In this document: positions 1-50,147 of the stretch, piece after piece | Layout: each line of letters opens with the position of its first letter | How positions within the stretch are numbered: position 1 is the stretch's first letter | Source: a virus | Reading direction: 5' to 3' (one strand) | Virus record (IMG/VR): IMGVR_UViG_3300017743_000018 | Span: 1-50,147 of that record | DNA length: 50,147 nt | Program-made: the position numbers and the translations under genes | Notes under the pieces: generated by a model | Told to the model about the DNA's origin: nothing | Databases searched by the model: none | What the model saw: only the letters and a program-made list of their open reading frames with translations

Positions 1-270
1 TATATTATCAGAGAGATTGCAAACTCTATGGATCTTGATCCTGACAAAGTTGCTAACTCAATGACAGACGCAGCTATACAAGCTGAGATCTTAAAGAAAT
101 TTCAAGCAGAAAATCCACCACCTGCTCCACCTCAAGCACAACCTGGACCACCTCCAGGAGCACAAGCACGAGATACACAGGGTTCTGGTGGAGGACAAGT
201 AGGAACAGGATCTGTACCAACACCAGGTGAACCTGGATTTTCTGGTAATGTAGGTCAACAACAACGATGA
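1..270 (+). CDS. Portal protein, C-terminal end (partial)
   Basis: The reading frame is open from the first base, so the gene begins outside the window; only about 89 C-terminal residues are visible. A short helical piece (IANSMDLDPDKVANSM) is followed by a tail rich in Pro, Gln and Gly (about residues 37-89), as is common at the end of podovirus portal (head-tail connector) proteins. The call rests mainly on synteny, because a small gene, a large virion protein, a scaffold and a capsid gene follow. No diagnostic portal motif is in the visible part. The stop overlaps the next start by four bases (ATGA), indicating translational coupling. It could instead be another head protein upstream of the scaffold. 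Confidence 0.55.
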   Translation, partial: YIIREIANSMDLDPDKVANSMTDAAIQAEILKKFQAENPPPAPPQAQPGPPPGAQARDTQGSGGGQVGTGSVPTPGEPGFSGNVGQQQR

Positions 271-470
271 AACATTTAAAATTATTGGTTAATAACCCTG
301 ATCTCTGGAATCCTTTTGACAGAGAATTAGAAAGACGATTGAATATAGTCCACATACAATTAGAACAAACTTTAAAAACTGAAGACATTTTCAGACTTCA
401 AGGTGAAGCTAAAGCTTTACGAAGATTAAGACACTTAAGGGAAGAAGTGAATGGACCTGAATCAAACTGA
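267..470 (+). CDS. Small conserved virion-region protein, 67 aa
   Basis: The start ATG overlaps the preceding stop (ATGA). The protein is highly charged and apparently all helical, with NPDLWNPFDRELERRL near residues 9-24 and an Arg/Leu-rich C-terminal helix (ALRRLRHLREEV). Proteins of this size sit directly after the portal gene in many marine podoviruses, but their role is not established. The gene runs 20 bases into the next one. No function is assigned. Confidence 0.75.
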   Translation: MKHLKLLVNNPDLWNPFDRELERRLNIVHIQLEQTLKTEDIFRLQGEAKALRRLRHLREEVNGPESN

Positions 471-3417
471 AGAACCACGATTTACTGATAAAGAGATGGC
501 TGAAGTAGACATACTACAGAGTGACCCTACCTCTGAGTATTACTACAATGATCCAGATAATGAAGAAGGTTTTTTAGATAAGGTTAAAAGAAAACTTGAA
601 CCCTACTCAGAGGACTTCAAAGGTTTCATTGAATACCTGTTCACACCTAGCAGACACTTTGGCACAGGTCAGTATTCTGAGGGTGGGCTAGAAACTCAAA
701 CAGATAACGCTTTTAGTAAAGCTATTTCTAAAAGACCTGGGTTTAGATCTCTTTCAGATGCTAAGGGTCAAGTATCTTCAGAAGAATTAAAGAAGGGGGT
801 TGATAACGCAGCTACATACCTTCTTCCTTTTTATGAGTCAGGTGTAAATATATCTAACGTTGTAGAAGAATACATGAAGCCTGAGAGTGAACGTGATTAC
901 GATTATATAAAACAACAGTTCAATGAGGCAGGACAGGGTGCTGCTATTGAAGCAGGTATGATTTTACTAGGTGGTGTTGTCTTCAAGTATGGTGGACAGG
1001 GTATTAAAGCCCTCTACAACAAAGTAAAACAATACGAGGTCAATCCTGATGCAGTATCAGCATTTGGTGTAGGTGCTATCAGAAAGAAAGACACCTTTGA
1101 AGAAGTTATGACACCTGTCAAGGCTACAAGAAAAAAAGTAGAACAGTCAGGAGAAGCAGTCCTACGCCCCTCTGCAGACTTAGCTTCTGACCTTAACCCT
1201 AGACTAGCTAGAGCAATGTCTGCTGATACAGCAGGTAGTGTAATGCCAGGTCCAGGTAAATTCTTTAATCCTTCTAAACCAGGTTACAAGGGTGATAAAT
1301 TTGTTGGTATGCTTAAGGATGCTGACATTGAATTAGACCTTGAGTTTGGTAATTATATTATGATGGGTAAAGGTAAACCCAAAGATGTATCTAACGAAAC
1401 TTTTGAAAACTTGTTTATATCAGCAAGACCCTCTGAAAAGAAAACGAGTACCTCTAAAGCTTTTGACATAAAGAAACAAAGAAAAATTAAACCAGGTGAA
1501 GCTAACCCTAACGTACAAAACAAAGCTGTAGCTCGTGCTAATCTTTATGATGGACCTTCTTTATCTATAGAAGATATGAAGGCTAACTATCTAAGAAACA
1601 CAAATAAGCCAGGAGTAGAGGTTCGTACTAATCTTTTACAACCTGGACAATTTAGTATGGTGACAGACGAAGGTAAGAGAGCCTTAGACCATCCCATTGT
1701 AGCTGTACAAAATATGGGGGGTTCTAATAAAAAACATTTTTATACTCTAGATGCTCAGTTTGTTGGACCTGTTCGTATGGATAGGTTAACTAAAACAGAC
1801 AAAAAGACAGGTAAAGTTCCACAGCCTAACCTACGTCCTGTTACTGTAGGTGACGTGCAGCTAGGTGAGCAGATAGGCACTATTAGAATATCAACAAAAG
1901 TAACAGACAAGAATCCAAAAGGATATAATGATCACCCACTCTATGACTACATTGAGGTAGACGCTTCTAAGTCAGCCCCAGAGGACATGGGTTCAATTCC
2001 AAAATTTAACGAAGGTGGTGTAGCAATGAACGATCAAATGGAAATGGCCTTTATGAAACAGGGTGGTATTCAAGATGATGGTATGAACAAAGATCCTGTT
2101 TCTGGTAATCCAATTCCTCCTGGCTCTATGGCTACAGAAGTTCGTGACGATATTCCTGCTATGTTATCTGAGGGTGAATACGTAGTTCCTGCTGATGTTC
2201 TTAGATACTATGGTGTAAACTTTTTTGAAGACTTAAGAAGTAAAGCAAAAACAGGTTTACAAACTATGGAGTCAGATGGTAGAATAGGTGGGCAACCACT
2301 TTCTCCAGATCAAGTTCAGAGAAACATGCAAAACCCACCACAAGTAAATCAACCAACTCCTGCTCCTGTTAGAGCTAGTGCAGGTATGTATATGAATATG
2401 GGAACAGCATCTGGTCAACAAAACTTTGGTTTATCAGGCGATACATCTTTAGATAACATACCACAGTTTAATGCTCAAGATTATACAGTTGTAGGAGGTA
2501 CAGCTTACAATCCACCATCTTCTAATGCACCTGCTCCACAAAGTATTACAACAACAAAAACATTTGTAAATGCAAACAATCCAAGTGATGTGAGGGTTAT
2601 AGAATATCTAAATGGTAGTGTAAAAGATCCTAAGATGGCTAAGTATACACAACCTCCTTATTATGAACAAGGATCTCAAGCACTAGCTGATGCTATGAAA
2701 TCTAATGATAACGATGATCCAGATCCACCTGAGACAGACCCAAAGCCTAAGTTTGGTGAAGGTGTTGACTGGACAGACCCAATGGCTTACGCAAAAGAAC
2801 TTGTAGAAGGGCCAGATGGTTTACCAAAAATAATTGAAGGTTTATCTGTTTTTGCAGGGCCACTTGGAATGGCTGCTTCAGGTACAGCCAGTGCAGCAGT
2901 TGGACTTCAAAAAATAGCAAACCTACGTGCAACAGCTATCATAGCTGATGCTCAAGGTGATCAAGCAACTGTAGATTATATAAATGCAGAGCTTAATAAA
3001 ATTACAGGAAAAAATTCTTCTTCTTATTTTGTGCAAGCACTTGAGAAGTCTGCAGCCCCTGGCACAGCTAAAGCTATAGAAGTTCTTGAAAGATTAAATA
3101 TGAGATACAAAGAAAAAGATGGAAAATTTACTTTTACTGATAAAGACAGAGAGTATAATAATCTTAAGGATAGAGAGTCTGCAATTGATAAGCAACTATC
3201 TGATAATAAATCAGCAGCATCAGGATTTTTGAAAGAAGCAGAAACCTTTAAAGATTCAGATGCAGGTCAAGAAATGATAGACAAATCTTCTGACCCAGAA
3301 GACACAGCACAAAACTTAGAAGAAGTAATAGCAGGTTTAGAAAGTGGTGTTCAAACTGGTACAATTCAACTTAATAAAGGTGGACTAATGTCCAAAGGCA
3401 AAAAGAACAAAAAGTAA
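451..3417 (+). CDS. Large virion-associated protein of unknown function, 988 aa
   Basis: The ATG at 451 has an upstream AGGGAAG ribosome site and overlaps the previous gene by 20 bases. About residues 160-180 are hydrophobic and Gly-rich (AAIEAGMILLGGVVFKYGG), a possible membrane or amphipathic segment. Around residues 570-600 lies a motif seen in marine phage structural proteins, MLSEGEYVVPADVLRYYGV, with FNEGG and MKQGG Gly pairs before it. A Pro/Gln/Ala-rich stretch (about 610-710) leads to a second hydrophobic Gly/Ala region (about 805-830). The C-terminus is Lys-rich. The position between portal and scaffold suggests a head or ejected protein. I recognise no enzyme domain. Confidence 0.8.
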   Translation: MDLNQTEEPRFTDKEMAEVDILQSDPTSEYYYNDPDNEEGFLDKVKRKLEPYSEDFKGFIEYLFTPSRHFGTGQYSEGGLETQTDNAFSKAISKRPGFRSLSDAKGQVSSEELKKGVDNAATYLLPFYESGVNISNVVEEYMKPESERDYDYIKQQFNEAGQGAAIEAGMILLGGVVFKYGGQGIKALYNKVKQYEVNPDAVSAFGVGAIRKKDTFEEVMTPVKATRKKVEQSGEAVLRPSADLASDLNPRLARAMSADTAGSVMPGPGKFFNPSKPGYKGDKFVGMLKDADIELDLEFGNYIMMGKGKPKDVSNETFENLFISARPSEKKTSTSKAFDIKKQRKIKPGEANPNVQNKAVARANLYDGPSLSIEDMKANYLRNTNKPGVEVRTNLLQPGQFSMVTDEGKRALDHPIVAVQNMGGSNKKHFYTLDAQFVGPVRMDRLTKTDKKTGKVPQPNLRPVTVGDVQLGEQIGTIRISTKVTDKNPKGYNDHPLYDYIEVDASKSAPEDMGSIPKFNEGGVAMNDQMEMAFMKQGGIQDDGMNKDPVSGNPIPPGSMATEVRDDIPAMLSEGEYVVPADVLRYYGVNFFEDLRSKAKTGLQTMESDGRIGGQPLSPDQVQRNMQNPPQVNQPTPAPVRASAGMYMNMGTASGQQNFGLSGDTSLDNIPQFNAQDYTVVGGTAYNPPSSNAPAPQSITTTKTFVNANNPSDVRVIEYLNGSVKDPKMAKYTQPPYYEQGSQALADAMKSNDNDDPDPPETDPKPKFGEGVDWTDPMAYAKELVEGPDGLPKIIEGLSVFAGPLGMAASGTASAAVGLQKIANLRATAIIADAQGDQATVDYINAELNKITGKNSSSYFVQALEKSAAPGTAKAIEVLERLNMRYKEKDGKFTFTDKDREYNNLKDRESAIDKQLSDNKSAASGFLKEAETFKDSDAGQEMIDKSSDPEDTAQNLEEVIAGLESGVQTGTIQLNKGGLMSKGKKNKK

Positions 3418-3429
3418 TAATAAGGCTAC

Positions 3430-3446
3430 CCAGGAATGGTTCCTGG
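3430..3446 (+). terminator. Intergenic hairpin before the scaffold gene
   Basis: A perfect 7-bp stem, CCAGGAA pairing with TTCCTGG around a 3-base TGG loop, lies between the 988-aa protein gene and the scaffold gene. It has no T-run after it, so it may be an RNA-processing or attenuation hairpin rather than a full terminator. A clear ribosome site (AAGGAGT, from 3455) follows before the next start. Confidence 0.4.
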
Positions 3447-3469
3447 CCCCAACATAAGGAGTACTTTAA

Positions 3470-4414
3470 ATGCCTGAATTAGAAACTGTAGAAAAACCCA
3501 AGACAGCAGGTTTTGTAGATCGTGGGTTCAACCACTCTAAAAAACAAAAACGTATTGAAGAAGAAGAAGCAGAGATTGCTAGACTAGAGGCTGAAGCTCG
3601 TGGTGAAGAAGTTACTGAAAGTAAATCCAGTGGCAAAGATACTGAGGACACGAAAGTTCAAGCCACAGACGATTCCAAACAAGAAGAAACAAAAGAAGAA
3701 ACTAAAGCACAAGAAGACGATTCTGACTTAAGTGCTGAAGAAAAATCTTTTAAGAAACGTTATGGTGACTTGCGTAGACATATGCAAGAAAAAGAAAAAG
3801 AGTGGAATGAAAGAATAACTTCTCTTGAAAAGAAAAAGACAAAAGAGAGTATTGTGCCACCAAAGTCTGCTGAAGATATTGAGAAGTGGGCTAAAGAATA
3901 TCCAGACGTTGCAGGAATTGTTGAAGAGATTGCTTCACAAAAAGCAAAAGAAATGTTTAACAAAGCTGAGTCACGTCTAAAAGAATTAGATGAAGCTCAC
4001 AGTGAAGCTTTGCGTATGAAAGCAGAGAACGTTATTCGTAAAACACATGATGATTTTGATGATCTAAGACAATCAGAGAATTTTCATAATTGGGCAGAAG
4101 AACAACCTAAGTGGGTTAAAGATGCACTATATGAAAATATGGATGATCCTGCATCAGTTATACGTGTAATTGATTTGTATAAAATAGATAATGGTATGAC
4201 ACTAGAAGCTAAGAGAGCTACAAAGAAAGCTGCAGCATCTACAGTCTCCAAAGGAACTCGTACTTCTATAGATGAGAAAGGTATACAAGGACAAATAAAA
4301 GAGTCTGATGTAGCCAAAATGTCTAATAAGGAGTTTGAGGAACGTCAGGATGAAATAAACGAAGCCATGCGTAATGGTAAGTTTGTTTATGACGTATCTG
4401 GTGCAGCCAGATAA
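3470..4414 (+). CDS. Scaffold / capsid assembly protein
   Basis: The protein has 314 residues. It is extremely rich in Glu, Lys, Asp and Ala and almost wholly helical, with long coiled-coil stretches (about residues 20-60 and 85-130). It lies directly upstream of the major capsid gene. This size, charge and position are the signature of podovirus scaffold proteins, which template procapsid assembly and then leave. The C-terminal quarter (about 270-314, ending FVYDVSGAAR) is less charged and would be the capsid-binding part by analogy. The ATG is preceded by an AAGGAGT ribosome site. Confidence 0.8.
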   Translation: MPELETVEKPKTAGFVDRGFNHSKKQKRIEEEEAEIARLEAEARGEEVTESKSSGKDTEDTKVQATDDSKQEETKEETKAQEDDSDLSAEEKSFKKRYGDLRRHMQEKEKEWNERITSLEKKKTKESIVPPKSAEDIEKWAKEYPDVAGIVEEIASQKAKEMFNKAESRLKELDEAHSEALRMKAENVIRKTHDDFDDLRQSENFHNWAEEQPKWVKDALYENMDDPASVIRVIDLYKIDNGMTLEAKRATKKAAASTVSKGTRTSIDEKGIQGQIKESDVAKMSNKEFEERQDEINEAMRNGKFVYDVSGAAR

Positions 4415-4418
4415 ATAG

Positions 4419-4446
4419 TTGACACTTTTAAAGTGTTACATATAAC
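4419..4446 (+). promoter_or_regulatory. Sigma70-like promoter upstream of the capsid gene
   Basis: A perfect -35 TTGACA (4419-4424) is followed after 16 bp by TATAAC (4441-4446), extended to TATAACTA. The spacer contains a perfect inverted repeat, ACACTTT/AAAGTGT around one T (4422-4436), overlapping the -35 and suited to a dimeric regulator. The promoter lies just after the scaffold stop and would give the capsid mRNA a leader of about 200 nt. The same 16-bp spacing and TAYAACTA box recur before two right-end genes. Confidence 0.65.
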
Positions 4447-4451
4447 TACAG

Positions 4452-4604
4452 GTATCTGACATAGAGCCTCCCTCTGGGACTACCTCTATAGATACTTTTC
4501 ATTAAAGTCTAAACTATAAAGAACTACCTGGACAAGTATAGGCCCAGTAGTATTTAGAGGCGCAATCTAAGTACTTACTGCACCCTAGAAAACGTGCAGC
4601 CTCT
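4452..4604 (+). ncRNA. Structured 5' leader of the capsid mRNA (candidate)
   Basis: About 240 bases without a gene separate scaffold and capsid, and they are full of pairing. GTATCT (4452-4457) pairs with AGATAC (4490-4495) and, after a 3-base bulge, ATAGAG (4461-4466) pairs with CTCTAT (4484-4489), giving 12 bp with a CCC/GGG mini-hairpin inside. Further on, AGAGGC (4556-4561) pairs with GCCTCT (4599-4604) and encloses a palindrome, TAAGTACTTA (4568-4577), and a 5-bp stem CTGCA/TGCAG (4578-4582, 4595-4599). This looks like a two-domain RNA, possibly stabilising the transcript or controlling translation. Folding was done by eye only. Confidence 0.5.
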
Positions 4605-4654
4605 TTCAGATGTTTAAGCTTTTTCTTAAGCCAAATATCATGGAGGATTTAATC

Positions 4655-5728
4655 ATGGCTTTTCAAACAGCAAGTGGCTATGGAAATTTGCCCAATGGGA
4701 ACTTTTCTAGCGTCATTTATAGCAAAAAAGTACAGCTTGCTTTTCGCAAGAGTACAGTCGTTGGCGACATAACTAACTCTGATTTTTTTGGGGAGATTTC
4801 TGCCCAAGGAGATACAGTAAAAATTATCAAGGAGCCAGAAATTTCTGTGAACGCCTATGCTAGGGGTACACAGGTTTCAGCACAGGATCTTGATGACGAA
4901 GACTTTTCTCTAGTCGTAGATAAAGCGAACTACTATGCTTTTAAGATCGACGATATTGAGGAAGCGCACTCACATTCTAATTTCATGCAGCTTGCAACTG
5001 ATCGTGCAGCATATCGTTTAGCTGATCAGCATGACCAAGAAGTTCTTGGTTATCTATCAGGTTACAAACAGTCTGCTCTACATTCAAAAGCAGGTGCAGT
5101 GAATGACGTAGTGAATGGAACTAAAGCAGTTACAACTGCAGGTTCTGACGAATTGTTGACATCAATGAAACTACGAAAAGATTCATTTGGCAACATCACA
5201 ACTGGCTCTGCAGGGGATCATTCAATTCCTGTAGCAGCACGTCTACCTGGTGCAACAGCACTACCAACAGCAACTGTTTCTCCTGCGATGATTATCTCAC
5301 GCATGAAACGTTTGATGGATCAACAACAAGTTGACTCACAAAATAGGTGGCTCGTTGTTGACCCTGTGTTCATGGAAATTTTATCAGACGAGGATTCTCG
5401 ATATTTAAATTCTGACTATGGTGAATCAGGTGCACTACGTAATGGTCTAGTACTGAATAACATGCATGGTTTTAGAATGTATGTTTCCTCAAACCTTCCT
5501 GCAGTAGGAACAGGTTCAGGGACTTCAGGATCAGCCAACCAAAACACTAATTTTGGTGTTATTGTTGGTGGTCATGACTCAGCAGTAGCAACTGCAGAGC
5601 AGATCAGTAAGACTGAAACATATCGTGATCCAGATAGCTTTGCTGACATTGTGAGGGGAATGCACCTATATGGTCGCAAGATCCTACGTCCAGAAGCAAT
5701 CGTCACTGCTAAATATAACGCAGCTTAG
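4655..5728 (+). CDS. Major capsid protein
   Basis: I place the start at 4655 (MAFQTASGYGNLPNGNFS), giving 357 residues, because a GGAGG ribosome site lies 8 bases before it; the frame stays open to an ATG at 4610 that has none. Size, position after the scaffold, absence of cysteine, and segments such as TVKIIKEPEISVNAYARG, DKANYYAFKIDDIEEAHSH and a C-terminal YGRKILRPEAIVTAKYN fit HK97-fold podovirus capsid proteins. It builds the icosahedral shell. It should be the most abundant virion protein, consistent with its own strong promoter and structured leader. Confidence 0.88.
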   Translation: MAFQTASGYGNLPNGNFSSVIYSKKVQLAFRKSTVVGDITNSDFFGEISAQGDTVKIIKEPEISVNAYARGTQVSAQDLDDEDFSLVVDKANYYAFKIDDIEEAHSHSNFMQLATDRAAYRLADQHDQEVLGYLSGYKQSALHSKAGAVNDVVNGTKAVTTAGSDELLTSMKLRKDSFGNITTGSAGDHSIPVAARLPGATALPTATVSPAMIISRMKRLMDQQQVDSQNRWLVVDPVFMEILSDEDSRYLNSDYGESGALRNGLVLNNMHGFRMYVSSNLPAVGTGSGTSGSANQNTNFGVIVGGHDSAVATAEQISKTETYRDPDSFADIVRGMHLYGRKILRPEAIVTAKYNAA

Positions 5729-5742
5729 AGGGAGATTGACTT

Positions 5743-6273
5743 ATGGCTACTTATGATATGACAGCAAAAGCAACTACTGGGGTTAACTCTGACAGTATTG
5801 CTGAGGCTAAATCACGTTTCCAATCAAATGGCATGTACATGCGAGAGGCTGTACTTGACTTTGACAAGATGACTGCTGCAGGTTGGACTGCTGCTAATGG
5901 TGACATCTTTCAACTACTAGAGATTCCTGCTGACACTATGGTGTTATTTGCAGGTGCTTACGTTGAAGCTGCTGCCAATGGCTCATCTCCAACTGTTGAC
6001 ATTGACTTTGCTGAAGGCGATGACATTGTTGATGGTGGCGCAATCGACTCAATTGGTTGGTTAGCATCAGGTACTAATGGTTCTGCTATGACCACTTCAG
6101 GTACTCTGACATTTACACAACACATAACAGCTACAGACACAGTTGACGTTAAGTTAATTGCTGCTTCTGCAGATGTTACATCTGGACGCATTCGTGTTGT
6201 CGCAGGTTGTTTAGATACAGGTATCTCTGGTCGAGTAAGACCAGTTGATGTAGATCGTGATCTACTAGCATAA
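5743..6273 (+). CDS. Head decoration / minor capsid protein, 176 aa
   Basis: This gene starts 14 bases after the capsid stop with a GGGAG ribosome site. The protein is beta-rich, acidic, and high in Ala, Gly and Thr, with a DxDFAEGDD stretch near residues 85-91 and a basic RVRPVDVDRD end. Small proteins of this type between the capsid gene and the first tail-tube gene are known in marine podoviruses and are thought to decorate or stabilise the head. A terminator-like hairpin follows. The specific role is inferred from position only. Confidence 0.65.
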   Translation: MATYDMTAKATTGVNSDSIAEAKSRFQSNGMYMREAVLDFDKMTAAGWTAANGDIFQLLEIPADTMVLFAGAYVEAAANGSSPTVDIDFAEGDDIVDGGAIDSIGWLASGTNGSAMTTSGTLTFTQHITATDTVDVKLIAASADVTSGRIRVVAGCLDTGISGRVRPVDVDRDLLA

Positions 6274-6283
6274 ATAAAACTTT

Positions 6284-6307
6284 AGGGGCAGGGCTACTTG
6301 CCCCTTT
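6284..6307 (+). terminator. Rho-independent-type terminator after the head genes
   Basis: A 7-bp GC-rich stem (AGGGGCA with TGCCCCT) and an 8-base loop are followed by a short T-run. It lies between the decoration gene and the tail-tube gene. It probably acts as a partial terminator that raises capsid expression relative to tail expression, because no obvious promoter follows it. Confidence 0.65.
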
Positions 6308-6330
6308 AGCTTATCTGAAGGATTTTTGTA

Positions 6331-7059
6331 ATGGCTACCTATGTTGTACTAGTTAATGAACTACTACGTAGACTCAACGAAGTTACACTTGATGTAGCAG
6401 GAGATGGCTTTGGGACAGTACGTAACGTTCAGGCTTTAGCTAAAGATGCAATAAATAACTCCATTAGAAATATCTTACAGACAGGTCAAGAATGGCCTTT
6501 TTTAAAAACTACTCAAACACAAACCCTAGTAGCAGGAACTAGACAATACGATTTTCCTGCTGATTATTCTAGGGCAGACTGGCAAACGTTTTATATTAAA
6601 AAACTTACGTCTGTTGACAATTCACCTATGTCTCTTCCTACAATTAGTTACGAAGAATATATTCAAAGATACAGACACTATGATGATACAGGGGATCAAA
6701 CAGGAATATCTGCACCCACCTTAATATATCAGACTGATGAGGCAAAGTTTGGGGTTACTCCTATCCCAGATCAAGCCTACGAAATAGAATATATTTATTA
6801 CAAATTTCCTGCAGACTTATCTGCTTTTAGTGACACAGCAATAATACCAGATAGATTTAAACACGTTCTTATTGATGGCGCTATGATGTACATGATGAGG
6901 TTTAGATCTAACGATCAAAGTGCTGCTGTCCATCAAGGAAACTTTGAATCAGGTATAAAGTCAATGAGAAGAATACTTGTTGATGAACCTTTAAGAGTAA
7001 GATCAACAGTAGTTGATAGATTAAACTCTTCTAATCAGGTTTTAGGTAGAGTTCTCTAA
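6331..7059 (+). CDS. Tail tubular protein A (T7 gp11-like)
   Basis: The protein has 242 residues. The N-terminal half contains VNELLRRLNEVTLDV, a helix with VQALAKDAINNSIRNIL, then QEWPFLKTTQTQTLVAGTRQYDFP, a pattern typical of podovirus tail tube A/adaptor proteins. They form the ring that joins the portal to the tail nozzle. The length is slightly above T7 gp11 (about 196 residues). The stop shares one base with the next start (TAATG), matching the usual gp11-gp12 pairing. Confidence 0.78.
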   Translation: MATYVVLVNELLRRLNEVTLDVAGDGFGTVRNVQALAKDAINNSIRNILQTGQEWPFLKTTQTQTLVAGTRQYDFPADYSRADWQTFYIKKLTSVDNSPMSLPTISYEEYIQRYRHYDDTGDQTGISAPTLIYQTDEAKFGVTPIPDQAYEIEYIYYKFPADLSAFSDTAIIPDRFKHVLIDGAMMYMMRFRSNDQSAAVHQGNFESGIKSMRRILVDEPLRVRSTVVDRLNSSNQVLGRVL

Positions 7060-8597
7060 TGCCAGAAAATTTAGGATCTTTTAAAGTCTTTGCTCAAGGA
7101 GGGCTGAATACTAGTAGAGATGTTCTTTCTCAGGGTGAGACTGCACCTGGCTCTGCAATTACACTTATTAATTATGAACCTGCTGTTACTGGTGGTTACA
7201 GAAAGATAAATGGTTTTTCTAATGACTATGGCACAGTAACAGGAACAGGTAACGTTTTAGGTGTAGCAGTAGTTGATGGAATTAACGATGGCATCTTAGC
7301 TGCTCGTAAACCCTCATCAGGTAATAACTACTTACATAAATGGAATAACTCTAGTTCAGCCTGGGATGCTGTAACTACTTCAGGTTCACCTACAATGGTA
7401 GGCGTAACTAAAGTTAGATTTACAAAGTTTAATTTTGGTACTCAAAAAGTTGTAATGACAGATGGTATTAATCCTGCAGCTACTTATGATGGTTCAACCT
7501 ATACTCAGATCACTCATGCTAGTGCTCCTACTGATCCAAAGTTTTCTGCTATATTCCAGAATCATTTATTTCTAGCAGGTGATCCTGCAGAAAAAACAAA
7601 CCTTTACTTTAGTGCACCATTAGCAGAAACAGACTTTTCTAGTGGCAATGGTGCAGGAGTAATAAACGTAGGTTTTCCTGTAGTAGCTATAAAAACTTTT
7701 AGAGATCAACTCTACATTTTTGGTACGACTCATATTAAAAGATTAGAAGGAACTACTGCAGCTAACTTTGTTTTAAAAGAAGTTACAGACGATCTTGGAT
7801 GTCTAGCCTCAGATAGTGTTATAGAAATTGGTGGTGACTTACTATTCTTATCACAAGATGGTCTACGTCCAATTTCAGGTACAGCAAAAATTGGTGACGT
7901 AAATTTAGAAACAGTATCAAAAAACATTCAATCTATTTTTACAGATATTGTTTTTAATATTGACCTTGAGGGTTTAAATGCAGTTGTAATTAGATCAAAA
8001 ACACAGTTCAGATATTTCTTTGCTGCTGCAAATTCTCAAGGTATCGTAGGTGGTTTTAGACAAACACCAAATGGACTACAGTTTGAGTATGCCCAGTTAC
8101 TAGGTATATCAGCTACTGCATCTGATAGTGGGTACATAGGTCAAAATGAATTTGTAATTCATGGAGATAGTACAGGTAAAGTTCACAGACAAGAACAGGG
8201 AAATGACTTTGATGGAACAGATATCCTTAGTGTTTATCAGACCCCTTTTCTTTATATGCAAGATCCAGAACAAAGAAAAATATTTTATACTGTAGCAACT
8301 TACTTACGTTCTGAGGGAGATAACGAGATTGTGATGTCTGTAGTATATGACTACGAAGATCCAAACTCGTTAAGTCCAACAAACTTTACTTTGAGTACTG
8401 AGGGTGCTGCAGCATACTACAATGAAGCTGCTTATAATAGTACAGCTATATTTGATGGTAATCCATCACCAGTACAACGTACAAATATTTCAGGTTCAGG
8501 TAAATCAGTTTCTTATAAATATGTTACAAATGATTCAAATGCTTCACACAGTATACAAGGCATAGTTGTGACGTTTGGCGTGGGGGATAGACTTTAA
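7059..8597 (+). CDS. Tail tubular protein B (T7 gp12-like nozzle)
   Basis: The 512-residue protein starts on a TAATG overlap with the tail tube A gene. It is beta-rich and nearly free of cysteine. The N-terminus (LGSFKVFAQGGLNTSRDVL ... NYEPAVTGGYRKINGFS) and a central IYIFG/TTHIKRLEG-like beta-propeller segment resemble nozzle proteins of marine podoviruses. T7 gp12 is longer (about 794 residues), so this is a short version. It should form the distal tail tube that contacts the fibres. Confidence 0.72.
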   Translation: MPENLGSFKVFAQGGLNTSRDVLSQGETAPGSAITLINYEPAVTGGYRKINGFSNDYGTVTGTGNVLGVAVVDGINDGILAARKPSSGNNYLHKWNNSSSAWDAVTTSGSPTMVGVTKVRFTKFNFGTQKVVMTDGINPAATYDGSTYTQITHASAPTDPKFSAIFQNHLFLAGDPAEKTNLYFSAPLAETDFSSGNGAGVINVGFPVVAIKTFRDQLYIFGTTHIKRLEGTTAANFVLKEVTDDLGCLASDSVIEIGGDLLFLSQDGLRPISGTAKIGDVNLETVSKNIQSIFTDIVFNIDLEGLNAVVIRSKTQFRYFFAAANSQGIVGGFRQTPNGLQFEYAQLLGISATASDSGYIGQNEFVIHGDSTGKVHRQEQGNDFDGTDILSVYQTPFLYMQDPEQRKIFYTVATYLRSEGDNEIVMSVVYDYEDPNSLSPTNFTLSTEGAAAYYNEAAYNSTAIFDGNPSPVQRTNISGSGKSVSYKYVTNDSNASHSIQGIVVTFGVGDRL

Positions 8598-11348
8598 ATG
8601 GCAGGTTATACAAGACAATCAGTAGCTGACATTATTGCTAATGCAGTCATTAAAGCTGCACCAGTAAACGCAGAATACAATGCTTTGCGAGATGCCTTTG
8701 CTGCAGCAACTGGACACAAACACGATGGTAGCACAGGAGAAGGTGCTAACGTTCCTCGTATAGCTGATGCTGATGCTCTAAACAGAGTTGTTATAGATAC
8801 CTCAAATAACAGAATTAGTTTTTTTACTGAAGTATCTTCTGCTGCTGTAGAACAAATTAGGCTAGAGGATGGTGTCCTAAAACCTGTATCTGATGATGAT
8901 ATAGATCTTGGTGCATCAGGAGCAGAGTTTAAAGATCTGTATATTGATGGTGTAGGTTACATTGATTCTGTTGTCATCACAGGTGGTACAATTGATGGTG
9001 CAGTAATTGGTGGTACAACTCCTGCAGCAGGTAGTTTTACAACACTAGCTGCTTCTAGTAACGCCACTGTAGGTGGTACTTTTGCTGTTACAGGTACATC
9101 TGCTCTTTCAGGCACAGCAACTATTACATCTGCTGACATTAACTCAGGTGCTATGGATAACACCACGATTGGTGCTAATACTGCAGCAGCAGGTACGTTT
9201 ACAGATCTTACAGCTTCAGGTACAACTACAATAACCACAGCAGACATTAATGGTGGAGCAATTGATGGTGTTACTATTGGTGGATCTTCTGCAGGTGCAG
9301 GTACATTTACAGATATAACAAGCACAGGATTAGCAACTCATGCTCAGGTCGATATTAATGGGGGTACTGTGGATGGCACAACAATTGGGGCTTCTGTTGC
9401 TGAAACAGGTAGCTTTACAACTGTTGCTACATCTGGTCAGGCGACACTGGCGACTGTTGATATTAATGGTGGTAATATTGATGGTACTATTATTGGGGCT
9501 AGTACACCTGCAGCCATAACAGGTACGACAGTTACAGGTACAAGTCTTGTAGGTGCATTAACAGGTAACGTTACAGGAAACGTAACAGGTAATGTTACTG
9601 GTGATGTAACAGGGGATTTAACAGGTAACGTAACTGCAGGTTCAGGCACATCATCATTTACTAATGTTACAGTCAATGGCACTCTAAATATGAATGCAGG
9701 TACAACTGCAACCATTACTAATCTTACAGCACCTAGTTCTGATTTAGACGCAGCAACAAAATTATATGTGGATACAGAGGTAGCTAACCTTGTAGACTCA
9801 GCACCTGGAACATTAAATACTTTAAACGAATTGGCTGCAGCATTGGGGGACGATGCAGATTTTGCCAACACAATTACAACAAGTATAGCAACCAAGTTGC
9901 CACTAGCAGGTGGTACAATGAGTGGTGCTATAGCTATGGCTACAGCTAAGATTACAGGGTTAGGTGATCCTAGTGCTGCACAAGATGCAGCCACAAAAAA
10001 TTATGCTGACTCTACATTTTTAAGTTTATCTGGTGGCACTATGACAGGTGCTATAGCTATGGGTAATTCAAAGATTACTGGACTAGCTACACCAACATCT
10101 GCAAATGATGCTGTGAACAAAACGTATGTCGACACGATAACAGGATCTTTGCAGTCTGCACAAACTAACGCAACTGCTGCTGCTACCTCTGCTACTAATG
10201 CTGCAACAAGTGAAACAAATGCTGCAAACAGTGCTACTGCTGCAGCTTCTAGTGCAACCTCTGCAGCAGCTTCATTTGACCTATTTGATGACAGATTCCT
10301 TGGTGCTAAGTCATCTGCTCCTAGTGTAGACAATGATGGTGATGCTCTTCAGGTAGGAACTCTTTATTTTAATACTACCTCAAACTCTATGCAGGTATAT
10401 GGTAATTCTGGTTTTACTGCTGCAGGTTCATCAGTAAATGGAACTTCAGATCGTAACTCCTACACAGCCACTGCAGGTCAAACAACGTTTGCAGCTACAT
10501 ACGATTCTGGTTACGTAGATGTATTCATGAATGGTTTGAAATTAAAAGATGGGACAGACTTTACAGCCACGTCAGGAACTACTATAGTACTTGCATCTGG
10601 TGCTACTGTTGGAGACATAATAGACATTGTTGCCTATGGTACATTTAGTCTAGCTGATCATTTATCACAAACACAATCTGATGCCAGATATTTACTAGAG
10701 TCAAACAACCTATCTGATTTAGATAGTGTATCTACAGCAAGAGCAAATCTTGGTGTAGCTATTGGGTCTGATGTACAGGCATACGATGTAGGTCTAACAT
10801 CTATTGCAGGTTTAAATACATCTGCAGATAAAATGATCTACACTACTGGTTCAGATTCATATACTATAACTAGTTTAACATCTTTTGGTAGATCTCTAAT
10901 TGATGACGCAGATGCTTCAGCAGCTAGAACAACTTTGGGTGTTGTAATAGGAACTAACGTACAAGCTTATGATGCGAACTTACCTACTTGGCCTTCAACT
11001 GTAGATGCTACAGAAGTAGGATACTTAAATAATCTAAGTGGTAATATTCAAAATCAGATTAACACTAAACAAAACGCATTTACTATAAATGTAGTTACCT
11101 CTAACACAACTGCAACAAAGGATAATCATTACTATTTAAATGGTGCAGGTATAACTTTAACCTTACCTAGTTCTCCTAGTGTAGGTGACGAAGTTAGAAT
11201 ATCTGAGGTAGCAAGTAGTACTGACAATATTATTGGTAGAGCAGGGTCTAACATTATGAGTGCTGCAGAGGATTTAACAATCGACACAGCTTACAAAGTT
11301 TTTCATTTAAGATACGTCAATGCCACTATTGGTTGGGCATTCTCATAA
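8598..11348 (+). CDS. Tail fibre / appendage protein with tandem repeats, 916 aa
   Basis: It starts immediately after the tail tube B stop. The N-terminus carries GHKHDGSTGEG (about residues 39-49), a His-rich motif common in marine phage fibres. About residues 125-320 are 36-residue repeats built on DINGGxxDGTTIG ... GTFT, followed by NVTG units. Next come LPLAGGTMSGAI-type repeats, an Ala/Thr/Asn-rich helical stretch (about 520-555), and FMNGLKLKDGTDFTATSG, widespread in cyanophage and pelagiphage fibres. I see no cysteine in all 916 residues, a sharp contrast with the next gene. It probably connects the tail to the receptor-binding parts. Confidence 0.8.
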   Translation: MAGYTRQSVADIIANAVIKAAPVNAEYNALRDAFAAATGHKHDGSTGEGANVPRIADADALNRVVIDTSNNRISFFTEVSSAAVEQIRLEDGVLKPVSDDDIDLGASGAEFKDLYIDGVGYIDSVVITGGTIDGAVIGGTTPAAGSFTTLAASSNATVGGTFAVTGTSALSGTATITSADINSGAMDNTTIGANTAAAGTFTDLTASGTTTITTADINGGAIDGVTIGGSSAGAGTFTDITSTGLATHAQVDINGGTVDGTTIGASVAETGSFTTVATSGQATLATVDINGGNIDGTIIGASTPAAITGTTVTGTSLVGALTGNVTGNVTGNVTGDVTGDLTGNVTAGSGTSSFTNVTVNGTLNMNAGTTATITNLTAPSSDLDAATKLYVDTEVANLVDSAPGTLNTLNELAAALGDDADFANTITTSIATKLPLAGGTMSGAIAMATAKITGLGDPSAAQDAATKNYADSTFLSLSGGTMTGAIAMGNSKITGLATPTSANDAVNKTYVDTITGSLQSAQTNATAAATSATNAATSETNAANSATAAASSATSAAASFDLFDDRFLGAKSSAPSVDNDGDALQVGTLYFNTTSNSMQVYGNSGFTAAGSSVNGTSDRNSYTATAGQTTFAATYDSGYVDVFMNGLKLKDGTDFTATSGTTIVLASGATVGDIIDIVAYGTFSLADHLSQTQSDARYLLESNNLSDLDSVSTARANLGVAIGSDVQAYDVGLTSIAGLNTSADKMIYTTGSDSYTITSLTSFGRSLIDDADASAARTTLGVVIGTNVQAYDANLPTWPSTVDATEVGYLNNLSGNIQNQINTKQNAFTINVVTSNTTATKDNHYYLNGAGITLTLPSSPSVGDEVRISEVASSTDNIIGRAGSNIMSAAEDLTIDTAYKVFHLRYVNATIGWAFS
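9132..9642 (+). repeat. In-gene tandem repeats of the tail fibre
   Basis: Four units of about 108 bp begin at 9132, 9240, 9348 and 9456, each encoding a 36-residue block starting (A/V)DIN(G/S)G. A run of 12-bp NVTG-type units follows (about 9556-9642). Such in-phase repeats predict a repetitive beta-structured shaft and are a natural substrate for unequal recombination that changes fibre length. Confidence 0.8.
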
Positions 11349-11363
11349 AGTAAGGGTACAAAT

Positions 11364-14300
11364 ATGGCTAATATATCAACATACTTTCCTTCAGGTGGCA
11401 GTGGAGCTTCAGGAGGAGGTATAGAAGGTACAAATAAATTTACCATTAAAGCAGGAGGTTCTTCTATACCTGCAGGTTGGCCTGTGTCTTATACTTTGGG
11501 TGATAAAACTATTGAAAAAACTCAAGGAGATCCCAACTCTCATACACTACCAACTTCTCATGGTGGGGTTAATGGTCATGGTATTATTCAAAACCCTGAT
11601 GTTTTTAATTGTAGTAACCATTGTTATTGTTGTTATTTACATTGTGCAACCTCTGCGTGTAATGCATATGATGTAACAATGAGACTTGGACCTTTAAACT
11701 GGTTTAGACTTTCTAAATCAGGTTTAATGGCTTTTAAAAATAAAGCTTGTGCAGACGCAAATAACTGTACAGATGGTCTTGCTATACCTTGTTATGGTAT
11801 GCAAAACATATGTTATGATGAAAGTAACTTATGTCTTACTGTTTTAAATACTGGTTTCGTAGTTGAGTGTGCTTGTACTAACAGTAATACAACAGTAAAT
11901 TATTCTAGTTTTTGTTGGTGTCAAACACCTTCAGTTCCTTTTCATAGCTATACTTCTGTTGAATCTACTAAGTGTTGTTTTTCAGGAGGAAACTGTTGTT
12001 GTATATGTTGTTTTGCAGCAAACCCACAACCAGGCTATCCTTTTGTTATAGAAAATCTTAGATGTTGTGCACAGATAGGTTCGTCTAATTCTCAATGTAG
12101 AGTTGTATCTCAATCAACTAAAAATCCTTATGAAGCCATAAATGGCACGATGGTATTTAAAAGTTGTGATTGTGCTTACTGGTATGTTGCTATGCCAGTG
12201 TTGAGAAAAGCTTGCCAAAATACAACAGGTAGTTGTTGTGCATTTCTTGGAAAAAAATGTTACATGGCTCCTAGAGAAATGTGTGCAGGTGGACAAAGAC
12301 ATGGTATGATGTTTTGGAAATTTACAAAGTGTTCAGGAAAAGATGAGCTTTGCACTAACCCAAGTATTACTTGTGATCTTGCTCATGGATGTTGGGGTTT
12401 AGGAAACCTAACTAAAAATGGTAACTTGATGTATGGCGTTAAGTCTAAAGCTGTTTCAAGTATCTGTGCTAACTGTGACTGTTTGTGTGTTCTTTTAGCA
12501 TGTGAGTTCTTTTTTGTAGAAGAGATGGATGGCAATGTATGTTTAAATCCTACTGCAGGTTGTATAGCTTCAACTAACAGAGAATTTAATTTTCAGTTTT
12601 GTAACGCATCTACTAACTCAAATTGTGGTACTATTTGTTCAGAAGGTGAAAGAAAACTATGGCCTATTACTGAAGATGCTAATGGTTGGGTTCTTTGGAC
12701 AGAGCCAGTTCAACACGTATACTTTAGAAAAGGTAGCAATGGTAGAGCAGAAAAGAAGCATTGTGGTTCTTTTATGAGGGTAGGAGCTTTTAAACCTACA
12801 GGACAGGGTGCAGGTGTAATGTCTACTAACATTGTGTGCATGTGCCATAATGCTGCTACTGATGGTCAATTTTGTTTAGGTCTTTACAATGGTGTAACTG
12901 GTGCATGTAGTGGTGTTTTTACTAGGTGTGCATCTTTAGATAGACACTTTGCAGGTGACTGTGCTGCAGGACAGAACTTTGGTGACTATATGGTTATGCA
13001 AGATGACCACCCTGTTCTGGTTAAAGCCCATGCAATGCAGTCTGATGGTGGCGTACCTAAATGTTTTTTCTGTTGTAGCAACAGTGGCGTTAGAAACTTA
13101 TGCTATGGGTTTCTTCCACAAGGAGCAGTTCATACAGGTTGCTACGACAGTGGGGAGTCAAAACAATTTTTGATACTATACCCCTTTTGGATAGGTGCAG
13201 AATGGACCAACTGTCAAACAAGGATTTGCTGTGGTTCTAATTTTCTAGGTGGCGAAAACGTTTGTTTTAAATTCTGTGTAAATAATTCAACAAATTGTAT
13301 TTATCTTACAGGTTGTACAGGAAGTGTAACTAACATTACTTGTTTTAATACTACTTCCTGTAGCTCACATGGTTTTCCTGGACAAACTTGTATAATGCCT
13401 GGTGATTTATTTAAACATGTAGAAAAAAATCTAAGAGCAAGTTTTGTTGAAACAATGCTTTATGAGGTCAGACCAAGACCTATAACAACTCACTATCAAC
13501 AAGGATACAATGTATCTTACTGTGGTCTTCTAATGCATGGTGATGTTTGTATTCCTAACCATGTATTACAATGTTGTGATTTTGCATGTTATAATTGTGG
13601 AGAGAGTAGAGGTGTAAATTGTTGCATGAGGACAATAGCAAGTCCTTTTGGTTGGCCTTCAAGTGTTTACTTGAACACAATGTCTCTTTGTCCTCAAAAC
13701 TATACTTTCTTAAGTTGCCAGTGTATTGAAGTTTGTTTTGGAGCTAACTGTCAAACTTGTGCAGGTCAAACCTTTAATATAAGTTATCACTGTACTTCTC
13801 CAACAACTAAAATAAGACAAAACTTCCCTAGTGTTTCAGGTGGTAATCCAACTGTATTTGGTAGAGGTGCTAACCCATGTTGTATGTGTGTAGGTACACC
13901 AATATTTCCTTACGTGTATCTCTGTGAAGACAGTTGCCTATGTCACCAAAATGCTTTCTGTGTTTATACAAGATGTAGGGCTACAGGTGCTGTTACAGCA
14001 TGTAACTTAGGTTGTTACTTTGGTACACTAACCTTTATGCCACAAGGGGCAGACGTTGTAGGTGCAAATTGTCATATCATATTCTGGAACTGTACATGTG
14101 CTGATGGCAGCACAAGATATGCAGTAGCAACTCAAGCAGCACAAAACAACAGTGCTACATGGATGGGATTTGCTTCAGAGGCAGGAAATGCAGGAGATGC
14201 AATATCTATTGCAACTCTTAATTCTGGGGCTGCACCATTACATGCTTGTTTAGGTGGCTCTTGTTTCTTGGGTAATGTTAGTGGTACTTGCTGTTTTAGA

Positions 14301-14495
14301 TTACAGTGTCCTGTTGCAACAATACAAAACAATTGTTGTCCTACTATCTTATGTTGTTTTGCAGTTACTAACCCTCAAGTTGTATGTGGCTCATCAAAAG
14401 CTATGGGAGCATTCAGAAGTTGTGTTTGTATATCTTTTAACCCTGCAGATAACTGCTGTAAATTATATATTACCCCACAAGTAGACGTTTGTTAA
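11364..14495 (+). CDS. Giant cysteine-rich tail protein 1, 1043 aa
   Basis: By hand count about 111 of 1043 residues are Cys (roughly 10.6 percent), mostly TGT codons. The first 80 residues are Cys-free, with a Gly/Ser-rich start (SGGSGASGGG) and a beta-rich region. Cys pairs and i,i+2 patterns then run to the end, for example NHCYCCYLHC, GNCCCICCF and CQCIEVCFGANCQTC. Asn, Thr, Ser and aromatic residues are abundant, as in beta-structured spikes. It lies between fibre genes with a normal GGAG ribosome site. I recognise no enzyme or named domain. It is probably a receptor-binding or shielding component with extensive disulfides or bound metal; that is inference. Confidence 0.8.
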   Translation: MANISTYFPSGGSGASGGGIEGTNKFTIKAGGSSIPAGWPVSYTLGDKTIEKTQGDPNSHTLPTSHGGVNGHGIIQNPDVFNCSNHCYCCYLHCATSACNAYDVTMRLGPLNWFRLSKSGLMAFKNKACADANNCTDGLAIPCYGMQNICYDESNLCLTVLNTGFVVECACTNSNTTVNYSSFCWCQTPSVPFHSYTSVESTKCCFSGGNCCCICCFAANPQPGYPFVIENLRCCAQIGSSNSQCRVVSQSTKNPYEAINGTMVFKSCDCAYWYVAMPVLRKACQNTTGSCCAFLGKKCYMAPREMCAGGQRHGMMFWKFTKCSGKDELCTNPSITCDLAHGCWGLGNLTKNGNLMYGVKSKAVSSICANCDCLCVLLACEFFFVEEMDGNVCLNPTAGCIASTNREFNFQFCNASTNSNCGTICSEGERKLWPITEDANGWVLWTEPVQHVYFRKGSNGRAEKKHCGSFMRVGAFKPTGQGAGVMSTNIVCMCHNAATDGQFCLGLYNGVTGACSGVFTRCASLDRHFAGDCAAGQNFGDYMVMQDDHPVLVKAHAMQSDGGVPKCFFCCSNSGVRNLCYGFLPQGAVHTGCYDSGESKQFLILYPFWIGAEWTNCQTRICCGSNFLGGENVCFKFCVNNSTNCIYLTGCTGSVTNITCFNTTSCSSHGFPGQTCIMPGDLFKHVEKNLRASFVETMLYEVRPRPITTHYQQGYNVSYCGLLMHGDVCIPNHVLQCCDFACYNCGESRGVNCCMRTIASPFGWPSSVYLNTMSLCPQNYTFLSCQCIEVCFGANCQTCAGQTFNISYHCTSPTTKIRQNFPSVSGGNPTVFGRGANPCCMCVGTPIFPYVYLCEDSCLCHQNAFCVYTRCRATGAVTACNLGCYFGTLTFMPQGADVVGANCHIIFWNCTCADGSTRYAVATQAAQNNSATWMGFASEAGNAGDAISIATLNSGAAPLHACLGGSCFLGNVSGTCCFRLQCPVATIQNNCCPTILCCFAVTNPQVVCGSSKAMGAFRSCVCISFNPADNCCKLYITPQVDVC

Positions 14496-14507
14496 TAGGA
14501 GAAACAA

Positions 14508-15011
14508 ATGAGTAAAGCAAGAGTATTAGCAGATTTAGTTGCAGCAGGAGGTGAGTTAGCTGATGGTGCAATTAGTGTATCAGAAATTGGTGATCTTACT
14601 GCTACTGCTGCTGAAATAAATAAGTTAGATGGAGTTACTGCAACAACTGCTGAGTTAAATAAACTAGCAGGACTTACAGCAAGTACATCTGAATTAAATG
14701 GAGTAGCAGGAGTAAACTCTTCTGTGCAAACACAAATAGATGCAAAAGCTCCTCTTGCTTCTCCTACCTTTACAGGTACAGGTACAATACCAACTGCAGT
14801 CGTAACTACACTTAGACTGGGTGGCTCTGATGTAACATCTAATGTTACTGGGCTTGGTACTGCATCTCAACTTAATGTTGGTACGAGTGCCAACAATATA
14901 CCACAACTTAATGGATCAGCACAGCTACCTGCTGTAGATGGATCTCTACTAACTGGCATTAGTGCAGGTACTAGTGTTGGTAAAGCATACTATTTAGCTA
15001 CAGCAATATAA
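14508..15011 (+). CDS. Short fibre protein with AEINKLDGVTA-type repeats, 167 aa
   Basis: This 167-residue protein contains ATAAEINKLDGVT, TTAELNKLAGLT and STSELNGVAGV in tandem (about residues 28-65), then SPTFTGTGTIP. These repeats are common in marine phage tail fibres. It has no cysteine although Cys-rich genes lie on both sides. The ATG follows an AGGAGAAACAA ribosome site. It may be an adaptor or trimerising shaft that anchors the Cys-rich partner encoded next. Confidence 0.75.
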   Translation: MSKARVLADLVAAGGELADGAISVSEIGDLTATAAEINKLDGVTATTAELNKLAGLTASTSELNGVAGVNSSVQTQIDAKAPLASPTFTGTGTIPTAVVTTLRLGGSDVTSNVTGLGTASQLNVGTSANNIPQLNGSAQLPAVDGSLLTGISAGTSVGKAYYLATAI

Positions 15012-15026
15012 AAGAGGTAAGATAAA

Positions 15027-16934
15027 ATGTCAGGAACTTTAGGACAGGCAGTGATAGGAGCACACGAGTCTTGTAAAATATATACGAACTCTAGTGGCAA
15101 TCCTGCTTCAATAACAATTCATGCTCAGGCAACAAGTGTTGATAACAATGCTTGCTTAAGCTTAAAGTATTCAGCTACAGATGCTTGTGTTTTGTGCAGC
15201 ACTACAGTAAGTACTTTAGATGCTCCACCTACAAGTACAGGCAATATTTCAGTAAACAGTGGTGGAACTGCTCTTTGTGGGTTTACTAAGACTGAATCTG
15301 TCTGTGCTCTTGATAGGTCTTTTGCTTGGTGTGATGCAACAGATGGTGCATTATACAAAAGAAATAACTGTGTTTGTCTTTCATGTTGGTGTGCTATAGG
15401 GGCAGGTTTTGTTCAGCCCTCTAAAGCCTCTCATTTTGGTGCAGGTATACAGTGTAACCCAAAAAACAATATGCGTTGGTCTGGTATAAGTCAACAAATG
15501 CAAATGAACCATCCCTCCTTTATAGCAGGAGCAGGGGAAGCTTGGGAAAAATCTAGTTTTAATAACTATTTTGTTCCTTGTTGTGCAGTAGGGTGTCACA
15601 CTTGTGCTGCCTGTGGTGCTTTTGTAAGATTTGGGCAGGAAACTGTTTGCTGTTGTCATGCGTTTTGTGGTAGTAGGGATTGTAAAAGAAGATTTTTCTA
15701 TTGTGGTTTTATTTGTCATACTTCTTGTATGGAAGCAAATAACTGCTATGGATGTAGTCACGCATGGTATTCTCAAGACATATGGTCAAATGCAACACCT
15801 ATTTTTGATATGGGTACTTCTGCTGCAGGAATGCATAGGCCAAGTCAATGTCAAGAATTTAGGGTGAGATTTATAAATGACCTTACTACTGGTTCATCAG
15901 CAATTGTAGGTGGTAGTCGTTGTTCAGGTCAACAAGTTAGTCAACAGTGTGACAGAGCACACTACCACGAGGAGTGCAACTGCAATGGTTGTTGCTGTTG
16001 TGCAGATTGGCAAATTGGTACACATGCCCATCATAAGTATGTGATGGCAGGATGTGACGTAGCTTTCTTTCCTGCTTCTTATACAACAGGTCCAACAGCA
16101 ATTGTACAGTACCCTAACTCTAGTACTCAAGGTCATTCAGATGAATGCCAACTAACCAGGTTCTGTAGTATGAAGCAGTTTTGTTGTTTTGGACAGGATG
16201 CCAACTCATGTTGTAGTTTTTATCCTATGGTAGTTGCAATGAGTTCTTCAACAGTAAAGTGGTTATGGTACAATCCATATACTGACTGCAACTATTTTGA
16301 AGTTATGGGTACTTCTGCTGCACAAAATGCAACTTCACCTGCAGATGGAATATACTCTATTGACAGTGAATATTCACCTAATGGAGCAGGGTGTATTCAT
16401 GGGGGAACATATTCTAGTTGTTGTAAACAATGTAAAACAATGGCAGATTGGATTACTGCAGGGTTTATTAAATGTGTTTCAGGAACTCCTACAGCTTGGA
16501 GTGAAAAATCATGCTACCTTGAAGTTTCAAGTCAACCTCAATTAGTTGCAAAATGTTGTTTTGCTATATGGAAACAATGTTTTACTTTTGGAGATATTTC
16601 AAGTGGTTGGAATGGTTGTATGATACAGTATAGATCTCCAGATCTAGTTACTTGGGAAAAAGTTACTACTGATCTTGTTGAAATAAATAATGTAGGCTCA
16701 GGAGATGCACTATGTACTAACATAATCCAAAACAATGGTGCAGACTTTTTCTTTAAAACTAATCATTACTTTAACGCAAGTAACTGTATTAATAATACAG
16801 GCACTCTTGAGTTTAAAACTTCAGCAAACAGAATAGAAAGAACAGGTATTGTACTTTCAAATTCTGATAAACTTTATGTCTCAAACAATAGTGGTACTCC
16901 TATAGCAGTACAAGTATGGGGGTATGACGAGTAA
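15027..16934 (+). CDS. Cysteine-rich tail protein 2, 635 aa
   Basis: About 56 of 635 residues are Cys (roughly 8.8 percent), densest between residues 180 and 260 and near residue 325 (NCNGCCCCADW). The last 80 residues have almost no Cys and end in a beta-sandwich-like segment (LYVSNNSGTPIAVQVWGYD). MGTSAAG and MGTSAAQ occur twice (about residues 271 and 429), hinting at an internal duplication. The stop shares a base with the next start (TAATG). It belongs with the two other Cys-rich genes by composition and place. The function is unknown; a virion surface component is likely. Confidence 0.78.
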   Translation: MSGTLGQAVIGAHESCKIYTNSSGNPASITIHAQATSVDNNACLSLKYSATDACVLCSTTVSTLDAPPTSTGNISVNSGGTALCGFTKTESVCALDRSFAWCDATDGALYKRNNCVCLSCWCAIGAGFVQPSKASHFGAGIQCNPKNNMRWSGISQQMQMNHPSFIAGAGEAWEKSSFNNYFVPCCAVGCHTCAACGAFVRFGQETVCCCHAFCGSRDCKRRFFYCGFICHTSCMEANNCYGCSHAWYSQDIWSNATPIFDMGTSAAGMHRPSQCQEFRVRFINDLTTGSSAIVGGSRCSGQQVSQQCDRAHYHEECNCNGCCCCADWQIGTHAHHKYVMAGCDVAFFPASYTTGPTAIVQYPNSSTQGHSDECQLTRFCSMKQFCCFGQDANSCCSFYPMVVAMSSSTVKWLWYNPYTDCNYFEVMGTSAAQNATSPADGIYSIDSEYSPNGAGCIHGGTYSSCCKQCKTMADWITAGFIKCVSGTPTAWSEKSCYLEVSSQPQLVAKCCFAIWKQCFTFGDISSGWNGCMIQYRSPDLVTWEKVTTDLVEINNVGSGDALCTNIIQNNGADFFFKTNHYFNASNCINNTGTLEFKTSANRIERTGIVLSNSDKLYVSNNSGTPIAVQVWGYDE

Positions 16935-17653
16935 TGTCTAGGTTTATTAAACTAGCAGGTCAAGCATCAGGAGGGGCTACAGTCCTTCCTGAGAATGCTT
17001 GTTTTACCACAGTAACATCTAAAGGATATAATTACTGTGACACTATTCAAGAAAGATCTGCATGTGTCTCTCCAGAAGTAGTGATAATGAATTGTCCAGA
17101 CTTTACACCTACAACTTCAAATTTATTACTGTCACATAATTTTTTTAATTATTGTTGTATTTGTATGGACATGACTTTGGGTGGAACAGAAGGAACTAGT
17201 GGTTGTATGCCCTGTGTAAGACTTGTTTTTGATGGTGTACTAGAAGATTGTCAGCATGTTTATAGAACTATAAGAGTTTGTGGTGGGAATAACTATATGA
17301 CTTGTTGTCACAATTGTTTGTTTGCAGGAATATGTCAGTTTCAAAGAGGTGGTTCTTTTAATATAGCTTTTTTTCCAATAACAACTACTAGAAATGCAAC
17401 TAGTGCCACTGGTCCTACAGTAGGATTTAATGCCCAAGTAGCTCCAACTGCTGAAGGAAACACAGGGTCTGATACCTGTAGAATGATGTGGGGTTGTGGG
17501 TGGTTAAATAATTGTTTTCTTTGCTGTAGACCTCAATGGTGTGTGTTTAATGGTATTTGTATTACAGGTGGTTGTTTAAGTTGTAACTATTGTGGTATTC
17601 AAAGAAGCTTTAGAATAACAGGGCATCCAAAGCAAACAGAGGAGATGACATAA
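16934..17653 (+). CDS. Cysteine-rich tail protein 3, 239 aa
   Basis: About 25 of 239 residues are Cys (roughly 10.5 percent), clustered at residues 70-95, 115-135 and 180-225 (WGCGWLNNCFLCCRPQWC). A Cys-poor beta-rich stretch (about 138-180, SFNIAFFPITTTRNATS) lies between. It is coupled to the preceding gene (TAATG) and followed without gap by the assembly chaperone gene. The tail-adhesin position suggests a distal tip. No family is recognised. Confidence 0.76.
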   Translation: MSRFIKLAGQASGGATVLPENACFTTVTSKGYNYCDTIQERSACVSPEVVIMNCPDFTPTTSNLLLSHNFFNYCCICMDMTLGGTEGTSGCMPCVRLVFDGVLEDCQHVYRTIRVCGGNNYMTCCHNCLFAGICQFQRGGSFNIAFFPITTTRNATSATGPTVGFNAQVAPTAEGNTGSDTCRMMWGCGWLNNCFLCCRPQWCVFNGICITGGCLSCNYCGIQRSFRITGHPKQTEEMT

Positions 17654-17938
17654 ATGTGGGAACAAGTTATAACTTCTTCTAAAACTTATATGAGAGAAAT
17701 TCCTGATCCAACAGAAGAAGAAATTGCAGCAGAAGCTGCTCACTTATTACAGGTTCAAAGTGATGCAGGTAGAGAGAAAAGAGATAATCTTCTAGTAGAG
17801 TCTGACTGGACTCAGGTTGTGGATTCTCCTTTAACAGACGAGAAGAAAGCTGAATGGGTTACTTATAGGGCAGCTTTACGAAATTTGCCTACAGACGAGG
17901 ATTGGCCTGAACCAACTTGGCCTACACAACCCTCTTGA
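17654..17938 (+). CDS. Tail fibre assembly chaperone-like protein, 94 aa
   Basis: The pattern RDNLLVESDWTQVVDSPL, then EKKAEWVTYRAALRNLP and a final WPEPTWP, matches the phage tail assembly chaperone family with DWTQ...AW..YR..LR (Pfam PF16778 type). Such proteins help fold or assemble the adhesin encoded just upstream, often as a fused or separate C-terminal domain. Its place right after the third Cys-rich gene therefore supports that protein being an adhesin. The stop codon overlaps the -35 box of the next promoter. Confidence 0.75.
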   Translation: MWEQVITSSKTYMREIPDPTEEEIAAEAAHLLQVQSDAGREKRDNLLVESDWTQVVDSPLTDEKKAEWVTYRAALRNLPTDEDWPEPTWPTQPS

Positions 17939-17963
17939 ACTAATTAAAAAATTATTGTATAAT
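17935..17963 (+). promoter_or_regulatory. Sigma70-like promoter of the heptose cassette
   Basis: TTGAAC (17935-17940) and a perfect TATAAT (17958-17963) are separated by exactly 17 bp. The -35 overlaps the chaperone stop. Transcription would start near 17970, where a small hairpin ACCC-TTCAT-GGGT (17971-17983) heads the message, followed by an AATAAT-rich leader to the GTG at 18010. This indicates transcription of the cassette separately from the tail genes. Confidence 0.7.
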
Positions 17964-18009
17964 AACGAGCACCCTTCATGGGTAATAATAATAATAAGAA
18001 AGAAGACTC

Positions 18010-18936
18010 GTGAAAAAACTATTTTTTATTGATGGGGGCGCAGGTCGTGCTATTGCATCTATACCTGCTTTCCTAAAGTATGTAAAGAAACATGAAGATT
18101 TTGCTATACTAGTACATGGATGGGATACTTTATACTGGGGTATTCCTGAACTACAAGACAAAGTATTTAACCCTGAACAAAAAGGTATCTTTGATCATGT
18201 AGTAAAACATGCTGAAGAAATAATATCACCTGAACCATATCGAGTTCCAGGATATTTTAAACAAGAACTATCTTTGGCAGAAGCCTTTGACGTTCTTATC
18301 AACAATACTAATGATCATTCTGATCTACAAGATCCTATCTTGAAGACTTCTAAAGCAGAAGAGTTAAATGCTGTGGGGATGATTGTTGATACTAAGAACC
18401 AACAAAAGAAGAATCATACTATTGTTATTCAACCTTTTGGACGTTCTGCACAAAAACACCCTGTTGGTGCTATCGTAGATGAGTCATCTCGTTCTCTTGA
18501 TCCTCAAGCATATTTAAAGTTGGTCAAGAAATTATCTGCAAAATACAATCTTGTGTTAATGGCAGAGCAACAGTTTTATATGGAAGAGGATACATATACA
18601 GTAAAACCACAAGCTGATCTCAGAATGTGGACTGCTTTTATAGATGCTGCTGATTATTTTATAGGAGTAGATTCTGTAGGTCAGCACATGGCAAAGGCAC
18701 TAGGTAAACCTGGTACTGTAATTGTTGGCTCTACTTTTGCAATCAACACAACTTATCCAAATTATTTTAACATTATTGAAAAGGAGGATGCTAAGAAATA
18801 CTCACCTATACGTATATCTGGTCTTGAGGGTCACTTAGCTGATCGTATGAACGAAAGCCTCATGGACTTTAATGATGAAGAAATAAATAAAATTTATGCA
18901 AACATCGTAAAAGATATAGAAAAGAAGGTGAAGTAA
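18010..18936 (+). CDS. Glycosyltransferase family 9-like (heptosyltransferase-like)
   Basis: The 308-residue protein starts at GTG with a weak AAGAAG ribosome site. The N-terminal Rossmann half begins KKLFFIDGGAGRAIASIPAF, and the C-terminal half contains ADYFIGVDSVGQHMAKALG with GTVIVGST after it. This is the GT9 signature in which the DS.G.H.A.ALG loop binds the nucleotide of the donor. GT9 enzymes transfer L,D-heptose from ADP-heptose to lipopolysaccharide core. The adjacent ADP-heptose genes make that donor likely here. The acceptor is unknown and could be host LPS or a phage protein. Confidence 0.7.
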   Translation: MKKLFFIDGGAGRAIASIPAFLKYVKKHEDFAILVHGWDTLYWGIPELQDKVFNPEQKGIFDHVVKHAEEIISPEPYRVPGYFKQELSLAEAFDVLINNTNDHSDLQDPILKTSKAEELNAVGMIVDTKNQQKKNHTIVIQPFGRSAQKHPVGAIVDESSRSLDPQAYLKLVKKLSAKYNLVLMAEQQFYMEEDTYTVKPQADLRMWTAFIDAADYFIGVDSVGQHMAKALGKPGTVIVGSTFAINTTYPNYFNIIEKEDAKKYSPIRISGLEGHLADRMNESLMDFNDEEINKIYANIVKDIEKKVK

Positions 18937-20648
18937 TGAATATCCTAGCAATCAATCCAGGGCATAATGGTTCTGCTGCTTTAGTAGTTGATGGTGAACT
19001 AAAGTTTTATATAGAGGAAGAAAGACTTTCTCGTAGTAAGTACGATGGTAATCCTTTTGTAGGAATAGTAGAAGCACTAAAGTATGGTGTAGACATTTTG
19101 GTTCTTGGTGGTACTTCAGAACAATTTCCACAGTTACCTTGGACAGGAGAAGATCCTTACTCTGGTTTTTTAAGGAAGTTTAACCCTAACCTGCAGATAG
19201 TAAACGTTGGAGGTGCTCATCACGTAGGTCATGCAGCAAATGCTTTTTATAACTCAGGTTTTGAACAGGCTGCAGCAGTTATTGTAGATGGGTCTGGTTC
19301 TCGTAGAGAGATAGAGGCTGATGAAAACTTTAAGAATCCAGGTTTTGAAACAGAGTCTATCTTTAACTGTGGCTATGAAGAGGGAATAAAACCTGTATTT
19401 ACTTCTTATGGAGGTAACTACGATACCCAACGTATAATAACTGAAGATGTAGAAATGGATAGTGCTATAACAATAGTTAAAGCATATGAGGCTGTCTCAG
19501 ACTATCTTGGTTTTGGTTACATTGAAGCAGGTAAGACAATGGGTCTTGCACCATATGGTAAAAGCAACGAGTTTATTCCTAGTCTGTTTTATAATGGTAG
19601 AGGTAACAAGAACGTATTTATTCCTAACTACCCTGCAGGTGCTTACGTAGATCACTCACGCCACCCTTTACTAGAACTAAAAGAAGACCCTAAAGGTTGG
19701 CATAGTGACCACACAAAGGTAACAGATGCAGCAAAAGATTTAGCTTGGGCTGTGCAAGATGAGACACAAACTCTTGTAGGAGACTTAATCGAAAAGTCTG
19801 TAGATAAAACAGGACACAAAAACATTGTTATATCAGGTGGTTATGGCCTTAACTGTGTAGCCAACTACTACTACAAGGAAAGGTTTCCTGATCTGAATAT
19901 CTTTGTTGACCCTATCTCTCACGATGGTGGTACAGCAGTAGGGTTAGCCAAACTAATTCACTACGATAAGAACAAAGAGGATAAGACTATACGTCCTATG
20001 ACTACTTTGTATCTTGGTCCTGAACGAAAAGAAGATTATGACTTTGGTGACATAGAGACTAAAGATGTAAAGACTGCTGATGTAGCAAAGCTAATAGCAG
20101 ACAAAAACATTGTAGCTCTATTCCAAGGACGATCTGAGGCAGGACCACGAGCACTGGGTAATCGTTCTATACTGTATGATCCCACAGATCCTAATGGTAA
20201 AGACTTTGTAAACACAGTCAAAGGAAGAGAGTGGTTCAGACCTTTTGCAGGTTCAATGCTACAAGAAAACTTTGAAGAGTGGTTTGAAACTCGTGGTCTA
20301 GAAGAGTCACCATACATGATGTATGCTATGGACTTTAAGACTGACAAGCATGGTGAAGTTCCTGCAATCACGCACGTAGATGGTACATGTCGTATTCAGA
20401 CTGTGACTAAAGAACAGAACCCTAGCTATTATTCCCTGATAAAAGAGTTTGATAAAATAACTGGTGTTCCTATTCTGTTTAACACAAGTTTTAATCTAGC
20501 AGGTCAGCCTCTAGTTGAGACTTTGCAAGATGCTATGGAGACTGTAAAGAACTCAGACATAAACTATCTATACTTACCAGACGTAGGTAAGCTAGTACAT
20601 TATCCTTATAATGATAGTCTTGTTGAGGATATGGAGGAAGCTGCTTAA
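18936..20648 (+). CDS. O-carbamoyltransferase, NodU/CmcH family
   Basis: The 570-residue protein has the full two-domain layout. The N-terminal ASKHA-like domain opens with NILAINPGHNGSAALVVDGE and carries the metal-binding HHVGHAANAFY (about residues 94-104). ISGGYGLNCVANY lies near residue 290. The C-terminal YrdC-like domain holds FQGRSEAGPRALGNRSIL and WFRPFAGSM, which bind the carbamoyl-adenylate intermediate. Enzymes of this family use carbamoyl phosphate and ATP to carbamoylate sugar hydroxyls. Carbamoyl heptose is known in the Pseudomonas LPS core, so heptose is a plausible substrate. The start overlaps the GT9 stop by one base. Confidence 0.88.
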   Translation: MNILAINPGHNGSAALVVDGELKFYIEEERLSRSKYDGNPFVGIVEALKYGVDILVLGGTSEQFPQLPWTGEDPYSGFLRKFNPNLQIVNVGGAHHVGHAANAFYNSGFEQAAAVIVDGSGSRREIEADENFKNPGFETESIFNCGYEEGIKPVFTSYGGNYDTQRIITEDVEMDSAITIVKAYEAVSDYLGFGYIEAGKTMGLAPYGKSNEFIPSLFYNGRGNKNVFIPNYPAGAYVDHSRHPLLELKEDPKGWHSDHTKVTDAAKDLAWAVQDETQTLVGDLIEKSVDKTGHKNIVISGGYGLNCVANYYYKERFPDLNIFVDPISHDGGTAVGLAKLIHYDKNKEDKTIRPMTTLYLGPERKEDYDFGDIETKDVKTADVAKLIADKNIVALFQGRSEAGPRALGNRSILYDPTDPNGKDFVNTVKGREWFRPFAGSMLQENFEEWFETRGLEESPYMMYAMDFKTDKHGEVPAITHVDGTCRIQTVTKEQNPSYYSLIKEFDKITGVPILFNTSFNLAGQPLVETLQDAMETVKNSDINYLYLPDVGKLVHYPYNDSLVEDMEEAA

Positions 20649-21289
20649 GGCAACCTATGAGCAAACTGAAGAAGATCATCAAACACTTTGGTCTTCTTTC
20701 TAAGTTTCTCTTTTGAGAATTTCTTGAGGTCTTCTTCAGTTTCTAATCCATGACCAGTACGAACAAGAATAGGTCTAGCACCTATACGTTCTGCAGCTTT
20801 AAGATCTGTCATCTTGTCACCAACATAAAAACCATTTTGTTTAAACCTATGCTTATCTAAAAATATTTCTTTCTCTGCTCTGTGAAACATACCTAAATTA
20901 GGTTTAGCAAAGCAATCACATTTCAGAGATGTTTCAGAATAGAACAAACCATCAATGGAGTAGATACCTGCATTACCAAAGACTTCCATCATACGTTGAT
21001 GAACAGCCTCTACTTGGTCATGTGTCTGCTCCTTTTTTATAATACCCCCCTGATTGGTTAGTATAACTAGTTTATATCCTTTGAGTCTAATCATACGAAT
21101 AGCTTCAAGAGAACCAGGGATAGGCTCCCAGTCGTTAGGATCAGAGATGTAACCCTTGTTTACATTTATTACACCATCACGATCCAAACCAACAATTGAC
21201 TTAGGAAATACTTTAGGCCAATCACTAGGAACATTTTGCTGTTGAATCTGTTGTGGGTCTTGTTCTATTATATGTTTAAATCTAGACAT
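20645..21289 (-). CDS. gmhB: HAD phosphatase, D-glycero-D-manno-heptose 1,7-bisphosphate phosphatase-like
   Basis: HAD motif I is LDRDGVIN (nucleophile and acid/base Asp), motif II is VILTNQGG, and motifs III/IV are CFAKPNLGMFHRA and FYVGDKMTDLKAAERIGA. The overall length (214 residues) and the NKGYISDPNDWEPIPGSLEAI segment match GmhB, which removes the 1-phosphate of heptose bisphosphate. The zinc loop is reduced: only one C-x-C (KCDC) is visible where GmhB usually has C-x-H plus C-x-C. It is the only gene of the cassette on the minus strand, overlapping the carbamoyltransferase end by 4 bases and divergent from the next gene across just 15 bp. Its N-terminus is Gln-rich. Confidence 0.78.
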   Translation of the reverse strand: MSRFKHIIEQDPQQIQQQNVPSDWPKVFPKSIVGLDRDGVINVNKGYISDPNDWEPIPGSLEAIRMIRLKGYKLVILTNQGGIIKKEQTHDQVEAVHQRMMEVFGNAGIYSIDGLFYSETSLKCDCFAKPNLGMFHRAEKEIFLDKHRFKQNGFYVGDKMTDLKAAERIGARPILVRTGHGLETEEDLKKFSKEKLRKKTKVFDDLLQFAHRLP

Positions 21290-21304
21290 GGTGTAATTTT
21301 AATT

Positions 21305-21715
21305 ATGAAGAAGATATTTGTCAATGGAGCATTTGATGTAGTGCATTCAGGACACCTTGATCTGCTTGATTTTGCTAAGGGTTTAGGCACTCACCTGCTC
21401 GTAGCTATTGACACAGATAGGCGTATTGAGTATAACAAGGGGGAAGGAAGACCTTTCAATAAACTTAAGAATAGAAAACATTTAATTGGTTCGTTGAAAC
21501 CTGTTACAAGCGTAGTAACATTTGACACAGACAATGATCTTCTTGCAATTCTTGAAAGGTACAGACCAGACATAATGGTTAAGGGTTCTGATTGGAGAGG
21601 AAAAAAGGTTATAGGGGAGGAGTACTGTAACAAGGTAGTATTCTACGAGAGAACCAATGGTCAATCAACAACAAAAACAATCGAAAATTTTATTACTAGG
21701 CGACAGTTGCTATGA
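21305..21715 (+). CDS. Heptose-1-phosphate adenylyltransferase (HldE C-terminal domain type)
   Basis: I take the ATG at 21305 because KKIFVNGAFDVVHSGHLDLL, the nucleotidyltransferase HxGH motif region, must be at the N-terminus; this gives 136 residues. Further signatures are NRKHLIGSLKPVTSVVTFD, PDIMVKGSDW and the terminal GQSTTKTIENF. In Escherichia coli this domain is the C-terminal half of HldE/RfaE and makes ADP-heptose from heptose 1-phosphate and ATP. Here it is a separate protein encoded before the kinase. Other cytidylyltransferase-fold enzymes are possible but less likely given the neighbours. Confidence 0.75.
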   Translation: MKKIFVNGAFDVVHSGHLDLLDFAKGLGTHLLVAIDTDRRIEYNKGEGRPFNKLKNRKHLIGSLKPVTSVVTFDTDNDLLAILERYRPDIMVKGSDWRGKKVIGEEYCNKVVFYERTNGQSTTKTIENFITRRQLL

Positions 21716-22412
21716 TGAATATCACACAGGAACTGTAACTCGAATAAGTCCTGAAGCTCCTGTACCTGTCTTTGATCTTACATCTACTGTTGTAAAAAGA
21801 GGTATGGCCTATAACGTCTACAATAACCTTGTTAACTTAGGTGCAAGAGTAGATGTCATAACAGACTACAAAGAGCGTAAGCACAGGTACGTAGAAGAAA
21901 AGACTGGTCAACAACTGCTTAGAGTAGACGAACAGATTAAGACTGAGCAGGTGGACACAGCAGACCAAAGTCTAGATGGTTACTCTGCAATTGTTATATC
22001 AGACTATAACAAAGGTTTTGTAGAAGAGGGTGACATAAAAAAACTTAGGGCAAAGTTTGATGGTCCTATTTTTGTAGATACAAAGAAAAAAGATTTAGCT
22101 CAGTTTGATGGGTGTTTTGTAAAGATAAATCAGTACGAATACGAAGAGGCTGAAAGCCTTACTAACGAATTAATAGTTACCTATGGCTCAAAGAAAGTCG
22201 AATATAAAAATAGGACTTACCTACCTCCAAGTGTAGAAACTCATGATGTGTGTGGTGCAGGAGATACTTTTCTCGCAGGTCTTGTATTCAAGTATTTAGA
22301 TACTTATAGTATAGACCAGGCTATAAAGTTTGCAATGCAAGCAGCAGCCATAACTGTGCAACACAGGGGCGTATATGCCCCCAAAATAGAAGAGGTAGTT
22401 CATGAGACTTGA
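21657..22412 (+). CDS. PfkB-family heptose 7-phosphate kinase (HldE N-terminal domain type)
   Basis: The 251-residue protein has KILLLGDSCYDEYHTGTVTRISPEAP at the start (GD..D and the RISPEAPVPV stretch typical of HldE kinase) and the PfkB anion-hole motif DVCGAGDTFLAGL near residue 200. It would phosphorylate D-glycero-D-manno-heptose 7-phosphate at C1. It is shorter than HldE kinase domains (about 310 residues), with a compact middle. Its first 20 codons overlap the end of the adenylyltransferase gene in another frame. Both stretches are conserved, so the overlap appears genuinely dual-coding. Confidence 0.75.
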   Translation: MVNQQQKQSKILLLGDSCYDEYHTGTVTRISPEAPVPVFDLTSTVVKRGMAYNVYNNLVNLGARVDVITDYKERKHRYVEEKTGQQLLRVDEQIKTEQVDTADQSLDGYSAIVISDYNKGFVEEGDIKKLRAKFDGPIFVDTKKKDLAQFDGCFVKINQYEYEEAESLTNELIVTYGSKKVEYKNRTYLPPSVETHDVCGAGDTFLAGLVFKYLDTYSIDQAIKFAMQAAAITVQHRGVYAPKIEEVVHET

Positions 22413-22758
22413 AGGTTTTGTTAAAAAAGGTTGGGGTTCAGAACTAATATGGGTAACAAATGACAAGTATTGTAGTAAGTTTTTATCTTTTAATTCTGGT
22501 GCTAAATTCTCTATGCACTTCCACAAGGATAAGGAAGAGAGTTGGTACGTTTTATCAGGCAAGTTTGAAGTGCATTGGATTGACACAGAAGACGCCACTG
22601 TTAACATTGAGTCCCTGGGTGAGGGCGATGCCTGGACGAATGCGACTCTTGTACCTCATCAGATCATTTGCTTAGAAGAGGGTACAATCCTAGAAGTATC
22701 TACCCCTGACTCTGTAGAAGATAATTACAGAGTAGGTAAGGGTGACAGTCAAGCATGA
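22402..22758 (+). CDS. Cupin-domain protein
   Basis: A single double-stranded beta-helix of 118 residues. The metal-binding pattern is MHFHKDKEESWYVLSGKFEV (two His and a Glu) with VPHQI as the second cupin motif. Similar small cupins resemble the mannose-6-phosphate isomerase type II domain and accompany nucleotide-sugar genes in marine phages. It overlaps the kinase by 11 bases and the epimerase by 4. It might supply the missing isomerase or epimerase step, but the sequence alone does not show which. Confidence 0.7.
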   Translation: MRLEGFVKKGWGSELIWVTNDKYCSKFLSFNSGAKFSMHFHKDKEESWYVLSGKFEVHWIDTEDATVNIESLGEGDAWTNATLVPHQIICLEEGTILEVSTPDSVEDNYRVGKGDSQA

Positions 22759-23531
22759 AAATACTAGTCACTGGTAACAAAGGGTTCATTGGTCAGAACA
22801 TGGTCAATGCCCTAAAAGATAAACATCAGATTTCTACTTACGAGTATGGTAATCAGTACCCAATACTGGATGGTCTTGACTGGGTAATACACTTAGGAGC
22901 AGTAAGCTCTACTACAGAGAAAGACATACGTAAAATAACAGTACAGAATATTGAGTCCTCTATTTATTTATTTGAAGACTGTATAGATAGGGGTATCAAC
23001 TTTCAGTTTGCTAGTAGTGCATCAGTATATGGGTTAGATCCTTGTGGCTTTAAAGAGACTGCAGTTCTAGATCCTCTCAATCACTACGCTAGAAGCAAGG
23101 CTATATTTGAAAACTATATTAAGTATAGAAAAGCTCCCATCATCACTCAAGTATTCAGATACTTTAATGTGTATGGTCCTCATGAGGAGCACAAGGAAGA
23201 ACAGGCAAGTCCACATACTAAGTTTAGAAAGCAAGCAAAAGAAACTGGAAAGATAAAACTATTCAAGAACTCAGAATATTTTTACAGGGATTTTATTCAC
23301 GTAGACAAGATTATAGAGTATCATCAAAAGTTTTTCTCTATAGAAAAGTCAGGTGTCTGGAACGTGGGTACAGGTTTTGAAAGAAGTTTTTACGAGGTTG
23401 CTCTAGATATATGTAAAGAAACAGGTGCAACTATTGAGTGGATAGACATGCCAGAAGAATTAAAAGAAAGTTATCAGAGTTTTACTAGAGCAGACACAGT
23501 CAATCTCTGGCAAACGCTATCACTAAGGTAA
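22755..23531 (+). CDS. NAD-dependent epimerase, HldD-like (ADP-L,D-heptose 6-epimerase)
   Basis: This is a short-chain extended Rossmann protein of 258 residues. The N-terminus ILVTGNKGFIGQNMV holds the GxxGxxG cofactor loop. HLGAVSSTTEKD, SASVYG, and the catalytic Y..K of HYARSKAIFE follow, then RYFNVYGPHEEHKEEQASP and YFYRDFIHVDKI. The ending YQSFTRADTVNL closely follows the HldD pattern YQ.FTQADLTNL. HldD converts ADP-D,D-heptose to ADP-L,D-heptose. It is about 50 residues shorter than E. coli HldD (310). It completes the cassette. Confidence 0.82.
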   Translation: MKILVTGNKGFIGQNMVNALKDKHQISTYEYGNQYPILDGLDWVIHLGAVSSTTEKDIRKITVQNIESSIYLFEDCIDRGINFQFASSASVYGLDPCGFKETAVLDPLNHYARSKAIFENYIKYRKAPIITQVFRYFNVYGPHEEHKEEQASPHTKFRKQAKETGKIKLFKNSEYFYRDFIHVDKIIEYHQKFFSIEKSGVWNVGTGFERSFYEVALDICKETGATIEWIDMPEELKESYQSFTRADTVNLWQTLSLR

Positions 23532-23540
23532 GGTATAAAA

Positions 23541-26500
23541 ATGGCAGAAGAAGTCGATAACACAGAAACAGTATCAGCAGGAATACCAGATTGGGTAGAT
23601 CCTAACTATGCTTATGATCCTGCTAATCCACGTAAACCTAACATGCGTGAAATGATGAAAGCTATATCAGGATCTACTCCTGAAGAATTATATTCTAATC
23701 CAGGTTCAAATGCACAAAGTATCATACAACAAGCGAGTGAACTTTTGTATGGTGTTGTAGGTTCTAATCAAGATACTCGTGATTTTTCTAATATAAGTAG
23801 CAGTGATATGCTTAAGGAAACATTAGCTGCTACAGAAAAAATGTATAAACCTTCTGTTGTTCAACTGGGTGACGATAATAATTTTGGTATTGTAACTAGT
23901 GATGGTGTTATTTTAAGGGGTGGCTATAGAAGCTATGAACAAGCTTTATCACAAGCACAAGATTCATTTGGTTTAGGCTCTAGTTTTAATACAACCTCAG
24001 AAATACCAGAAGGTATGTCTGAAGAGCAAGTTAGTGCTGTAGTTAATCTGGCAGATGGCATGTTCTTATCTCAAACTACTGGTATTGATCAGAACGTAAT
24101 AAATGAATTAAAGGTAGCAGCAGGTTTAAGTGCTGATACTCCTCTCGTTGATGTGGGAGATGGAACAGAAAGCGTTCAAAAACTTTTAACTCAGTATGGA
24201 TATAATGTAGGTAGTTCTAATTTCTATGGTGGATCTACATTAGGTGGCCCAAAAGATGCAGGTGCTGCAGCATTCTTTGATGCTTATAAAAATGCTGTTT
24301 ATAATGGATATATGGAAAGCACTACAGAAAATATTAAAAACTTAGGTGGCAAGATTGATCCTCGAACTGGTGAAGAATATAGGTTCATGACAAATGACAA
24401 CATTGCTAACCAAGTACTAATACAAAACTTGTTAAAAGAAACAGATGAAGAAACAATAGCACTTAAACCTGTTGGTGATTTTGATGGCATATATGATAAA
24501 AAATATTTACAGCAAGAAAAAGTTGCAGGAGGTCAGTATGGTGTAAATATTACAGGTGATTTATATAACTCATTACAATGGTCGCCTTTTGGTTCTAAAA
24601 TAATTCCTCAGACTGAGACTAGTACTTCACAAGATACAGGTCAAGATACAGGTCAAGTTACTGTTAACGATAATACAAACGTTGAATCTGGGGATCAGAG
24701 CAATCAAGCAGGAAGTAGTGCAGCTAATGTAGGATATATAACTAATCCTTTTAATTCTTCAAACACAGGTACAACTGTTCCTGAATCAAGTGGAACAACT
24801 CAAACACAGATACCTACTTTTGAACAAGGTCTAGCAAATCAAGAGTCTAGTTATATAAATAGAGATGATCAGAATAGTCAGTTCTTTCAACCTCAAACTT
24901 TACAGGAACAAACTACAGCAGGTATGGCCCCTGCTTTTGAAAACAAGTTATACAAAAATAATTTTGGTATGACCATGTATATACAATTTATGAATGGTCA
25001 AGCTATGCAACCAATTCCCCCAGGATACTTTCCTGTAGCAGCACAAGCACAGAACCAAGGTGGTGTAGTACAAAGCTACAATACAGGGGGAGGGGTTAAC
25101 CCACCACTTAACTATAAACCTGGTGGCAATATTGTACAGGAAGGTGATCAATATAAAATAAAGTATCCTAATGGAACTTTTTCTCAAGGATATGCTACAC
25201 AAGAAAATGCACAAGCTGCTAACAGTATGGCTTTAACAAATCTTGGTCTTCCTTTATATGATCAATATCTACAGCAGCAGGGGGTAAACCCTGACCTTCC
25301 TGGTTATGATGCCCAGATGTACATTGACGCTTTTAATTCTTATGTTGCTGATCCAAATACTTTAACTTCTATTAATGCTCAGAAAGCTGCTGATGAAGCT
25401 GCTAAGAATCCAGTAAAATCAACCATAAATGAAAACTATGATACTTCTCAGCAGCAAGTCACTAAAGATGATTTAGCTCAGTATCAAAGAAACTTAACAG
25501 CACAAGCTTATGGAGCACCAGGAGGTGCTGTAGCTGCTGCCCCTACATCTTATATAGATCCAAATACTTATGGCTCTGTAATTGAATCTACTGCAGGTCA
25601 AGCTATGGGAGTAGCACCTATAGTTAGAAAAGATGAGATAGCTCAGATGGGTACTGGTGTTATTGCTGATACACCAGGCGCAACAACTAAAGGATCTTAT
25701 ACTGCAGATGCGTCTTACTCTGACGTTAAGAATGCTCTTCCAACTTTAAGTCCTGCTGCAAATCTAGGTACACCTACTAGACAAATAACTGCTCAACAAC
25801 AAGTGGGTTCTTCTATCAAAGGAATGGAAGGAGCAGAAGCTGATTCAATAGATGTAGTTAATCGTCCTCTAAGAACTCAAAGAATAGGGGAAATAATAGA
25901 TGGTTCTGCTGTAGATCAGAATAGAGTGGGGCAAGCTTTTGGTTCTGGTGAAATACAAGCTGCTTCAATACAAGGAGAACTAGCTAACCTTATGTCTCAA
26001 TTTGAGGGTGGTAACACACCTGCATGGGCTGCAGGTTCTATGCGTAGAGCTACTGCAGTAATGGCAGAGAGAGGTCTTGGTGCTTCTAGTATGGCAGGTC
26101 AAGCTATTATACAAGCTGCTATGGAAGCTGCATTACCTATTGCTCAGATTGATACAGCTAATAAACAACAAGTAGCTATGATGAAAGCAGAGCAACGTGC
26201 TAAATTTTTAGGAATAGAGTTTGACCAGGCATTCCAAGCTAAAGTACAAAATGCTGCTACCATATCTGAAATTGCTAACCTAGATTTTAATGCACAACAA
26301 CAGGTAGCTTTAGAAAATTCTCGTGCTGCTAACACTATGGAATTGCAAAACTTAAATAATGATCAAGCTATTATAATGGCAGAAGCTGCAGCCTTATCAC
26401 AAATAGACATATCTAATCTAAACAATAGACAGCAAGCACAAGTGCAGAACGCTCAAAATTTTTTACAAGTAGATATGGCTGACTTATCTAATGACCAACA

Positions 26501-27092
26501 AGTAGCATTGTTTAAAAATCAATCTCTTATTAATTCTATTATGTCTGATCAAGCTGCAGAGAATGCTTCAAAACAATTTAATGCTACATCAGAAAATCAA
26601 ACAAACCAATTCTTTGCAAATCTTAAGGCTTCAATCAATCAGTTTAATGCTGCACAACTTAATGCAATGCAACAGTTCAACGCTGATGAAACAAATGCTT
26701 TGTTAGAATTTAATTCTTCTATTCAAAATCAAAGAGAAATATTTAATGCTCAAAACTATCTAGCTGTAGCACAGGCTAACGCAGCCTGGAGACAAAATCT
26801 TGCTACAATAAATACCTCTTCCTCTAATGAAGCTAATATGGATTATGCTCAAACTGTAAATGCTTTAACATTAAAGTCTCTTGATGAGATATGGCAAAGA
26901 GAAAGAGATATAATGGATTACAGTTTTACTCAAAGTGAAAATGCTGCTGATCGTGCATTAAGTATTTTACTAGGAGATAAACAACTTGAAGCTATAAGAG
27001 AGCAGATAGATGCAGAAGAACAAGCTGCTGTAGGAAGTCTTCTCACAAAGATATTTTTTAGTTCCCCTGCCACTAGCTTATTTAATACATAA
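23541..27092 (+). CDS. Large internal virion / structural protein, 1183 aa
   Basis: The first half is acidic, Gly/Ser/Gln-rich and low in complexity (long Gln/Thr/Ser stretch at about residues 350-440). A MGVAPIV and RRATAVMAERGLGASSMAG region (about 695 and 835) leads to a long helical C-terminal third. There units such as LNNDQAI, LNNRQQAQVQNAQNF and LSNDQQVALF repeat, giving an amphipathic, Asn/Gln-rich rod. Homologous-looking proteins occur beside internal core proteins in marine podoviruses. I expect a core or ejected protein, like T7 gp14-gp15 in place. No catalytic motif is seen. The gene resumes the structural arm after the sugar cassette. Confidence 0.75.
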   Translation: MAEEVDNTETVSAGIPDWVDPNYAYDPANPRKPNMREMMKAISGSTPEELYSNPGSNAQSIIQQASELLYGVVGSNQDTRDFSNISSSDMLKETLAATEKMYKPSVVQLGDDNNFGIVTSDGVILRGGYRSYEQALSQAQDSFGLGSSFNTTSEIPEGMSEEQVSAVVNLADGMFLSQTTGIDQNVINELKVAAGLSADTPLVDVGDGTESVQKLLTQYGYNVGSSNFYGGSTLGGPKDAGAAAFFDAYKNAVYNGYMESTTENIKNLGGKIDPRTGEEYRFMTNDNIANQVLIQNLLKETDEETIALKPVGDFDGIYDKKYLQQEKVAGGQYGVNITGDLYNSLQWSPFGSKIIPQTETSTSQDTGQDTGQVTVNDNTNVESGDQSNQAGSSAANVGYITNPFNSSNTGTTVPESSGTTQTQIPTFEQGLANQESSYINRDDQNSQFFQPQTLQEQTTAGMAPAFENKLYKNNFGMTMYIQFMNGQAMQPIPPGYFPVAAQAQNQGGVVQSYNTGGGVNPPLNYKPGGNIVQEGDQYKIKYPNGTFSQGYATQENAQAANSMALTNLGLPLYDQYLQQQGVNPDLPGYDAQMYIDAFNSYVADPNTLTSINAQKAADEAAKNPVKSTINENYDTSQQQVTKDDLAQYQRNLTAQAYGAPGGAVAAAPTSYIDPNTYGSVIESTAGQAMGVAPIVRKDEIAQMGTGVIADTPGATTKGSYTADASYSDVKNALPTLSPAANLGTPTRQITAQQQVGSSIKGMEGAEADSIDVVNRPLRTQRIGEIIDGSAVDQNRVGQAFGSGEIQAASIQGELANLMSQFEGGNTPAWAAGSMRRATAVMAERGLGASSMAGQAIIQAAMEAALPIAQIDTANKQQVAMMKAEQRAKFLGIEFDQAFQAKVQNAATISEIANLDFNAQQQVALENSRAANTMELQNLNNDQAIIMAEAAALSQIDISNLNNRQQAQVQNAQNFLQVDMADLSNDQQVALFKNQSLINSIMSDQAAENASKQFNATSENQTNQFFANLKASINQFNAAQLNAMQQFNADETNALLEFNSSIQNQREIFNAQNYLAVAQANAAWRQNLATINTSSSNEANMDYAQTVNALTLKSLDEIWQRERDIMDYSFTQSENAADRALSILLGDKQLEAIREQIDAEEQAAVGSLLTKIFFSSPATSLFNT

Positions 27093-27154
27093 GGTATATA
27101 AAATGATTAATGCAAAGATTTATCTTTATAGTATTTTTTCTTGGGAGTTTTACA

Positions 27155-27946
27155 ATGAGTTATAAACTTGCTCCTAAGAGTGAGGACAGTGTTCTTAAAG
27201 CGTCTGAAAGGGTTGCAAAGTTAAGGACAAAGTATTCTGTTTCTTCTGGTAAATCTCAAGCTCAAAAAGCTTTGGGGGGTATACCCAATAAACTAAAACC
27301 AAAAGCAAGACCTAAAGATCCTCTAGATACTATGACAGACTATAGGTCTGCACTAAGAAATAGTAGTGAATCATTGTTTGCAAACATGATGAAGACAAAA
27401 CCTAGATCTGTTTCTCAAGGATCTATCGTAGAGGAAGATGGAACTGAGTTGTCATATCCTGAAAAGGCTCAAGGTTCTTTAAGTAGTCTTGCTATTAATC
27501 AAATAGAAAAAATGTCTGAGAAGTATGGCATACCTTCAAATGAATTTTATAGAATTATACAGGGTGAAAGTAGTATGGATACCAAAGCAATAAACCCTGA
27601 GAGTAAAGCTGTAACACTCGTACAGTTTATTCCTACACAATTTCAAAAAGGTGGGGTGTTTGAGGATAAAGGTATAACTGCTAAACAAGCAAGTGATATG
27701 AGTGACGTGAAACAATTAGAACTTTATGAAGAATACTTAGACTACTGGGGCTACGATGGAAGTGTACCATTGGCTATACTTCAAGCTGCTCCAAACAAAC
27801 TAGACGATGTTAAAAATAATCCTGATACTGTTATCTATAAGAAAGGATCTAAAGCTTGGAAGCAAAATCCTAACTGGAGAACAGAAGGAGATGGAGATAT
27901 AACAGGTCAGTCTGTTATGGATTATTTTGAGAGAGTGAGTAGATAG
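27155..27946 (+). CDS. Virion lytic transglycosylase-like protein
   Basis: I choose the ATG at 27155 (MSYKLAPKSEDSV), with GGGAG nearby, giving 263 residues; the frame is open to 27110 but that would add a signal-like leader. The C-terminal half resembles a soluble lytic transglycosylase fold: EFYRIIQGESSMDTKAINPE carries the catalytic Glu in the GES motif, then VTLVQFIPTQFQ corresponds to the usual GLMQFMP region. A basic N-terminal half probably packs in the core. Such domains open the peptidoglycan during DNA ejection, as in T7 gp16. It sits among internal virion genes. Confidence 0.7.
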   Translation: MSYKLAPKSEDSVLKASERVAKLRTKYSVSSGKSQAQKALGGIPNKLKPKARPKDPLDTMTDYRSALRNSSESLFANMMKTKPRSVSQGSIVEEDGTELSYPEKAQGSLSSLAINQIEKMSEKYGIPSNEFYRIIQGESSMDTKAINPESKAVTLVQFIPTQFQKGGVFEDKGITAKQASDMSDVKQLELYEEYLDYWGYDGSVPLAILQAAPNKLDDVKNNPDTVIYKKGSKAWKQNPNWRTEGDGDITGQSVMDYFERVSR

Positions 27947-27948
27947 TA

Positions 27949-28614
27949 ATGATAGATCCTAAAGCACAACAAAAAATGAATCCTATGGCTAGACCCATAT
28001 ATAATCAAAAGATGCCAGGACAGATGGCTAATATGAAACCCACTGCACCTGCTGCGAGAAGACCTGCAGCACCTGCACCTGCAGCTAAACCTAGACCTAG
28101 ACCTAAAGCACAACCTAAAACATTTGACAGACCTATACCTGGGCAGTCTCTTACTGTTGAGCCAAAGAATAGACCTTATGAAAGACCACCAGAAATTACA
28201 GATCCTGAAGAAGCTTTACGCTACCACGTAACCAGGCTGACTGATCCAGAGATACTAGACAATGTAGTTTTAGTTGTACAAAAAGAAGTTCCTGTTAAAG
28301 ATCTAGTAGAGGGTATCATGAGGGGTGCAGTATCTGAGGGTATTCACACAATTGATACTAGTTTAATTATATCTCCTACAGTTCACGAGTTTATAGAAGT
28401 GGCTTTAGATGAACTGCAAGTTCCTTACAAGAGTGGCTTTGAAAATAATGATGAAGATAAAAAACAATTATCTGTTTTAAAAAATATGGTACGTAAGTCT
28501 AATAAGAAAAAAAGTGTAGTGAAGAATGCTCCAAGAGCAGAGGAAACTGCGCAAATAGAAATGGATCTTGGTGAGCCAAAGGCTGAACCTAAAGGTCTTA
28601 TGGCGAGGGCATAG
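27949..28614 (+). CDS. Conserved phage virion-region protein, 221 aa
   Basis: The start follows the previous stop by two bases. Residues 1-75 are Pro/Ala/Arg-rich and probably disordered (APAAKPRPRPKAQPKTF). The middle is a folded segment with IMRGAVSEGIHTIDTSLIIS and HEFIEVALDELQVPY. The end is Lys-rich and acidic. I recall proteins of this pattern in marine podoviruses at the same place, without an assigned role. A structural or core role is inferred from position. Confidence 0.7.
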   Translation: MIDPKAQQKMNPMARPIYNQKMPGQMANMKPTAPAARRPAAPAPAAKPRPRPKAQPKTFDRPIPGQSLTVEPKNRPYERPPEITDPEEALRYHVTRLTDPEILDNVVLVVQKEVPVKDLVEGIMRGAVSEGIHTIDTSLIISPTVHEFIEVALDELQVPYKSGFENNDEDKKQLSVLKNMVRKSNKKKSVVKNAPRAEETAQIEMDLGEPKAEPKGLMARA

Positions 28615-28616
28615 TA

Positions 28617-29498
28617 ATGAGTTTTGTTAAAGGTGTTGTTGAAGAACTTAATCGTCAAGAAGATTTACGAATAAGGGCTGATGAGTTTATGCAAACTCAA
28701 CTTTCAAAACTTAAAGACATGGTTCTTCCTGACATCATGGAACGTATTAATGCTAGAACAGATTCTGCAAAAGAAAGAACTGCCAGGATTGATACTGCTA
28801 TTGAAATGGGTTTTACAAAACGAGTGGCAACTGCATTAGAAATGACTGGTCAACTTAATTTCCAACTAGCTAAGATAGTGGATGGTAAAGATAGGATAGA
28901 CCCTGATTATATCACAACATTAAACGTAGGTCTTGAGAAAAGAATAGATGATGATGTTGAATTATCAAAGGCTGTTGGTATTGGATTGTCTGGAGACTTA
29001 ACTAATTCTGAGGGACAAACACAAGCTATGTTGAATGCTTACAATGCTACAGACAGAGAAGATTTTGATAATGCTTTAGCTAATTTAATGTCTTATACAG
29101 GTGGTGTTGCATCACCAAAAATAGATAAACCTTTTGATATTACTGCAACAAAAGGGTACAAGATAAGTCTTTCTGATCAAAATAATATTAAAAAACAAGT
29201 AGGTGATACACTTCACATTATGTTTAATGATTACTTTAGTTATAATCAGGAGATGGAAAGATTTGTTATCAATCCTAATAAAGAAGGATCAGATAAAGTA
29301 GAAAATCTTATGACTGATTTAGAACAGAAGGCTACAGAGTTAGCAGAAAGTCCTTTCAATACTTTGTCACCAGTCAATGCAGTGTTTGAGGTTGTTAATA
29401 AAATTAGACCTGCCAATGGTTTAGATGTAGATATAATAAATGATAACTTAGATGAATCATTTACAAACCCACAGTTTACTTGGGATAGATACAGATGA
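28617..29498 (+). CDS. Virion-region protein of unknown function, 293 aa
   Basis: A mostly helical, acidic protein without cysteine. The N-terminal region (FMQTQLSKLKDMVLPDIMERI, about residues 24-44) and the 55-75 segment are amphipathic. A more mixed region follows, ending FTNPQFTWDRYR. It overlaps the next gene by four bases (ATGA) and has the same orientation as the core proteins. I cannot name a family. Confidence 0.7.
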   Translation: MSFVKGVVEELNRQEDLRIRADEFMQTQLSKLKDMVLPDIMERINARTDSAKERTARIDTAIEMGFTKRVATALEMTGQLNFQLAKIVDGKDRIDPDYITTLNVGLEKRIDDDVELSKAVGIGLSGDLTNSEGQTQAMLNAYNATDREDFDNALANLMSYTGGVASPKIDKPFDITATKGYKISLSDQNNIKKQVGDTLHIMFNDYFSYNQEMERFVINPNKEGSDKVENLMTDLEQKATELAESPFNTLSPVNAVFEVVNKIRPANGLDVDIINDNLDESFTNPQFTWDRYR

Positions 29499-32400
29499 TG
29501 AGCTACCTACAGGAGGCTGAAGAAAAAGATTTTATGGATCTAGTTGGAAATTCTGAGTTCGATCAAGACTTAAAAAATTTCTTTCAAGGTGGTCGTTATA
29601 ATTATTCAGATGAAGAAGTAAAAGACACTAAGTCTCTTGCTAGAGATTTCGTACAGCACATGAGATGGCAGAGTATGAATGAGGTCACTGCAGCATTTGA
29701 TTTACTTTACATTCAAAAGAATGACAAAGAGGTTTCTGTAGAGGGTCAAGAATCTTTTGCTAAACTAATGCAAGCAATGGATGTAACAGGTGGTGGAGGC
29801 ACAGGAAAACTAGCAGGTGCTTGGGATTATGCAACTGCAGGTATCTTCTCTCCTTCAACTGGTGTAACTCTTGCTACTTTTGGTTTTGGAGTAGGAACTA
29901 AAATTGCAGCAAAGGCAGCATCCAAAGCAACTCAGATGAGCATTAGAAAGTATGCTCAAGAAATGTTGGAAAGGGGTATAACAAAGAAAACCCTTAAAGA
30001 AAATTTAAAGAAAACATCTATTACCAAAGGATTTCTAAAAGGAAGTGCAGGTGCTGTTGCCACTGAAACTCCATTCTCTTTAGTGGGTGCATACTCAAGA
30101 GGTGAGACTAGAGAAAAGGCTTATGGTAAAGAATATACAGGGATGGATCTTTTAGTTGATACTGCAGTGGACACAGCAATAGCTGTACCTCTTGGTGGAT
30201 TTGGTGGAGCTTGGAATCAGAGTACAAAAAACAAAGCTATGGATGTTTTGGTTGATCAAGCAGAGAAAGCAAGAGTACAAGCTAAACAAGCAGCTAAACT
30301 TGCTCTATCAAAGTTAAGTAGTAGTAACATATCTCCTGGTGACTTGAGTGATGTTACAAGTAACGTTGTAGATATGGCAGCTATACTGAGAGCAAGAGAA
30401 GCAGGAGTTCCTCTTTCAAAACTTTCAGAAGATAAAGTTCAAATGGGTCAAGAAATATTTAATAATTTTCTAGATCCTAACTACAATGGTATGATAGCTC
30501 CTGGTCTAGATATGAATACAATCAGAGGTATTGCTGCTGCCAGTATAGAACTAAAAGAAAAATTAAATTTAAAGCCAGGCCAAAGAATAACAGAGGCTGT
30601 AGCAGATGGTCTTGCTAAAGGAGATATCACTTCTGATACAATTACTCAGATAAGAAAAACATACAATCTTTCTGCTGAAGAGTTGTCATACGTGTGGATG
30701 GCAGAGCTTTCTAAAGCAGGTTCTACTCTAGCTGAAGGCTCTAAGATACGAAGGGCAGTGCAAGAAAATATTGATATACTAAATAGCAGAGGAGCATCTG
30801 TATTTACAGGTGATCAAACTTTAAAGATAGTTAGAGAAGCTGAAGGTGGTGGCTTGTTAAGAAAAGGGTATGGGGGTTTACAAGATCTAGACTCTACCAG
30901 AATTGCTTTTATGACTTCTCAGCTTGGTACAACTATAGCTAACGTTGCAACAGGTACTGGAAATACTATTATAGATATGTCAGATGCTTTTTGGACAGAC
31001 GTTTTAAATAGTACTGTTGGGGTTCGTGGCGCTGATGGTAAAGTAACTAGAAGATGGACTGGAAAAACTCTATCTGTAATGAAAGGCTTTACTACTAACA
31101 GAGTAGAAGCAGAAGTTTTGGGAGCTATGTTGCTTGAGGATTCTCCTGAACAATTTGCTAGTTTATTTTATGAATCACAAAGAATTGGAGATGTAAGTCA
31201 ATCATCAAGTTTTCTGAACAGAGGGGCTAGGTTTGTTAACACATTAAACATGGCTACTGATTCAGTGTTTAAACAAGGTGCATTCTATGGTGCTGTTGAC
31301 AGGAAACTAAGAGAATTAAACAACCCTGCCCTTGGCTCTAATTTTAAAGAGTACTTAGAATTACACACAGATCTAGACGCTTTAAGATCTTCTGGTATTT
31401 TATCTGAAGCTACAGACTACGCCAAGAGATTTACTTTTCAAAGAGGGTTTGAAGGTGATAACTCTTTATTTGGTAAGGGTGCTCAAGAAATACAGAGGCT
31501 ACACAAACAATTACCTTTTGTAGTTTCTTCAGGTTTAGACATGCCATTTCCAAGATACATTGCAAATCATTTGGAATACATAAACGACTATACGCCCATT
31601 GGGATTGTAACAGGTGGCTTAGATCAACTCGAAAAACTAACTTACAAAACAGGTAAAGAAAATCTTACTCTTGTTGGTGACGTGTTTAAAACAGGGACAG
31701 ATAGAACAGCACGTCAAATGACTGGCGCTATGCTTACAATGGGTGGCGTCTGGGCTGCTGCAGAAAAACAAGGCGAGATAGATTATAGTAAGTTTGATAT
31801 AACTGGAACTGGTGCAGAGACAGATGTTGGTCGTGTCGCAGGACCTTGGGCTGCTAACCTTTTGATTGGTGACTGGATCTACAGGTCAGGTGTTCTTGGG
31901 AGTTCACTGGAGGGTATGGGTTATACTATTCCAGAGTCTATGCCAACTTTAGATAACCCTTTACCTTTTGGAGAGAAAGCTAAAAAAGATTTATCAGATG
32001 TGTTGGGTGGTATGACTGATCTTGGTTTTGATCCTGGTCTAGTTGGAGCTATGGTAACATCTATTGCAAAAGGTAAGTGGGATGAGGACGCTCAGAAAAA
32101 AGCAGGAGATATAATATCTACGTTTACTTATCCTGCTACGATTGCTAGAGATGTTCAAGGACAACTCTATGGTCCATCAAGAGGATCTCCATATAGTAGA
32201 GATGCTAGAGGTGGAGACACAAGTGAAGATGGGAATGTATCACTCATAGGTGAAAGGAACTTTTTTGGAGATATGTTTAAGAGCCAGGTAACTCTAAATC
32301 AAATGACTAGATTTATAATAGATACTCCTGCTTTTAGCATTACCCAATCAAACAGAAATGAAAATGGAATAGATTTAAAAAAATATAATATATTTAATCC

Positions 32401-33094
32401 AACTCCAGTTGGGGGGTGGAATCCTATAACTAAACAGTTTGGTTTTACAGAAGAACCTCCTTCAACAGGAATCCAAAAAGAATTAAATAAGCTAGGAATA
32501 CCTGAGTATACTCTTTATGGAAAAAGTAAAATTGAGAACCCTGCAGTAGACTATGCAGTGAACAAGTTCTTAGCAGTAGGCTATGGCAAAGAGTATCCAT
32601 CGTTGGCTGAGAGGTTTGATGAGTGGAGATCTACAACTAAGTTGCCTTTAAAAAATCCAGAGTTTGCAGGACAAACTTACGATGAGCTAACTGACAACCA
32701 AGCAAAGAAAGAAGCCCTGGTAGATTTTTTTGTAAACCCTATTGTTCAAGAGACAGAAGAACAAATGACAGAAGCTTTTAATGTGATGTACGAGAAGGGT
32801 CCAGGGAGGACAAGAGCAGCAGGTTTTGTTAGGAACGTATACTTGTTAGAACAAGCTGAGTTAGAAGCATCTGGTATCTCAACATTTGATGATGCAGTTA
32901 TGTTGATGACTCAAAACGAACCAGAGAAATACAACACTGCTCTTGAATTTTTACAAGACTCTTCAGACATCGAAGAAGAAATGGATAATAGAATGAGATT
33001 GATAAAGTTTGTAAGAGAAAATTATAAAGACAAGAAGACAGAAGTTCCTCCTGTAAAAATAAATTCTCCTATTCCTGTGCCAATAGATGATTAA
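29495..33094 (+). CDS. Giant internal virion protein (T7 gp16-like position), 1199 aa
   Basis: This is the last gene of the rightward structural arm and, with the 1183-aa protein, the largest. The N-terminal part is helical. Hydrophobic Ala/Gly-rich segments lie near residues 105-145 (FSPSTGVTLATFGFGVGTK) and near 210-230, compatible with membrane insertion during DNA ejection. The rest is a long helical mixture with no recognisable enzyme motif; the transglycosylase is carried by a separate gene. Size, order and composition fit podovirus ejection proteins. A strong terminator follows three bases after the stop. Confidence 0.75.
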   Translation: MMSYLQEAEEKDFMDLVGNSEFDQDLKNFFQGGRYNYSDEEVKDTKSLARDFVQHMRWQSMNEVTAAFDLLYIQKNDKEVSVEGQESFAKLMQAMDVTGGGGTGKLAGAWDYATAGIFSPSTGVTLATFGFGVGTKIAAKAASKATQMSIRKYAQEMLERGITKKTLKENLKKTSITKGFLKGSAGAVATETPFSLVGAYSRGETREKAYGKEYTGMDLLVDTAVDTAIAVPLGGFGGAWNQSTKNKAMDVLVDQAEKARVQAKQAAKLALSKLSSSNISPGDLSDVTSNVVDMAAILRAREAGVPLSKLSEDKVQMGQEIFNNFLDPNYNGMIAPGLDMNTIRGIAAASIELKEKLNLKPGQRITEAVADGLAKGDITSDTITQIRKTYNLSAEELSYVWMAELSKAGSTLAEGSKIRRAVQENIDILNSRGASVFTGDQTLKIVREAEGGGLLRKGYGGLQDLDSTRIAFMTSQLGTTIANVATGTGNTIIDMSDAFWTDVLNSTVGVRGADGKVTRRWTGKTLSVMKGFTTNRVEAEVLGAMLLEDSPEQFASLFYESQRIGDVSQSSSFLNRGARFVNTLNMATDSVFKQGAFYGAVDRKLRELNNPALGSNFKEYLELHTDLDALRSSGILSEATDYAKRFTFQRGFEGDNSLFGKGAQEIQRLHKQLPFVVSSGLDMPFPRYIANHLEYINDYTPIGIVTGGLDQLEKLTYKTGKENLTLVGDVFKTGTDRTARQMTGAMLTMGGVWAAAEKQGEIDYSKFDITGTGAETDVGRVAGPWAANLLIGDWIYRSGVLGSSLEGMGYTIPESMPTLDNPLPFGEKAKKDLSDVLGGMTDLGFDPGLVGAMVTSIAKGKWDEDAQKKAGDIISTFTYPATIARDVQGQLYGPSRGSPYSRDARGGDTSEDGNVSLIGERNFFGDMFKSQVTLNQMTRFIIDTPAFSITQSNRNENGIDLKKYNIFNPTPVGGWNPITKQFGFTEEPPSTGIQKELNKLGIPEYTLYGKSKIENPAVDYAVNKFLAVGYGKEYPSLAERFDEWRSTTKLPLKNPEFAGQTYDELTDNQAKKEALVDFFVNPIVQETEEQMTEAFNVMYEKGPGRTRAAGFVRNVYLLEQAELEASGISTFDDAVMLMTQNEPEKYNTALEFLQDSSDIEEEMDNRMRLIKFVRENYKDKKTEVPPVKINSPIPVPIDD

Positions 33095-33096
33095 AA

Positions 33097-33123
33097 AAAC
33101 CCCCAGTTAATTCCTGGGGGTTT
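33097..33123. terminator. Bidirectional terminator between convergent arms
   Basis: A perfect 10-bp stem, AAACCCCCAG with CTGGGGGTTT, encloses a 7-base loop. It has an A-run on its left and a T-rich stretch on its right, so it can stop transcripts from either side. It lies exactly where the rightward structural arm and the leftward early arm converge. Confidence 0.92.
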
Positions 33124-33126
33124 AGT

Positions 33127-33357
33127 TTAAGACGATTTATCTTTATTCTTTTTATAGTCAAGCATCAGACAGGAATAACAGAATGCTTGATTAATGATCT
33201 CGTCTGATCGTAAGTACTTCCCAGATGCTGCTAGTAAACCTGACAGTGCTGCACCTGCAAAGTAATCCCTAGTTGATACATCATCACTAGGAATCTCTTC
33301 TTTGATAAACTCTTGGGCTTCTTGCTCAAGGGTTTTCTTTTTTGTGGGCTTACTCAT
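33127..33357 (-). CDS. Small hypothetical protein, 76 aa
   Basis: The last gene of the leftward arm. It has a basic N-terminus (SKPTKKKTLEQEAQEF) and a segment with DYFAGAALSGLLAASGKY (about residues 30-47) that resembles a short phage protein family with an A/G-rich helix. A CYSC motif lies near residue 60. It overlaps the DUF3310 gene by 8 bases. The function is unknown. Confidence 0.65.
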   Translation of the reverse strand: MSKPTKKKTLEQEAQEFIKEEIPSDDVSTRDYFAGAALSGLLAASGKYLRSDEIINQAFCYSCLMLDYKKNKDKSS

Positions 33358-33565
33358 TCTCTTCTTCAGCCCTCTCTATTAAAAACTCTATGTTCTGTAT
33401 GGCTTTCTCTAGATCCTGGATGCCACCCTTAGTACGCCAACGAGAGACATACTTAACAACGTTACCTTCACAGAAGTCTAGTTCATTGGCTAAGATATAA
33501 TCAATAGGCTCTATAGCTAAGTTCTGGTAGTGTGTGCCACCAACCTGCTTTCGTTTATCAGTCAT
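33350..33565 (-). CDS. DUF3310 family protein
   Basis: The 71 residues fit the DUF3310 pattern: GGTHYQNLAIEPIDYILAN at the start, then FCEGNVVKYVSRWRTKGG and DLEKAIQNIEFLI. These small proteins are frequent in phages that carry MazG and nucleotide-metabolism genes. Their biochemical role is not settled. The stop-start overlaps on both sides place it in the same transcript as the nucleotide genes. Confidence 0.85.
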   Translation of the reverse strand: MTDKRKQVGGTHYQNLAIEPIDYILANELDFCEGNVVKYVSRWRTKGGIQDLEKAIQNIEFLIERAEEENE

Positions 33566-34047
33566 ACTTCCACCACATGTTTCGCATATTCTTTAACGTA
33601 GTCCAAGGGAAGGATAGTAATAAGATCTTCTTTCCCTGGGCGAGAGTACAAACAGAAGTTACCCTTGTTCTTGTAGGAACACCTGGTTCTTAGGTCATCA
33701 ATAATATCTTCAGGATCTATCAGGTAATAAGAATCCTCAGACCTAACAGCTATCATTCGTTCTATGCCATTAGGTACGCCCCAACCCTGTTGAGATTTAT
33801 TATCAGGTGGACGCTTAACTGTTTTTAATTCCCACCAGATTGTGAAGTCCACTGGTCCTTTGTGAGACCTACGTTTACCAGACTTAACATCTACCTTTCC
33901 AAATTCTTTATCAAGAACATCCCAGTGTTCGTTAACATCTTCTTCAAAGTTAGCCTTACGAATAAAATTATCACCTCTTAGTCTAATAAACTCTTGCTCT
34001 GCTTCATTGCCTTGAGCCATATTTCTTTTTTTAATTTCAGATTTCAC
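33562..34047 (-). CDS. PD-(D/E)XK nuclease-like conserved phage protein, 161 aa
   Basis: The frame begins with GTG overlapping the upstream stop (GTGA); an ATG nine codons later is an alternative start. The core EFGKVDVKSGKR ... FTIWWELKTV looks like the D-x-K and E-x-K strands of the PD-(D/E)XK nuclease fold, preceded by an acidic residue in EHWDVLD. Proteins of this look occur in cyanophages without assigned function. A nuclease role is an inference; loss of activity is possible because the two motifs are spaced unusually. Confidence 0.55.
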   Translation of the reverse strand: MKSEIKKRNMAQGNEAEQEFIRLRGDNFIRKANFEEDVNEHWDVLDKEFGKVDVKSGKRRSHKGPVDFTIWWELKTVKRPPDNKSQQGWGVPNGIERMIAVRSEDSYYLIDPEDIIDDLRTRCSYKNKGNFCLYSRPGKEDLITILPLDYVKEYAKHVVEV

Positions 34048-34199
34048 TTGCCTTGTCCTCTGTATGGTTTTGTTGACCTGCGTTTATGTTTATTCATAGA
34101 ACCAAATTTAATTGAAGAGATCCTCTTTGACTGAGAAGTTTTCTTTTTTGTAGGCTGATGAGACTTGGCTGCTACTCCTACAATCTGTACCTTAGCCAT
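34044..34199 (-). CDS. Small basic conserved protein, 51 aa
   Basis: I place the start at 34199 (MAKVQIVGVAAK), eight bases after a GGAG ribosome site; upstream codons in frame lie within the DUF1289 gene. The C-terminal half is very basic (SMNKHKRRSTKPYRGQGK), suggesting nucleic acid binding. Proteins with a KRRS.K.YRGQGK tail are recurrent in marine phages. The function is unknown. Confidence 0.65.
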   Translation of the reverse strand: MAKVQIVGVAAKSHQPTKKKTSQSKRISSIKFGSMNKHKRRSTKPYRGQGK

Positions 34200-34398
34200 G
34201 ATGTTTTCTCCACTTGAGTTCTGCAAGCAACATTGTCTGCTCGTAGTCAGACATTATCATCCAATTTCTTATTTCGTCAATAGTTCTTTTACACCCTGTG
34301 CAAAATCCTTCATCATCTATCTCACAAACTTTGATGCAGGGTGAGGGAGTGCTCCCAAATCTAGGAGCAATCCTTCTTCTTACATGAGGTATACTCAT
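34192..34398 (-). CDS. DUF1289 family zinc-motif protein
   Basis: The 68 residues carry the DUF1289 signature: SPCIKVCEIDDEGFCTGCKR with four Cys likely to bind metal, then TIDEIRNWMIMSD. This family is common in Proteobacteria and found in marine phages, which mildly supports a proteobacterial host. The role is unknown. It overlaps the ribonucleotide reductase stop by four bases (ATGA-type coupling). Confidence 0.85.
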   Translation of the reverse strand: MSIPHVRRRIAPRFGSTPSPCIKVCEIDDEGFCTGCKRTIDEIRNWMIMSDYEQTMLLAELKWRKHHG

Positions 34399-36152
34399 TC
34401 ACACTTACGAAGTCCTGTAGCAGGGTCAAAGTAACAAGCACCACCCTCGTCTACAAAGTCCTGGGTCTCCTCAATATCATCTTCTTGGGTAACTTCCTCT
34501 GGGGTAGCTACGTTAAGAATACCAAATCGTTTTCCTGCTGCTCTGAATGTTGTACATCCAGAAGCACCACCATCATAAGCATCCATGTATACCTGCTTAA
34601 ACTCTTCCCATGTAACTTCTTCACCTGTGTTACAGGTTTTAGAACAGGCTGAGTCAACAAAGCGAGATGCAGCATTCAATACTTTTACGTGATCGAACAC
34701 AGATAGTTCATCTGCTGTCTTACCCTTAACTCCAAACACTCTGAATCCATAATCCTCTACTCGTTCAACCTTGGGTCCATCGAAGGTTTGGATAATTCTT
34801 TCTGTGTGATAGGCAAAGACTGGCTCAATACCTGAAGAGATGTTGTCTGCTGAGAGACTGATAGTTCCTGTTGGTGCAACAGAAAGAAGATGACTATTAC
34901 GAATACCATGCTCCCCAATGAGATCAAATATGTGAGGAGGTAAAGACCTAGTAAAACCAGACTCAAGATAAGCTTTATCAAATAAAGGAAATGGACCCTT
35001 CTCCATAGCCAACTCAACAGACGTAGTGTATGCAACATCCCTAATCACTCCCATTATCTCTTCAAGAGTTTGTATGAAACGTTCACTACCATACTCAAAG
35101 CCTAGTGCTTCAATAGCATTTGCCACACCAGTAACACCAAGCCCCATCCTACGTTTACTCTTAGCTTCCTCTTCTTGTTCCTTTAGGGGATAGGTTGCTC
35201 TATCTACAACGTTGTCCATTGCTCGTACAACATGTGGTATGTCGTTACGTAGTTGGTTCATGTTGAAAACAAACTTGTCCTCATGTTCTACAATGTACTT
35301 GGTTAGGTTAAAAGAACCTAAGAGACATGCACCATTAGGGGGAAGTGGCTGCTCACCACAAGGGTTTGTAGCTGCAATAGTTTCACAGTATTGTAGATTA
35401 TTCTTCTTATTAATACGATCAATAAAGAGGATACCTGGTTCTGCCCAGTCCCATGTGCTGCGTAAGATTTGATCCCAGAGTGCAGTCGCACTTACAGTCT
35501 TGTAAACTCTATCCTCAAACTTAAGATCAAAGTCTTTGTCTTCCTTGACTGCTTGCATGAACTCGTCAGTCACACCCACAGAGATATTAAACTTTGTAAG
35601 CTTATCCTTGTTGTTCTTTGCTGTAATAAATTGTTCGATGTCTGGATGATCTACTCTTAGGACACCCATCTGTGCTCCACGCCTGTGACCTGCTGAAGAA
35701 ATAGTATCACAGATAGCATCAAAGATTCCCATGAAAGACAGAGGACCACTTGATCTACTATCTAAAGAACGTATCAGTGCATTACGAGGACGTAGAGTAG
35801 AAAAGTCGTAGCCAATGCCACCACCTAGTCTCATTGTTTCTGCTGCACGTCTTGCAGCTTCCATGATACCATCCATGCTATCCTCTATCGTAGCAGAGAC
35901 AAAGCAGTTGTAAGGAGTAACACGTCTTGGTGCTCCCATTGCAGACTGCACCCTACCTGCAGGAAGGAAGCGTTGGTTGTACAAAATGTTTCTAAAGTTA
36001 TTGAAGTGTGGCTCATTATCTTTTAGTGCTTCAGCAACCCTAGTCATTGCTTCTTTAAATGATTCTCCCTTACCACGATATTTCGTAGCATGTATCTCTT
36101 CTGAGAGTGGTTGAGTTGGTCCATAGTCCTGTTCTATATTTGGTATATTCAT
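34395..36152 (-). CDS. Ribonucleotide reductase, class II (adenosylcobalamin-dependent)
   Basis: The 585-residue enzyme has the reductase barrel: FLPAGRVQSAMG, CFVSATIEDSM, GGGIGYDFSTLR, ATNPCGEQPLPPNGAC (loop with the radical Cys and Glu), GLGVTGVANAIE and SVAPTGTISLSADNISSGIEP. The C-terminus GGACYFDPATGLRKCE carries the redox Cys pair. No small subunit gene is present, consistent with class II, which makes the radical from coenzyme B12. It reduces ribonucleotides to deoxynucleotides for phage DNA. It is shorter than many bacterial NrdJ. It is coupled to the MazG gene by an ATGA overlap. Confidence 0.93.
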   Translation of the reverse strand: MNIPNIEQDYGPTQPLSEEIHATKYRGKGESFKEAMTRVAEALKDNEPHFNNFRNILYNQRFLPAGRVQSAMGAPRRVTPYNCFVSATIEDSMDGIMEAARRAAETMRLGGGIGYDFSTLRPRNALIRSLDSRSSGPLSFMGIFDAICDTISSAGHRRGAQMGVLRVDHPDIEQFITAKNNKDKLTKFNISVGVTDEFMQAVKEDKDFDLKFEDRVYKTVSATALWDQILRSTWDWAEPGILFIDRINKKNNLQYCETIAATNPCGEQPLPPNGACLLGSFNLTKYIVEHEDKFVFNMNQLRNDIPHVVRAMDNVVDRATYPLKEQEEEAKSKRRMGLGVTGVANAIEALGFEYGSERFIQTLEEIMGVIRDVAYTTSVELAMEKGPFPLFDKAYLESGFTRSLPPHIFDLIGEHGIRNSHLLSVAPTGTISLSADNISSGIEPVFAYHTERIIQTFDGPKVERVEDYGFRVFGVKGKTADELSVFDHVKVLNAASRFVDSACSKTCNTGEEVTWEEFKQVYMDAYDGGASGCTTFRAAGKRFGILNVATPEEVTQEDDIEETQDFVDEGGACYFDPATGLRKCE

Positions 36153-36529
36153 CTGTAGTCTCCTGATCCTTTTAATTTTCCACGTTTCTCTCTACTGTCT
36201 AGCTTCTTCATGTTTTCTTTTACTACATCATCAAGCTTTATATCTAAAAGATTTAGTATAGCTATGAAGTAAAAGAACATATCCCCTGCTTCCAGTGTAA
36301 CACCCTGTTTATCTAAGGGTGTGTCATCTCTCTTATGTTTCTTTAGCTTTTCAAAGAACTCTCCTGTCTCTCCTATCAAACCCATAGTGTTCTCTAAGAA
36401 TCTTTTATCACCAGAGGTAATCATTTTATTCTCTACCCACTCAGCGTAGTCCTCTAGATTAATTGGTTTGTTCTCCTCGAAAGCTTCAAAGTATCCCATG
36501 TCTTCTAAGTCTTGGTGTGTTAACATCAT
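36149..36529 (-). CDS. MazG-like nucleotide pyrophosphohydrolase
   Basis: The 126 residues include GLIGETGEFFEKLKKHKRD and later LEAGDMFFYFIAILNLL, which together give the E..E ... E..D metal site of the all-alpha NTP pyrophosphatase (MazG) fold. It likely hydrolyses nucleoside triphosphates, and possibly ppGpp-related nucleotides as suggested for phage MazG. It lies between a small unnamed gene and the reductase with 4-base overlaps, in a nucleotide-metabolism operon. Confidence 0.82.
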   Translation of the reverse strand: MMLTHQDLEDMGYFEAFEENKPINLEDYAEWVENKMITSGDKRFLENTMGLIGETGEFFEKLKKHKRDDTPLDKQGVTLEAGDMFFYFIAILNLLDIKLDDVVKENMKKLDSREKRGKLKGSGDYR

Positions 36530-36681
36530 TTCTCCTTTGCATCTATTTCTATAATTTTAACATCGTCTAAATCATATATGGTGTCTCGAATTATTTCTTC
36601 AAGACTTGTCTTTGTACTATCTGAAGCAATAAAATTTGCGTCAGGATCTAACTCTAATAACATCGTAACCTCAAACAACAC
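36526..36681 (-). CDS. Small acidic protein, 51 aa (GTG start)
   Basis: The gap between endonuclease I and MazG holds a 51-codon frame. GTG at 36681 is preceded by a perfect GGAGG ribosome site with 5-base spacing, and the stop overlaps the MazG start (ATGA). The protein is acidic (ELDPDANFIASDS, IYDLDDVKIIEID), with an Asp-rich beta/alpha pattern. No family is recognised, but the coupling on the downstream side makes it a convincing gene. Confidence 0.7.
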   Translation of the reverse strand: MLFEVTMLLELDPDANFIASDSTKTSLEEIIRDTIYDLDDVKIIEIDAKEK

Positions 36682-36722
36682 AGGAACCTCCAAGTTATAT
36701 AGAAGAACCTCAATAGGTCAAT

Positions 36723-37109
36723 CTATTCTTTTAACCAATCATCAGGAATTGTTTTTTCTGCGTATTGAAAACCATACTTTTTACACCAGTCTCCATAAGA
36801 AGACCTAGCACCCTTGTATAGTTTTGCTCTACTGTTTTGAAAAACAAAACGAATATCTAATTCAGGAAATTGTTTTGAAATCTCTTTGTGCTTACGCCTA
36901 TCGTTTGCTACAAATCGTCCCTTGGTTTCTATAATTATACCATTGGGTAAAACAAAATCAGGTGTGTAGGTTCTTATTTTAAGATCAACCCACTTAATCT
37001 TTTCTTCTTCATACGTAAACTTAATTCCTTTAGATCGTAACTCTTTTGCTACATCATCCTCAAAGCCAGAACGATACCCTGCCTTTAAAGCCCTGGCTCT
37101 TCTATTCAT
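36723..37109 (-). CDS. T7-type endonuclease I (Holliday junction resolvase)
   Basis: The 128 residues carry the catalytic pattern of T7 gp3: YRSGFEDDVAKELRSKGI (catalytic Glu near residue 17), YTPDFVLPNGIIIETKGRF (Asp, Glu and Lys of the PD-(D/E)XK core) and DRRKHKEISKQFP. It resolves branched DNA during recombination and packaging and can degrade host DNA. It lies next to the exonuclease gene with a 4-base overlap, as the T7 gene 3 and 6 pair would suggest functionally. Confidence 0.93.
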   Translation of the reverse strand: MNRRARALKAGYRSGFEDDVAKELRSKGIKFTYEEEKIKWVDLKIRTYTPDFVLPNGIIIETKGRFVANDRRKHKEISKQFPELDIRFVFQNSRAKLYKGARSSYGDWCKKYGFQYAEKTIPDDWLKE

Positions 37110-37897
37110 AACCAGTCAGGTTTTTCAATAACAGTATAGTCACCCCAACCTGTGCTGTAGTCAGAATCTTTTTCTGCCTTTGCTATAACAGCTAAAGTTT
37201 TGTGCAGTTGTTTCATAGCCCAGTGCATAATTTCAGAACTCATCAAATGAATATGTGAGAGATAGGGGGCAGACTTTTCACAGGCTATAAAAGAAAATTT
37301 ATCTACGTCATAACCTGCTAACTTACATGCGTAAACATAGTGAGCACCCTGCAACAAGTATCCATACTTGAGACACTCTTTTAAAAATCCTCTTGGACTA
37401 GCATCCTGTGTTGTCTTTACATCAAAGACTGTGTGTTCATCCTCAATCAATAAGTCTGGACGAGTCTTCAAAATTAATCCTGAGATAGGATCTTCTACAA
37501 AAATACTCACCTCGTTTAGTCTGTGTGGATGATTGAGATAGGAGGCACAAGAAGGATTACTTAGAGCACCCCTGGTTATACAGTTGGCTACGTTAAACTC
37601 TACCTCAGTAAGTAGTATCTGATCCTCAGCAAGGTTATTCTTCATCTCTTTAAAGGCAAGACTAGACTTAGTCTTTGGTCCTTTGACTACCAGGTTACGT
37701 TCTTTCTCCAGTAAGTTAGCATGGACAGCACTACCCATAGCAAAAGCAGGATTGTTAGGGTTACGTTTCTCACCCTTCCAGTGTGCCAAAGATTTTTTGT
37801 AGACTGCCTTTACAGCACTTGAAGATATACCACTGGTTGAGTGATAGTCTTCATTAGTCATATCTGTTATAACGTTTTTTATGTAGGTGTAACTCAT
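37106..37897 (-). CDS. RecE/lambda-exonuclease-like PD-(D/E)XK nuclease
   Basis: The 263 residues match the DUF3799/RecE-like exonuclease pattern: DYHSTSGISSSAVK at the start, FAMGSAVHANLLE (motif with His), LKTRPDLLIEDEHTVFDVKTT (D and E/D-x-K metal site) and GYLLQGAHYVYA with the conserved Gln-Tyr region. It would chew one strand of duplex DNA for recombination and nucleotide recycling, replacing T7 gp6. The frame might start a few codons later (MTNEDYHS). A terminator-like hairpin lies between it and the SSB gene. Confidence 0.82.
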   Translation of the reverse strand: MSYTYIKNVITDMTNEDYHSTSGISSSAVKAVYKKSLAHWKGEKRNPNNPAFAMGSAVHANLLEKERNLVVKGPKTKSSLAFKEMKNNLAEDQILLTEVEFNVANCITRGALSNPSCASYLNHPHRLNEVSIFVEDPISGLILKTRPDLLIEDEHTVFDVKTTQDASPRGFLKECLKYGYLLQGAHYVYACKLAGYDVDKFSFIACEKSAPYLSHIHLMSSEIMHWAMKQLHKTLAVIAKAEKDSDYSTGWGDYTVIEKPDWL

Positions 37898-37910
37898 GTC
37901 TCTCTCTTCT

Positions 37911-37952
37911 TATAAAATAGCCCCCACCTAAAATGAACAAAAAGGTGAGGGC
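37911..37952 (-). terminator. Minus-strand terminator after the SSB-like gene
   Basis: GCCCCCACCT (37920-37929) pairs with AGGTGAGGGC (37943-37952) with one C-A mismatch and a 13-base loop. Read on the minus strand the stem is followed by a T-rich stretch (TATTTTATAA). It probably trims or reduces transcription between the single-strand-binding protein gene and the nuclease genes. A second pairing, CTTCTAGG with CCTAGAAG (37958-37991), sits over the SSB stop. Confidence 0.6.
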
Positions 37953-37984
37953 GTTTTCTTCTAGGGGAAAGGAACAGGAAAAAC

Positions 37985-38509
37985 CTAGAAGGGTATTGAG
38001 TCCTGTGGTTCTTGGGAGGAAGTCGAAGACTTAGAACCACTAGAACTATTGGAGTGATCTGTAAACATTGAACGTGGTTGGGAGGAACCACCCTCTGATT
38101 CGTAGACCACATGATCAAGGACTTGGAGTCCAAGAAGCCTTGTACCCTTACCCATTGGGGTAGGATATATTTCAACTTTAATGATGCCTTCACTGCCATT
38201 ACCAATGAGACCCTTATCCTGTAGATCCCAAGCCTTACCAGTTATATCAGCAACGATAGGAGCACCACCCTGCCAGTCATGATTGCCAACGTGAGGTCTA
38301 TCAAATGTTACCTCAAAGCCACCATCGACTTTCTTTATCTTTTTTCTGCAGCCTTCTTTTTCTAAGGTCTTTGCAGTGTCCTTGTCTGTAGTGACTGTGA
38401 CTTTGTAAGCACCATCTGTTGCCTGGTGAAACTCTGCACGATCACGATTGGACTCAAATACTTTAGCCCAAGTAATTTTTCCTTTAACATCTATCTGTGT
38501 TGATGGCAT
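37985..38509 (-). CDS. Single-stranded DNA-binding protein-like (T7 gp2.5-like role)
   Basis: The 174 residues form a beta-rich domain (about 1-135) with QIDVKGKITWAKVFE, EVTFDRPHVGNHDWQGGAP and GKGTRLLGLQVLDHVVYE. A Ser-rich linker and a short acidic/hydrophobic tip ending DSIPF follow. A flexible linker plus a tip with Asp and terminal Phe is the layout of phage and bacterial SSBs, used to contact polymerase and helicase. The AGGAGGGCAAC ribosome site is very strong. Position upstream of polymerase partners supports the role. The exact family is uncertain. Confidence 0.75.
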   Translation of the reverse strand: MPSTQIDVKGKITWAKVFESNRDRAEFHQATDGAYKVTVTTDKDTAKTLEKEGCRKKIKKVDGGFEVTFDRPHVGNHDWQGGAPIVADITGKAWDLQDKGLIGNGSEGIIKVEIYPTPMGKGTRLLGLQVLDHVVYESEGGSSQPRSMFTDHSNSSSGSKSSTSSQEPQDSIPF

Positions 38510-38562
38510 GTTGCCCTCCTTTTACTTACTGTTATTATATCTAAGGTCTATAACCCAATATG

Positions 38563-40524
38563 TCAATGGGTCTCAGCCCAATTTTTTCCTATGTCGTATG
38601 AGCCAGGTGTAGGAATCTTAAAACCTAAGTCCTGACCTACGTCTAGCATGGCCTGTGCCTGTATCTTTCCAAGTCTTTCAGCCTCTTCCTTTGTGCCTAT
38701 TACTTCTACCTGGTACTCATCATGAATAAACCCTACCATCTTGAAGTTGATCCCTTCCTTACGTGCTCTGTCGTGCCAACGCAGGAGGGTATACTTCATC
38801 AGACAAGCCTCACCATTCTGTAGGATACCTGCCAAGGCTTTGTGAGTACTAGGTACTTTTACCTGTCTTCCATCATAGCCCTTGAACCAACCATTCTCTC
38901 CAACTTGTTTTATGTATTTGTTCTTCAGATCATACAGACCTCCAATGCTTTGCTCGAAACGAATACGTGCATCCTGTGCTTCCTTCATACTTACTTTAAG
39001 GATCTGACCAGTCTTAGCTATCCCTGCACCTAGTAGCCAAGCATAGATAAAAGTCTTTGCCATATCCCTCGTACCTAGTGGCACATCCAGAGCATTCTTG
39101 TTGACGTTGTGAATGTCTGTCTCGTTTTCTTTCTTACCCTTCATGATAGCCTGAGCATACTGATCCTCATCATACATACGCCAGAGATAGTCAGCTAATA
39201 CTCTCAACTGAATGCCATCAGCATCAGTACCAACTAGCCAAGAGGTAGAGGGTACAGTCCAACAGGCTCTGAGGTGTTGGTCATACTGCTTCTTTACTTC
39301 TTCTACTGGTGTCTTTGCATCACCATGAAAGGGAGCAGAAATATTAGCAGTGTTAGGATCAGAGTGTGAACACCTGCCAGTCCAAGCACCAATGTTGTTT
39401 ATGTTACCATGAATACGTAGATCATCACCACACTGGCCTATCCACTCCACCAGTGAGCTTCTGCGTCCTTCTAGTGTCAGCCACTGGGCTAGAGCCTTTG
39501 CTCCTGTAGGTGCTGTGTCAGGTAGTGTACCAAGGTTTGCTTCTGATACAGTAAATCCAAAGGTATCAAAGTGTTTCTTCTTTTGATTGTAGAAGTCCTC
39601 ATCCATAGCCTCTATTGACTTACCCCAAGGGTCTCCAATCTTTCTCATGAAGAACTTCTTGGCAGTCTCTGTCCTATCAACAGGATTCCAACCTGCATCC
39701 CAGAGGGCTTTGATACGATCCTTTGGTGAGCCAGGTTTAAACTCAATCCAGTCAGAACAAATAAGATCATCACCCTCTACGCTAGTCAGAGCATACTTCT
39801 CCTTTGCCTTTGCAACTGTTGCCATCTCAGTACCATCCTTCTTGAGTCGATACTTCACACGATTGATCTCAGTCAGTTGTGGTGGGAAGTCCACCTGGAA
39901 TTGCTCCTCTAAAGTATTCTTCTTCTGTTCAATAGAGTTGAGTAGAAACTCAGCCTTTGTCTTATCAAATTGAAAGCCATAGTACCTTGTACGTACCAGT
40001 TCTATCTGAACATCATGCTCTGTCCTTAAAGACTTACGCCAATCAGGACTCCAAATAATATCATGGAAGTGATTGAACAGAGATTCTGTAACCTCGATGT
40101 CTTGATACCAGTATTCAACCATCTCATTGCTGAACTTATCAAACTCATGAAACTCTCCTTTGTGTTTGTTTAATCTTATTCCCCAGGCTTGTAGGCTGTG
40201 AGGTTTTTGAGCACCCTTTGGGATAGCTATGTTGTAGTCGTGAAGTCTACTGACTAGCAGAGTATCAACAACTTTTTGTGGGTTGATTAACCCTGGCTTC
40301 AACAACTTGTTAATCATTGGTGCATCAAACTGTAAGAAGTTGTGACCAACAATCAGATCTGCTGATTCATACCACTGGATAGCCTTAGCCTTAGCCACTG
40401 GATCATCAAGGCAATTATCAAATCGACTGGTCTCTCCTGTCGATAGATCCTTACCACCACAAATCCAGAGCTTAGTACTGTTGTCTAAACCATTTGTTTC
40501 TATGTCACTGACAAGTATTCTCAT
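38563..40524 (-). CDS. DNA polymerase, family A (T7 gp5-like)
   Basis: The 653 residues include a 3'-5' exonuclease domain with DIETNGL (residues 7-13) and VGHNFLQFDAP. The polymerase domain has motif A LVGTDADGIQLRVLADYL, motif B RDMAKTFIYAWLLGAG and motif C VGFIHDEYQVEV. It copies the genome with the primase-helicase encoded upstream (4-base overlap). At the E. coli Pol I Phe762 position it has Tyr, and at the Tyr766 position it has Leu, a change I associate with marine T7-like phages. Length is close to T7 gp5 (704). Confidence 0.95.
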   Translation of the reverse strand: MRILVSDIETNGLDNSTKLWICGGKDLSTGETSRFDNCLDDPVAKAKAIQWYESADLIVGHNFLQFDAPMINKLLKPGLINPQKVVDTLLVSRLHDYNIAIPKGAQKPHSLQAWGIRLNKHKGEFHEFDKFSNEMVEYWYQDIEVTESLFNHFHDIIWSPDWRKSLRTEHDVQIELVRTRYYGFQFDKTKAEFLLNSIEQKKNTLEEQFQVDFPPQLTEINRVKYRLKKDGTEMATVAKAKEKYALTSVEGDDLICSDWIEFKPGSPKDRIKALWDAGWNPVDRTETAKKFFMRKIGDPWGKSIEAMDEDFYNQKKKHFDTFGFTVSEANLGTLPDTAPTGAKALAQWLTLEGRRSSLVEWIGQCGDDLRIHGNINNIGAWTGRCSHSDPNTANISAPFHGDAKTPVEEVKKQYDQHLRACWTVPSTSWLVGTDADGIQLRVLADYLWRMYDEDQYAQAIMKGKKENETDIHNVNKNALDVPLGTRDMAKTFIYAWLLGAGIAKTGQILKVSMKEAQDARIRFEQSIGGLYDLKNKYIKQVGENGWFKGYDGRQVKVPSTHKALAGILQNGEACLMKYTLLRWHDRARKEGINFKMVGFIHDEYQVEVIGTKEEAERLGKIQAQAMLDVGQDLGFKIPTPGSYDIGKNWAETH

Positions 40525-42158
40525 CCCTGAAATACAACCTCTTCTAGGATAGTTGTCTCAGGCTCGTAGTATACTGACCCTGCATTACCTAGCTTAGAGA
40601 AGGGTCTATTTTTATCAACTATAAACTGTGTGGTGTTACGCTCTGTATCATCCTCTGCTTCTGTATCTCTCTTGAGTTTGATACAGATGATAGCCTCTTC
40701 CTCCAGGGATGCTGCATACTTTGTGCGTCCATCCTCGTTGACCTGAGAGATAAAGATAACACCAATGTTTAGTTCCTTGGCAAGCTGTGCCATCCTAGCA
40801 CCAAGAGTTGTCAGTGTACTGGTAGCTGCATCAACCCCAGAGTTTGACAGGTAGGCTAGACGCTGAACGTGATCTATGAATACGAACTCTGCCCCATAGA
40901 CTGTGACTGCTGTCCTTACATGGTCAAGTATCTTCATTGGATCTTCATGACTACGCATCTCAAAGGGGATAGTGTGTTCATCCCTTGCCATCCTCTGACC
41001 TGCATCAATTACTTGTCTCTCTTCAAATCCATTTGCTTGTGCATCCTCTTTAGTTCTGACGTTTACACCTAGTTCATAGGTTGCCATAGCTCGAAAGGTT
41101 GTAGACTTCATCTCTTCCATGTGGACTAAGCCAATCTTTACACCCTGTTCCAGGAGAGCACACTCGAAATACCTGGCAAGTTCAGTCTTACCCTGACCTC
41201 TCATAGCCTTGATGAATGTGATACCACCCTTGACCATACCTCGTAGCTTTTCATCTAGCCCACTATGTCCAGTAGGTACATACTCGTATGGGTTCTCGTA
41301 GAGGATAGCCTTCTCTACTTCCAAGTCACCTACAAAAAAGTTATCAGGGCTGAATCTCTGTGGCTTGAGTGCTGCCCACTTAAGATCTTCACCATCACCC
41401 TTCATGAGGAACTCGTTAGCATCCTTCCACTTAGACATAGGCACGTAGTAAAACTTGTCAGGCATTGTGCTGTATAGTTTCTCTGCTGCTGCCTTGCCTG
41501 TGTCATCAGACAACTCACCTGCGTAGACCACCATCTCAAAACTGTTAAGGTAGTCAAAGTTTTTCTTTAGGAACTCATCATTGAATGAGCCACTTGGTAA
41601 AGACTTAACTGGGTAGGACTTGCCTAGTACCTGATAGAGACTGGCTGCATCGAACTCACCCTCAGTAACATAGATACGTTTACTAGATCCTGCATTAAAG
41701 TCAGGACCAAATAGGTCAGTCAGTGCTCCTCGTTCCTTAGTCCAGAACTTCTTCTCGTCATGGCCTCTATACTTAACGTTATTTGAATACTTGAATGCGT
41801 ACCTGACTGGTACACCACCCTCACCATACTGCAACTGAATGTTGTAGAGCTTTGCTACATCCTCATCTAGTCCTCTGATGCCATCGAACCTACCACTGAT
41901 TATCTTTGTGTTACGTAGGTCTACCTTTGGTGTGGGCATTGGATAAGTTTCCTCAGCCCAAGCAAACATCTTAGCCCTGTTTGGGTAGCCCCTGTCACAA
42001 GACTTACAGTGACCAACCTTTGACACTACGTTGTAGCTGAATGCGTCACTGCTTCCACAGTCCTCGAATGGGCAAGGTTGATGGTTTATCTCGTTGTTGC
42101 TGTTTACTATTGCTTTCATTGTTACACTGTTCCCTTTCAATTGAACGTTGTCTTTCAT
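40521..42158 (-). CDS. Primase-helicase (T7 gp4-like)
   Basis: The 545 residues hold a full bifunctional layout. The N-terminal zinc-binding domain has CPFEDCG and CKSCDRGYP (about residues 29-60), and the TOPRIM region has IYVTEGEFDAASLYQ. The C-terminal RecA-like helicase has Walker A MRGQGKTELARY (about residue 320) and Walker B FVFIDHVQRL. It unwinds the fork and lays primers for the polymerase encoded next. The start could be 13 codons later (MKAIVNSNNE), where an AAAGGGA ribosome site lies nearby. Confidence 0.95.
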   Translation of the reverse strand: MKDNVQLKGNSVTMKAIVNSNNEINHQPCPFEDCGSSDAFSYNVVSKVGHCKSCDRGYPNRAKMFAWAEETYPMPTPKVDLRNTKIISGRFDGIRGLDEDVAKLYNIQLQYGEGGVPVRYAFKYSNNVKYRGHDEKKFWTKERGALTDLFGPDFNAGSSKRIYVTEGEFDAASLYQVLGKSYPVKSLPSGSFNDEFLKKNFDYLNSFEMVVYAGELSDDTGKAAAEKLYSTMPDKFYYVPMSKWKDANEFLMKGDGEDLKWAALKPQRFSPDNFFVGDLEVEKAILYENPYEYVPTGHSGLDEKLRGMVKGGITFIKAMRGQGKTELARYFECALLEQGVKIGLVHMEEMKSTTFRAMATYELGVNVRTKEDAQANGFEERQVIDAGQRMARDEHTIPFEMRSHEDPMKILDHVRTAVTVYGAEFVFIDHVQRLAYLSNSGVDAATSTLTTLGARMAQLAKELNIGVIFISQVNEDGRTKYAASLEEEAIICIKLKRDTEAEDDTERNTTQFIVDKNRPFSKLGNAGSVYYEPETTILEEVVFQG

Positions 42159-42169
42159 CTTCAGTCATA

Positions 42170-42352
42170 TCACGAATGCATTTTGATGTCATCCTCTTCT
42201 TCCCTTGGATAGTACACTAAGACATATGAGCTACACTCAGGACAACTAAGGTTTGTAACCATGCTGTAGTCTCCAAATAAATAGGTCTCTTCTTCATCAA
42301 TGTCGTGGTCTCCACCCCAAATTAATTCAGACTTACAGTGCCAACAGTCCAT
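42170..42352 (-). CDS. Small zinc-ribbon protein, 60 aa
   Basis: MDCWHCKSELIWGGDHDID at the start and LSCPECSSYVLVYYP near residues 35-50 give two C-x-x-C knuckles, the pattern of a zinc ribbon. Similar small proteins sit next to replication genes in marine phages. A DNA or polymerase contact role is possible but unproven. Confidence 0.75.
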   Translation of the reverse strand: MDCWHCKSELIWGGDHDIDEEETYLFGDYSMVTNLSCPECSSYVLVYYPREEEDDIKMHS

Positions 42353-42377
42353 GTGTAGTCCCTCCTTTCTTTAATTG

Positions 42378-42608
42378 TTATCCCCACCATCTTAAAGAAT
42401 ATCCCTTTCTCGCTTTAGGTGGAAAGTTATTCTGATTCCAACCCTTCCTTACTTGTTCAGATGCCCAGGCATAACTGATGTCCCAGTACCTTGCTGCCTC
42501 TGCCATGTTACGAAATTGTTTTCCATAGAGTTTGCAGATTCTTTTTGTTTGTGTCTGAGTAGGCTCGTGCTTGATACGAATGTGTGATGGTTTATCTTTT
42601 GGTTGCAT
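42378..42608 (-). CDS. Small basic protein, possible helix-turn-helix, 76 aa
   Basis: The protein is basic. Residues about 30-56 (FRNMAEAARYWDISYAWASE) look like a helix-turn-helix, the motif often seen as NMSEAARHWGIS in phage proteins with small DNA-binding domains. It has a Trp-rich end (SLRWWG). It could be a transcription regulator of the early region, but no homologue is recognised. Confidence 0.62.
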   Translation of the reverse strand: MQPKDKPSHIRIKHEPTQTQTKRICKLYGKQFRNMAEAARYWDISYAWASEQVRKGWNQNNFPPKARKGYSLRWWG

Positions 42609-42609
42609 A

Positions 42610-42801
42610 CTAGTTACCTATATTCTTTGGTGCGTAGACCTCACCATTGTACTGGCTACCAGTCTCAGTGTCTGCTCCAAAGTCACACCATGCCAGGATC
42701 ACTAGGATTGCCATGATCCAGTAGAATGAAACCTTACACCACTTGATAAAGCCCTCGAATGTTTTCTTAGCTTCTACCTCTGCTGCTTCACTAGGTGTCA
42801 T
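42610..42801 (-). CDS. Small membrane protein, 63 aa
   Basis: I place the start at 42801 (MTPSEAAEVEAKK), where ATGA overlaps the previous stop; the open frame runs further to 42825. A single hydrophobic segment VSFYWIMAILVILAWCDF (about residues 24-41) predicts one membrane helix, with a short polar C-terminus. The role in early infection is unknown. Confidence 0.7.
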   Translation of the reverse strand: MTPSEAAEVEAKKTFEGFIKWCKVSFYWIMAILVILAWCDFGADTETGSQYNGEVYAPKNIGN

Positions 42802-42971
42802 TGCTGTACCTCTACCTCTAGACAAGCCACTGTCTCTGACTTGTGCGTTACCATCTTGGCTGCTTTGCTCAGTTCAATCTGGCACTCTTCCAGTGTGGCA
42901 TAGTTGCCTAACTGGTAGTGTTCCACTGTCTGTGTGCTGAACAACTGCATCCACACTAATACAAACATCAT
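42798..42971 (-). CDS. Small exported-looking protein, 57 aa
   Basis: A GGAG ribosome site precedes MMFVLVWMQLFSTQTVEHYQ. The N-terminal 12 residues are hydrophobic and signal-like, followed by GNYATLEECQIELSKAAKM and a second Cys in VACLEVE, a layout common in small phage periplasmic proteins with one disulfide. The stop overlaps the next start (ATGA). The gene is shorter than 60 codons. Confidence 0.65.
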   Translation of the reverse strand: MMFVLVWMQLFSTQTVEHYQLGNYATLEECQIELSKAAKMVTHKSETVACLEVEVQQ

Positions 42972-42982
42972 TCTTCTGTCTC

Positions 42983-43123
42983 CTATTTCTTTTCTGTTAT
43001 CTCTTTTATTCTCTTTAATCTCTTTTCTAAAAGAACAATCCTATTTGCTAACTCTATTTTTCCTTTTGTGTCACATAAATATTCTACTCTATCTGCGTCA
43101 TCTATTAAAACATTGGATACCAT
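42983..43123 (-). CDS. Small coiled-coil protein, 46 aa
   Basis: MVSNVLIDDADRVEYLCDT leads into a helix with a heptad look (IELANRIVLLEKRLKRIKEI). The start lies 19 bases inside the end of the upstream gene in another frame, with a GGGGG ribosome site close by. It belongs to the train of tiny overlapping genes. The function is unknown. Confidence 0.55.
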   Translation of the reverse strand: MVSNVLIDDADRVEYLCDTKGKIELANRIVLLEKRLKRIKEITEKK

Positions 43124-43290
43124 ACTTCCCCCTTATCTCTCTGTTGTTTAACATCATCTAGTATTCTCTTTAGGTTGTTTGCCTTTTTGTTTTCTCCATC
43201 CCACTCAAGGTCACTGATGTCCCTCTGTAGGTCTATAATATATTGTTGTACAGCAACAACTTTCTCTTCCTCGTATCTTAAGTGTCTCAC
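43105..43290 (-). CDS. Small charged helical protein, 61 aa (GTG start)
   Basis: The GTG at 43290 is preceded by AGGGAG at a normal distance. The peptide (VVAVQQYIIDLQRDISDLEW, then KKANNLKRILDDVKQQR) is a strongly charged helix hairpin. There is no known family. The downstream gene begins inside its end. Confidence 0.65.
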   Translation of the reverse strand: MRHLRYEEEKVVAVQQYIIDLQRDISDLEWDGENKKANNLKRILDDVKQQRDKGEVWYPMF

Positions 43291-43331
43291 AATTCATTCT
43301 CCCTATCCAGTGTGTTACTTCATCATGTGGA

Positions 43332-43547
43332 TCATCTGTCCAAGTCTTCCCTTTCCAGTTCAATTTGCATGTCCCTCCCTGTTATATCAGACAAAGCCCT
43401 TACTACATCCTTAGTTCCTTTCTCAAATCCTTCCTCGAATGCGTCAGCTATATCTTCTTTGTCGCTATGTTTCTTATATAGGAAGCCTAAAAGAAATGCC
43501 AAGACTCCTACTAAAATTGTTATTGGTTCTGGTAAATAAATATTCAA
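43332..43547 (-). CDS. Small membrane protein, 71 aa (TTG start)
   Basis: The long frame reaches 43625 but would run deep into the upstream gene. A TTG at 43547 overlaps the upstream stop (TTGA) and has GAGGAT 6 bases before it, so I take this as the start. Residues about 8-22 (PITILVGVLAFLLGFLY) form one membrane helix, followed by a charged cytoplasmic helix (DAFEEGFEKGTKDVVRAL). The role is unknown. Confidence 0.65.
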   Translation of the reverse strand: MNIYLPEPITILVGVLAFLLGFLYKKHSDKEDIADAFEEGFEKGTKDVVRALSDITGRDMQIELEREDLDR

Positions 43548-43744
43548 TGGTATATCCTCAGTTCTTTTTCTTCTTGCCACTTGTGAAAGTCTTTTGACGT
43601 TAAATTCTTTTCTTCCATGAACCACTGTAGGTCATAGATGGCCTCCAACAATTCACTGTTTGCTTCAAGTAATCTTGTTATCAATTCTTCCTCAGTCTCA
43701 CACTCAAGTCTTTTCATAATGTTTTTAAACTTAGCATCAGCCAC
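43544..43744 (-). CDS. Small helical protein, 66 aa
   Basis: An acidic, helical peptide (MKRLECETEEELITRLLEAN, ELLEAIYDLQWFMEE). It is the first gene after a strong inverted-repeat control region, with an AAAGGAG ribosome site. It may thus head a transcript. There is no family name. Confidence 0.68.
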   Translation of the reverse strand: MADAKFKNIMKRLECETEEELITRLLEANSELLEAIYDLQWFMEEKNLTSKDFHKWQEEKELRIYH

Positions 43745-43764
43745 AACCCACTCCTTTGGTTTGT

Positions 43765-43841
43765 ACTTAAAGTATTACTTGTAGTAATATTAACTAAAGA
43801 AATAAAAGATATTAGTTTATTCTATTAGTAATACTTTAAGT
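43765..43841. repeat. 15-bp inverted repeat in an early-gene control region
   Basis: ACTTAAAGTATTACT (43765-43779) and its perfect complement AGTAATACTTTAAGT (43827-43841) are separated by 47 AT-rich bases. On the minus strand TATAACTA (43842-43849) abuts the outer arm. The inner arm reads AGTAATACTTTAAGTACAA into the next gene. The same arms recur at 48853-48999. This 144-bp stretch (43745-43888) has no gene. It is probably a promoter/operator pair. Confidence 0.75.
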
Positions 43842-43888
43842 TAGTTATACTCACACTATTTCATTTCAAGTATGACAGATTGTCTCAC

Positions 43889-43966
43889 TTACTTTTTTAT
43901 TCCTATAAAAATTAACCACAACCAGAATACCAAGGTACAAAAAATAGCTATCATCTCTGTTTCCAT
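43889..43966 (-). CDS. 25-residue membrane peptide
   Basis: METEMIAIFCTLVFWLWLIF followed by IGIKK is a single hydrophobic helix with a lysine stop-transfer end. A strong GGAGG ribosome site lies 10-12 bases upstream, and the start shares one base with the preceding stop (TAATG). Such micro-proteins can act on the host membrane or on sensor proteins. It is too short for most gene finders. Confidence 0.65.
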   Translation of the reverse strand: METEMIAIFCTLVFWLWLIFIGIKK

Positions 43967-44115
43967 TAGGCTAAATACCTCCTGTGAATTTCAAATGTTA
44001 TATCTTTCATGGCTAAATATTTTTTTACTAATCTGTCTAGCTCTGACTTATCTTTGGTAGAGTGATAAGCAAAACACTTACCACCCTTTCCTTTTATACG
44101 TATGACATACTCCAT
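43966..44115 (-). CDS. Small basic protein, 49 aa
   Basis: The start shares one base with the stop of the upstream gene, and its stop shares one with the 25-residue peptide, so it is locked into the operon. The sequence (MEYVIRIKGKGGKCFAYHST, then KSELDRLVKKYLAMKDITFE) is basic with a beta-strand then helix pattern. The function is unknown. Confidence 0.68.
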   Translation of the reverse strand: MEYVIRIKGKGGKCFAYHSTKDKSELDRLVKKYLAMKDITFEIHRRYLA

Positions 44116-44474
44116 TAGTCTAACCTTGAATTTGCCCAAGCATCCAGTCCATAGGATTTTAAAACTTTGGCTGCTGCCTTTGCCCCTTCTTCCTTGCAGT
44201 CTATGTTCTGGAAGTATGTCTTACTAGGGTTCCACCACTGAAACCTTTTCTCTGTCCAGTCCTTCTCTAATCCTAGAGCACGTAGTACCTTACGCTCTTC
44301 ACGCCCTAGCTTTGTGTTGCCCTTGTGTTTTGGTTGGACTGTGACCCATGCAAAGCCACAACTAAAAGCATCCTCACCCTTCAGTACATTCTCAATGTAT
44401 CTGTCTGTCGCTACTGCTGCTGCTGCAAAGGCCAGTTCACGTACTGTCTTTGCTGTGTGTATTGATAGTTCCAT
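44115..44474 (-). CDS. Conserved phage protein, 119 aa
   Basis: I choose the ATG at 44474 (MELSIHTAKTVRELAF), preceded by AAAGGAAAA, over the upstream 44558 option that overlaps another gene. Signatures CGFAWVTVQPKHKGNTKLG, ERKVLRALG and RFQWWNPSKT define a family seen widely in phages without known function. The C-terminal helix (GAKAAAKVLKSYGLDAW) could bind nucleic acid. The family is recognised by memory only. Confidence 0.75.
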   Translation of the reverse strand: MELSIHTAKTVRELAFAAAAVATDRYIENVLKGEDAFSCGFAWVTVQPKHKGNTKLGREERKVLRALGLEKDWTEKRFQWWNPSKTYFQNIDCKEEGAKAAAKVLKSYGLDAWANSRLD

Positions 44475-44532
44475 TTTATTTTCCTTTCGTTTCATACTAC
44501 TTATATGTGTGTTATGTAAAATCATTTCAACC

Positions 44533-44772
44533 CTAGTCCACAAAACTTTTTGAGACAATACAGTGTGTGTTCTTACTGTCTGATGTCAGAGTGTAAAAGC
44601 CTTTGTGATATTCGTAGGTATCTAAATCCTTTTCTGCTTTTTGAATTGTTATGTACTCTATCGCTGCACGTCTAGCCTTGCGACTACTCTGATGTAGACT
44701 AGTGTAGCGTTCTATAAATTCTTTTCTTTCATCATTCCAATCTAATCTTTTTAGTGACCATACATGTTTCAT
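44533..44772 (-). CDS. Small basic protein, 79 aa
   Basis: The ATG at 44772 (MKHVWSLKRLDW) is placed 8 bases after a GGAG site and just after the upstream stop. It is Lys/Arg-rich with YTSLHQSSRKARRAAIEYIT in the centre and ends near SKSFVD. No function is recognised. Confidence 0.62.
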   Translation of the reverse strand: MKHVWSLKRLDWNDERKEFIERYTSLHQSSRKARRAAIEYITIQKAEKDLDTYEYHKGFYTLTSDSKNTHCIVSKSFVD

Positions 44773-44774
44773 TT

Positions 44775-45023
44775 CTATCTCCAATCTGTACTGTATTCTG
44801 GATCTATTGGTGCAATACCTGACACATGTATGTCAGCTATATCAAAGATCTTTTTGTGGTGTTTAACTGCTTCATCTTTAGTCCAACAAATCTCCCAGTA
44901 GTCTTTCAAATAAACTGGGTTATCTGGATCGCCCCACTGTTGATCAGGTGTACCAGTCTTTTGTCTAACTGTGTAAAATACCACCCACAATTTACATTCA
45001 TCATCTATTAATCCATCAAACAT
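44775..45023 (-). CDS. Small hypothetical protein, 82 aa
   Basis: An alpha/beta-looking peptide with Trp-rich segments (KLWVVFYTVRQKTG, YLKDYWEICWTKDEAVKHHK). The GAGGAAG ribosome site is clear, and the start overlaps the upstream gene by 8 bases. The function is unknown. Confidence 0.65.
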   Translation of the reverse strand: MFDGLIDDECKLWVVFYTVRQKTGTPDQQWGDPDNPVYLKDYWEICWTKDEAVKHHKKIFDIADIHVSGIAPIDPEYSTDWR

Positions 45024-45216
45024 TTTCTTCCTCCCAATCTATCCAGTCATAGTAGTCTGATATTTGTTTGTAGTTCTGGGGTGATATTCCTATCTCTTTA
45101 TCCCAGTCTATAGTCTGTAAGTAATCCCTGACTTGTTCATACTTGTGGTCATCATCCACACCCACAGATACTTCATACTCTATGGTTCTATTTACCCTTA
45201 CTTTAATTAGTTTCAT
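45016..45216 (-). CDS. Small acidic protein, 66 aa
   Basis: The acidic sequence IKVRVNRTIEYEVSVGVDDD then DYYDWIDWEEENV resembles a beta hairpin plus acidic tail. It starts on a one-base overlap with the upstream stop (TAATG). The strong negative charge could suit a DNA mimic, but this is only a guess. Confidence 0.62.
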   Translation of the reverse strand: MKLIKVRVNRTIEYEVSVGVDDDHKYEQVRDYLQTIDWDKEIGISPQNYKQISDYYDWIDWEEENV

Positions 45217-45407
45217 TATACTACTTCCCTATATTCATATGTGTAATTAAATTCTGCATCTAATGAATGCCATGCTTGTTCATATTCATAATCCCAGTTA
45301 GTGCCACCATCCTCCATCTCACCCTCTGCTATTATCCAAGCCCAATGATTTAGGCTAGGCTCGTGGTCAAGTGGCAGTTCCTCTTGGAAGTATGCAGTAT
45401 ACTTCAT
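45216..45407 (-). CDS. Small very acidic protein, 63 aa
   Basis: Very acidic (LPLDHEPSLNHWAWIIAEGE, EDGGTNWDYEYEQAWHSLDA) with many Trp and Tyr, coupled on both sides. Acidic aromatic early proteins of phages sometimes imitate DNA to block host nucleases. That is a hypothesis only, with no motif to prove it. Confidence 0.62.
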   Translation of the reverse strand: MKYTAYFQEELPLDHEPSLNHWAWIIAEGEMEDGGTNWDYEYEQAWHSLDAEFNYTYEYREVV

Positions 45408-45733
45408 TTTATTAACTCCTTTTGTTTTTCTAATCCTCTGAGAAGCATTGCTTCTGTTTCTTTTTTATCGCCACGCCTTAGCGTTTCGTATGCCCAACGT
45501 ACCCAAGTGTAAGCCTCTGGGTCTATCAACTCTGGGTCAGGTGTAACCATCACTGGCTGTTGCTGTTGCTGTTGCTCAGGCTGTGTAGCACCTACCTTGT
45601 GGACGTTCAGAAATTCTACTAGTTGCTCCTTAGATACTGGCACTTCAACTTGCTCCCAGTCTCTTGGGAAGTAGCGTTGTGCATCTCTCTGAGTGCCAAC
45701 CCATTGCCCCTTACTTGATTTATACAGTCTCAT
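45404..45733 (-). CDS. Hypothetical protein with poly-Gln, 109 aa
   Basis: I start at the ATG at 45733 (MRLYKSSKGQWVGTQRDAQR). A Gln run (about residues 54-60, EQQQQQQPV) separates an N-terminal domain from a C-terminal helix pair (YTWVRWAYETLRRGDKKETE). The KSSKGQWVGTQRDA start looks like other small phage proteins. The function is unknown. Confidence 0.65.
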   Translation of the reverse strand: MRLYKSSKGQWVGTQRDAQRYFPRDWEQVEVPVSKEQLVEFLNVHKVGATQPEQQQQQQPVMVTPDPELIDPEAYTWVRWAYETLRRGDKKETEAMLLRGLEKQKELIK

Positions 45734-45896
45734 TATCAACCCTCATTCTAACATCTAGCCTCCAAGTAAATCCTGTTAGTGTCTCAGGTGTTGCTAGACC
45801 TAACTCAATTATGTGTTCAGATATTGCCTCAGCTACAGTGTCTATTGTGTGACACTCCAGATCCTCAGCCCCTATTATTACATCTTTAAACTGCAT
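45720..45896 (-). CDS. Small acidic protein, 58 aa
   Basis: The gap between two neighbours is filled by this frame. GGAGG lies 11-12 bases before the start, and the start overlaps the upstream stop by 11 bases. The sequence MQFKDVIIGAEDLECHTIDT with AISEHIIELGLATPETLTGF and a WRLDVRMRVD strand looks like a small alpha/beta fold. No family is known. Confidence 0.62.
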   Translation of the reverse strand: MQFKDVIIGAEDLECHTIDTVAEAISEHIIELGLATPETLTGFTWRLDVRMRVDNETV

Positions 45897-46080
45897 CACC
45901 TAAGCCCTCCTTAGCTAGTATGCGTAACACGTAGTGTAGTGGTTGATCACCTAGTGTAATTACTTTTTGTTTGCTTTCGCTGTATCGCTTGGCTTTTGCC
46001 ATAGCTTCTATGTCGCTAGGTATTTTGCGAGTAGCTAGGACATTTTCCATAGCTAGTATTTGGTTGAGTGTTACAGTCAT
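45886..46080 (-). CDS. Small hypothetical protein, 64 aa
   Basis: The first gene after the control element at 46107-46142. It is helical (LNQILAMENVLATRKIPSDI, AMAKAKRYSESKQKVI), basic, with no motif. A weak AAAGGAAAAATG-type ribosome site precedes it. Confidence 0.62.
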   Translation of the reverse strand: MTVTLNQILAMENVLATRKIPSDIEAMAKAKRYSESKQKVITLGDQPLHYVLRILAKEGLGDAV

Positions 46081-46106
46081 TTCATTTTTCCTTTTTCTTT
46101 TGTATG

Positions 46107-46142
46107 TACTTATTAAGTAAGCATTAATTTTTACAATTCAAG
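46107..46142 (-). promoter_or_regulatory. Early-gene control element with palindrome
   Basis: A 13-bp palindrome, TACTTA-T-TAAGTA (46107-46119), and a CTTGAAT box (minus strand, 46136-46142) lie upstream of the 64-aa gene. The minus-strand sequence from CTTGAA onward resembles the element at 47190-47219 over about 30 bases. A shared early promoter/operator is likely. Confidence 0.5.
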
Positions 46143-46153
46143 TAGTCCTATAA

Positions 46154-46363
46154 TTATTCTTTACCTCTCGCAATTAAATTTCCACACGAGAAAACAATTT
46201 CTTCTAGGGCTTCCCTTACTTCAATTGGTATTGCACCAGAGCCTTTCACCTCTATTGCTAACTCCTGTATGTGTTCAAGCTTACTAGTTAACTGCGTTAT
46301 TTCTGTTAACACTTCCAATGCTGCACCAGTAGCATGATTTATCCTGATTAGATTATTTTTCAT
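46154..46363 (-). CDS. Small helical protein, 69 aa
   Basis: Helical with a mild heptad pattern (ALEVLTEITQLTSKLEHIQE, PIEVREALEEIVFSCGNLIA). It is the last gene of a short coupled group and overlaps the upstream frame by 11 bases. There is no known family. Confidence 0.65.
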   Translation of the reverse strand: MKNNLIRINHATGAALEVLTEITQLTSKLEHIQELAIEVKGSGAIPIEVREALEEIVFSCGNLIARGKE

Positions 46364-46532
46364 CGTTCAATATCCTTTCAATAGTATTATTTATTTTACA
46401 TAGTTTAGTTAGGGCTTGCGTTTGTTCTAACTCATTACAAAAAACGCTTGTCGCTTTTGTAGTTAGACCATCCAGATATTCACTTAGCCTATACAGTTTT
46501 TCTTTTTGATATGTCATAGTATCAGTTATCAT
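46353..46532 (-). CDS. Small helical protein, 59 aa
   Basis: The ATG at 46532 has a strong GGAGGG 8-9 bases upstream and overlaps the stop of the previous gene; a second ATG at 46517 is weaker. The peptide (MTYQKEKLYRLSEYLDGLTT, NELEQTQALTKLCKINNTI) is helical with two Cys. It is short and unnamed, but the overlaps support it. Confidence 0.65.
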   Translation of the reverse strand: MITDTMTYQKEKLYRLSEYLDGLTTKATSVFCNELEQTQALTKLCKINNTIERILNDEK

Positions 46533-46761
46533 TTTGCATTCCCTCCAATAGCTCTAATGCCTGTTCATAGTTGTATATGTTACTCATTATTTCCCCCATT
46601 TCTGCACTCACATAACTTGGCCTTACGCCTTGTCTAAAGCTTTTCAATTCGTTCTTAAGTGTAGTTATCCTTACATTAATTGCTTCACTTAAACTCTCAT
46701 AGGTTTGTCCATTTGATAACCAAAATTTTAATAGCTCAGGTATTCTATCAGGTGTTATCAT
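46522..46761 (-). CDS. Small hypothetical protein, 79 aa
   Basis: MITPDRIPELLKFWLSNGQT then SLSEAINVRITTLKNELKSF suggests a helical protein, and MGEIMSNIYNYEQALELLEG ends it. The N-terminal helices could form a helix-turn-helix (TYESLSEAINVRITTLKNEL), a tentative link to regulation. A clear GAGGGAGAATGAAATG start region precedes it. Confidence 0.62.
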   Translation of the reverse strand: MITPDRIPELLKFWLSNGQTYESLSEAINVRITTLKNELKSFRQGVRPSYVSAEMGEIMSNIYNYEQALELLEGMQNDN

Positions 46762-46762
46762 T

Positions 46763-46900
46763 TCATTCTCCCTCTATGCTCTTGACGTATTCTACATAGT
46801 CTAACGCTTCCTTAAGCGTCCAAAACTCTTGAATGCATCCCTCGTCCCTTACGTGCCAAACTTTTAAACCATACTCATTTTTTACTTGTTTGATTTCCAT
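46763..46900 (-). CDS. Small protein, 45 aa
   Basis: The start at 46900 (MEIKQVKNEYGLKVWHVRDE) has GGGAG upstream. The longer frame to 46960 runs into the previous gene. The sequence with EFWTLKEALDYVEYVKSIE resembles a small beta-beta-alpha fold (strand, strand with W, helix), which is common in phage mini-proteins. No function is known. Confidence 0.65.
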   Translation of the reverse strand: MEIKQVKNEYGLKVWHVRDEGCIQEFWTLKEALDYVEYVKSIEGE

Positions 46901-46904
46901 TGTC

Positions 46905-47153
46905 TTATACTCCCATTTCTTTAATAGTGTGCAGTGTTGCCTTGTTGCGATACGTTCCAATTTCTACAGCAACATTTTTGTTTTCATAGTTTTCTATTGA
47001 ATAAGCATGTCCAGAATTTGTTGCAGTCTCAAAACCAAAACCAGTTCTTGCCTCATTTATTATAGCACATAAGAACTTAGGGTTTCCCATTGTGCTATTT
47101 TTAAGACGTTTAATAATTACAAGTTTACCAGTGTGTCTTGTGATGTTTTTCAT
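46905..47153 (-). CDS. Small basic protein, 82 aa
   Basis: The first gene after the 47190-47241 control element, with an AAAAGGGAT ribosome site. It is basic and beta-rich (GKLVIIKRLKNSTMGNPKFL, NVAVEIGTYRNKATLHTIKE), like small nucleic-acid-binding domains, but no family is known. Confidence 0.65.
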   Translation of the reverse strand: MKNITRHTGKLVIIKRLKNSTMGNPKFLCAIINEARTGFGFETATNSGHAYSIENYENKNVAVEIGTYRNKATLHTIKEMGV

Positions 47154-47189
47154 TTTATCTATCCCTTTTTTATTTGTTGCTGTTATTAA

Positions 47190-47241
47190 TTAGGTAAACA
47201 CTAATGTTTATATTTCAAGTGTTTACCTAACTATTTTTTAT
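47190..47241 (-). promoter_or_regulatory. Early promoter/operator with 13-bp inverted repeat
   Basis: Perfect arms TTAGGTAAACACT (47190-47202) and AGTGTTTACCTAA (47218-47230) flank a minus-strand CTTGAAAT box. An almost identical block (TATTTCAAG, then GTTTA-CCTAACT and a T-run ending TAT) recurs at 48191-48222, at the same distance from the next gene. It fits a host-type promoter covered by an operator. It could also work as a bidirectional terminator because of the T-run at 47233-47238. Confidence 0.6.
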
Positions 47242-47265
47242 TTATCTTATAACCTCCTGATTTAA

Positions 47266-47856
47266 TTATATATTATGTATACGTTTCCATGTGACCCATG
47301 TTATAGCTTGCATCTCAAAGGCTTTAAGCTTGCGACCATTTACTAGTGTTGCATTAGCTGCATTAACATAAGCTTGCTGTATTTCAGTATATAACTTTTT
47401 GCCTATGTTTGTCTTGTCTGTAGTTAATCCATGACGCTCATAGCGCCAAATGTTATAGGCGTGTCCATCTACAGTACACGTATCGTCACCCATAATATTC
47501 CTGTAAAATGATATAATCTTTTGACCATTAAGGATTGAAATAGTTTGTTCATGATCAGGCATTGCATCCAGAATTGACCACGCTTTTTCTTTCATTTTGT
47601 TATAGGTTGACACTTTGATACTCTCGATTGCATCGCCATTAAGATATGCTGCAATCAATTCGTCTGTATTCTGTACATTTCTTTCCCATTTATTGTTGGG
47701 AGATAAAGAAGCCATAACTCCCACAACTATATGCAATGGCATATCATGTTTTAGTGCTAACTTTTTAGATATGGCTTGCGCTTCTGCATACCATTTAATG
47801 CCATCTGCAATTTCATCAGGTGTAGCAAGAGAAAATACTTTTAATATGTTATCCAT
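47266..47856 (-). CDS. Conserved phage protein, DUF7178-like
   Basis: I set the start at 47856 (MDNILKVFSLATPDEIADGI, GGAG upstream), giving 196 residues. VVGVMASLSPNNKWERNVQN and the MGDDTCTVDGHAYNIWRYER stretch recur in phage proteins. Together with the helices between them they recall helix-hairpin-helix DNA glycosylases (the VD.H segment, N...W). This is a distant look only. A role in DNA repair or modification would be attractive but is unproven. Confidence 0.62.
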   Translation of the reverse strand: MDNILKVFSLATPDEIADGIKWYAEAQAISKKLALKHDMPLHIVVGVMASLSPNNKWERNVQNTDELIAAYLNGDAIESIKVSTYNKMKEKAWSILDAMPDHEQTISILNGQKIISFYRNIMGDDTCTVDGHAYNIWRYERHGLTTDKTNIGKKLYTEIQQAYVNAANATLVNGRKLKAFEMQAITWVTWKRIHNI

Positions 47857-47857
47857 T

Positions 47858-48130
47858 TTATAATACTCCACTGTAGTTTATTGGACCATTTACATCCACA
47901 TATACGTATGCTTTAGCGTTTATTTCTATTCCAGACCCTAGGAAATCATTATCAGGAATACAGGTGTAACTAGCTGTAGGTTGTAGATATGATTTTCTAT
48001 TGTAGTGAGCTTTATAGAAATTTTTAAGTGCGTCTGGTTTTCTTTTAAATTCGTCACCTTTTTTAAGATCTTTTAAAGCAACCTTTTTGAAAGCTTCGCC
48101 ATATTTATTTGTGATAATATCAGTAGCCAT
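47858..48130 (-). CDS. Small conserved phage protein, 90 aa
   Basis: The first gene of the leftward arm, preceded by an AAAGGA ribosome site. DLKKGDEFKRKPDALKNFYK, then HYNRKSYLQPTASYTCIPDN and a terminal AYVYVDVNGPINY, give a beta-barrel-like look. Related short proteins open early regions in other marine phages. It is possibly the first protein made in the cell. The function is unknown. Confidence 0.68.
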   Translation of the reverse strand: MATDIITNKYGEAFKKVALKDLKKGDEFKRKPDALKNFYKAHYNRKSYLQPTASYTCIPDNDFLGSGIEINAKAYVYVDVNGPINYSGVL

Positions 48131-48190
48131 AAGAGCAAGTCCTTTTCATTTAATTATTAATATGAGTAACAGTTAATTCTGTTATCCTGC

Positions 48191-48222
48191 TATTTCAAGA
48201 GTTTAACCTAACTTTTTTTTAT
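48191..48222 (-). promoter_or_regulatory. Early promoter element of the leftward arm
   Basis: A minus-strand CTTGAAAT box (48192-48199) sits in a block matching the one at 47211-47241 (TATTTCAAG, GTTTAACCTAACT, T-run, TAT). A TAACAG/CTGTTA inverted repeat lies just inside, toward the gene. It lies 61-92 bases before the first early gene. It is the likely main early leftward promoter. Confidence 0.55.
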
Positions 48223-48347
48223 ACTGTTAGTTAAATGATTGATATCATTACAATTCTTTTAATAATTATTTTTAGGTGATAAGCTTTTCAACCTGTTTAC
48301 TAGGTGGTGGTGTAGTTGCTTAAGTTATTTAAACCCTAAACGCTCAA

Positions 48348-48452
48348 TAGTTTAATGCTAAACGAATATACATCCAGAAATAGTTTAATGTTAAACTACT
48401 TTTATAAAATAATAGTTTAATACTGAACTATAATTGGTTTAATGTTAAACTA
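48348..48452. repeat. Four phased 18-bp palindromes (operator/iteron array)
   Basis: Copies of TAGTTTAATGTTAAACTA, each an inverted repeat of AGTTTAA/TTAAACT, start at 48348, 48381, 48413 and 48435. The second is perfect; the others differ at one to four bases. Spacings of 33, 32 and 22 bp are close to whole helical turns, so all sites face one side of the helix. The region has no gene. It fits a cooperative repressor operator or replication iterons. Confidence 0.82.
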
Positions 48453-48501
48453 AATGCATTAACATATTGTAATACTTGAATATATCGCCTAAGCGTTAGG
48501 T

Positions 48502-48527
48502 GGGAGGGGCATGGGCCAGGGTGGGGG
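48502..48527 (+). other. G-quadruplex-forming motif
   Basis: Five G-runs of 3, 4, 3, 3 and 5 G are separated by loops A, CAT, CCA and T, on the plus strand. This is a textbook intramolecular G-quadruplex in an otherwise AT-rich intergenic region. A small CCTAA/TTAGG hairpin precedes it (48488-48500). It may pause polymerase or mark an origin or packaging region. Confidence 0.8.
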
Positions 48528-48576
48528 TATGCGTTATATATGTATGCCCAATGACAGAGATGGTATTTTTAGGTCT

Positions 48577-48606
48577 GTTTACCACTTTGTTAAGCTAGTG
48601 GTAAAC
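48577..48606 (+). repeat. 10-bp inverted repeat overlapping a promoter
   Basis: GTTTACCACT (48577-48586) is perfectly complementary to AGTGGTAAAC (48597-48606) across ten bases. It lies directly before the -35 box at 48609 and shares GGTAAACACTTG with the early element at 47190-47241. It is probably an operator or terminator arm between the early and right-end units. Confidence 0.65.
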
Positions 48607-48608
48607 AC

Positions 48609-48636
48609 TTGCACAATAAATGCGCCTGGATATAAC
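48609..48636 (+). promoter_or_regulatory. Promoter of the hidden 43-aa gene
   Basis: TTGCAC (48609-48614) and TATAAC (48631-48636, extended TATAACTA) are 16 bp apart, the same spacing and box as the capsid promoter. The AGGAT ribosome site and the ATG follow at once, so the leader would be very short. Confidence 0.5.
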
Positions 48637-48642
48637 TAGGAT

Positions 48643-48774
48643 ATGCAGATTTATAAGATAGATAAGAAATATTACCTGTGTGATGCCAGGGGATACATCC
48701 TTTTGATGACTACATCCAGGAAAATTTGTGAGCATTACTACAATATAGGCAGGGTTATCATTAAAAAGGTGTGA
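48643..48774 (+). CDS. Small protein, 43 aa
   Basis: MQIYKIDKKYYLCDARGYIL then MTTSRKICEHYYNIGRVIIK is a compact Lys/Tyr-rich frame that looks like a folded strand-turn-helix peptide (xCxARGY). AGGAT lies five bases before the ATG. It is the only likely gene in the 888-bp control region. It is short, so a chance frame cannot be excluded. Confidence 0.5.
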   Translation: MQIYKIDKKYYLCDARGYILLMTTSRKICEHYYNIGRVIIKKV

Positions 48775-48812
48775 CATGTTGTCTTTAGCCCAGTATTTTT
48801 ATTGTTTTATAC

Positions 48813-48841
48813 TTGAAGCGTGTATAACTATACTATATACT
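48813..48841 (+). promoter_or_regulatory. Sigma70-like rightward promoter
   Basis: TTGAAG (48813-48818) and TATACT (48836-48841) are separated by exactly 17 bp. A TATAACTA box (48823-48830) lies within the spacer, so two start sites are possible. It would drive the right-end genes and perhaps the late arm. Confidence 0.55.
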
Positions 48842-48851
48842 ACTAATAGTA

Positions 48852-49000
48852 TACTTAAAGTATTACTCTTTTATTTAATATTCTTTAATTAAGATTACTT
48901 TAAGTATAACTAGTAGTAATCCATATCATTTTTGTAGTTCCTTTTTCGACAGAAAAAGAATAAGACCTGTTGACTTGAGGATTACTTTAAGTACAACTAC
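48852..49000 (+). repeat. Dispersed ATTACTTTAAGT repeats
   Basis: TACTTAAAGTATTACT (48852-48867) is followed by ATTACTTTAAGTATAACTA (48894-48912) and ATTACTTTAAGTACAACTA (48981-48999). The last two are near identical direct repeats, and the first is their inverted relative. The same arms flank the control region at 43765-43841. They probably bind one regulator, or host RNA polymerase through the TAYAACTA ends. Confidence 0.75.
48970..48997 (+). promoter_or_regulatory. Promoter directly before the right-end genes
   Basis: TTGACT (48970-48975) and TACAAC (48992-48997, extended TACAACTA) are 16 bp apart, again the capsid promoter layout. The -10 lies 21 bases before the ATG at 49019. No strong ribosome site is visible, so translation may start almost leaderless. 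Confidence 0.5.
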
Positions 49001-49018
49001 TCAACACAAGAAATAATT

Positions 49019-49273
49019 ATGAATAAAAGAATAAAGTACTTTGAGTCTGACTCAGTACTTGAAGAGTTCTACAACGCACTAGCTAACAACAACGAAAAGA
49101 AGTTACGAAGGGTACACATCCCTCGTTCTGATGTCTTCTATGTGCGTAGAGCATACTTTGAGAAGACAGGCCACTGGGTTTCCTTAGACAGAATGGAAAG
49201 AGCTATGTACCTTGAGGGTATGTTGAGAAGGTCTGACGTTTTAGATCCTAGCAGGAGGAGAGACTGGGAATGA
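49019..49273 (+). CDS. Conserved small phage protein, 84 aa
   Basis: The charged sequence SVLEEFYNALANNNEKKLRR is followed by RVHIPRSDVFYVRRAYFEKT and GHWVSLDRMERAMYLEGMLR. I recall this pattern as conserved among marine T7-like and cyanophages, near lysis or packaging genes. The function is not established; many Arg/Lys residues would suit nucleic-acid contact. The start has no good ribosome site. The stop overlaps the next start (ATGA). Confidence 0.78.
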   Translation: MNKRIKYFESDSVLEEFYNALANNNEKKLRRVHIPRSDVFYVRRAYFEKTGHWVSLDRMERAMYLEGMLRRSDVLDPSRRRDWE

Positions 49274-49368
49274 AAAACTACTGGAACATGATAAAAGAAA
49301 ACAAGAAGGCTTTGATTGCAGGATTAGTCCTAGGATTAATTGTATCTGAAGCAGTTAAATGGTTATAG
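49270..49368 (+). CDS. Small membrane protein, 32 aa
   Basis: MKNYWNMIKENKKALIAGLV continues into a Gly/Leu/Ile-rich helix and ends VKWL. One membrane helix follows a basic N-terminus. The start is coupled by ATGA. Its place two genes before the endolysin suggests a lysis accessory (holin or spanin-like), though nothing proves it. Confidence 0.65.
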   Translation: MKNYWNMIKENKKALIAGLVLGLIVSEAVKWL

Positions 49369-49688
49369 ACTTTGACGTAGATGGTGATGGAAAGATCACA
49401 ACAGAAGAAGTAGCTATGAAGGAACGTATGCTTGAAGTAGAGCTACGTGAAGAAAAGGCTGAGTCACAAAAGAAGATGGCTTGGATAGCTATGATAATGA
49501 TGATTGGTTTCACAATCGTTTTATTTACACCACTAATGTCAGATACAAGAGTAGCAGCCCTAGCAGACTTGCTTGGGTTATTTTACATTGCTCAAACAGG
49601 TATCGTAGCAGCTTACATGGGAGCTACAGCTTATATGGCAGGTAAGCCAATGGGCAACAAGATAGCAATGAAGAAGGATATGAGATGA
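49359..49688 (+). CDS. EF-hand membrane protein, possible holin
   Basis: The 109 residues open with a canonical EF-hand loop, DFDVDGDGKITTEE (about residues 4-17, with Asp, Asp, Asp, Lys, Thr and Glu at the calcium positions). A charged helix (MLEVELREEKAESQKK) follows, then two hydrophobic segments, WIAMIMMIGFTIVLFTPL and LLGLFYIAQTGIVAAYMG. It overlaps the preceding gene by 10 bases and the endolysin by 4. The place directly before an endolysin and the two helices fit a holin; the calcium loop would be an unusual addition. Confidence 0.75.
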   Translation: MVIDFDVDGDGKITTEEVAMKERMLEVELREEKAESQKKMAWIAMIMMIGFTIVLFTPLMSDTRVAALADLLGLFYIAQTGIVAAYMGATAYMAGKPMGNKIAMKKDMR

Positions 49689-50147
49689 GTTTTAGATTAA
49701 GCCAAAGATCTATAGACAGACTAGAGGGTGTACACCCAGATATGACAGCAGTAGTTGAAAGAGCTATCCAACTAACAGAGATAGACTTTGGAGTGACTCA
49801 GGGTGTCAGAACCTTAGATGAGCAAAAGGCTAACGTAGCTGCAGGAAGATCTCAAACGATGCGATCTAAGCACTTACTACAGGACGATGGCTTTAGCCAT
49901 GCTGTAGACGTAGTAGCCTACGTAGGTCCAGACGTATCCTGGGAACTAAACTTGTACGATGATATTTGTGACGCATTTAAAAAGGCTGCAGAAGAAGTAG
50001 GTTGCAGTATCAAATGGGGGGCGTCCTGGAGTGAAGGAGATATAAGATCTTACCCAGGAAGCGCAGAAGATGCTATGATGGCATATGTAGACTTAAGACG
50101 AAGCCAGGGACGTAGACCCTTCATCGATGCTCCCCACTTTGAGTTGA
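49685..50147 (+). CDS. Endolysin, M15 family peptidase (partial at the window end)
   Basis: Only the first 154 residues are visible and the frame is open at the end. IDFGVTQGVRTLDEQKANVA and SKHLLQDDGFSHAVDVVAYV carry the metal-binding His and Asp of the VanY/M15 fold, and the PHFEL near the end is the third ligand region. These enzymes cut the peptide bridge of peptidoglycan to release progeny. The gene follows the putative holin with an ATGA overlap, a typical lysis cassette. Confidence 0.85.
   Translation, partial: MSFRLSQRSIDRLEGVHPDMTAVVERAIQLTEIDFGVTQGVRTLDEQKANVAAGRSQTMRSKHLLQDDGFSHAVDVVAYVGPDVSWELNLYDDICDAFKKAAEEVGCSIKWGASWSEGDIRSYPGSAEDAMMAYVDLRRSQGRRPFIDAPHFEL

Follow-up and report, generated by a model that had tools for sequence, protein, structure and literature searches.

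The 240-nt gap in front of the major capsid (coat) protein (MCP) gene of the marine-type phage genome analysed here (positions 4415-4654) is, as judged from comparative sequence analysis, occupied by a promoter and, downstream of it, a structured leader RNA with a conserved fold. The reading preferred here, to which a probability of roughly one half is assigned, is that the gap encodes a 5′-untranslated leader for the capsid mRNA, one that belongs to a conserved structured RNA family and acts in cis on capsid translation. The window, i.e. the complete stretch of 50,147 nt under analysis, was taken from an IMG/VR virus record and represents an HMO-2011-type podophage with Roseobacter phage CRP-9 as its nearest isolate. 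The DNA round the leader is 77% identical to that of CRP-9 over 1.6 kb, followed by CRP-13, CRP-1, HMO-2011 and others. The gap extends from the stop codon of a probable scaffolding gene to the start codon of the MCP gene (Table 1). A tRNA search of the gap gave no hit and no conserved reading frame was seen in it, in agreement with the first-pass annotation, in which the gap was described as free of genes. In the CRP-9 annotation the capsid gene starts at ATGGAGG and overlaps the Shine-Dalgarno (SD) sequence (window 4640-4654). In relatives, however, CATGGAGG is replaced by CAGGAGG and therefore the ATG at 4655 is taken as the true MCP start. Elsewhere in the window, a very cysteine-rich predicted protein of 1043 aa is encoded at 11364-14495, downstream of a probable tail fibre gene.

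Table 1. Positions of the leader elements and the neighbouring genes in the window.
Feature	Position	Strand	Sequence or evidence
Gene 5′ of the gap, probably scaffolding	3470-4414		PHROG of unknown function, scaffold position
Sigma-70-type promoter	4419..4446	+	TTGACA 4419-4424, 16-nt spacer, TATAAC 4441-4446, then TA
P1, 5′-terminal hairpin from the predicted transcription start	4451..4496	+	arm-swap test
IL1 in P1	4467-4468 and 4480-4483	+	CC opposite CTAC; CTAC in 43/46
P2 5′ strand, long-range closing helix of the rod	4505..4514	+	AAG-T-CTAAAC; compensatory changes in all 9 pairs
P3 5′ strand, IL3 long strand, P4 5′ strand	4519..4530	+	AAGAA, CTAC (4524-4527), CTG
Conserved internal-loop strand	4531..4538	+	GACAAGTA; alignment
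P5 5′ strand and IL2 short strand	4539..4544	+	TAGG, CC (4543-4544)
P6, variable hairpin	4545..4580	+	loop usually with GCGC or GGCC; each pair with compensatory changes
IL2 long strand, P5 3′ strand, loop strand	start of 4581..4605	+	CAC (4581-4583), CCTA, GAAAACGTG
P4 3′ strand, IL3 short strand, P3 3′ strand	end of 4581..4605	+	CAG (4597-4599), CC (4600-4601), TCTT (4602-4605)
P2 3′ strand	4612..4621	+	GTTTAAGCTT; alternative pairing in the SD-side hairpin possible
P7 hairpin, immediately 5′ of the ribosome-binding site	4618..4631	+	GCTT/AAGC; 97% of cells paired
Candidate alternative SD-sequestering hairpin	4602..4647	+	TCTTTCAGATGTTT (4602-4615) with AAATATC (4633-4639) and TGGAGGA (4641-4647)
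SD sequence of MCP	4642..4646	+	GGAGG; conserved in alignment
MCP gene	4655..5728	+	PHROG 267 major head protein, E 2e-59

The promoter had been rated as excellent in the first-pass annotation, and its motif is indeed rare, with two matches to TTGACA-N15-19-TATAAC in the window against 0.08 expected. The −35 box, the −10 box and the spacer length were all kept among 73 distinct leaders of relatives, with a 16-nt spacer in 69 of 70 related promoters, and the spacer sequence was variable. The 15-bp inverted repeat that had been pointed out in the spacer is present in the window (ACACTTTTAAAGTGT, 4422-4436), but an arm of at least 6 bp was found in only three of the 70 related promoters (the window, CRP-9 and one other), and the repeat was rejected as a conserved feature. 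Transcription should start approximately 5-8 nt past TATAAC, where P1 begins. The second promoter-like match (TTGACA-N17-TATAAC, 21408-21436) is located within a nucleotidyltransferase-like reading frame and is probably due to chance. At 48780-49020 lies an AT-rich non-coding stretch in which units resembling ACTTTAAGTATAACTA recur alongside several TATAACTA boxes (11 occurrences of TATAACTA in the window vs 4.1 expected); this is possibly an early promoter or regulatory region.

The leader folds with a stability z-score of −3.4, and none of 200 shuffles was as good; leaders were more stable than their shuffles in all clade groups. The architecture consists of the 5′ hairpin P1, a rod formed by P2-P6, and P7 beside the SD sequence. 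Family-wide, the rod is composed of P2 (AAG-T-CTAAAC with GTTTAGCTT), P3 (AAGA/TCTT), P4 (CTG/CAG), P5 (YAGG/CCTR) and the long, variable P6, and P4 and P5 are separated by a loop AAGTA/GAAAA. The AGUA opposite GAA at this place in the window resembles, and may be, a loop-E/bulged-G module. The most conspicuous element is a repeated asymmetric, C-rich internal loop with CC opposite (N)YAC, possibly a C-loop, of which the window holds three copies: IL1 within P1, IL2 between P5 and P6, and IL3 between P3 and P4. P1 with IL1 occurs as a sole clear copy in the window, and IL1 is absent from HMO-2011 and CRP-2-like phages. Helix letters change freely, whereas loop letters do not: the CC and AC letters of IL3 and the CC of IL2 were invariant in 112 of 112 distinct rows, while P4 covaries between CTG/CAG, CTA/TAG and CTC/GAG, P5 changes from AGG/CCT to TGG/CCA, and P7 changes from GCTT/AAGC to GTGT/ACGC-type pairs in CRP-2-like phages. 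The P6 loop of the window and of most members carries a G+C-rich palindrome, GCGC or GGCC, despite the AT-rich genome. It is conceivable that this palindromic loop forms a kissing dimer or serves as a loop receptor; some members (L007, L057 and L077) are devoid of the P6 loop altogether.

For the comparative analysis, about 85 relatives were gathered by capsid-protein similarity; their gaps were mostly 212-265 nt long and contained invariant sequence islands. With RNAalifold on a plain MAFFT alignment, the only parts recovered were P6, the P5 side and CCUC/GAGG, and therefore the structure was anchored by hand on the invariant islands and then tested. The resulting covariance model of the rod (R1) gave a single match in the window with E 7e-29 (next E 0.5) and matched 68 of 78 sources, among them HMO-2011, CRP-2, CRP-603, CRP-207, CRP-3 and CRP-235, the leaders of which had not been used in model building. 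In the R1-matched set 92.6% of the rod cells were paired compared to 75.9% after shuffling, and two-sided changes were found in 278 cells compared to 83. The two covariation alignments were fitted to the modelled structure and hence lean towards it, with scores of 0.406 for the R1-matched set (0.124 shuffled) and 0.532 for a second set of 48 distinct sequences, which stem from more distant phages and had no part in model building (0.170 shuffled); slid partners scored no higher than 0.09 in either set. The slid control agrees with the covariation in these fitted alignments, as does the two- to threefold excess of G-U over A-C in the helices (106:49 and 93:32), which is expected of an RNA made from this strand. 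Compensatory changes were present in all six helices. Exchange of the arms between phages lowered pairing of the P1 outer stem from 93% to 65% (maximum 72%) and of the P1 inner stem from 86% to 66%, and for P2 the energy with its own partner was better than with all 5000 swaps.

Covariation in related phages had been named in the first-pass annotation as the check on its proposed stems, and for the rod it is present and strong. The 12-bp bulged stem described there corresponds to P6, whose base pairs were kept in 200 of 201 cells. The AGAGGC/GCCTCT and CTGCA/TGCAG stems can be formed in the window, but their partners pair in only 51% of the cells in relatives; both are therefore regarded as chance, are placed outside the conserved fold and were rejected as conserved stems. 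The 10-bp palindrome probably lies in the P7/SD-arm region or is the P6 loop region. P1, the long-range helix P2, P3-P5, the CC/(N)YAC loops and an alternative pairing with the ribosome-binding site had not been noticed in the first-pass annotation.

In total, the rod model matched about 120 phage loci besides the window, upstream of MCP. A set of 240 more loci was drawn in with the capsid proteins of CRP-3, Sinorhizobium phage phiM6 and HMO-2011; of the added loci, 52 of 90 matched R1, all directly before MCP. A descriptor made up of the CC/(N)YAC loop and the stems on either side of it was found in 169 of 187 distinct divergent MCP-upstream gaps, compared to 11 when each was shuffled once. 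The distance from the rod 3′ end to the ATG was 49-92 nt (5-95% of 193 leaders). Complete isolate genomes contained at most one R1 match each, and neither the covariance model nor the loop descriptor revealed a second copy in the window genome. Rhizobium phages possess a shorter version, which in phiM6 reads AAAGA-CTAC-CCATA ... TATGG-CC-TCTTT round an inner hairpin TTAG-CC-...-ATAC-CTAA. The large family spans marine and soil phages, and its shape was kept while the sequence changed. The element was not found in the pelagiphages HTVC115P and HTVC033P or in Vibrio phage CHOED, whose MCP gaps of only 58, 31 and 26 nt, respectively, leave no room for it. A search of cellular genomes with the phiM6 MCP yielded no capsid relative. 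Two additional genes were observed in uncultured relatives: a tRNA-Met gene within the MCP gap upstream of the leader core (L164:1178-1253), and, in phage ctYwJ313 (L090:2345-2914), an HNH endonuclease-like ORF that occupies the leader region, between MCP and the scaffold-like gene. In view of this ORF, the leader may be a homing target.

In the clade of the window, the strand that follows IL3 (TCTT...GTTTAGCTT) can pair in two ways, either upstream (P3 and P2) or in a downstream hairpin over GGAGG, and minimum-energy folds hide the SD sequence in most members. When own and swapped partners were compared within this clade, none of 5000 swaps was better for P2 or for the SD arm with full arms; after removal of the arm overlap, the values were 0 of 5000 for P2 and 15 of 5000 for the SD arm. 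The predicted SD pairing was 0.89 compared to 0.73 in shuffles; shuffled AT-rich leaders also often hide the SD sequence. Covariation of the SD arm was modest (score 0.132 vs 0.074), with no compensated change in its CCUC/GAGG part, and an SD-sequestration signal was not supported in the HMO-like, CRP-3-like and Rhizobium-phage-like groups. The SD-sequestering hairpin is thus moderately supported for the clade of the window only, and sequestration as a general mechanism was rejected on present evidence. Due to the modest covariation and the lack of signal in the other groups, an SD switch is proposed here as specific to this clade.

Translational control is the most likely role of the leader. 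It would act in cis on MCP translation and probably sets the amount of capsid protein; a boosting or timing effect on capsid synthesis is plausible. The recurring CC/(N)YAC loops look like multiple binding sites of one factor, which could be either a host RNA-binding protein or a structural or assembly protein of the phage. In the clade of the window, P2/P3, the state with an intact rod and a free SD, would compete with the SD-sequestering hairpin for one strand, and binding of the factor to the rod would in consequence switch translation on or off. More tentatively, the leader may operate across the family as a multi-site RNA switch, in which two to three internal-loop receptors sense a phage assembly protein or a host factor and gate MCP translation.

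A rather unlikely alternative is that the leader merely stabilises the mRNA, with P1 and the rod shielding the abundant capsid transcript from 5′-end-dependent decay and the start region remaining open without any switching. Such a function would fit the stability of the leaders in all groups, the conservation of a strong promoter together with the leader, and the onset of P1 pairing 5-8 nt past the −10 box in most leaders, which would place the mRNA 5′ end inside a helix. However, a stabiliser requires neither invariant repeated CC/(N)YAC loops nor a P2 helix that is preserved through wholesale sequence change. Antitermination, in which the nascent leader would bind RNA polymerase and permit read-through of late-operon terminators, is considered improbable. 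The leader does lie directly 3′ of a promoter and opens a long transcript of structural genes, resembling putL of phage HK022, but the put RNAs comprise about 70 nt with two stem-loops and belong to the early operons of lambdoid phages (PMC9378689). This difference in size and architecture, together with the fixed relation of the rod to the MCP start, followed by an SD-proximal hairpin, makes antitermination less likely; moreover, no terminator 3′ of the capsid cassette was consistent across relatives, and the portal and scaffold-like genes are located upstream of the element. Slightly less probable again is a leader that is processed into, or doubles as, an RNA acting in trans, such as an sRNA or an RNA for assembly or packaging: its large independent fold and the palindromes frequent in P6 loops, which could pair between molecules, would suit this function, but the leader is always attached to MCP, has no terminator at its 3′ end and in some members lacks the P6 loop. 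A DNA-level element built from inverted repeats (operator, replication or packaging site), as the perfect spacer repeat of the window and CRP-9 might suggest, is very improbable, given that this repeat is not conserved, that the helices tolerate G-U over A-C and that the invariant letters sit in internal loops and not in helices.

A search of Rfam 15 with the window and 16 diverse relatives gave no match at gathering score except an unrelated tRNA, and at a permissive threshold only OmrA-B appeared (E 4.5, below gathering). Likewise, literature searches turned up no capsid leader RNA or riboswitch described earlier, and a search of one HMO-2011-type genome paper gave no mention of a promoter or RNA element. 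Compensatory helix changes and a single-copy association upstream of MCP, two criteria for new RNA families, were both observed. The strong covariation, the lack of an Rfam family and the position before MCP throughout the sampled family therefore support a new conserved leader RNA, as anticipated by the suggestion of a new phage leader class in the first-pass annotation. On the basis of sequence comparison, the RNA family is new but its general kind, the cis-acting mRNA leader, is known; its architecture of repeated internal loops is unusual. HMO-2011-type phages are described as a dominant and widely distributed marine viral group (PMC9038755). A conserved leader on the structural gene whose product they need most offers a testable handle on capsid output, and the internal loop, which recurs and hardly varies, suggests an RNA-protein or RNA-ligand interaction still to be discovered.

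Bacterial riboswitches and protein-responsive translational leaders share with the element a position in the 5′ leader, a conserved domain and, with moderate support in the clade of the window, a strand that could pair either with this domain or with the SD sequence; here, in contrast, the regulated gene would be a phage capsid gene, Rfam holds no match and the alternative pairing is supported in one clade only. In phage P22, autogenous post-transcriptional control of head assembly acts on the scaffolding gene. The likeness would lie in post-transcriptional control of head-assembly protein levels in a P22-like system, and the leader described here precedes the capsid gene instead. The pRNA of phage phi29 assembles as a free RNA into rings on the packaging motor; no 3′ end that would release the leader as a free RNA was found, and an RNA of this type is unlikely. 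The manA, wcaG and PhotoRC-II motifs are likewise structured RNAs of marine phages detected by comparative genomics, but they differ in structure and precede host-like metabolic and photosynthesis genes of cyanophages, and the 2010 survey of structured RNAs never mentions capsid (PMC2864571). HK022 putL and putR also represent phage RNAs acting in cis directly 3′ of a promoter (PMC9378689); with its approximately 170-200 nt, its repeated CC/(N)YAC loops and its association with a late capsid gene, the leader differs from the put RNAs in size and architecture.

Follow-up and report, generated by a model that had tools for sequence, protein, structure and literature searches.

The question raised by this locus is why three neighbouring tail genes of a phage should encode proteins in which about every tenth residue is Cys. 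The window, i.e., the whole stretch of 50,147 nucleotides analysed here, comes from an HMO-2011-type phage, and the Cys-rich trio sits at its tail-adhesin position. The genes of this region, all on the plus strand, encode a tail fibre of 916 residues (8598..11348), whose conserved N-terminus is common to CRP-9 and HMO-2011, Cys-rich adhesin 1 (11364..14495), a tail-fibre-like spacer protein of 167 residues (14508..15011), Cys-rich adhesin 2 (15027..16934), Cys-rich adhesin 3 (16934..17653), and a tail assembly chaperone of 94 residues (17654..17938). The last had been described only as chaperone-like in an earlier, sequence-only reading, and its match to PF16778 (Phage_tail_APC, E=6.5e-18), together with the surrounding tail fibres and the variability of the slot in relatives, bears out the adhesin position proposed there. 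In relatives, adhesin 2 is replaced by unrelated Cys-rich proteins, and one locus (L006) has an unrelated Gly-rich, Cys-rich protein in place of adhesin 1.

An exact recount gives 111, 56, and 25 Cys in the ORFs of 1043, 635, and 239 residues (10.6, 8.8, and 10.5%, respectively), identical to the earlier hand counts, and none in the 916-residue fibre, the spacer protein, or the chaperone; the other virion genes of the window mostly have 0–1. Cys averages 9.7% in the Cys-rich set versus 0.59% in background ORFs of the same loci, a 16-fold excess that rules out chance, while Ser (1.23x) and Thr (1.02x) show no marked enrichment. TGT is indeed the main codon of the trio (169 TGT and 23 TGC), but it reflects the general NNT bias of the phage (NNT shares of 0.87 for Phe, 0.86 for Ser, and 0.88 for Cys), so that codon choice carries no signal and recoding need not be invoked; TGT recoding is further ruled out by the lack of a tRNA in the window. 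The CC, CxC, and CCC runs pointed out earlier are present, with a mild excess over local shuffles at lag 1 (CC, 1.28x) and lag 2 (CxC, 1.24x), and are mostly those expected at 10% Cys; a single CCCC run is located in adhesin 2. At lag 3 (CxxC) the ratio is 1.06x, a lack of excess that speaks against zinc-finger or other metal motifs. The three proteins have neither a Pfam match nor a convincing PHROG match, in agreement with the impression that they lie far outside any known tail family. Comparison of Cys positions among relatives had also been proposed, and Cys proves to be the best conserved residue between adhesin homologs (0.74). For adhesin 2, small beta domains could be modelled at the termini and not in the middle, and an AlphaFold model built from nine homologs was uninformative (pLDDT 39).

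What the sequence-only reading overlooked is the feature that co-occurs with Cys across phages, namely a glycosyltransferase (GT) and heptose cassette at 18010–23531, encoded on the plus strand except for one gene. It starts with a GT9-fold glycosyltransferase (18010..18936; phrog_8954), the proposed adhesin heptosyltransferase, and a NodU/NolO-type O-carbamoyltransferase (18936..20648). These are followed by a GmhB-like heptose-1,7-bisphosphate 7-phosphatase of the HAD-IIIA type (20645..21289, minus strand), with GmhB as its best NCBIfam model, an HldE C-domain-like heptose-1-phosphate adenylyltransferase (21236..21715; rfaE_dom_II, E=1.1e-29), whose true start is internal to the ORF, an HldE N-domain-like heptose-7-phosphate kinase (21657..22412; rfaE_dom_I, PfkB, E=8e-36), a cupin (22402..22758), and an HldD-like ADP-heptose 6-epimerase (22755..23531; E=7e-64). 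Homologs of the HldE kinase, the HldE adenylyltransferase, GmhB, and HldD are thus all found, and for each of them the best NCBIfam model is a heptose one, with E-values from 1e-29 to 7e-64 that all remain below the trusted cut-offs; GmhA was not found in the NCBIfam search of the cassette.

Regarding the GT itself, it matches PF01075 (Glyco_transf_9) with E=1e-4, just above the gathering cut-off, and its structural model (pLDDT 92) has as leading PDB folds WaaF (Z 21.2), the GT9 entry 3tov, TibC (Z 20.9, rmsd 2.8 over 265), and WaaC. An hhalign comparison with WaaF reached a probability of 92.7, and a PDB sequence search with the GT profile returned chance matches only. As judged from the PF01075 match and the model, the enzyme belongs to the GT9 heptosyltransferase superfamily, with a GT-B fold and the GT9 C-terminal donor motif. 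The GD-motif Asp found near the N-terminus of WaaC and WaaF is replaced by Arg (R13) in 64/64 aligned phage GTs, a correspondence taken from a low-stringency profile alignment. The phage GTs, of about 308 residues, have few Cys (0 in the window, 1–4 in the listed homologs), and therefore lack an iron finger of four Cys like that of TibC.

The Cys richness is a property of the slot beyond this one phage: 94 distinct ORFs with 5–13% Cys occupy the homologous slot in relatives, and they form 47 clusters without pairwise BLAST similarity, so that Cys is retained in adhesins that are otherwise unrelated. Common to these loci, just downstream, are the GT9 gene, the carbamoyltransferase, and usually the ADP-heptose pathway. 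Among 79 GT-anchored loci with at least 3 kb upstream, 66 have an ORF with at least 5% Cys in the 10 kb preceding the GT on its 5' side, at a median gap of 547 bp; it was found in 65/73 loci with the carbamoyltransferase and in 1/6 without. When the anchor was placed outside the cassette, Cys-rich ORFs occurred in 4/4 GT-positive records versus 0/8 GT-less ones (p=0.002). The T4-like cyanophages P-SSM2, S-SSM7, S-CAM1, S-CAM3, and Sf-FS3, which belong to an unrelated lineage, also carry the cassette, with two to three Cys-rich ORFs (8.0–11.6%) directly 5' of it; eight GT-less relatives, by contrast, are devoid of Cys-rich tail ORFs, and the Cys content of tail proteins is normal in phages without the cassette. 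Some loci depart from the pattern: in L057 and L068, covered almost in full, the GT and the carbamoyltransferase occur with no Cys-rich ORF, in L065/66 and L067 the GT occurs with neither of the other two, and no active-site difference was found that separates these GTs from the remaining ones. Searches of the open-access literature returned neither a description of phage adhesins rich in Cys nor one of heptose genes together with a carbamoyltransferase in cyanophages, and relative to that literature the Cys–GT pattern is new.

Fibres sharing one repeat fold, chosen without regard to the GT, give an independent view of this co-occurrence. Their Cys content is bimodal, and the GT family is found in 43/80 Cys-rich records versus 0/47 Cys-poor ones (p=8e-12), or 36/54 versus 0/14 (p=4e-6) among records of at least 20 kb. 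The other 37 Cys-rich records, some longer than 60 kb, have no GT of this family; among the larger of these, GT2 genes above the cut-off occur in 4/16, versus 0/16 Cys-poor records, and PF01075 in none of these 16 Cys-rich ones. Over 161 repeat units, Cys falls at six variable positions in 136 of 139 cases, and at two variable hydrophobic positions in 0/322. These six positions are presumably solvent-exposed, judging from their variability.

To explain these findings, we propose that the phage glycosylates its host-recognition adhesins on surface Cys with its own cassette, through an S-linked and probably carbamoylated heptose, a proposal to which we give an even chance. The GmhB-, HldE-, and HldD-like enzymes would supply ADP-heptose, the GT encoded at 18010 would move heptose onto the exposed Cys thiols of newly made adhesins inside the host cell, and the carbamoyltransferase would then cap it. 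The tail tip would thereby become densely glycosylated, with receptor binding shielded or tuned and thiols kept from cross-linking. The adjacency of the GT to the adhesins is established, and their heptosylation is a prediction. We are somewhat more hesitant about the broader claim of a widespread viral system in which unrelated phage lineages, by means of a GT9-fold enzyme, a carbamoyltransferase, and in many cases an ADP-heptose supply of their own, S-glycosylate scores of surface Cys on each adhesin with carbamoylated heptoses. Counted against S-glycosylation are the exception loci, the GT-less Cys-rich fibre records, the slight CC and CxC excess and the CCCC run in the window's own adhesins, unlike the spaced Cys of the fibres, the Cys conservation, which fits disulfides too, the heptose models below trusted cut-offs, and the absence of GmhA.

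The closest known systems are the bacterial autotransporter heptosyltransferases TibC and AAH, with their adhesins TibA and AIDA-I; TibC hyperglycosylates adhesins (PMC4358343), and here, too, a GT9-fold heptosyltransferase, with ADP-heptose as the expected donor, adjoins a large repetitive adhesin as candidate substrate. Unlike them, the present system is phage-encoded, has Arg at the site aligned with the WaaF Asp, includes a carbamoyltransferase and a donor pathway in its cassette, and would use Cys rather than Ser as acceptor. Bacteria are known to attach sugars to the sulfur of Cys, as the glycocin S-glycosyltransferases SunS, PalS, and ThuS do (PMC6405829), and the sublancin genes are located on a prophage (PMC6391423). 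However, glycocins are small secreted bacteriocins, unrelated as substrates, that carry one or two sugars, whereas the phage side has tail adhesins with about 20–145 Cys per chain, a GT9-fold enzyme, and a predicted S-linkage. The LPS heptosyltransferases WaaC, WaaF, and WaaQ share the fold and the C-terminal motif, and differ in that the phage GT is tail-linked in the genome and has Arg in place of the aligned GD Asp. Mycobacteriophages have glycosylated virions and encode GTs that act on virion proteins. To our knowledge, that glycosylation is not Cys-linked, Cys-rich acceptors have not been reported for it, and no S-linkage made by a GT9 enzyme has been described.

The sequence-only reading had suggested that the trio might form a disulfide-locked or metal-loaded adhesin, and Cys forming disulfides in oxic seawater or binding metal, with a separate cassette that modifies the host envelope, is an unlikely explanation that still deserves serious weight. 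The conservation of Cys fits it, as do the mild CC and CxC enrichment in the non-fibre adhesins and the CCCC run, and to that extent the idea survives for the window's own adhesins. In the repeat fibres it is weakened, since Cys lies almost only at variable positions, spaced apart and under-paired: within-unit pairs number 28 versus 47.9 expected (permutation p<0.0002), and Cys is followed by Cys at the equivalent position of the adjoining repeat less often as well (12 versus 18.7). In addition, it leaves the GT co-occurrence in three tests unexplained, it meets odd Cys totals in many adhesins (111, 25, 79, 73, 31), and CxxC shows no excess. Glycosylation on Ser, Thr, or other residues, with Cys richness in some other linked role, is less probable again: TibC, whose fold closely resembles that of the GT, adds its sugar to Ser (PMC4358343), and Ser, Thr, Asn, and Gly are frequent in the adhesins, but the excess lies in Cys, and the GT is missing from records of Cys-poor repeat fibres, many of which carry Ser at the corresponding position of the repeat.

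Alternatively, the cassette might remodel host LPS for superinfection exclusion and hitch-hike with the adhesins in a tail island, as tail regions frequently are; similar cyanophage genes are annotated as heptose-related LPS synthesis (PMC7378029). We hold this to be quite improbable, as the LPS reported for Synechococcus WH8102 is without heptose (PMC4515613), and remodelling gives no reason for Cys to track the GT both in unrelated adhesins and within one fibre fold. Least probable is a different Cys modification, such as sulfinic acid formation by the cupin, lipidation, or a persulfide, with the GT as a second step: the cyanophage cassette homolog of the cupin is annotated 'cysteine dioxygenase', but the best matches of the cupin in the window are to cupins of the sugar type (WbuC, mannose-6-P isomerase) and not to that enzyme, and L069, L071, and L073 have Cys-rich adhesins with the GT and carbamoyltransferase and no detected cupin.

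If S-glycosylation of the adhesins is correct, marine phages of an abundant class cover the proteins that bind their receptors with sugars attached through Cys, a linkage otherwise known mainly from a few bacteriocins, and sequence-based interpretations of phage host range, adsorption, and tail-fibre evolution would have to change. It would also provide a new S-glycosyltransferase family for glycoengineering, and a search signature, namely a Cys-saturated adhesin adjoining a GT9 gene. Even with a different chemistry, the co-occurrence of Cys and GT across unrelated adhesins calls for an explanation, and it is accessible in the cultured phages S-CAM1, P-SSM2, S-SSM7, and Sf-FS3. Finally, S-glycosylation would account for the heptose genes of some cyanophages despite the heptose-free LPS reported for Synechococcus; Sf-FS3, whose host is listed as WH8102, has heptose genes nonetheless.

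Adhesins saturated with cysteine (Cys) recur among phage tail proteins that are unrelated to one another, and they co-occur with a cassette of GT9-type glycosyltransferase (GT) and heptose-pathway genes. In the window, the three Cys-rich ORFs (adhesins 1, 2, and 3, at 11364–14495, 15027–16934, and 16934–17653, all on the plus strand) contain 111 Cys in 1043 residues, 56 in 635, and 25 in 239, exactly the hand counts of an earlier, sequence-only reading, and the flanking proteins of 916 and 167 residues contain none, as it had also stated. The gene after the trio, which it called chaperone-like, indeed encodes a 94-residue tail assembly chaperone (PF16778, E = 6.5e-18) with 0 Cys, and the remaining virion genes mostly have 0 or 1. 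The codon choice for Cys is ordinary, and a search of the window for tRNA genes returned none. The MCP is 78.5% identical to that of Roseobacter phage CRP-9, which makes this an HMO-2011-type phage. The conserved structural protein at 7059–8597 carries the doubtful PHROG label “amidase” (phrog_5107); its positional counterpart in the relative ctYwJ313 is annotated as a phage stabilization protein.

The observation is therefore confirmed, and it is much wider than first stated, as Cys richness belongs to the slot and not to a single protein. Adhesin 1 is kept in two related loci (L001 and L002, ∼90% identity), where the position of adhesin 2 is occupied by proteins of 825 and 878 residues with 8.4–9.6% Cys, while in a third, L006, adhesin 1 is replaced by a Gly-rich, Cys-rich protein of 287 residues. 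Most of the 80 loci collected by anchoring on the conserved downstream gene (18010–18936) have one to three ORFs of 5–13% Cys directly upstream. The non-redundant set comprises 94 such ORFs in 47 clusters without pairwise similarity (E ≤ 1e-3 over half of the shorter length), with Cys 16-fold higher than in other ORFs of the same loci and Lys, Glu, and Asp depleted. A comparison of relatives, proposed earlier as a check, found Cys to be the most conserved residue among homologous adhesin pairs, its substitutions being chiefly Thr, Asn, and Ser, and seldom Leu, Met, Trp, or Pro.

The anchoring gene encodes the GT, and is followed by a NodU/NolO-type carbamoyltransferase and then by genes homologous to those for GmhB, the two HldE domains, a cupin, and HldD, the heptose-pathway homologs scoring below the trusted cut-offs of their models. 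Every one of these members was detected in 33 of the 64 loci with enough downstream sequence, and all except GmhB in nine more; GmhA was not found. The same kind of cassette occurs in the T4-like cyanophages P-SSM2, S-SSM7, S-CAM1, S-CAM3, and Sf-FS3, directly preceded by two or three hypothetical proteins of 8.0–11.6% Cys, and a Cys-rich tail ORF is absent from all eight cassette-less relatives examined (including CRP-9, HMO-2011, and CRP-1), whose small Cys-rich ORFs are endonuclease-like or antisense. The cyanophage homolog of the window cupin (22402–22758) carries a cysteine dioxygenase annotation. Near some cassettes (L004, 1855–3420; L068, L069, L071, L072, L077; L105) lie genes for sulfotransferase-like proteins and 2OG-Fe(II) oxygenases, possibly for further decoration of sugar or protein.

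The linkage holds in three comparisons. Of the 79 GT-anchored loci whose upstream sequence spans 3 kb or more, 66 have an ORF of at least 5% Cys within 10 kb upstream, namely 65 of 73 with a detected carbamoyltransferase versus 1 of 6 without. The second comparison took as its anchor a gene that does not belong to the cassette (512 residues, at 7059): of the records extending 8 kb or more downstream of it, the four with the GT were all Cys-rich and the eight without it never (p = 0.002). The third sample, chosen without regard to the GT, consists of one fibre fold of ∼18-residue repeats (plus an S74-like chaperone domain where the C-terminus is visible), gathered with DNA patterns that specify either Cys or Ser at a given position of the repeat, and its repeat Cys content is bimodal. 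The GT profile matches 43/80 Cys-rich versus 0/47 Cys-poor records (p = 8e-12), in a sample whose two pattern sets cover different types of phage and whose records are mutually related and in many cases fragments; the counts are 36/54 versus 0/14 when only records of 20 kb or longer are taken (p = 4e-6), and 23/80 versus 0/47 for strong matches only. In one further record (G027), fibres of both kinds occur together with a weak GT match; it was counted as Cys-rich.

Since the window-type GT was not found in 37 of these 80 records, and some GT loci lack a Cys-rich ORF, the GT family is associated with the trait, being neither strictly necessary nor sufficient. Two loci (L057 and L068) have GT and carbamoyltransferase and no Cys-rich ORF across nearly the whole record, and the acceptor in these phages would be informative; in L065/66 and L067 the GT is present and the carbamoyltransferase missing. 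L084 was dropped as an exception because its record contains a Cys-rich fibre (L236). GT2 genes exceeded the cut-off in 4 of the 16 larger GT-less Cys-rich records examined versus 0 of 16 Cys-poor ones, and PF01075 was found in none of those 16 Cys-rich records. Cys-enriched repeat fibres accompany several GT2 genes and no GT9 in G095 (L210, L249; 327 kb), G080 (L199; 74 kb), and G140 (L252; 63 kb).

Of the explanations considered, we prefer S-linked glycosylation of the adhesins and give it an even chance, with the chemical linkage itself putative. The AlphaFold model of the GT (53 sequences, pLDDT 92) best matches GT9 enzymes (3tov, Z 23.4; WaaF, 21.2; TibC, 20.9; WaaC, 19.3), superposing at 2.8 Å over 265 residues on TibC, which heptosylates adhesins (PMC4358343). 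Arg13, invariant in 64/64 phage GTs, aligns by profile to the Asp of the WaaF GD motif, a replacement that, as a lead, may fit a non-hydroxyl acceptor. The sequence-only reading had suggested a disulfide-locked or metal-loaded adhesin, and CC and CxC are indeed mildly enriched in the non-repetitive window proteins, in which Cys may have such a role. For the repeat fibres of other phages it is weakened, because disulfides and metal sites need pairing or clustering, and four GT-linked fibres (161 units) display the opposite pattern. Six variable repeat positions hold 136 of their 139 Cys, versus 0/322 at two variable hydrophobic positions; Cys per unit is under-dispersed (variance 0.48 versus 0.73), within-unit pairs number 28 against 47.9 expected (p < 0.0002), and Cys recurs at the equivalent position of the following repeat 12 times against 18.7 expected. 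Judging from variability and polarity, these Cys are probably surface-exposed, and sites so spaced suit bulky substituents.

A published report assigned similar cyanophage genes to LPS synthesis (PMC7378029). The LPS of Synechococcus WH8102 and CC9311 contains neither heptose nor KDO (PMC4515613), yet Sf-FS3, with WH8102 as its listed host, carries heptose genes, a point in favour of the virion, rather than LPS, as the place of the putative heptose. Neither a described family of tail proteins nor a modification system of phages that combines these features was found, which would make this a new kind of system; if the chemistry were ordinary protein heptosylation, it would be less new, a variant of something known.

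Aeromonas phage HJ05 and N4-like Vibrio phages carry distant GT relatives (26–28% identity) next to tail proteins with moderate Cys enrichment (41 Cys in 925 residues, 41 in 1756, and 23 in 559). The GT is the only cassette member detected there, which fits hosts making ADP-heptose, as Vibrio and Aeromonas do. In the N4-like phages (L101, 15745–18519; L103, 10224–15494), many Cys lie in Ala-rich, apparently α-helical stalk repeats of the tail protein next to the distant GT9. The cultured SAR11 phage HTVC111P, a Pelagibacter phage (gp52–gp53; L194, 2647–5963), has an S74-type fibre with 12 Cys in 811 residues and, directly after it, a divergent representative of the GT family (E = 3.6e-82 in the iterated search), and is a possible laboratory model.
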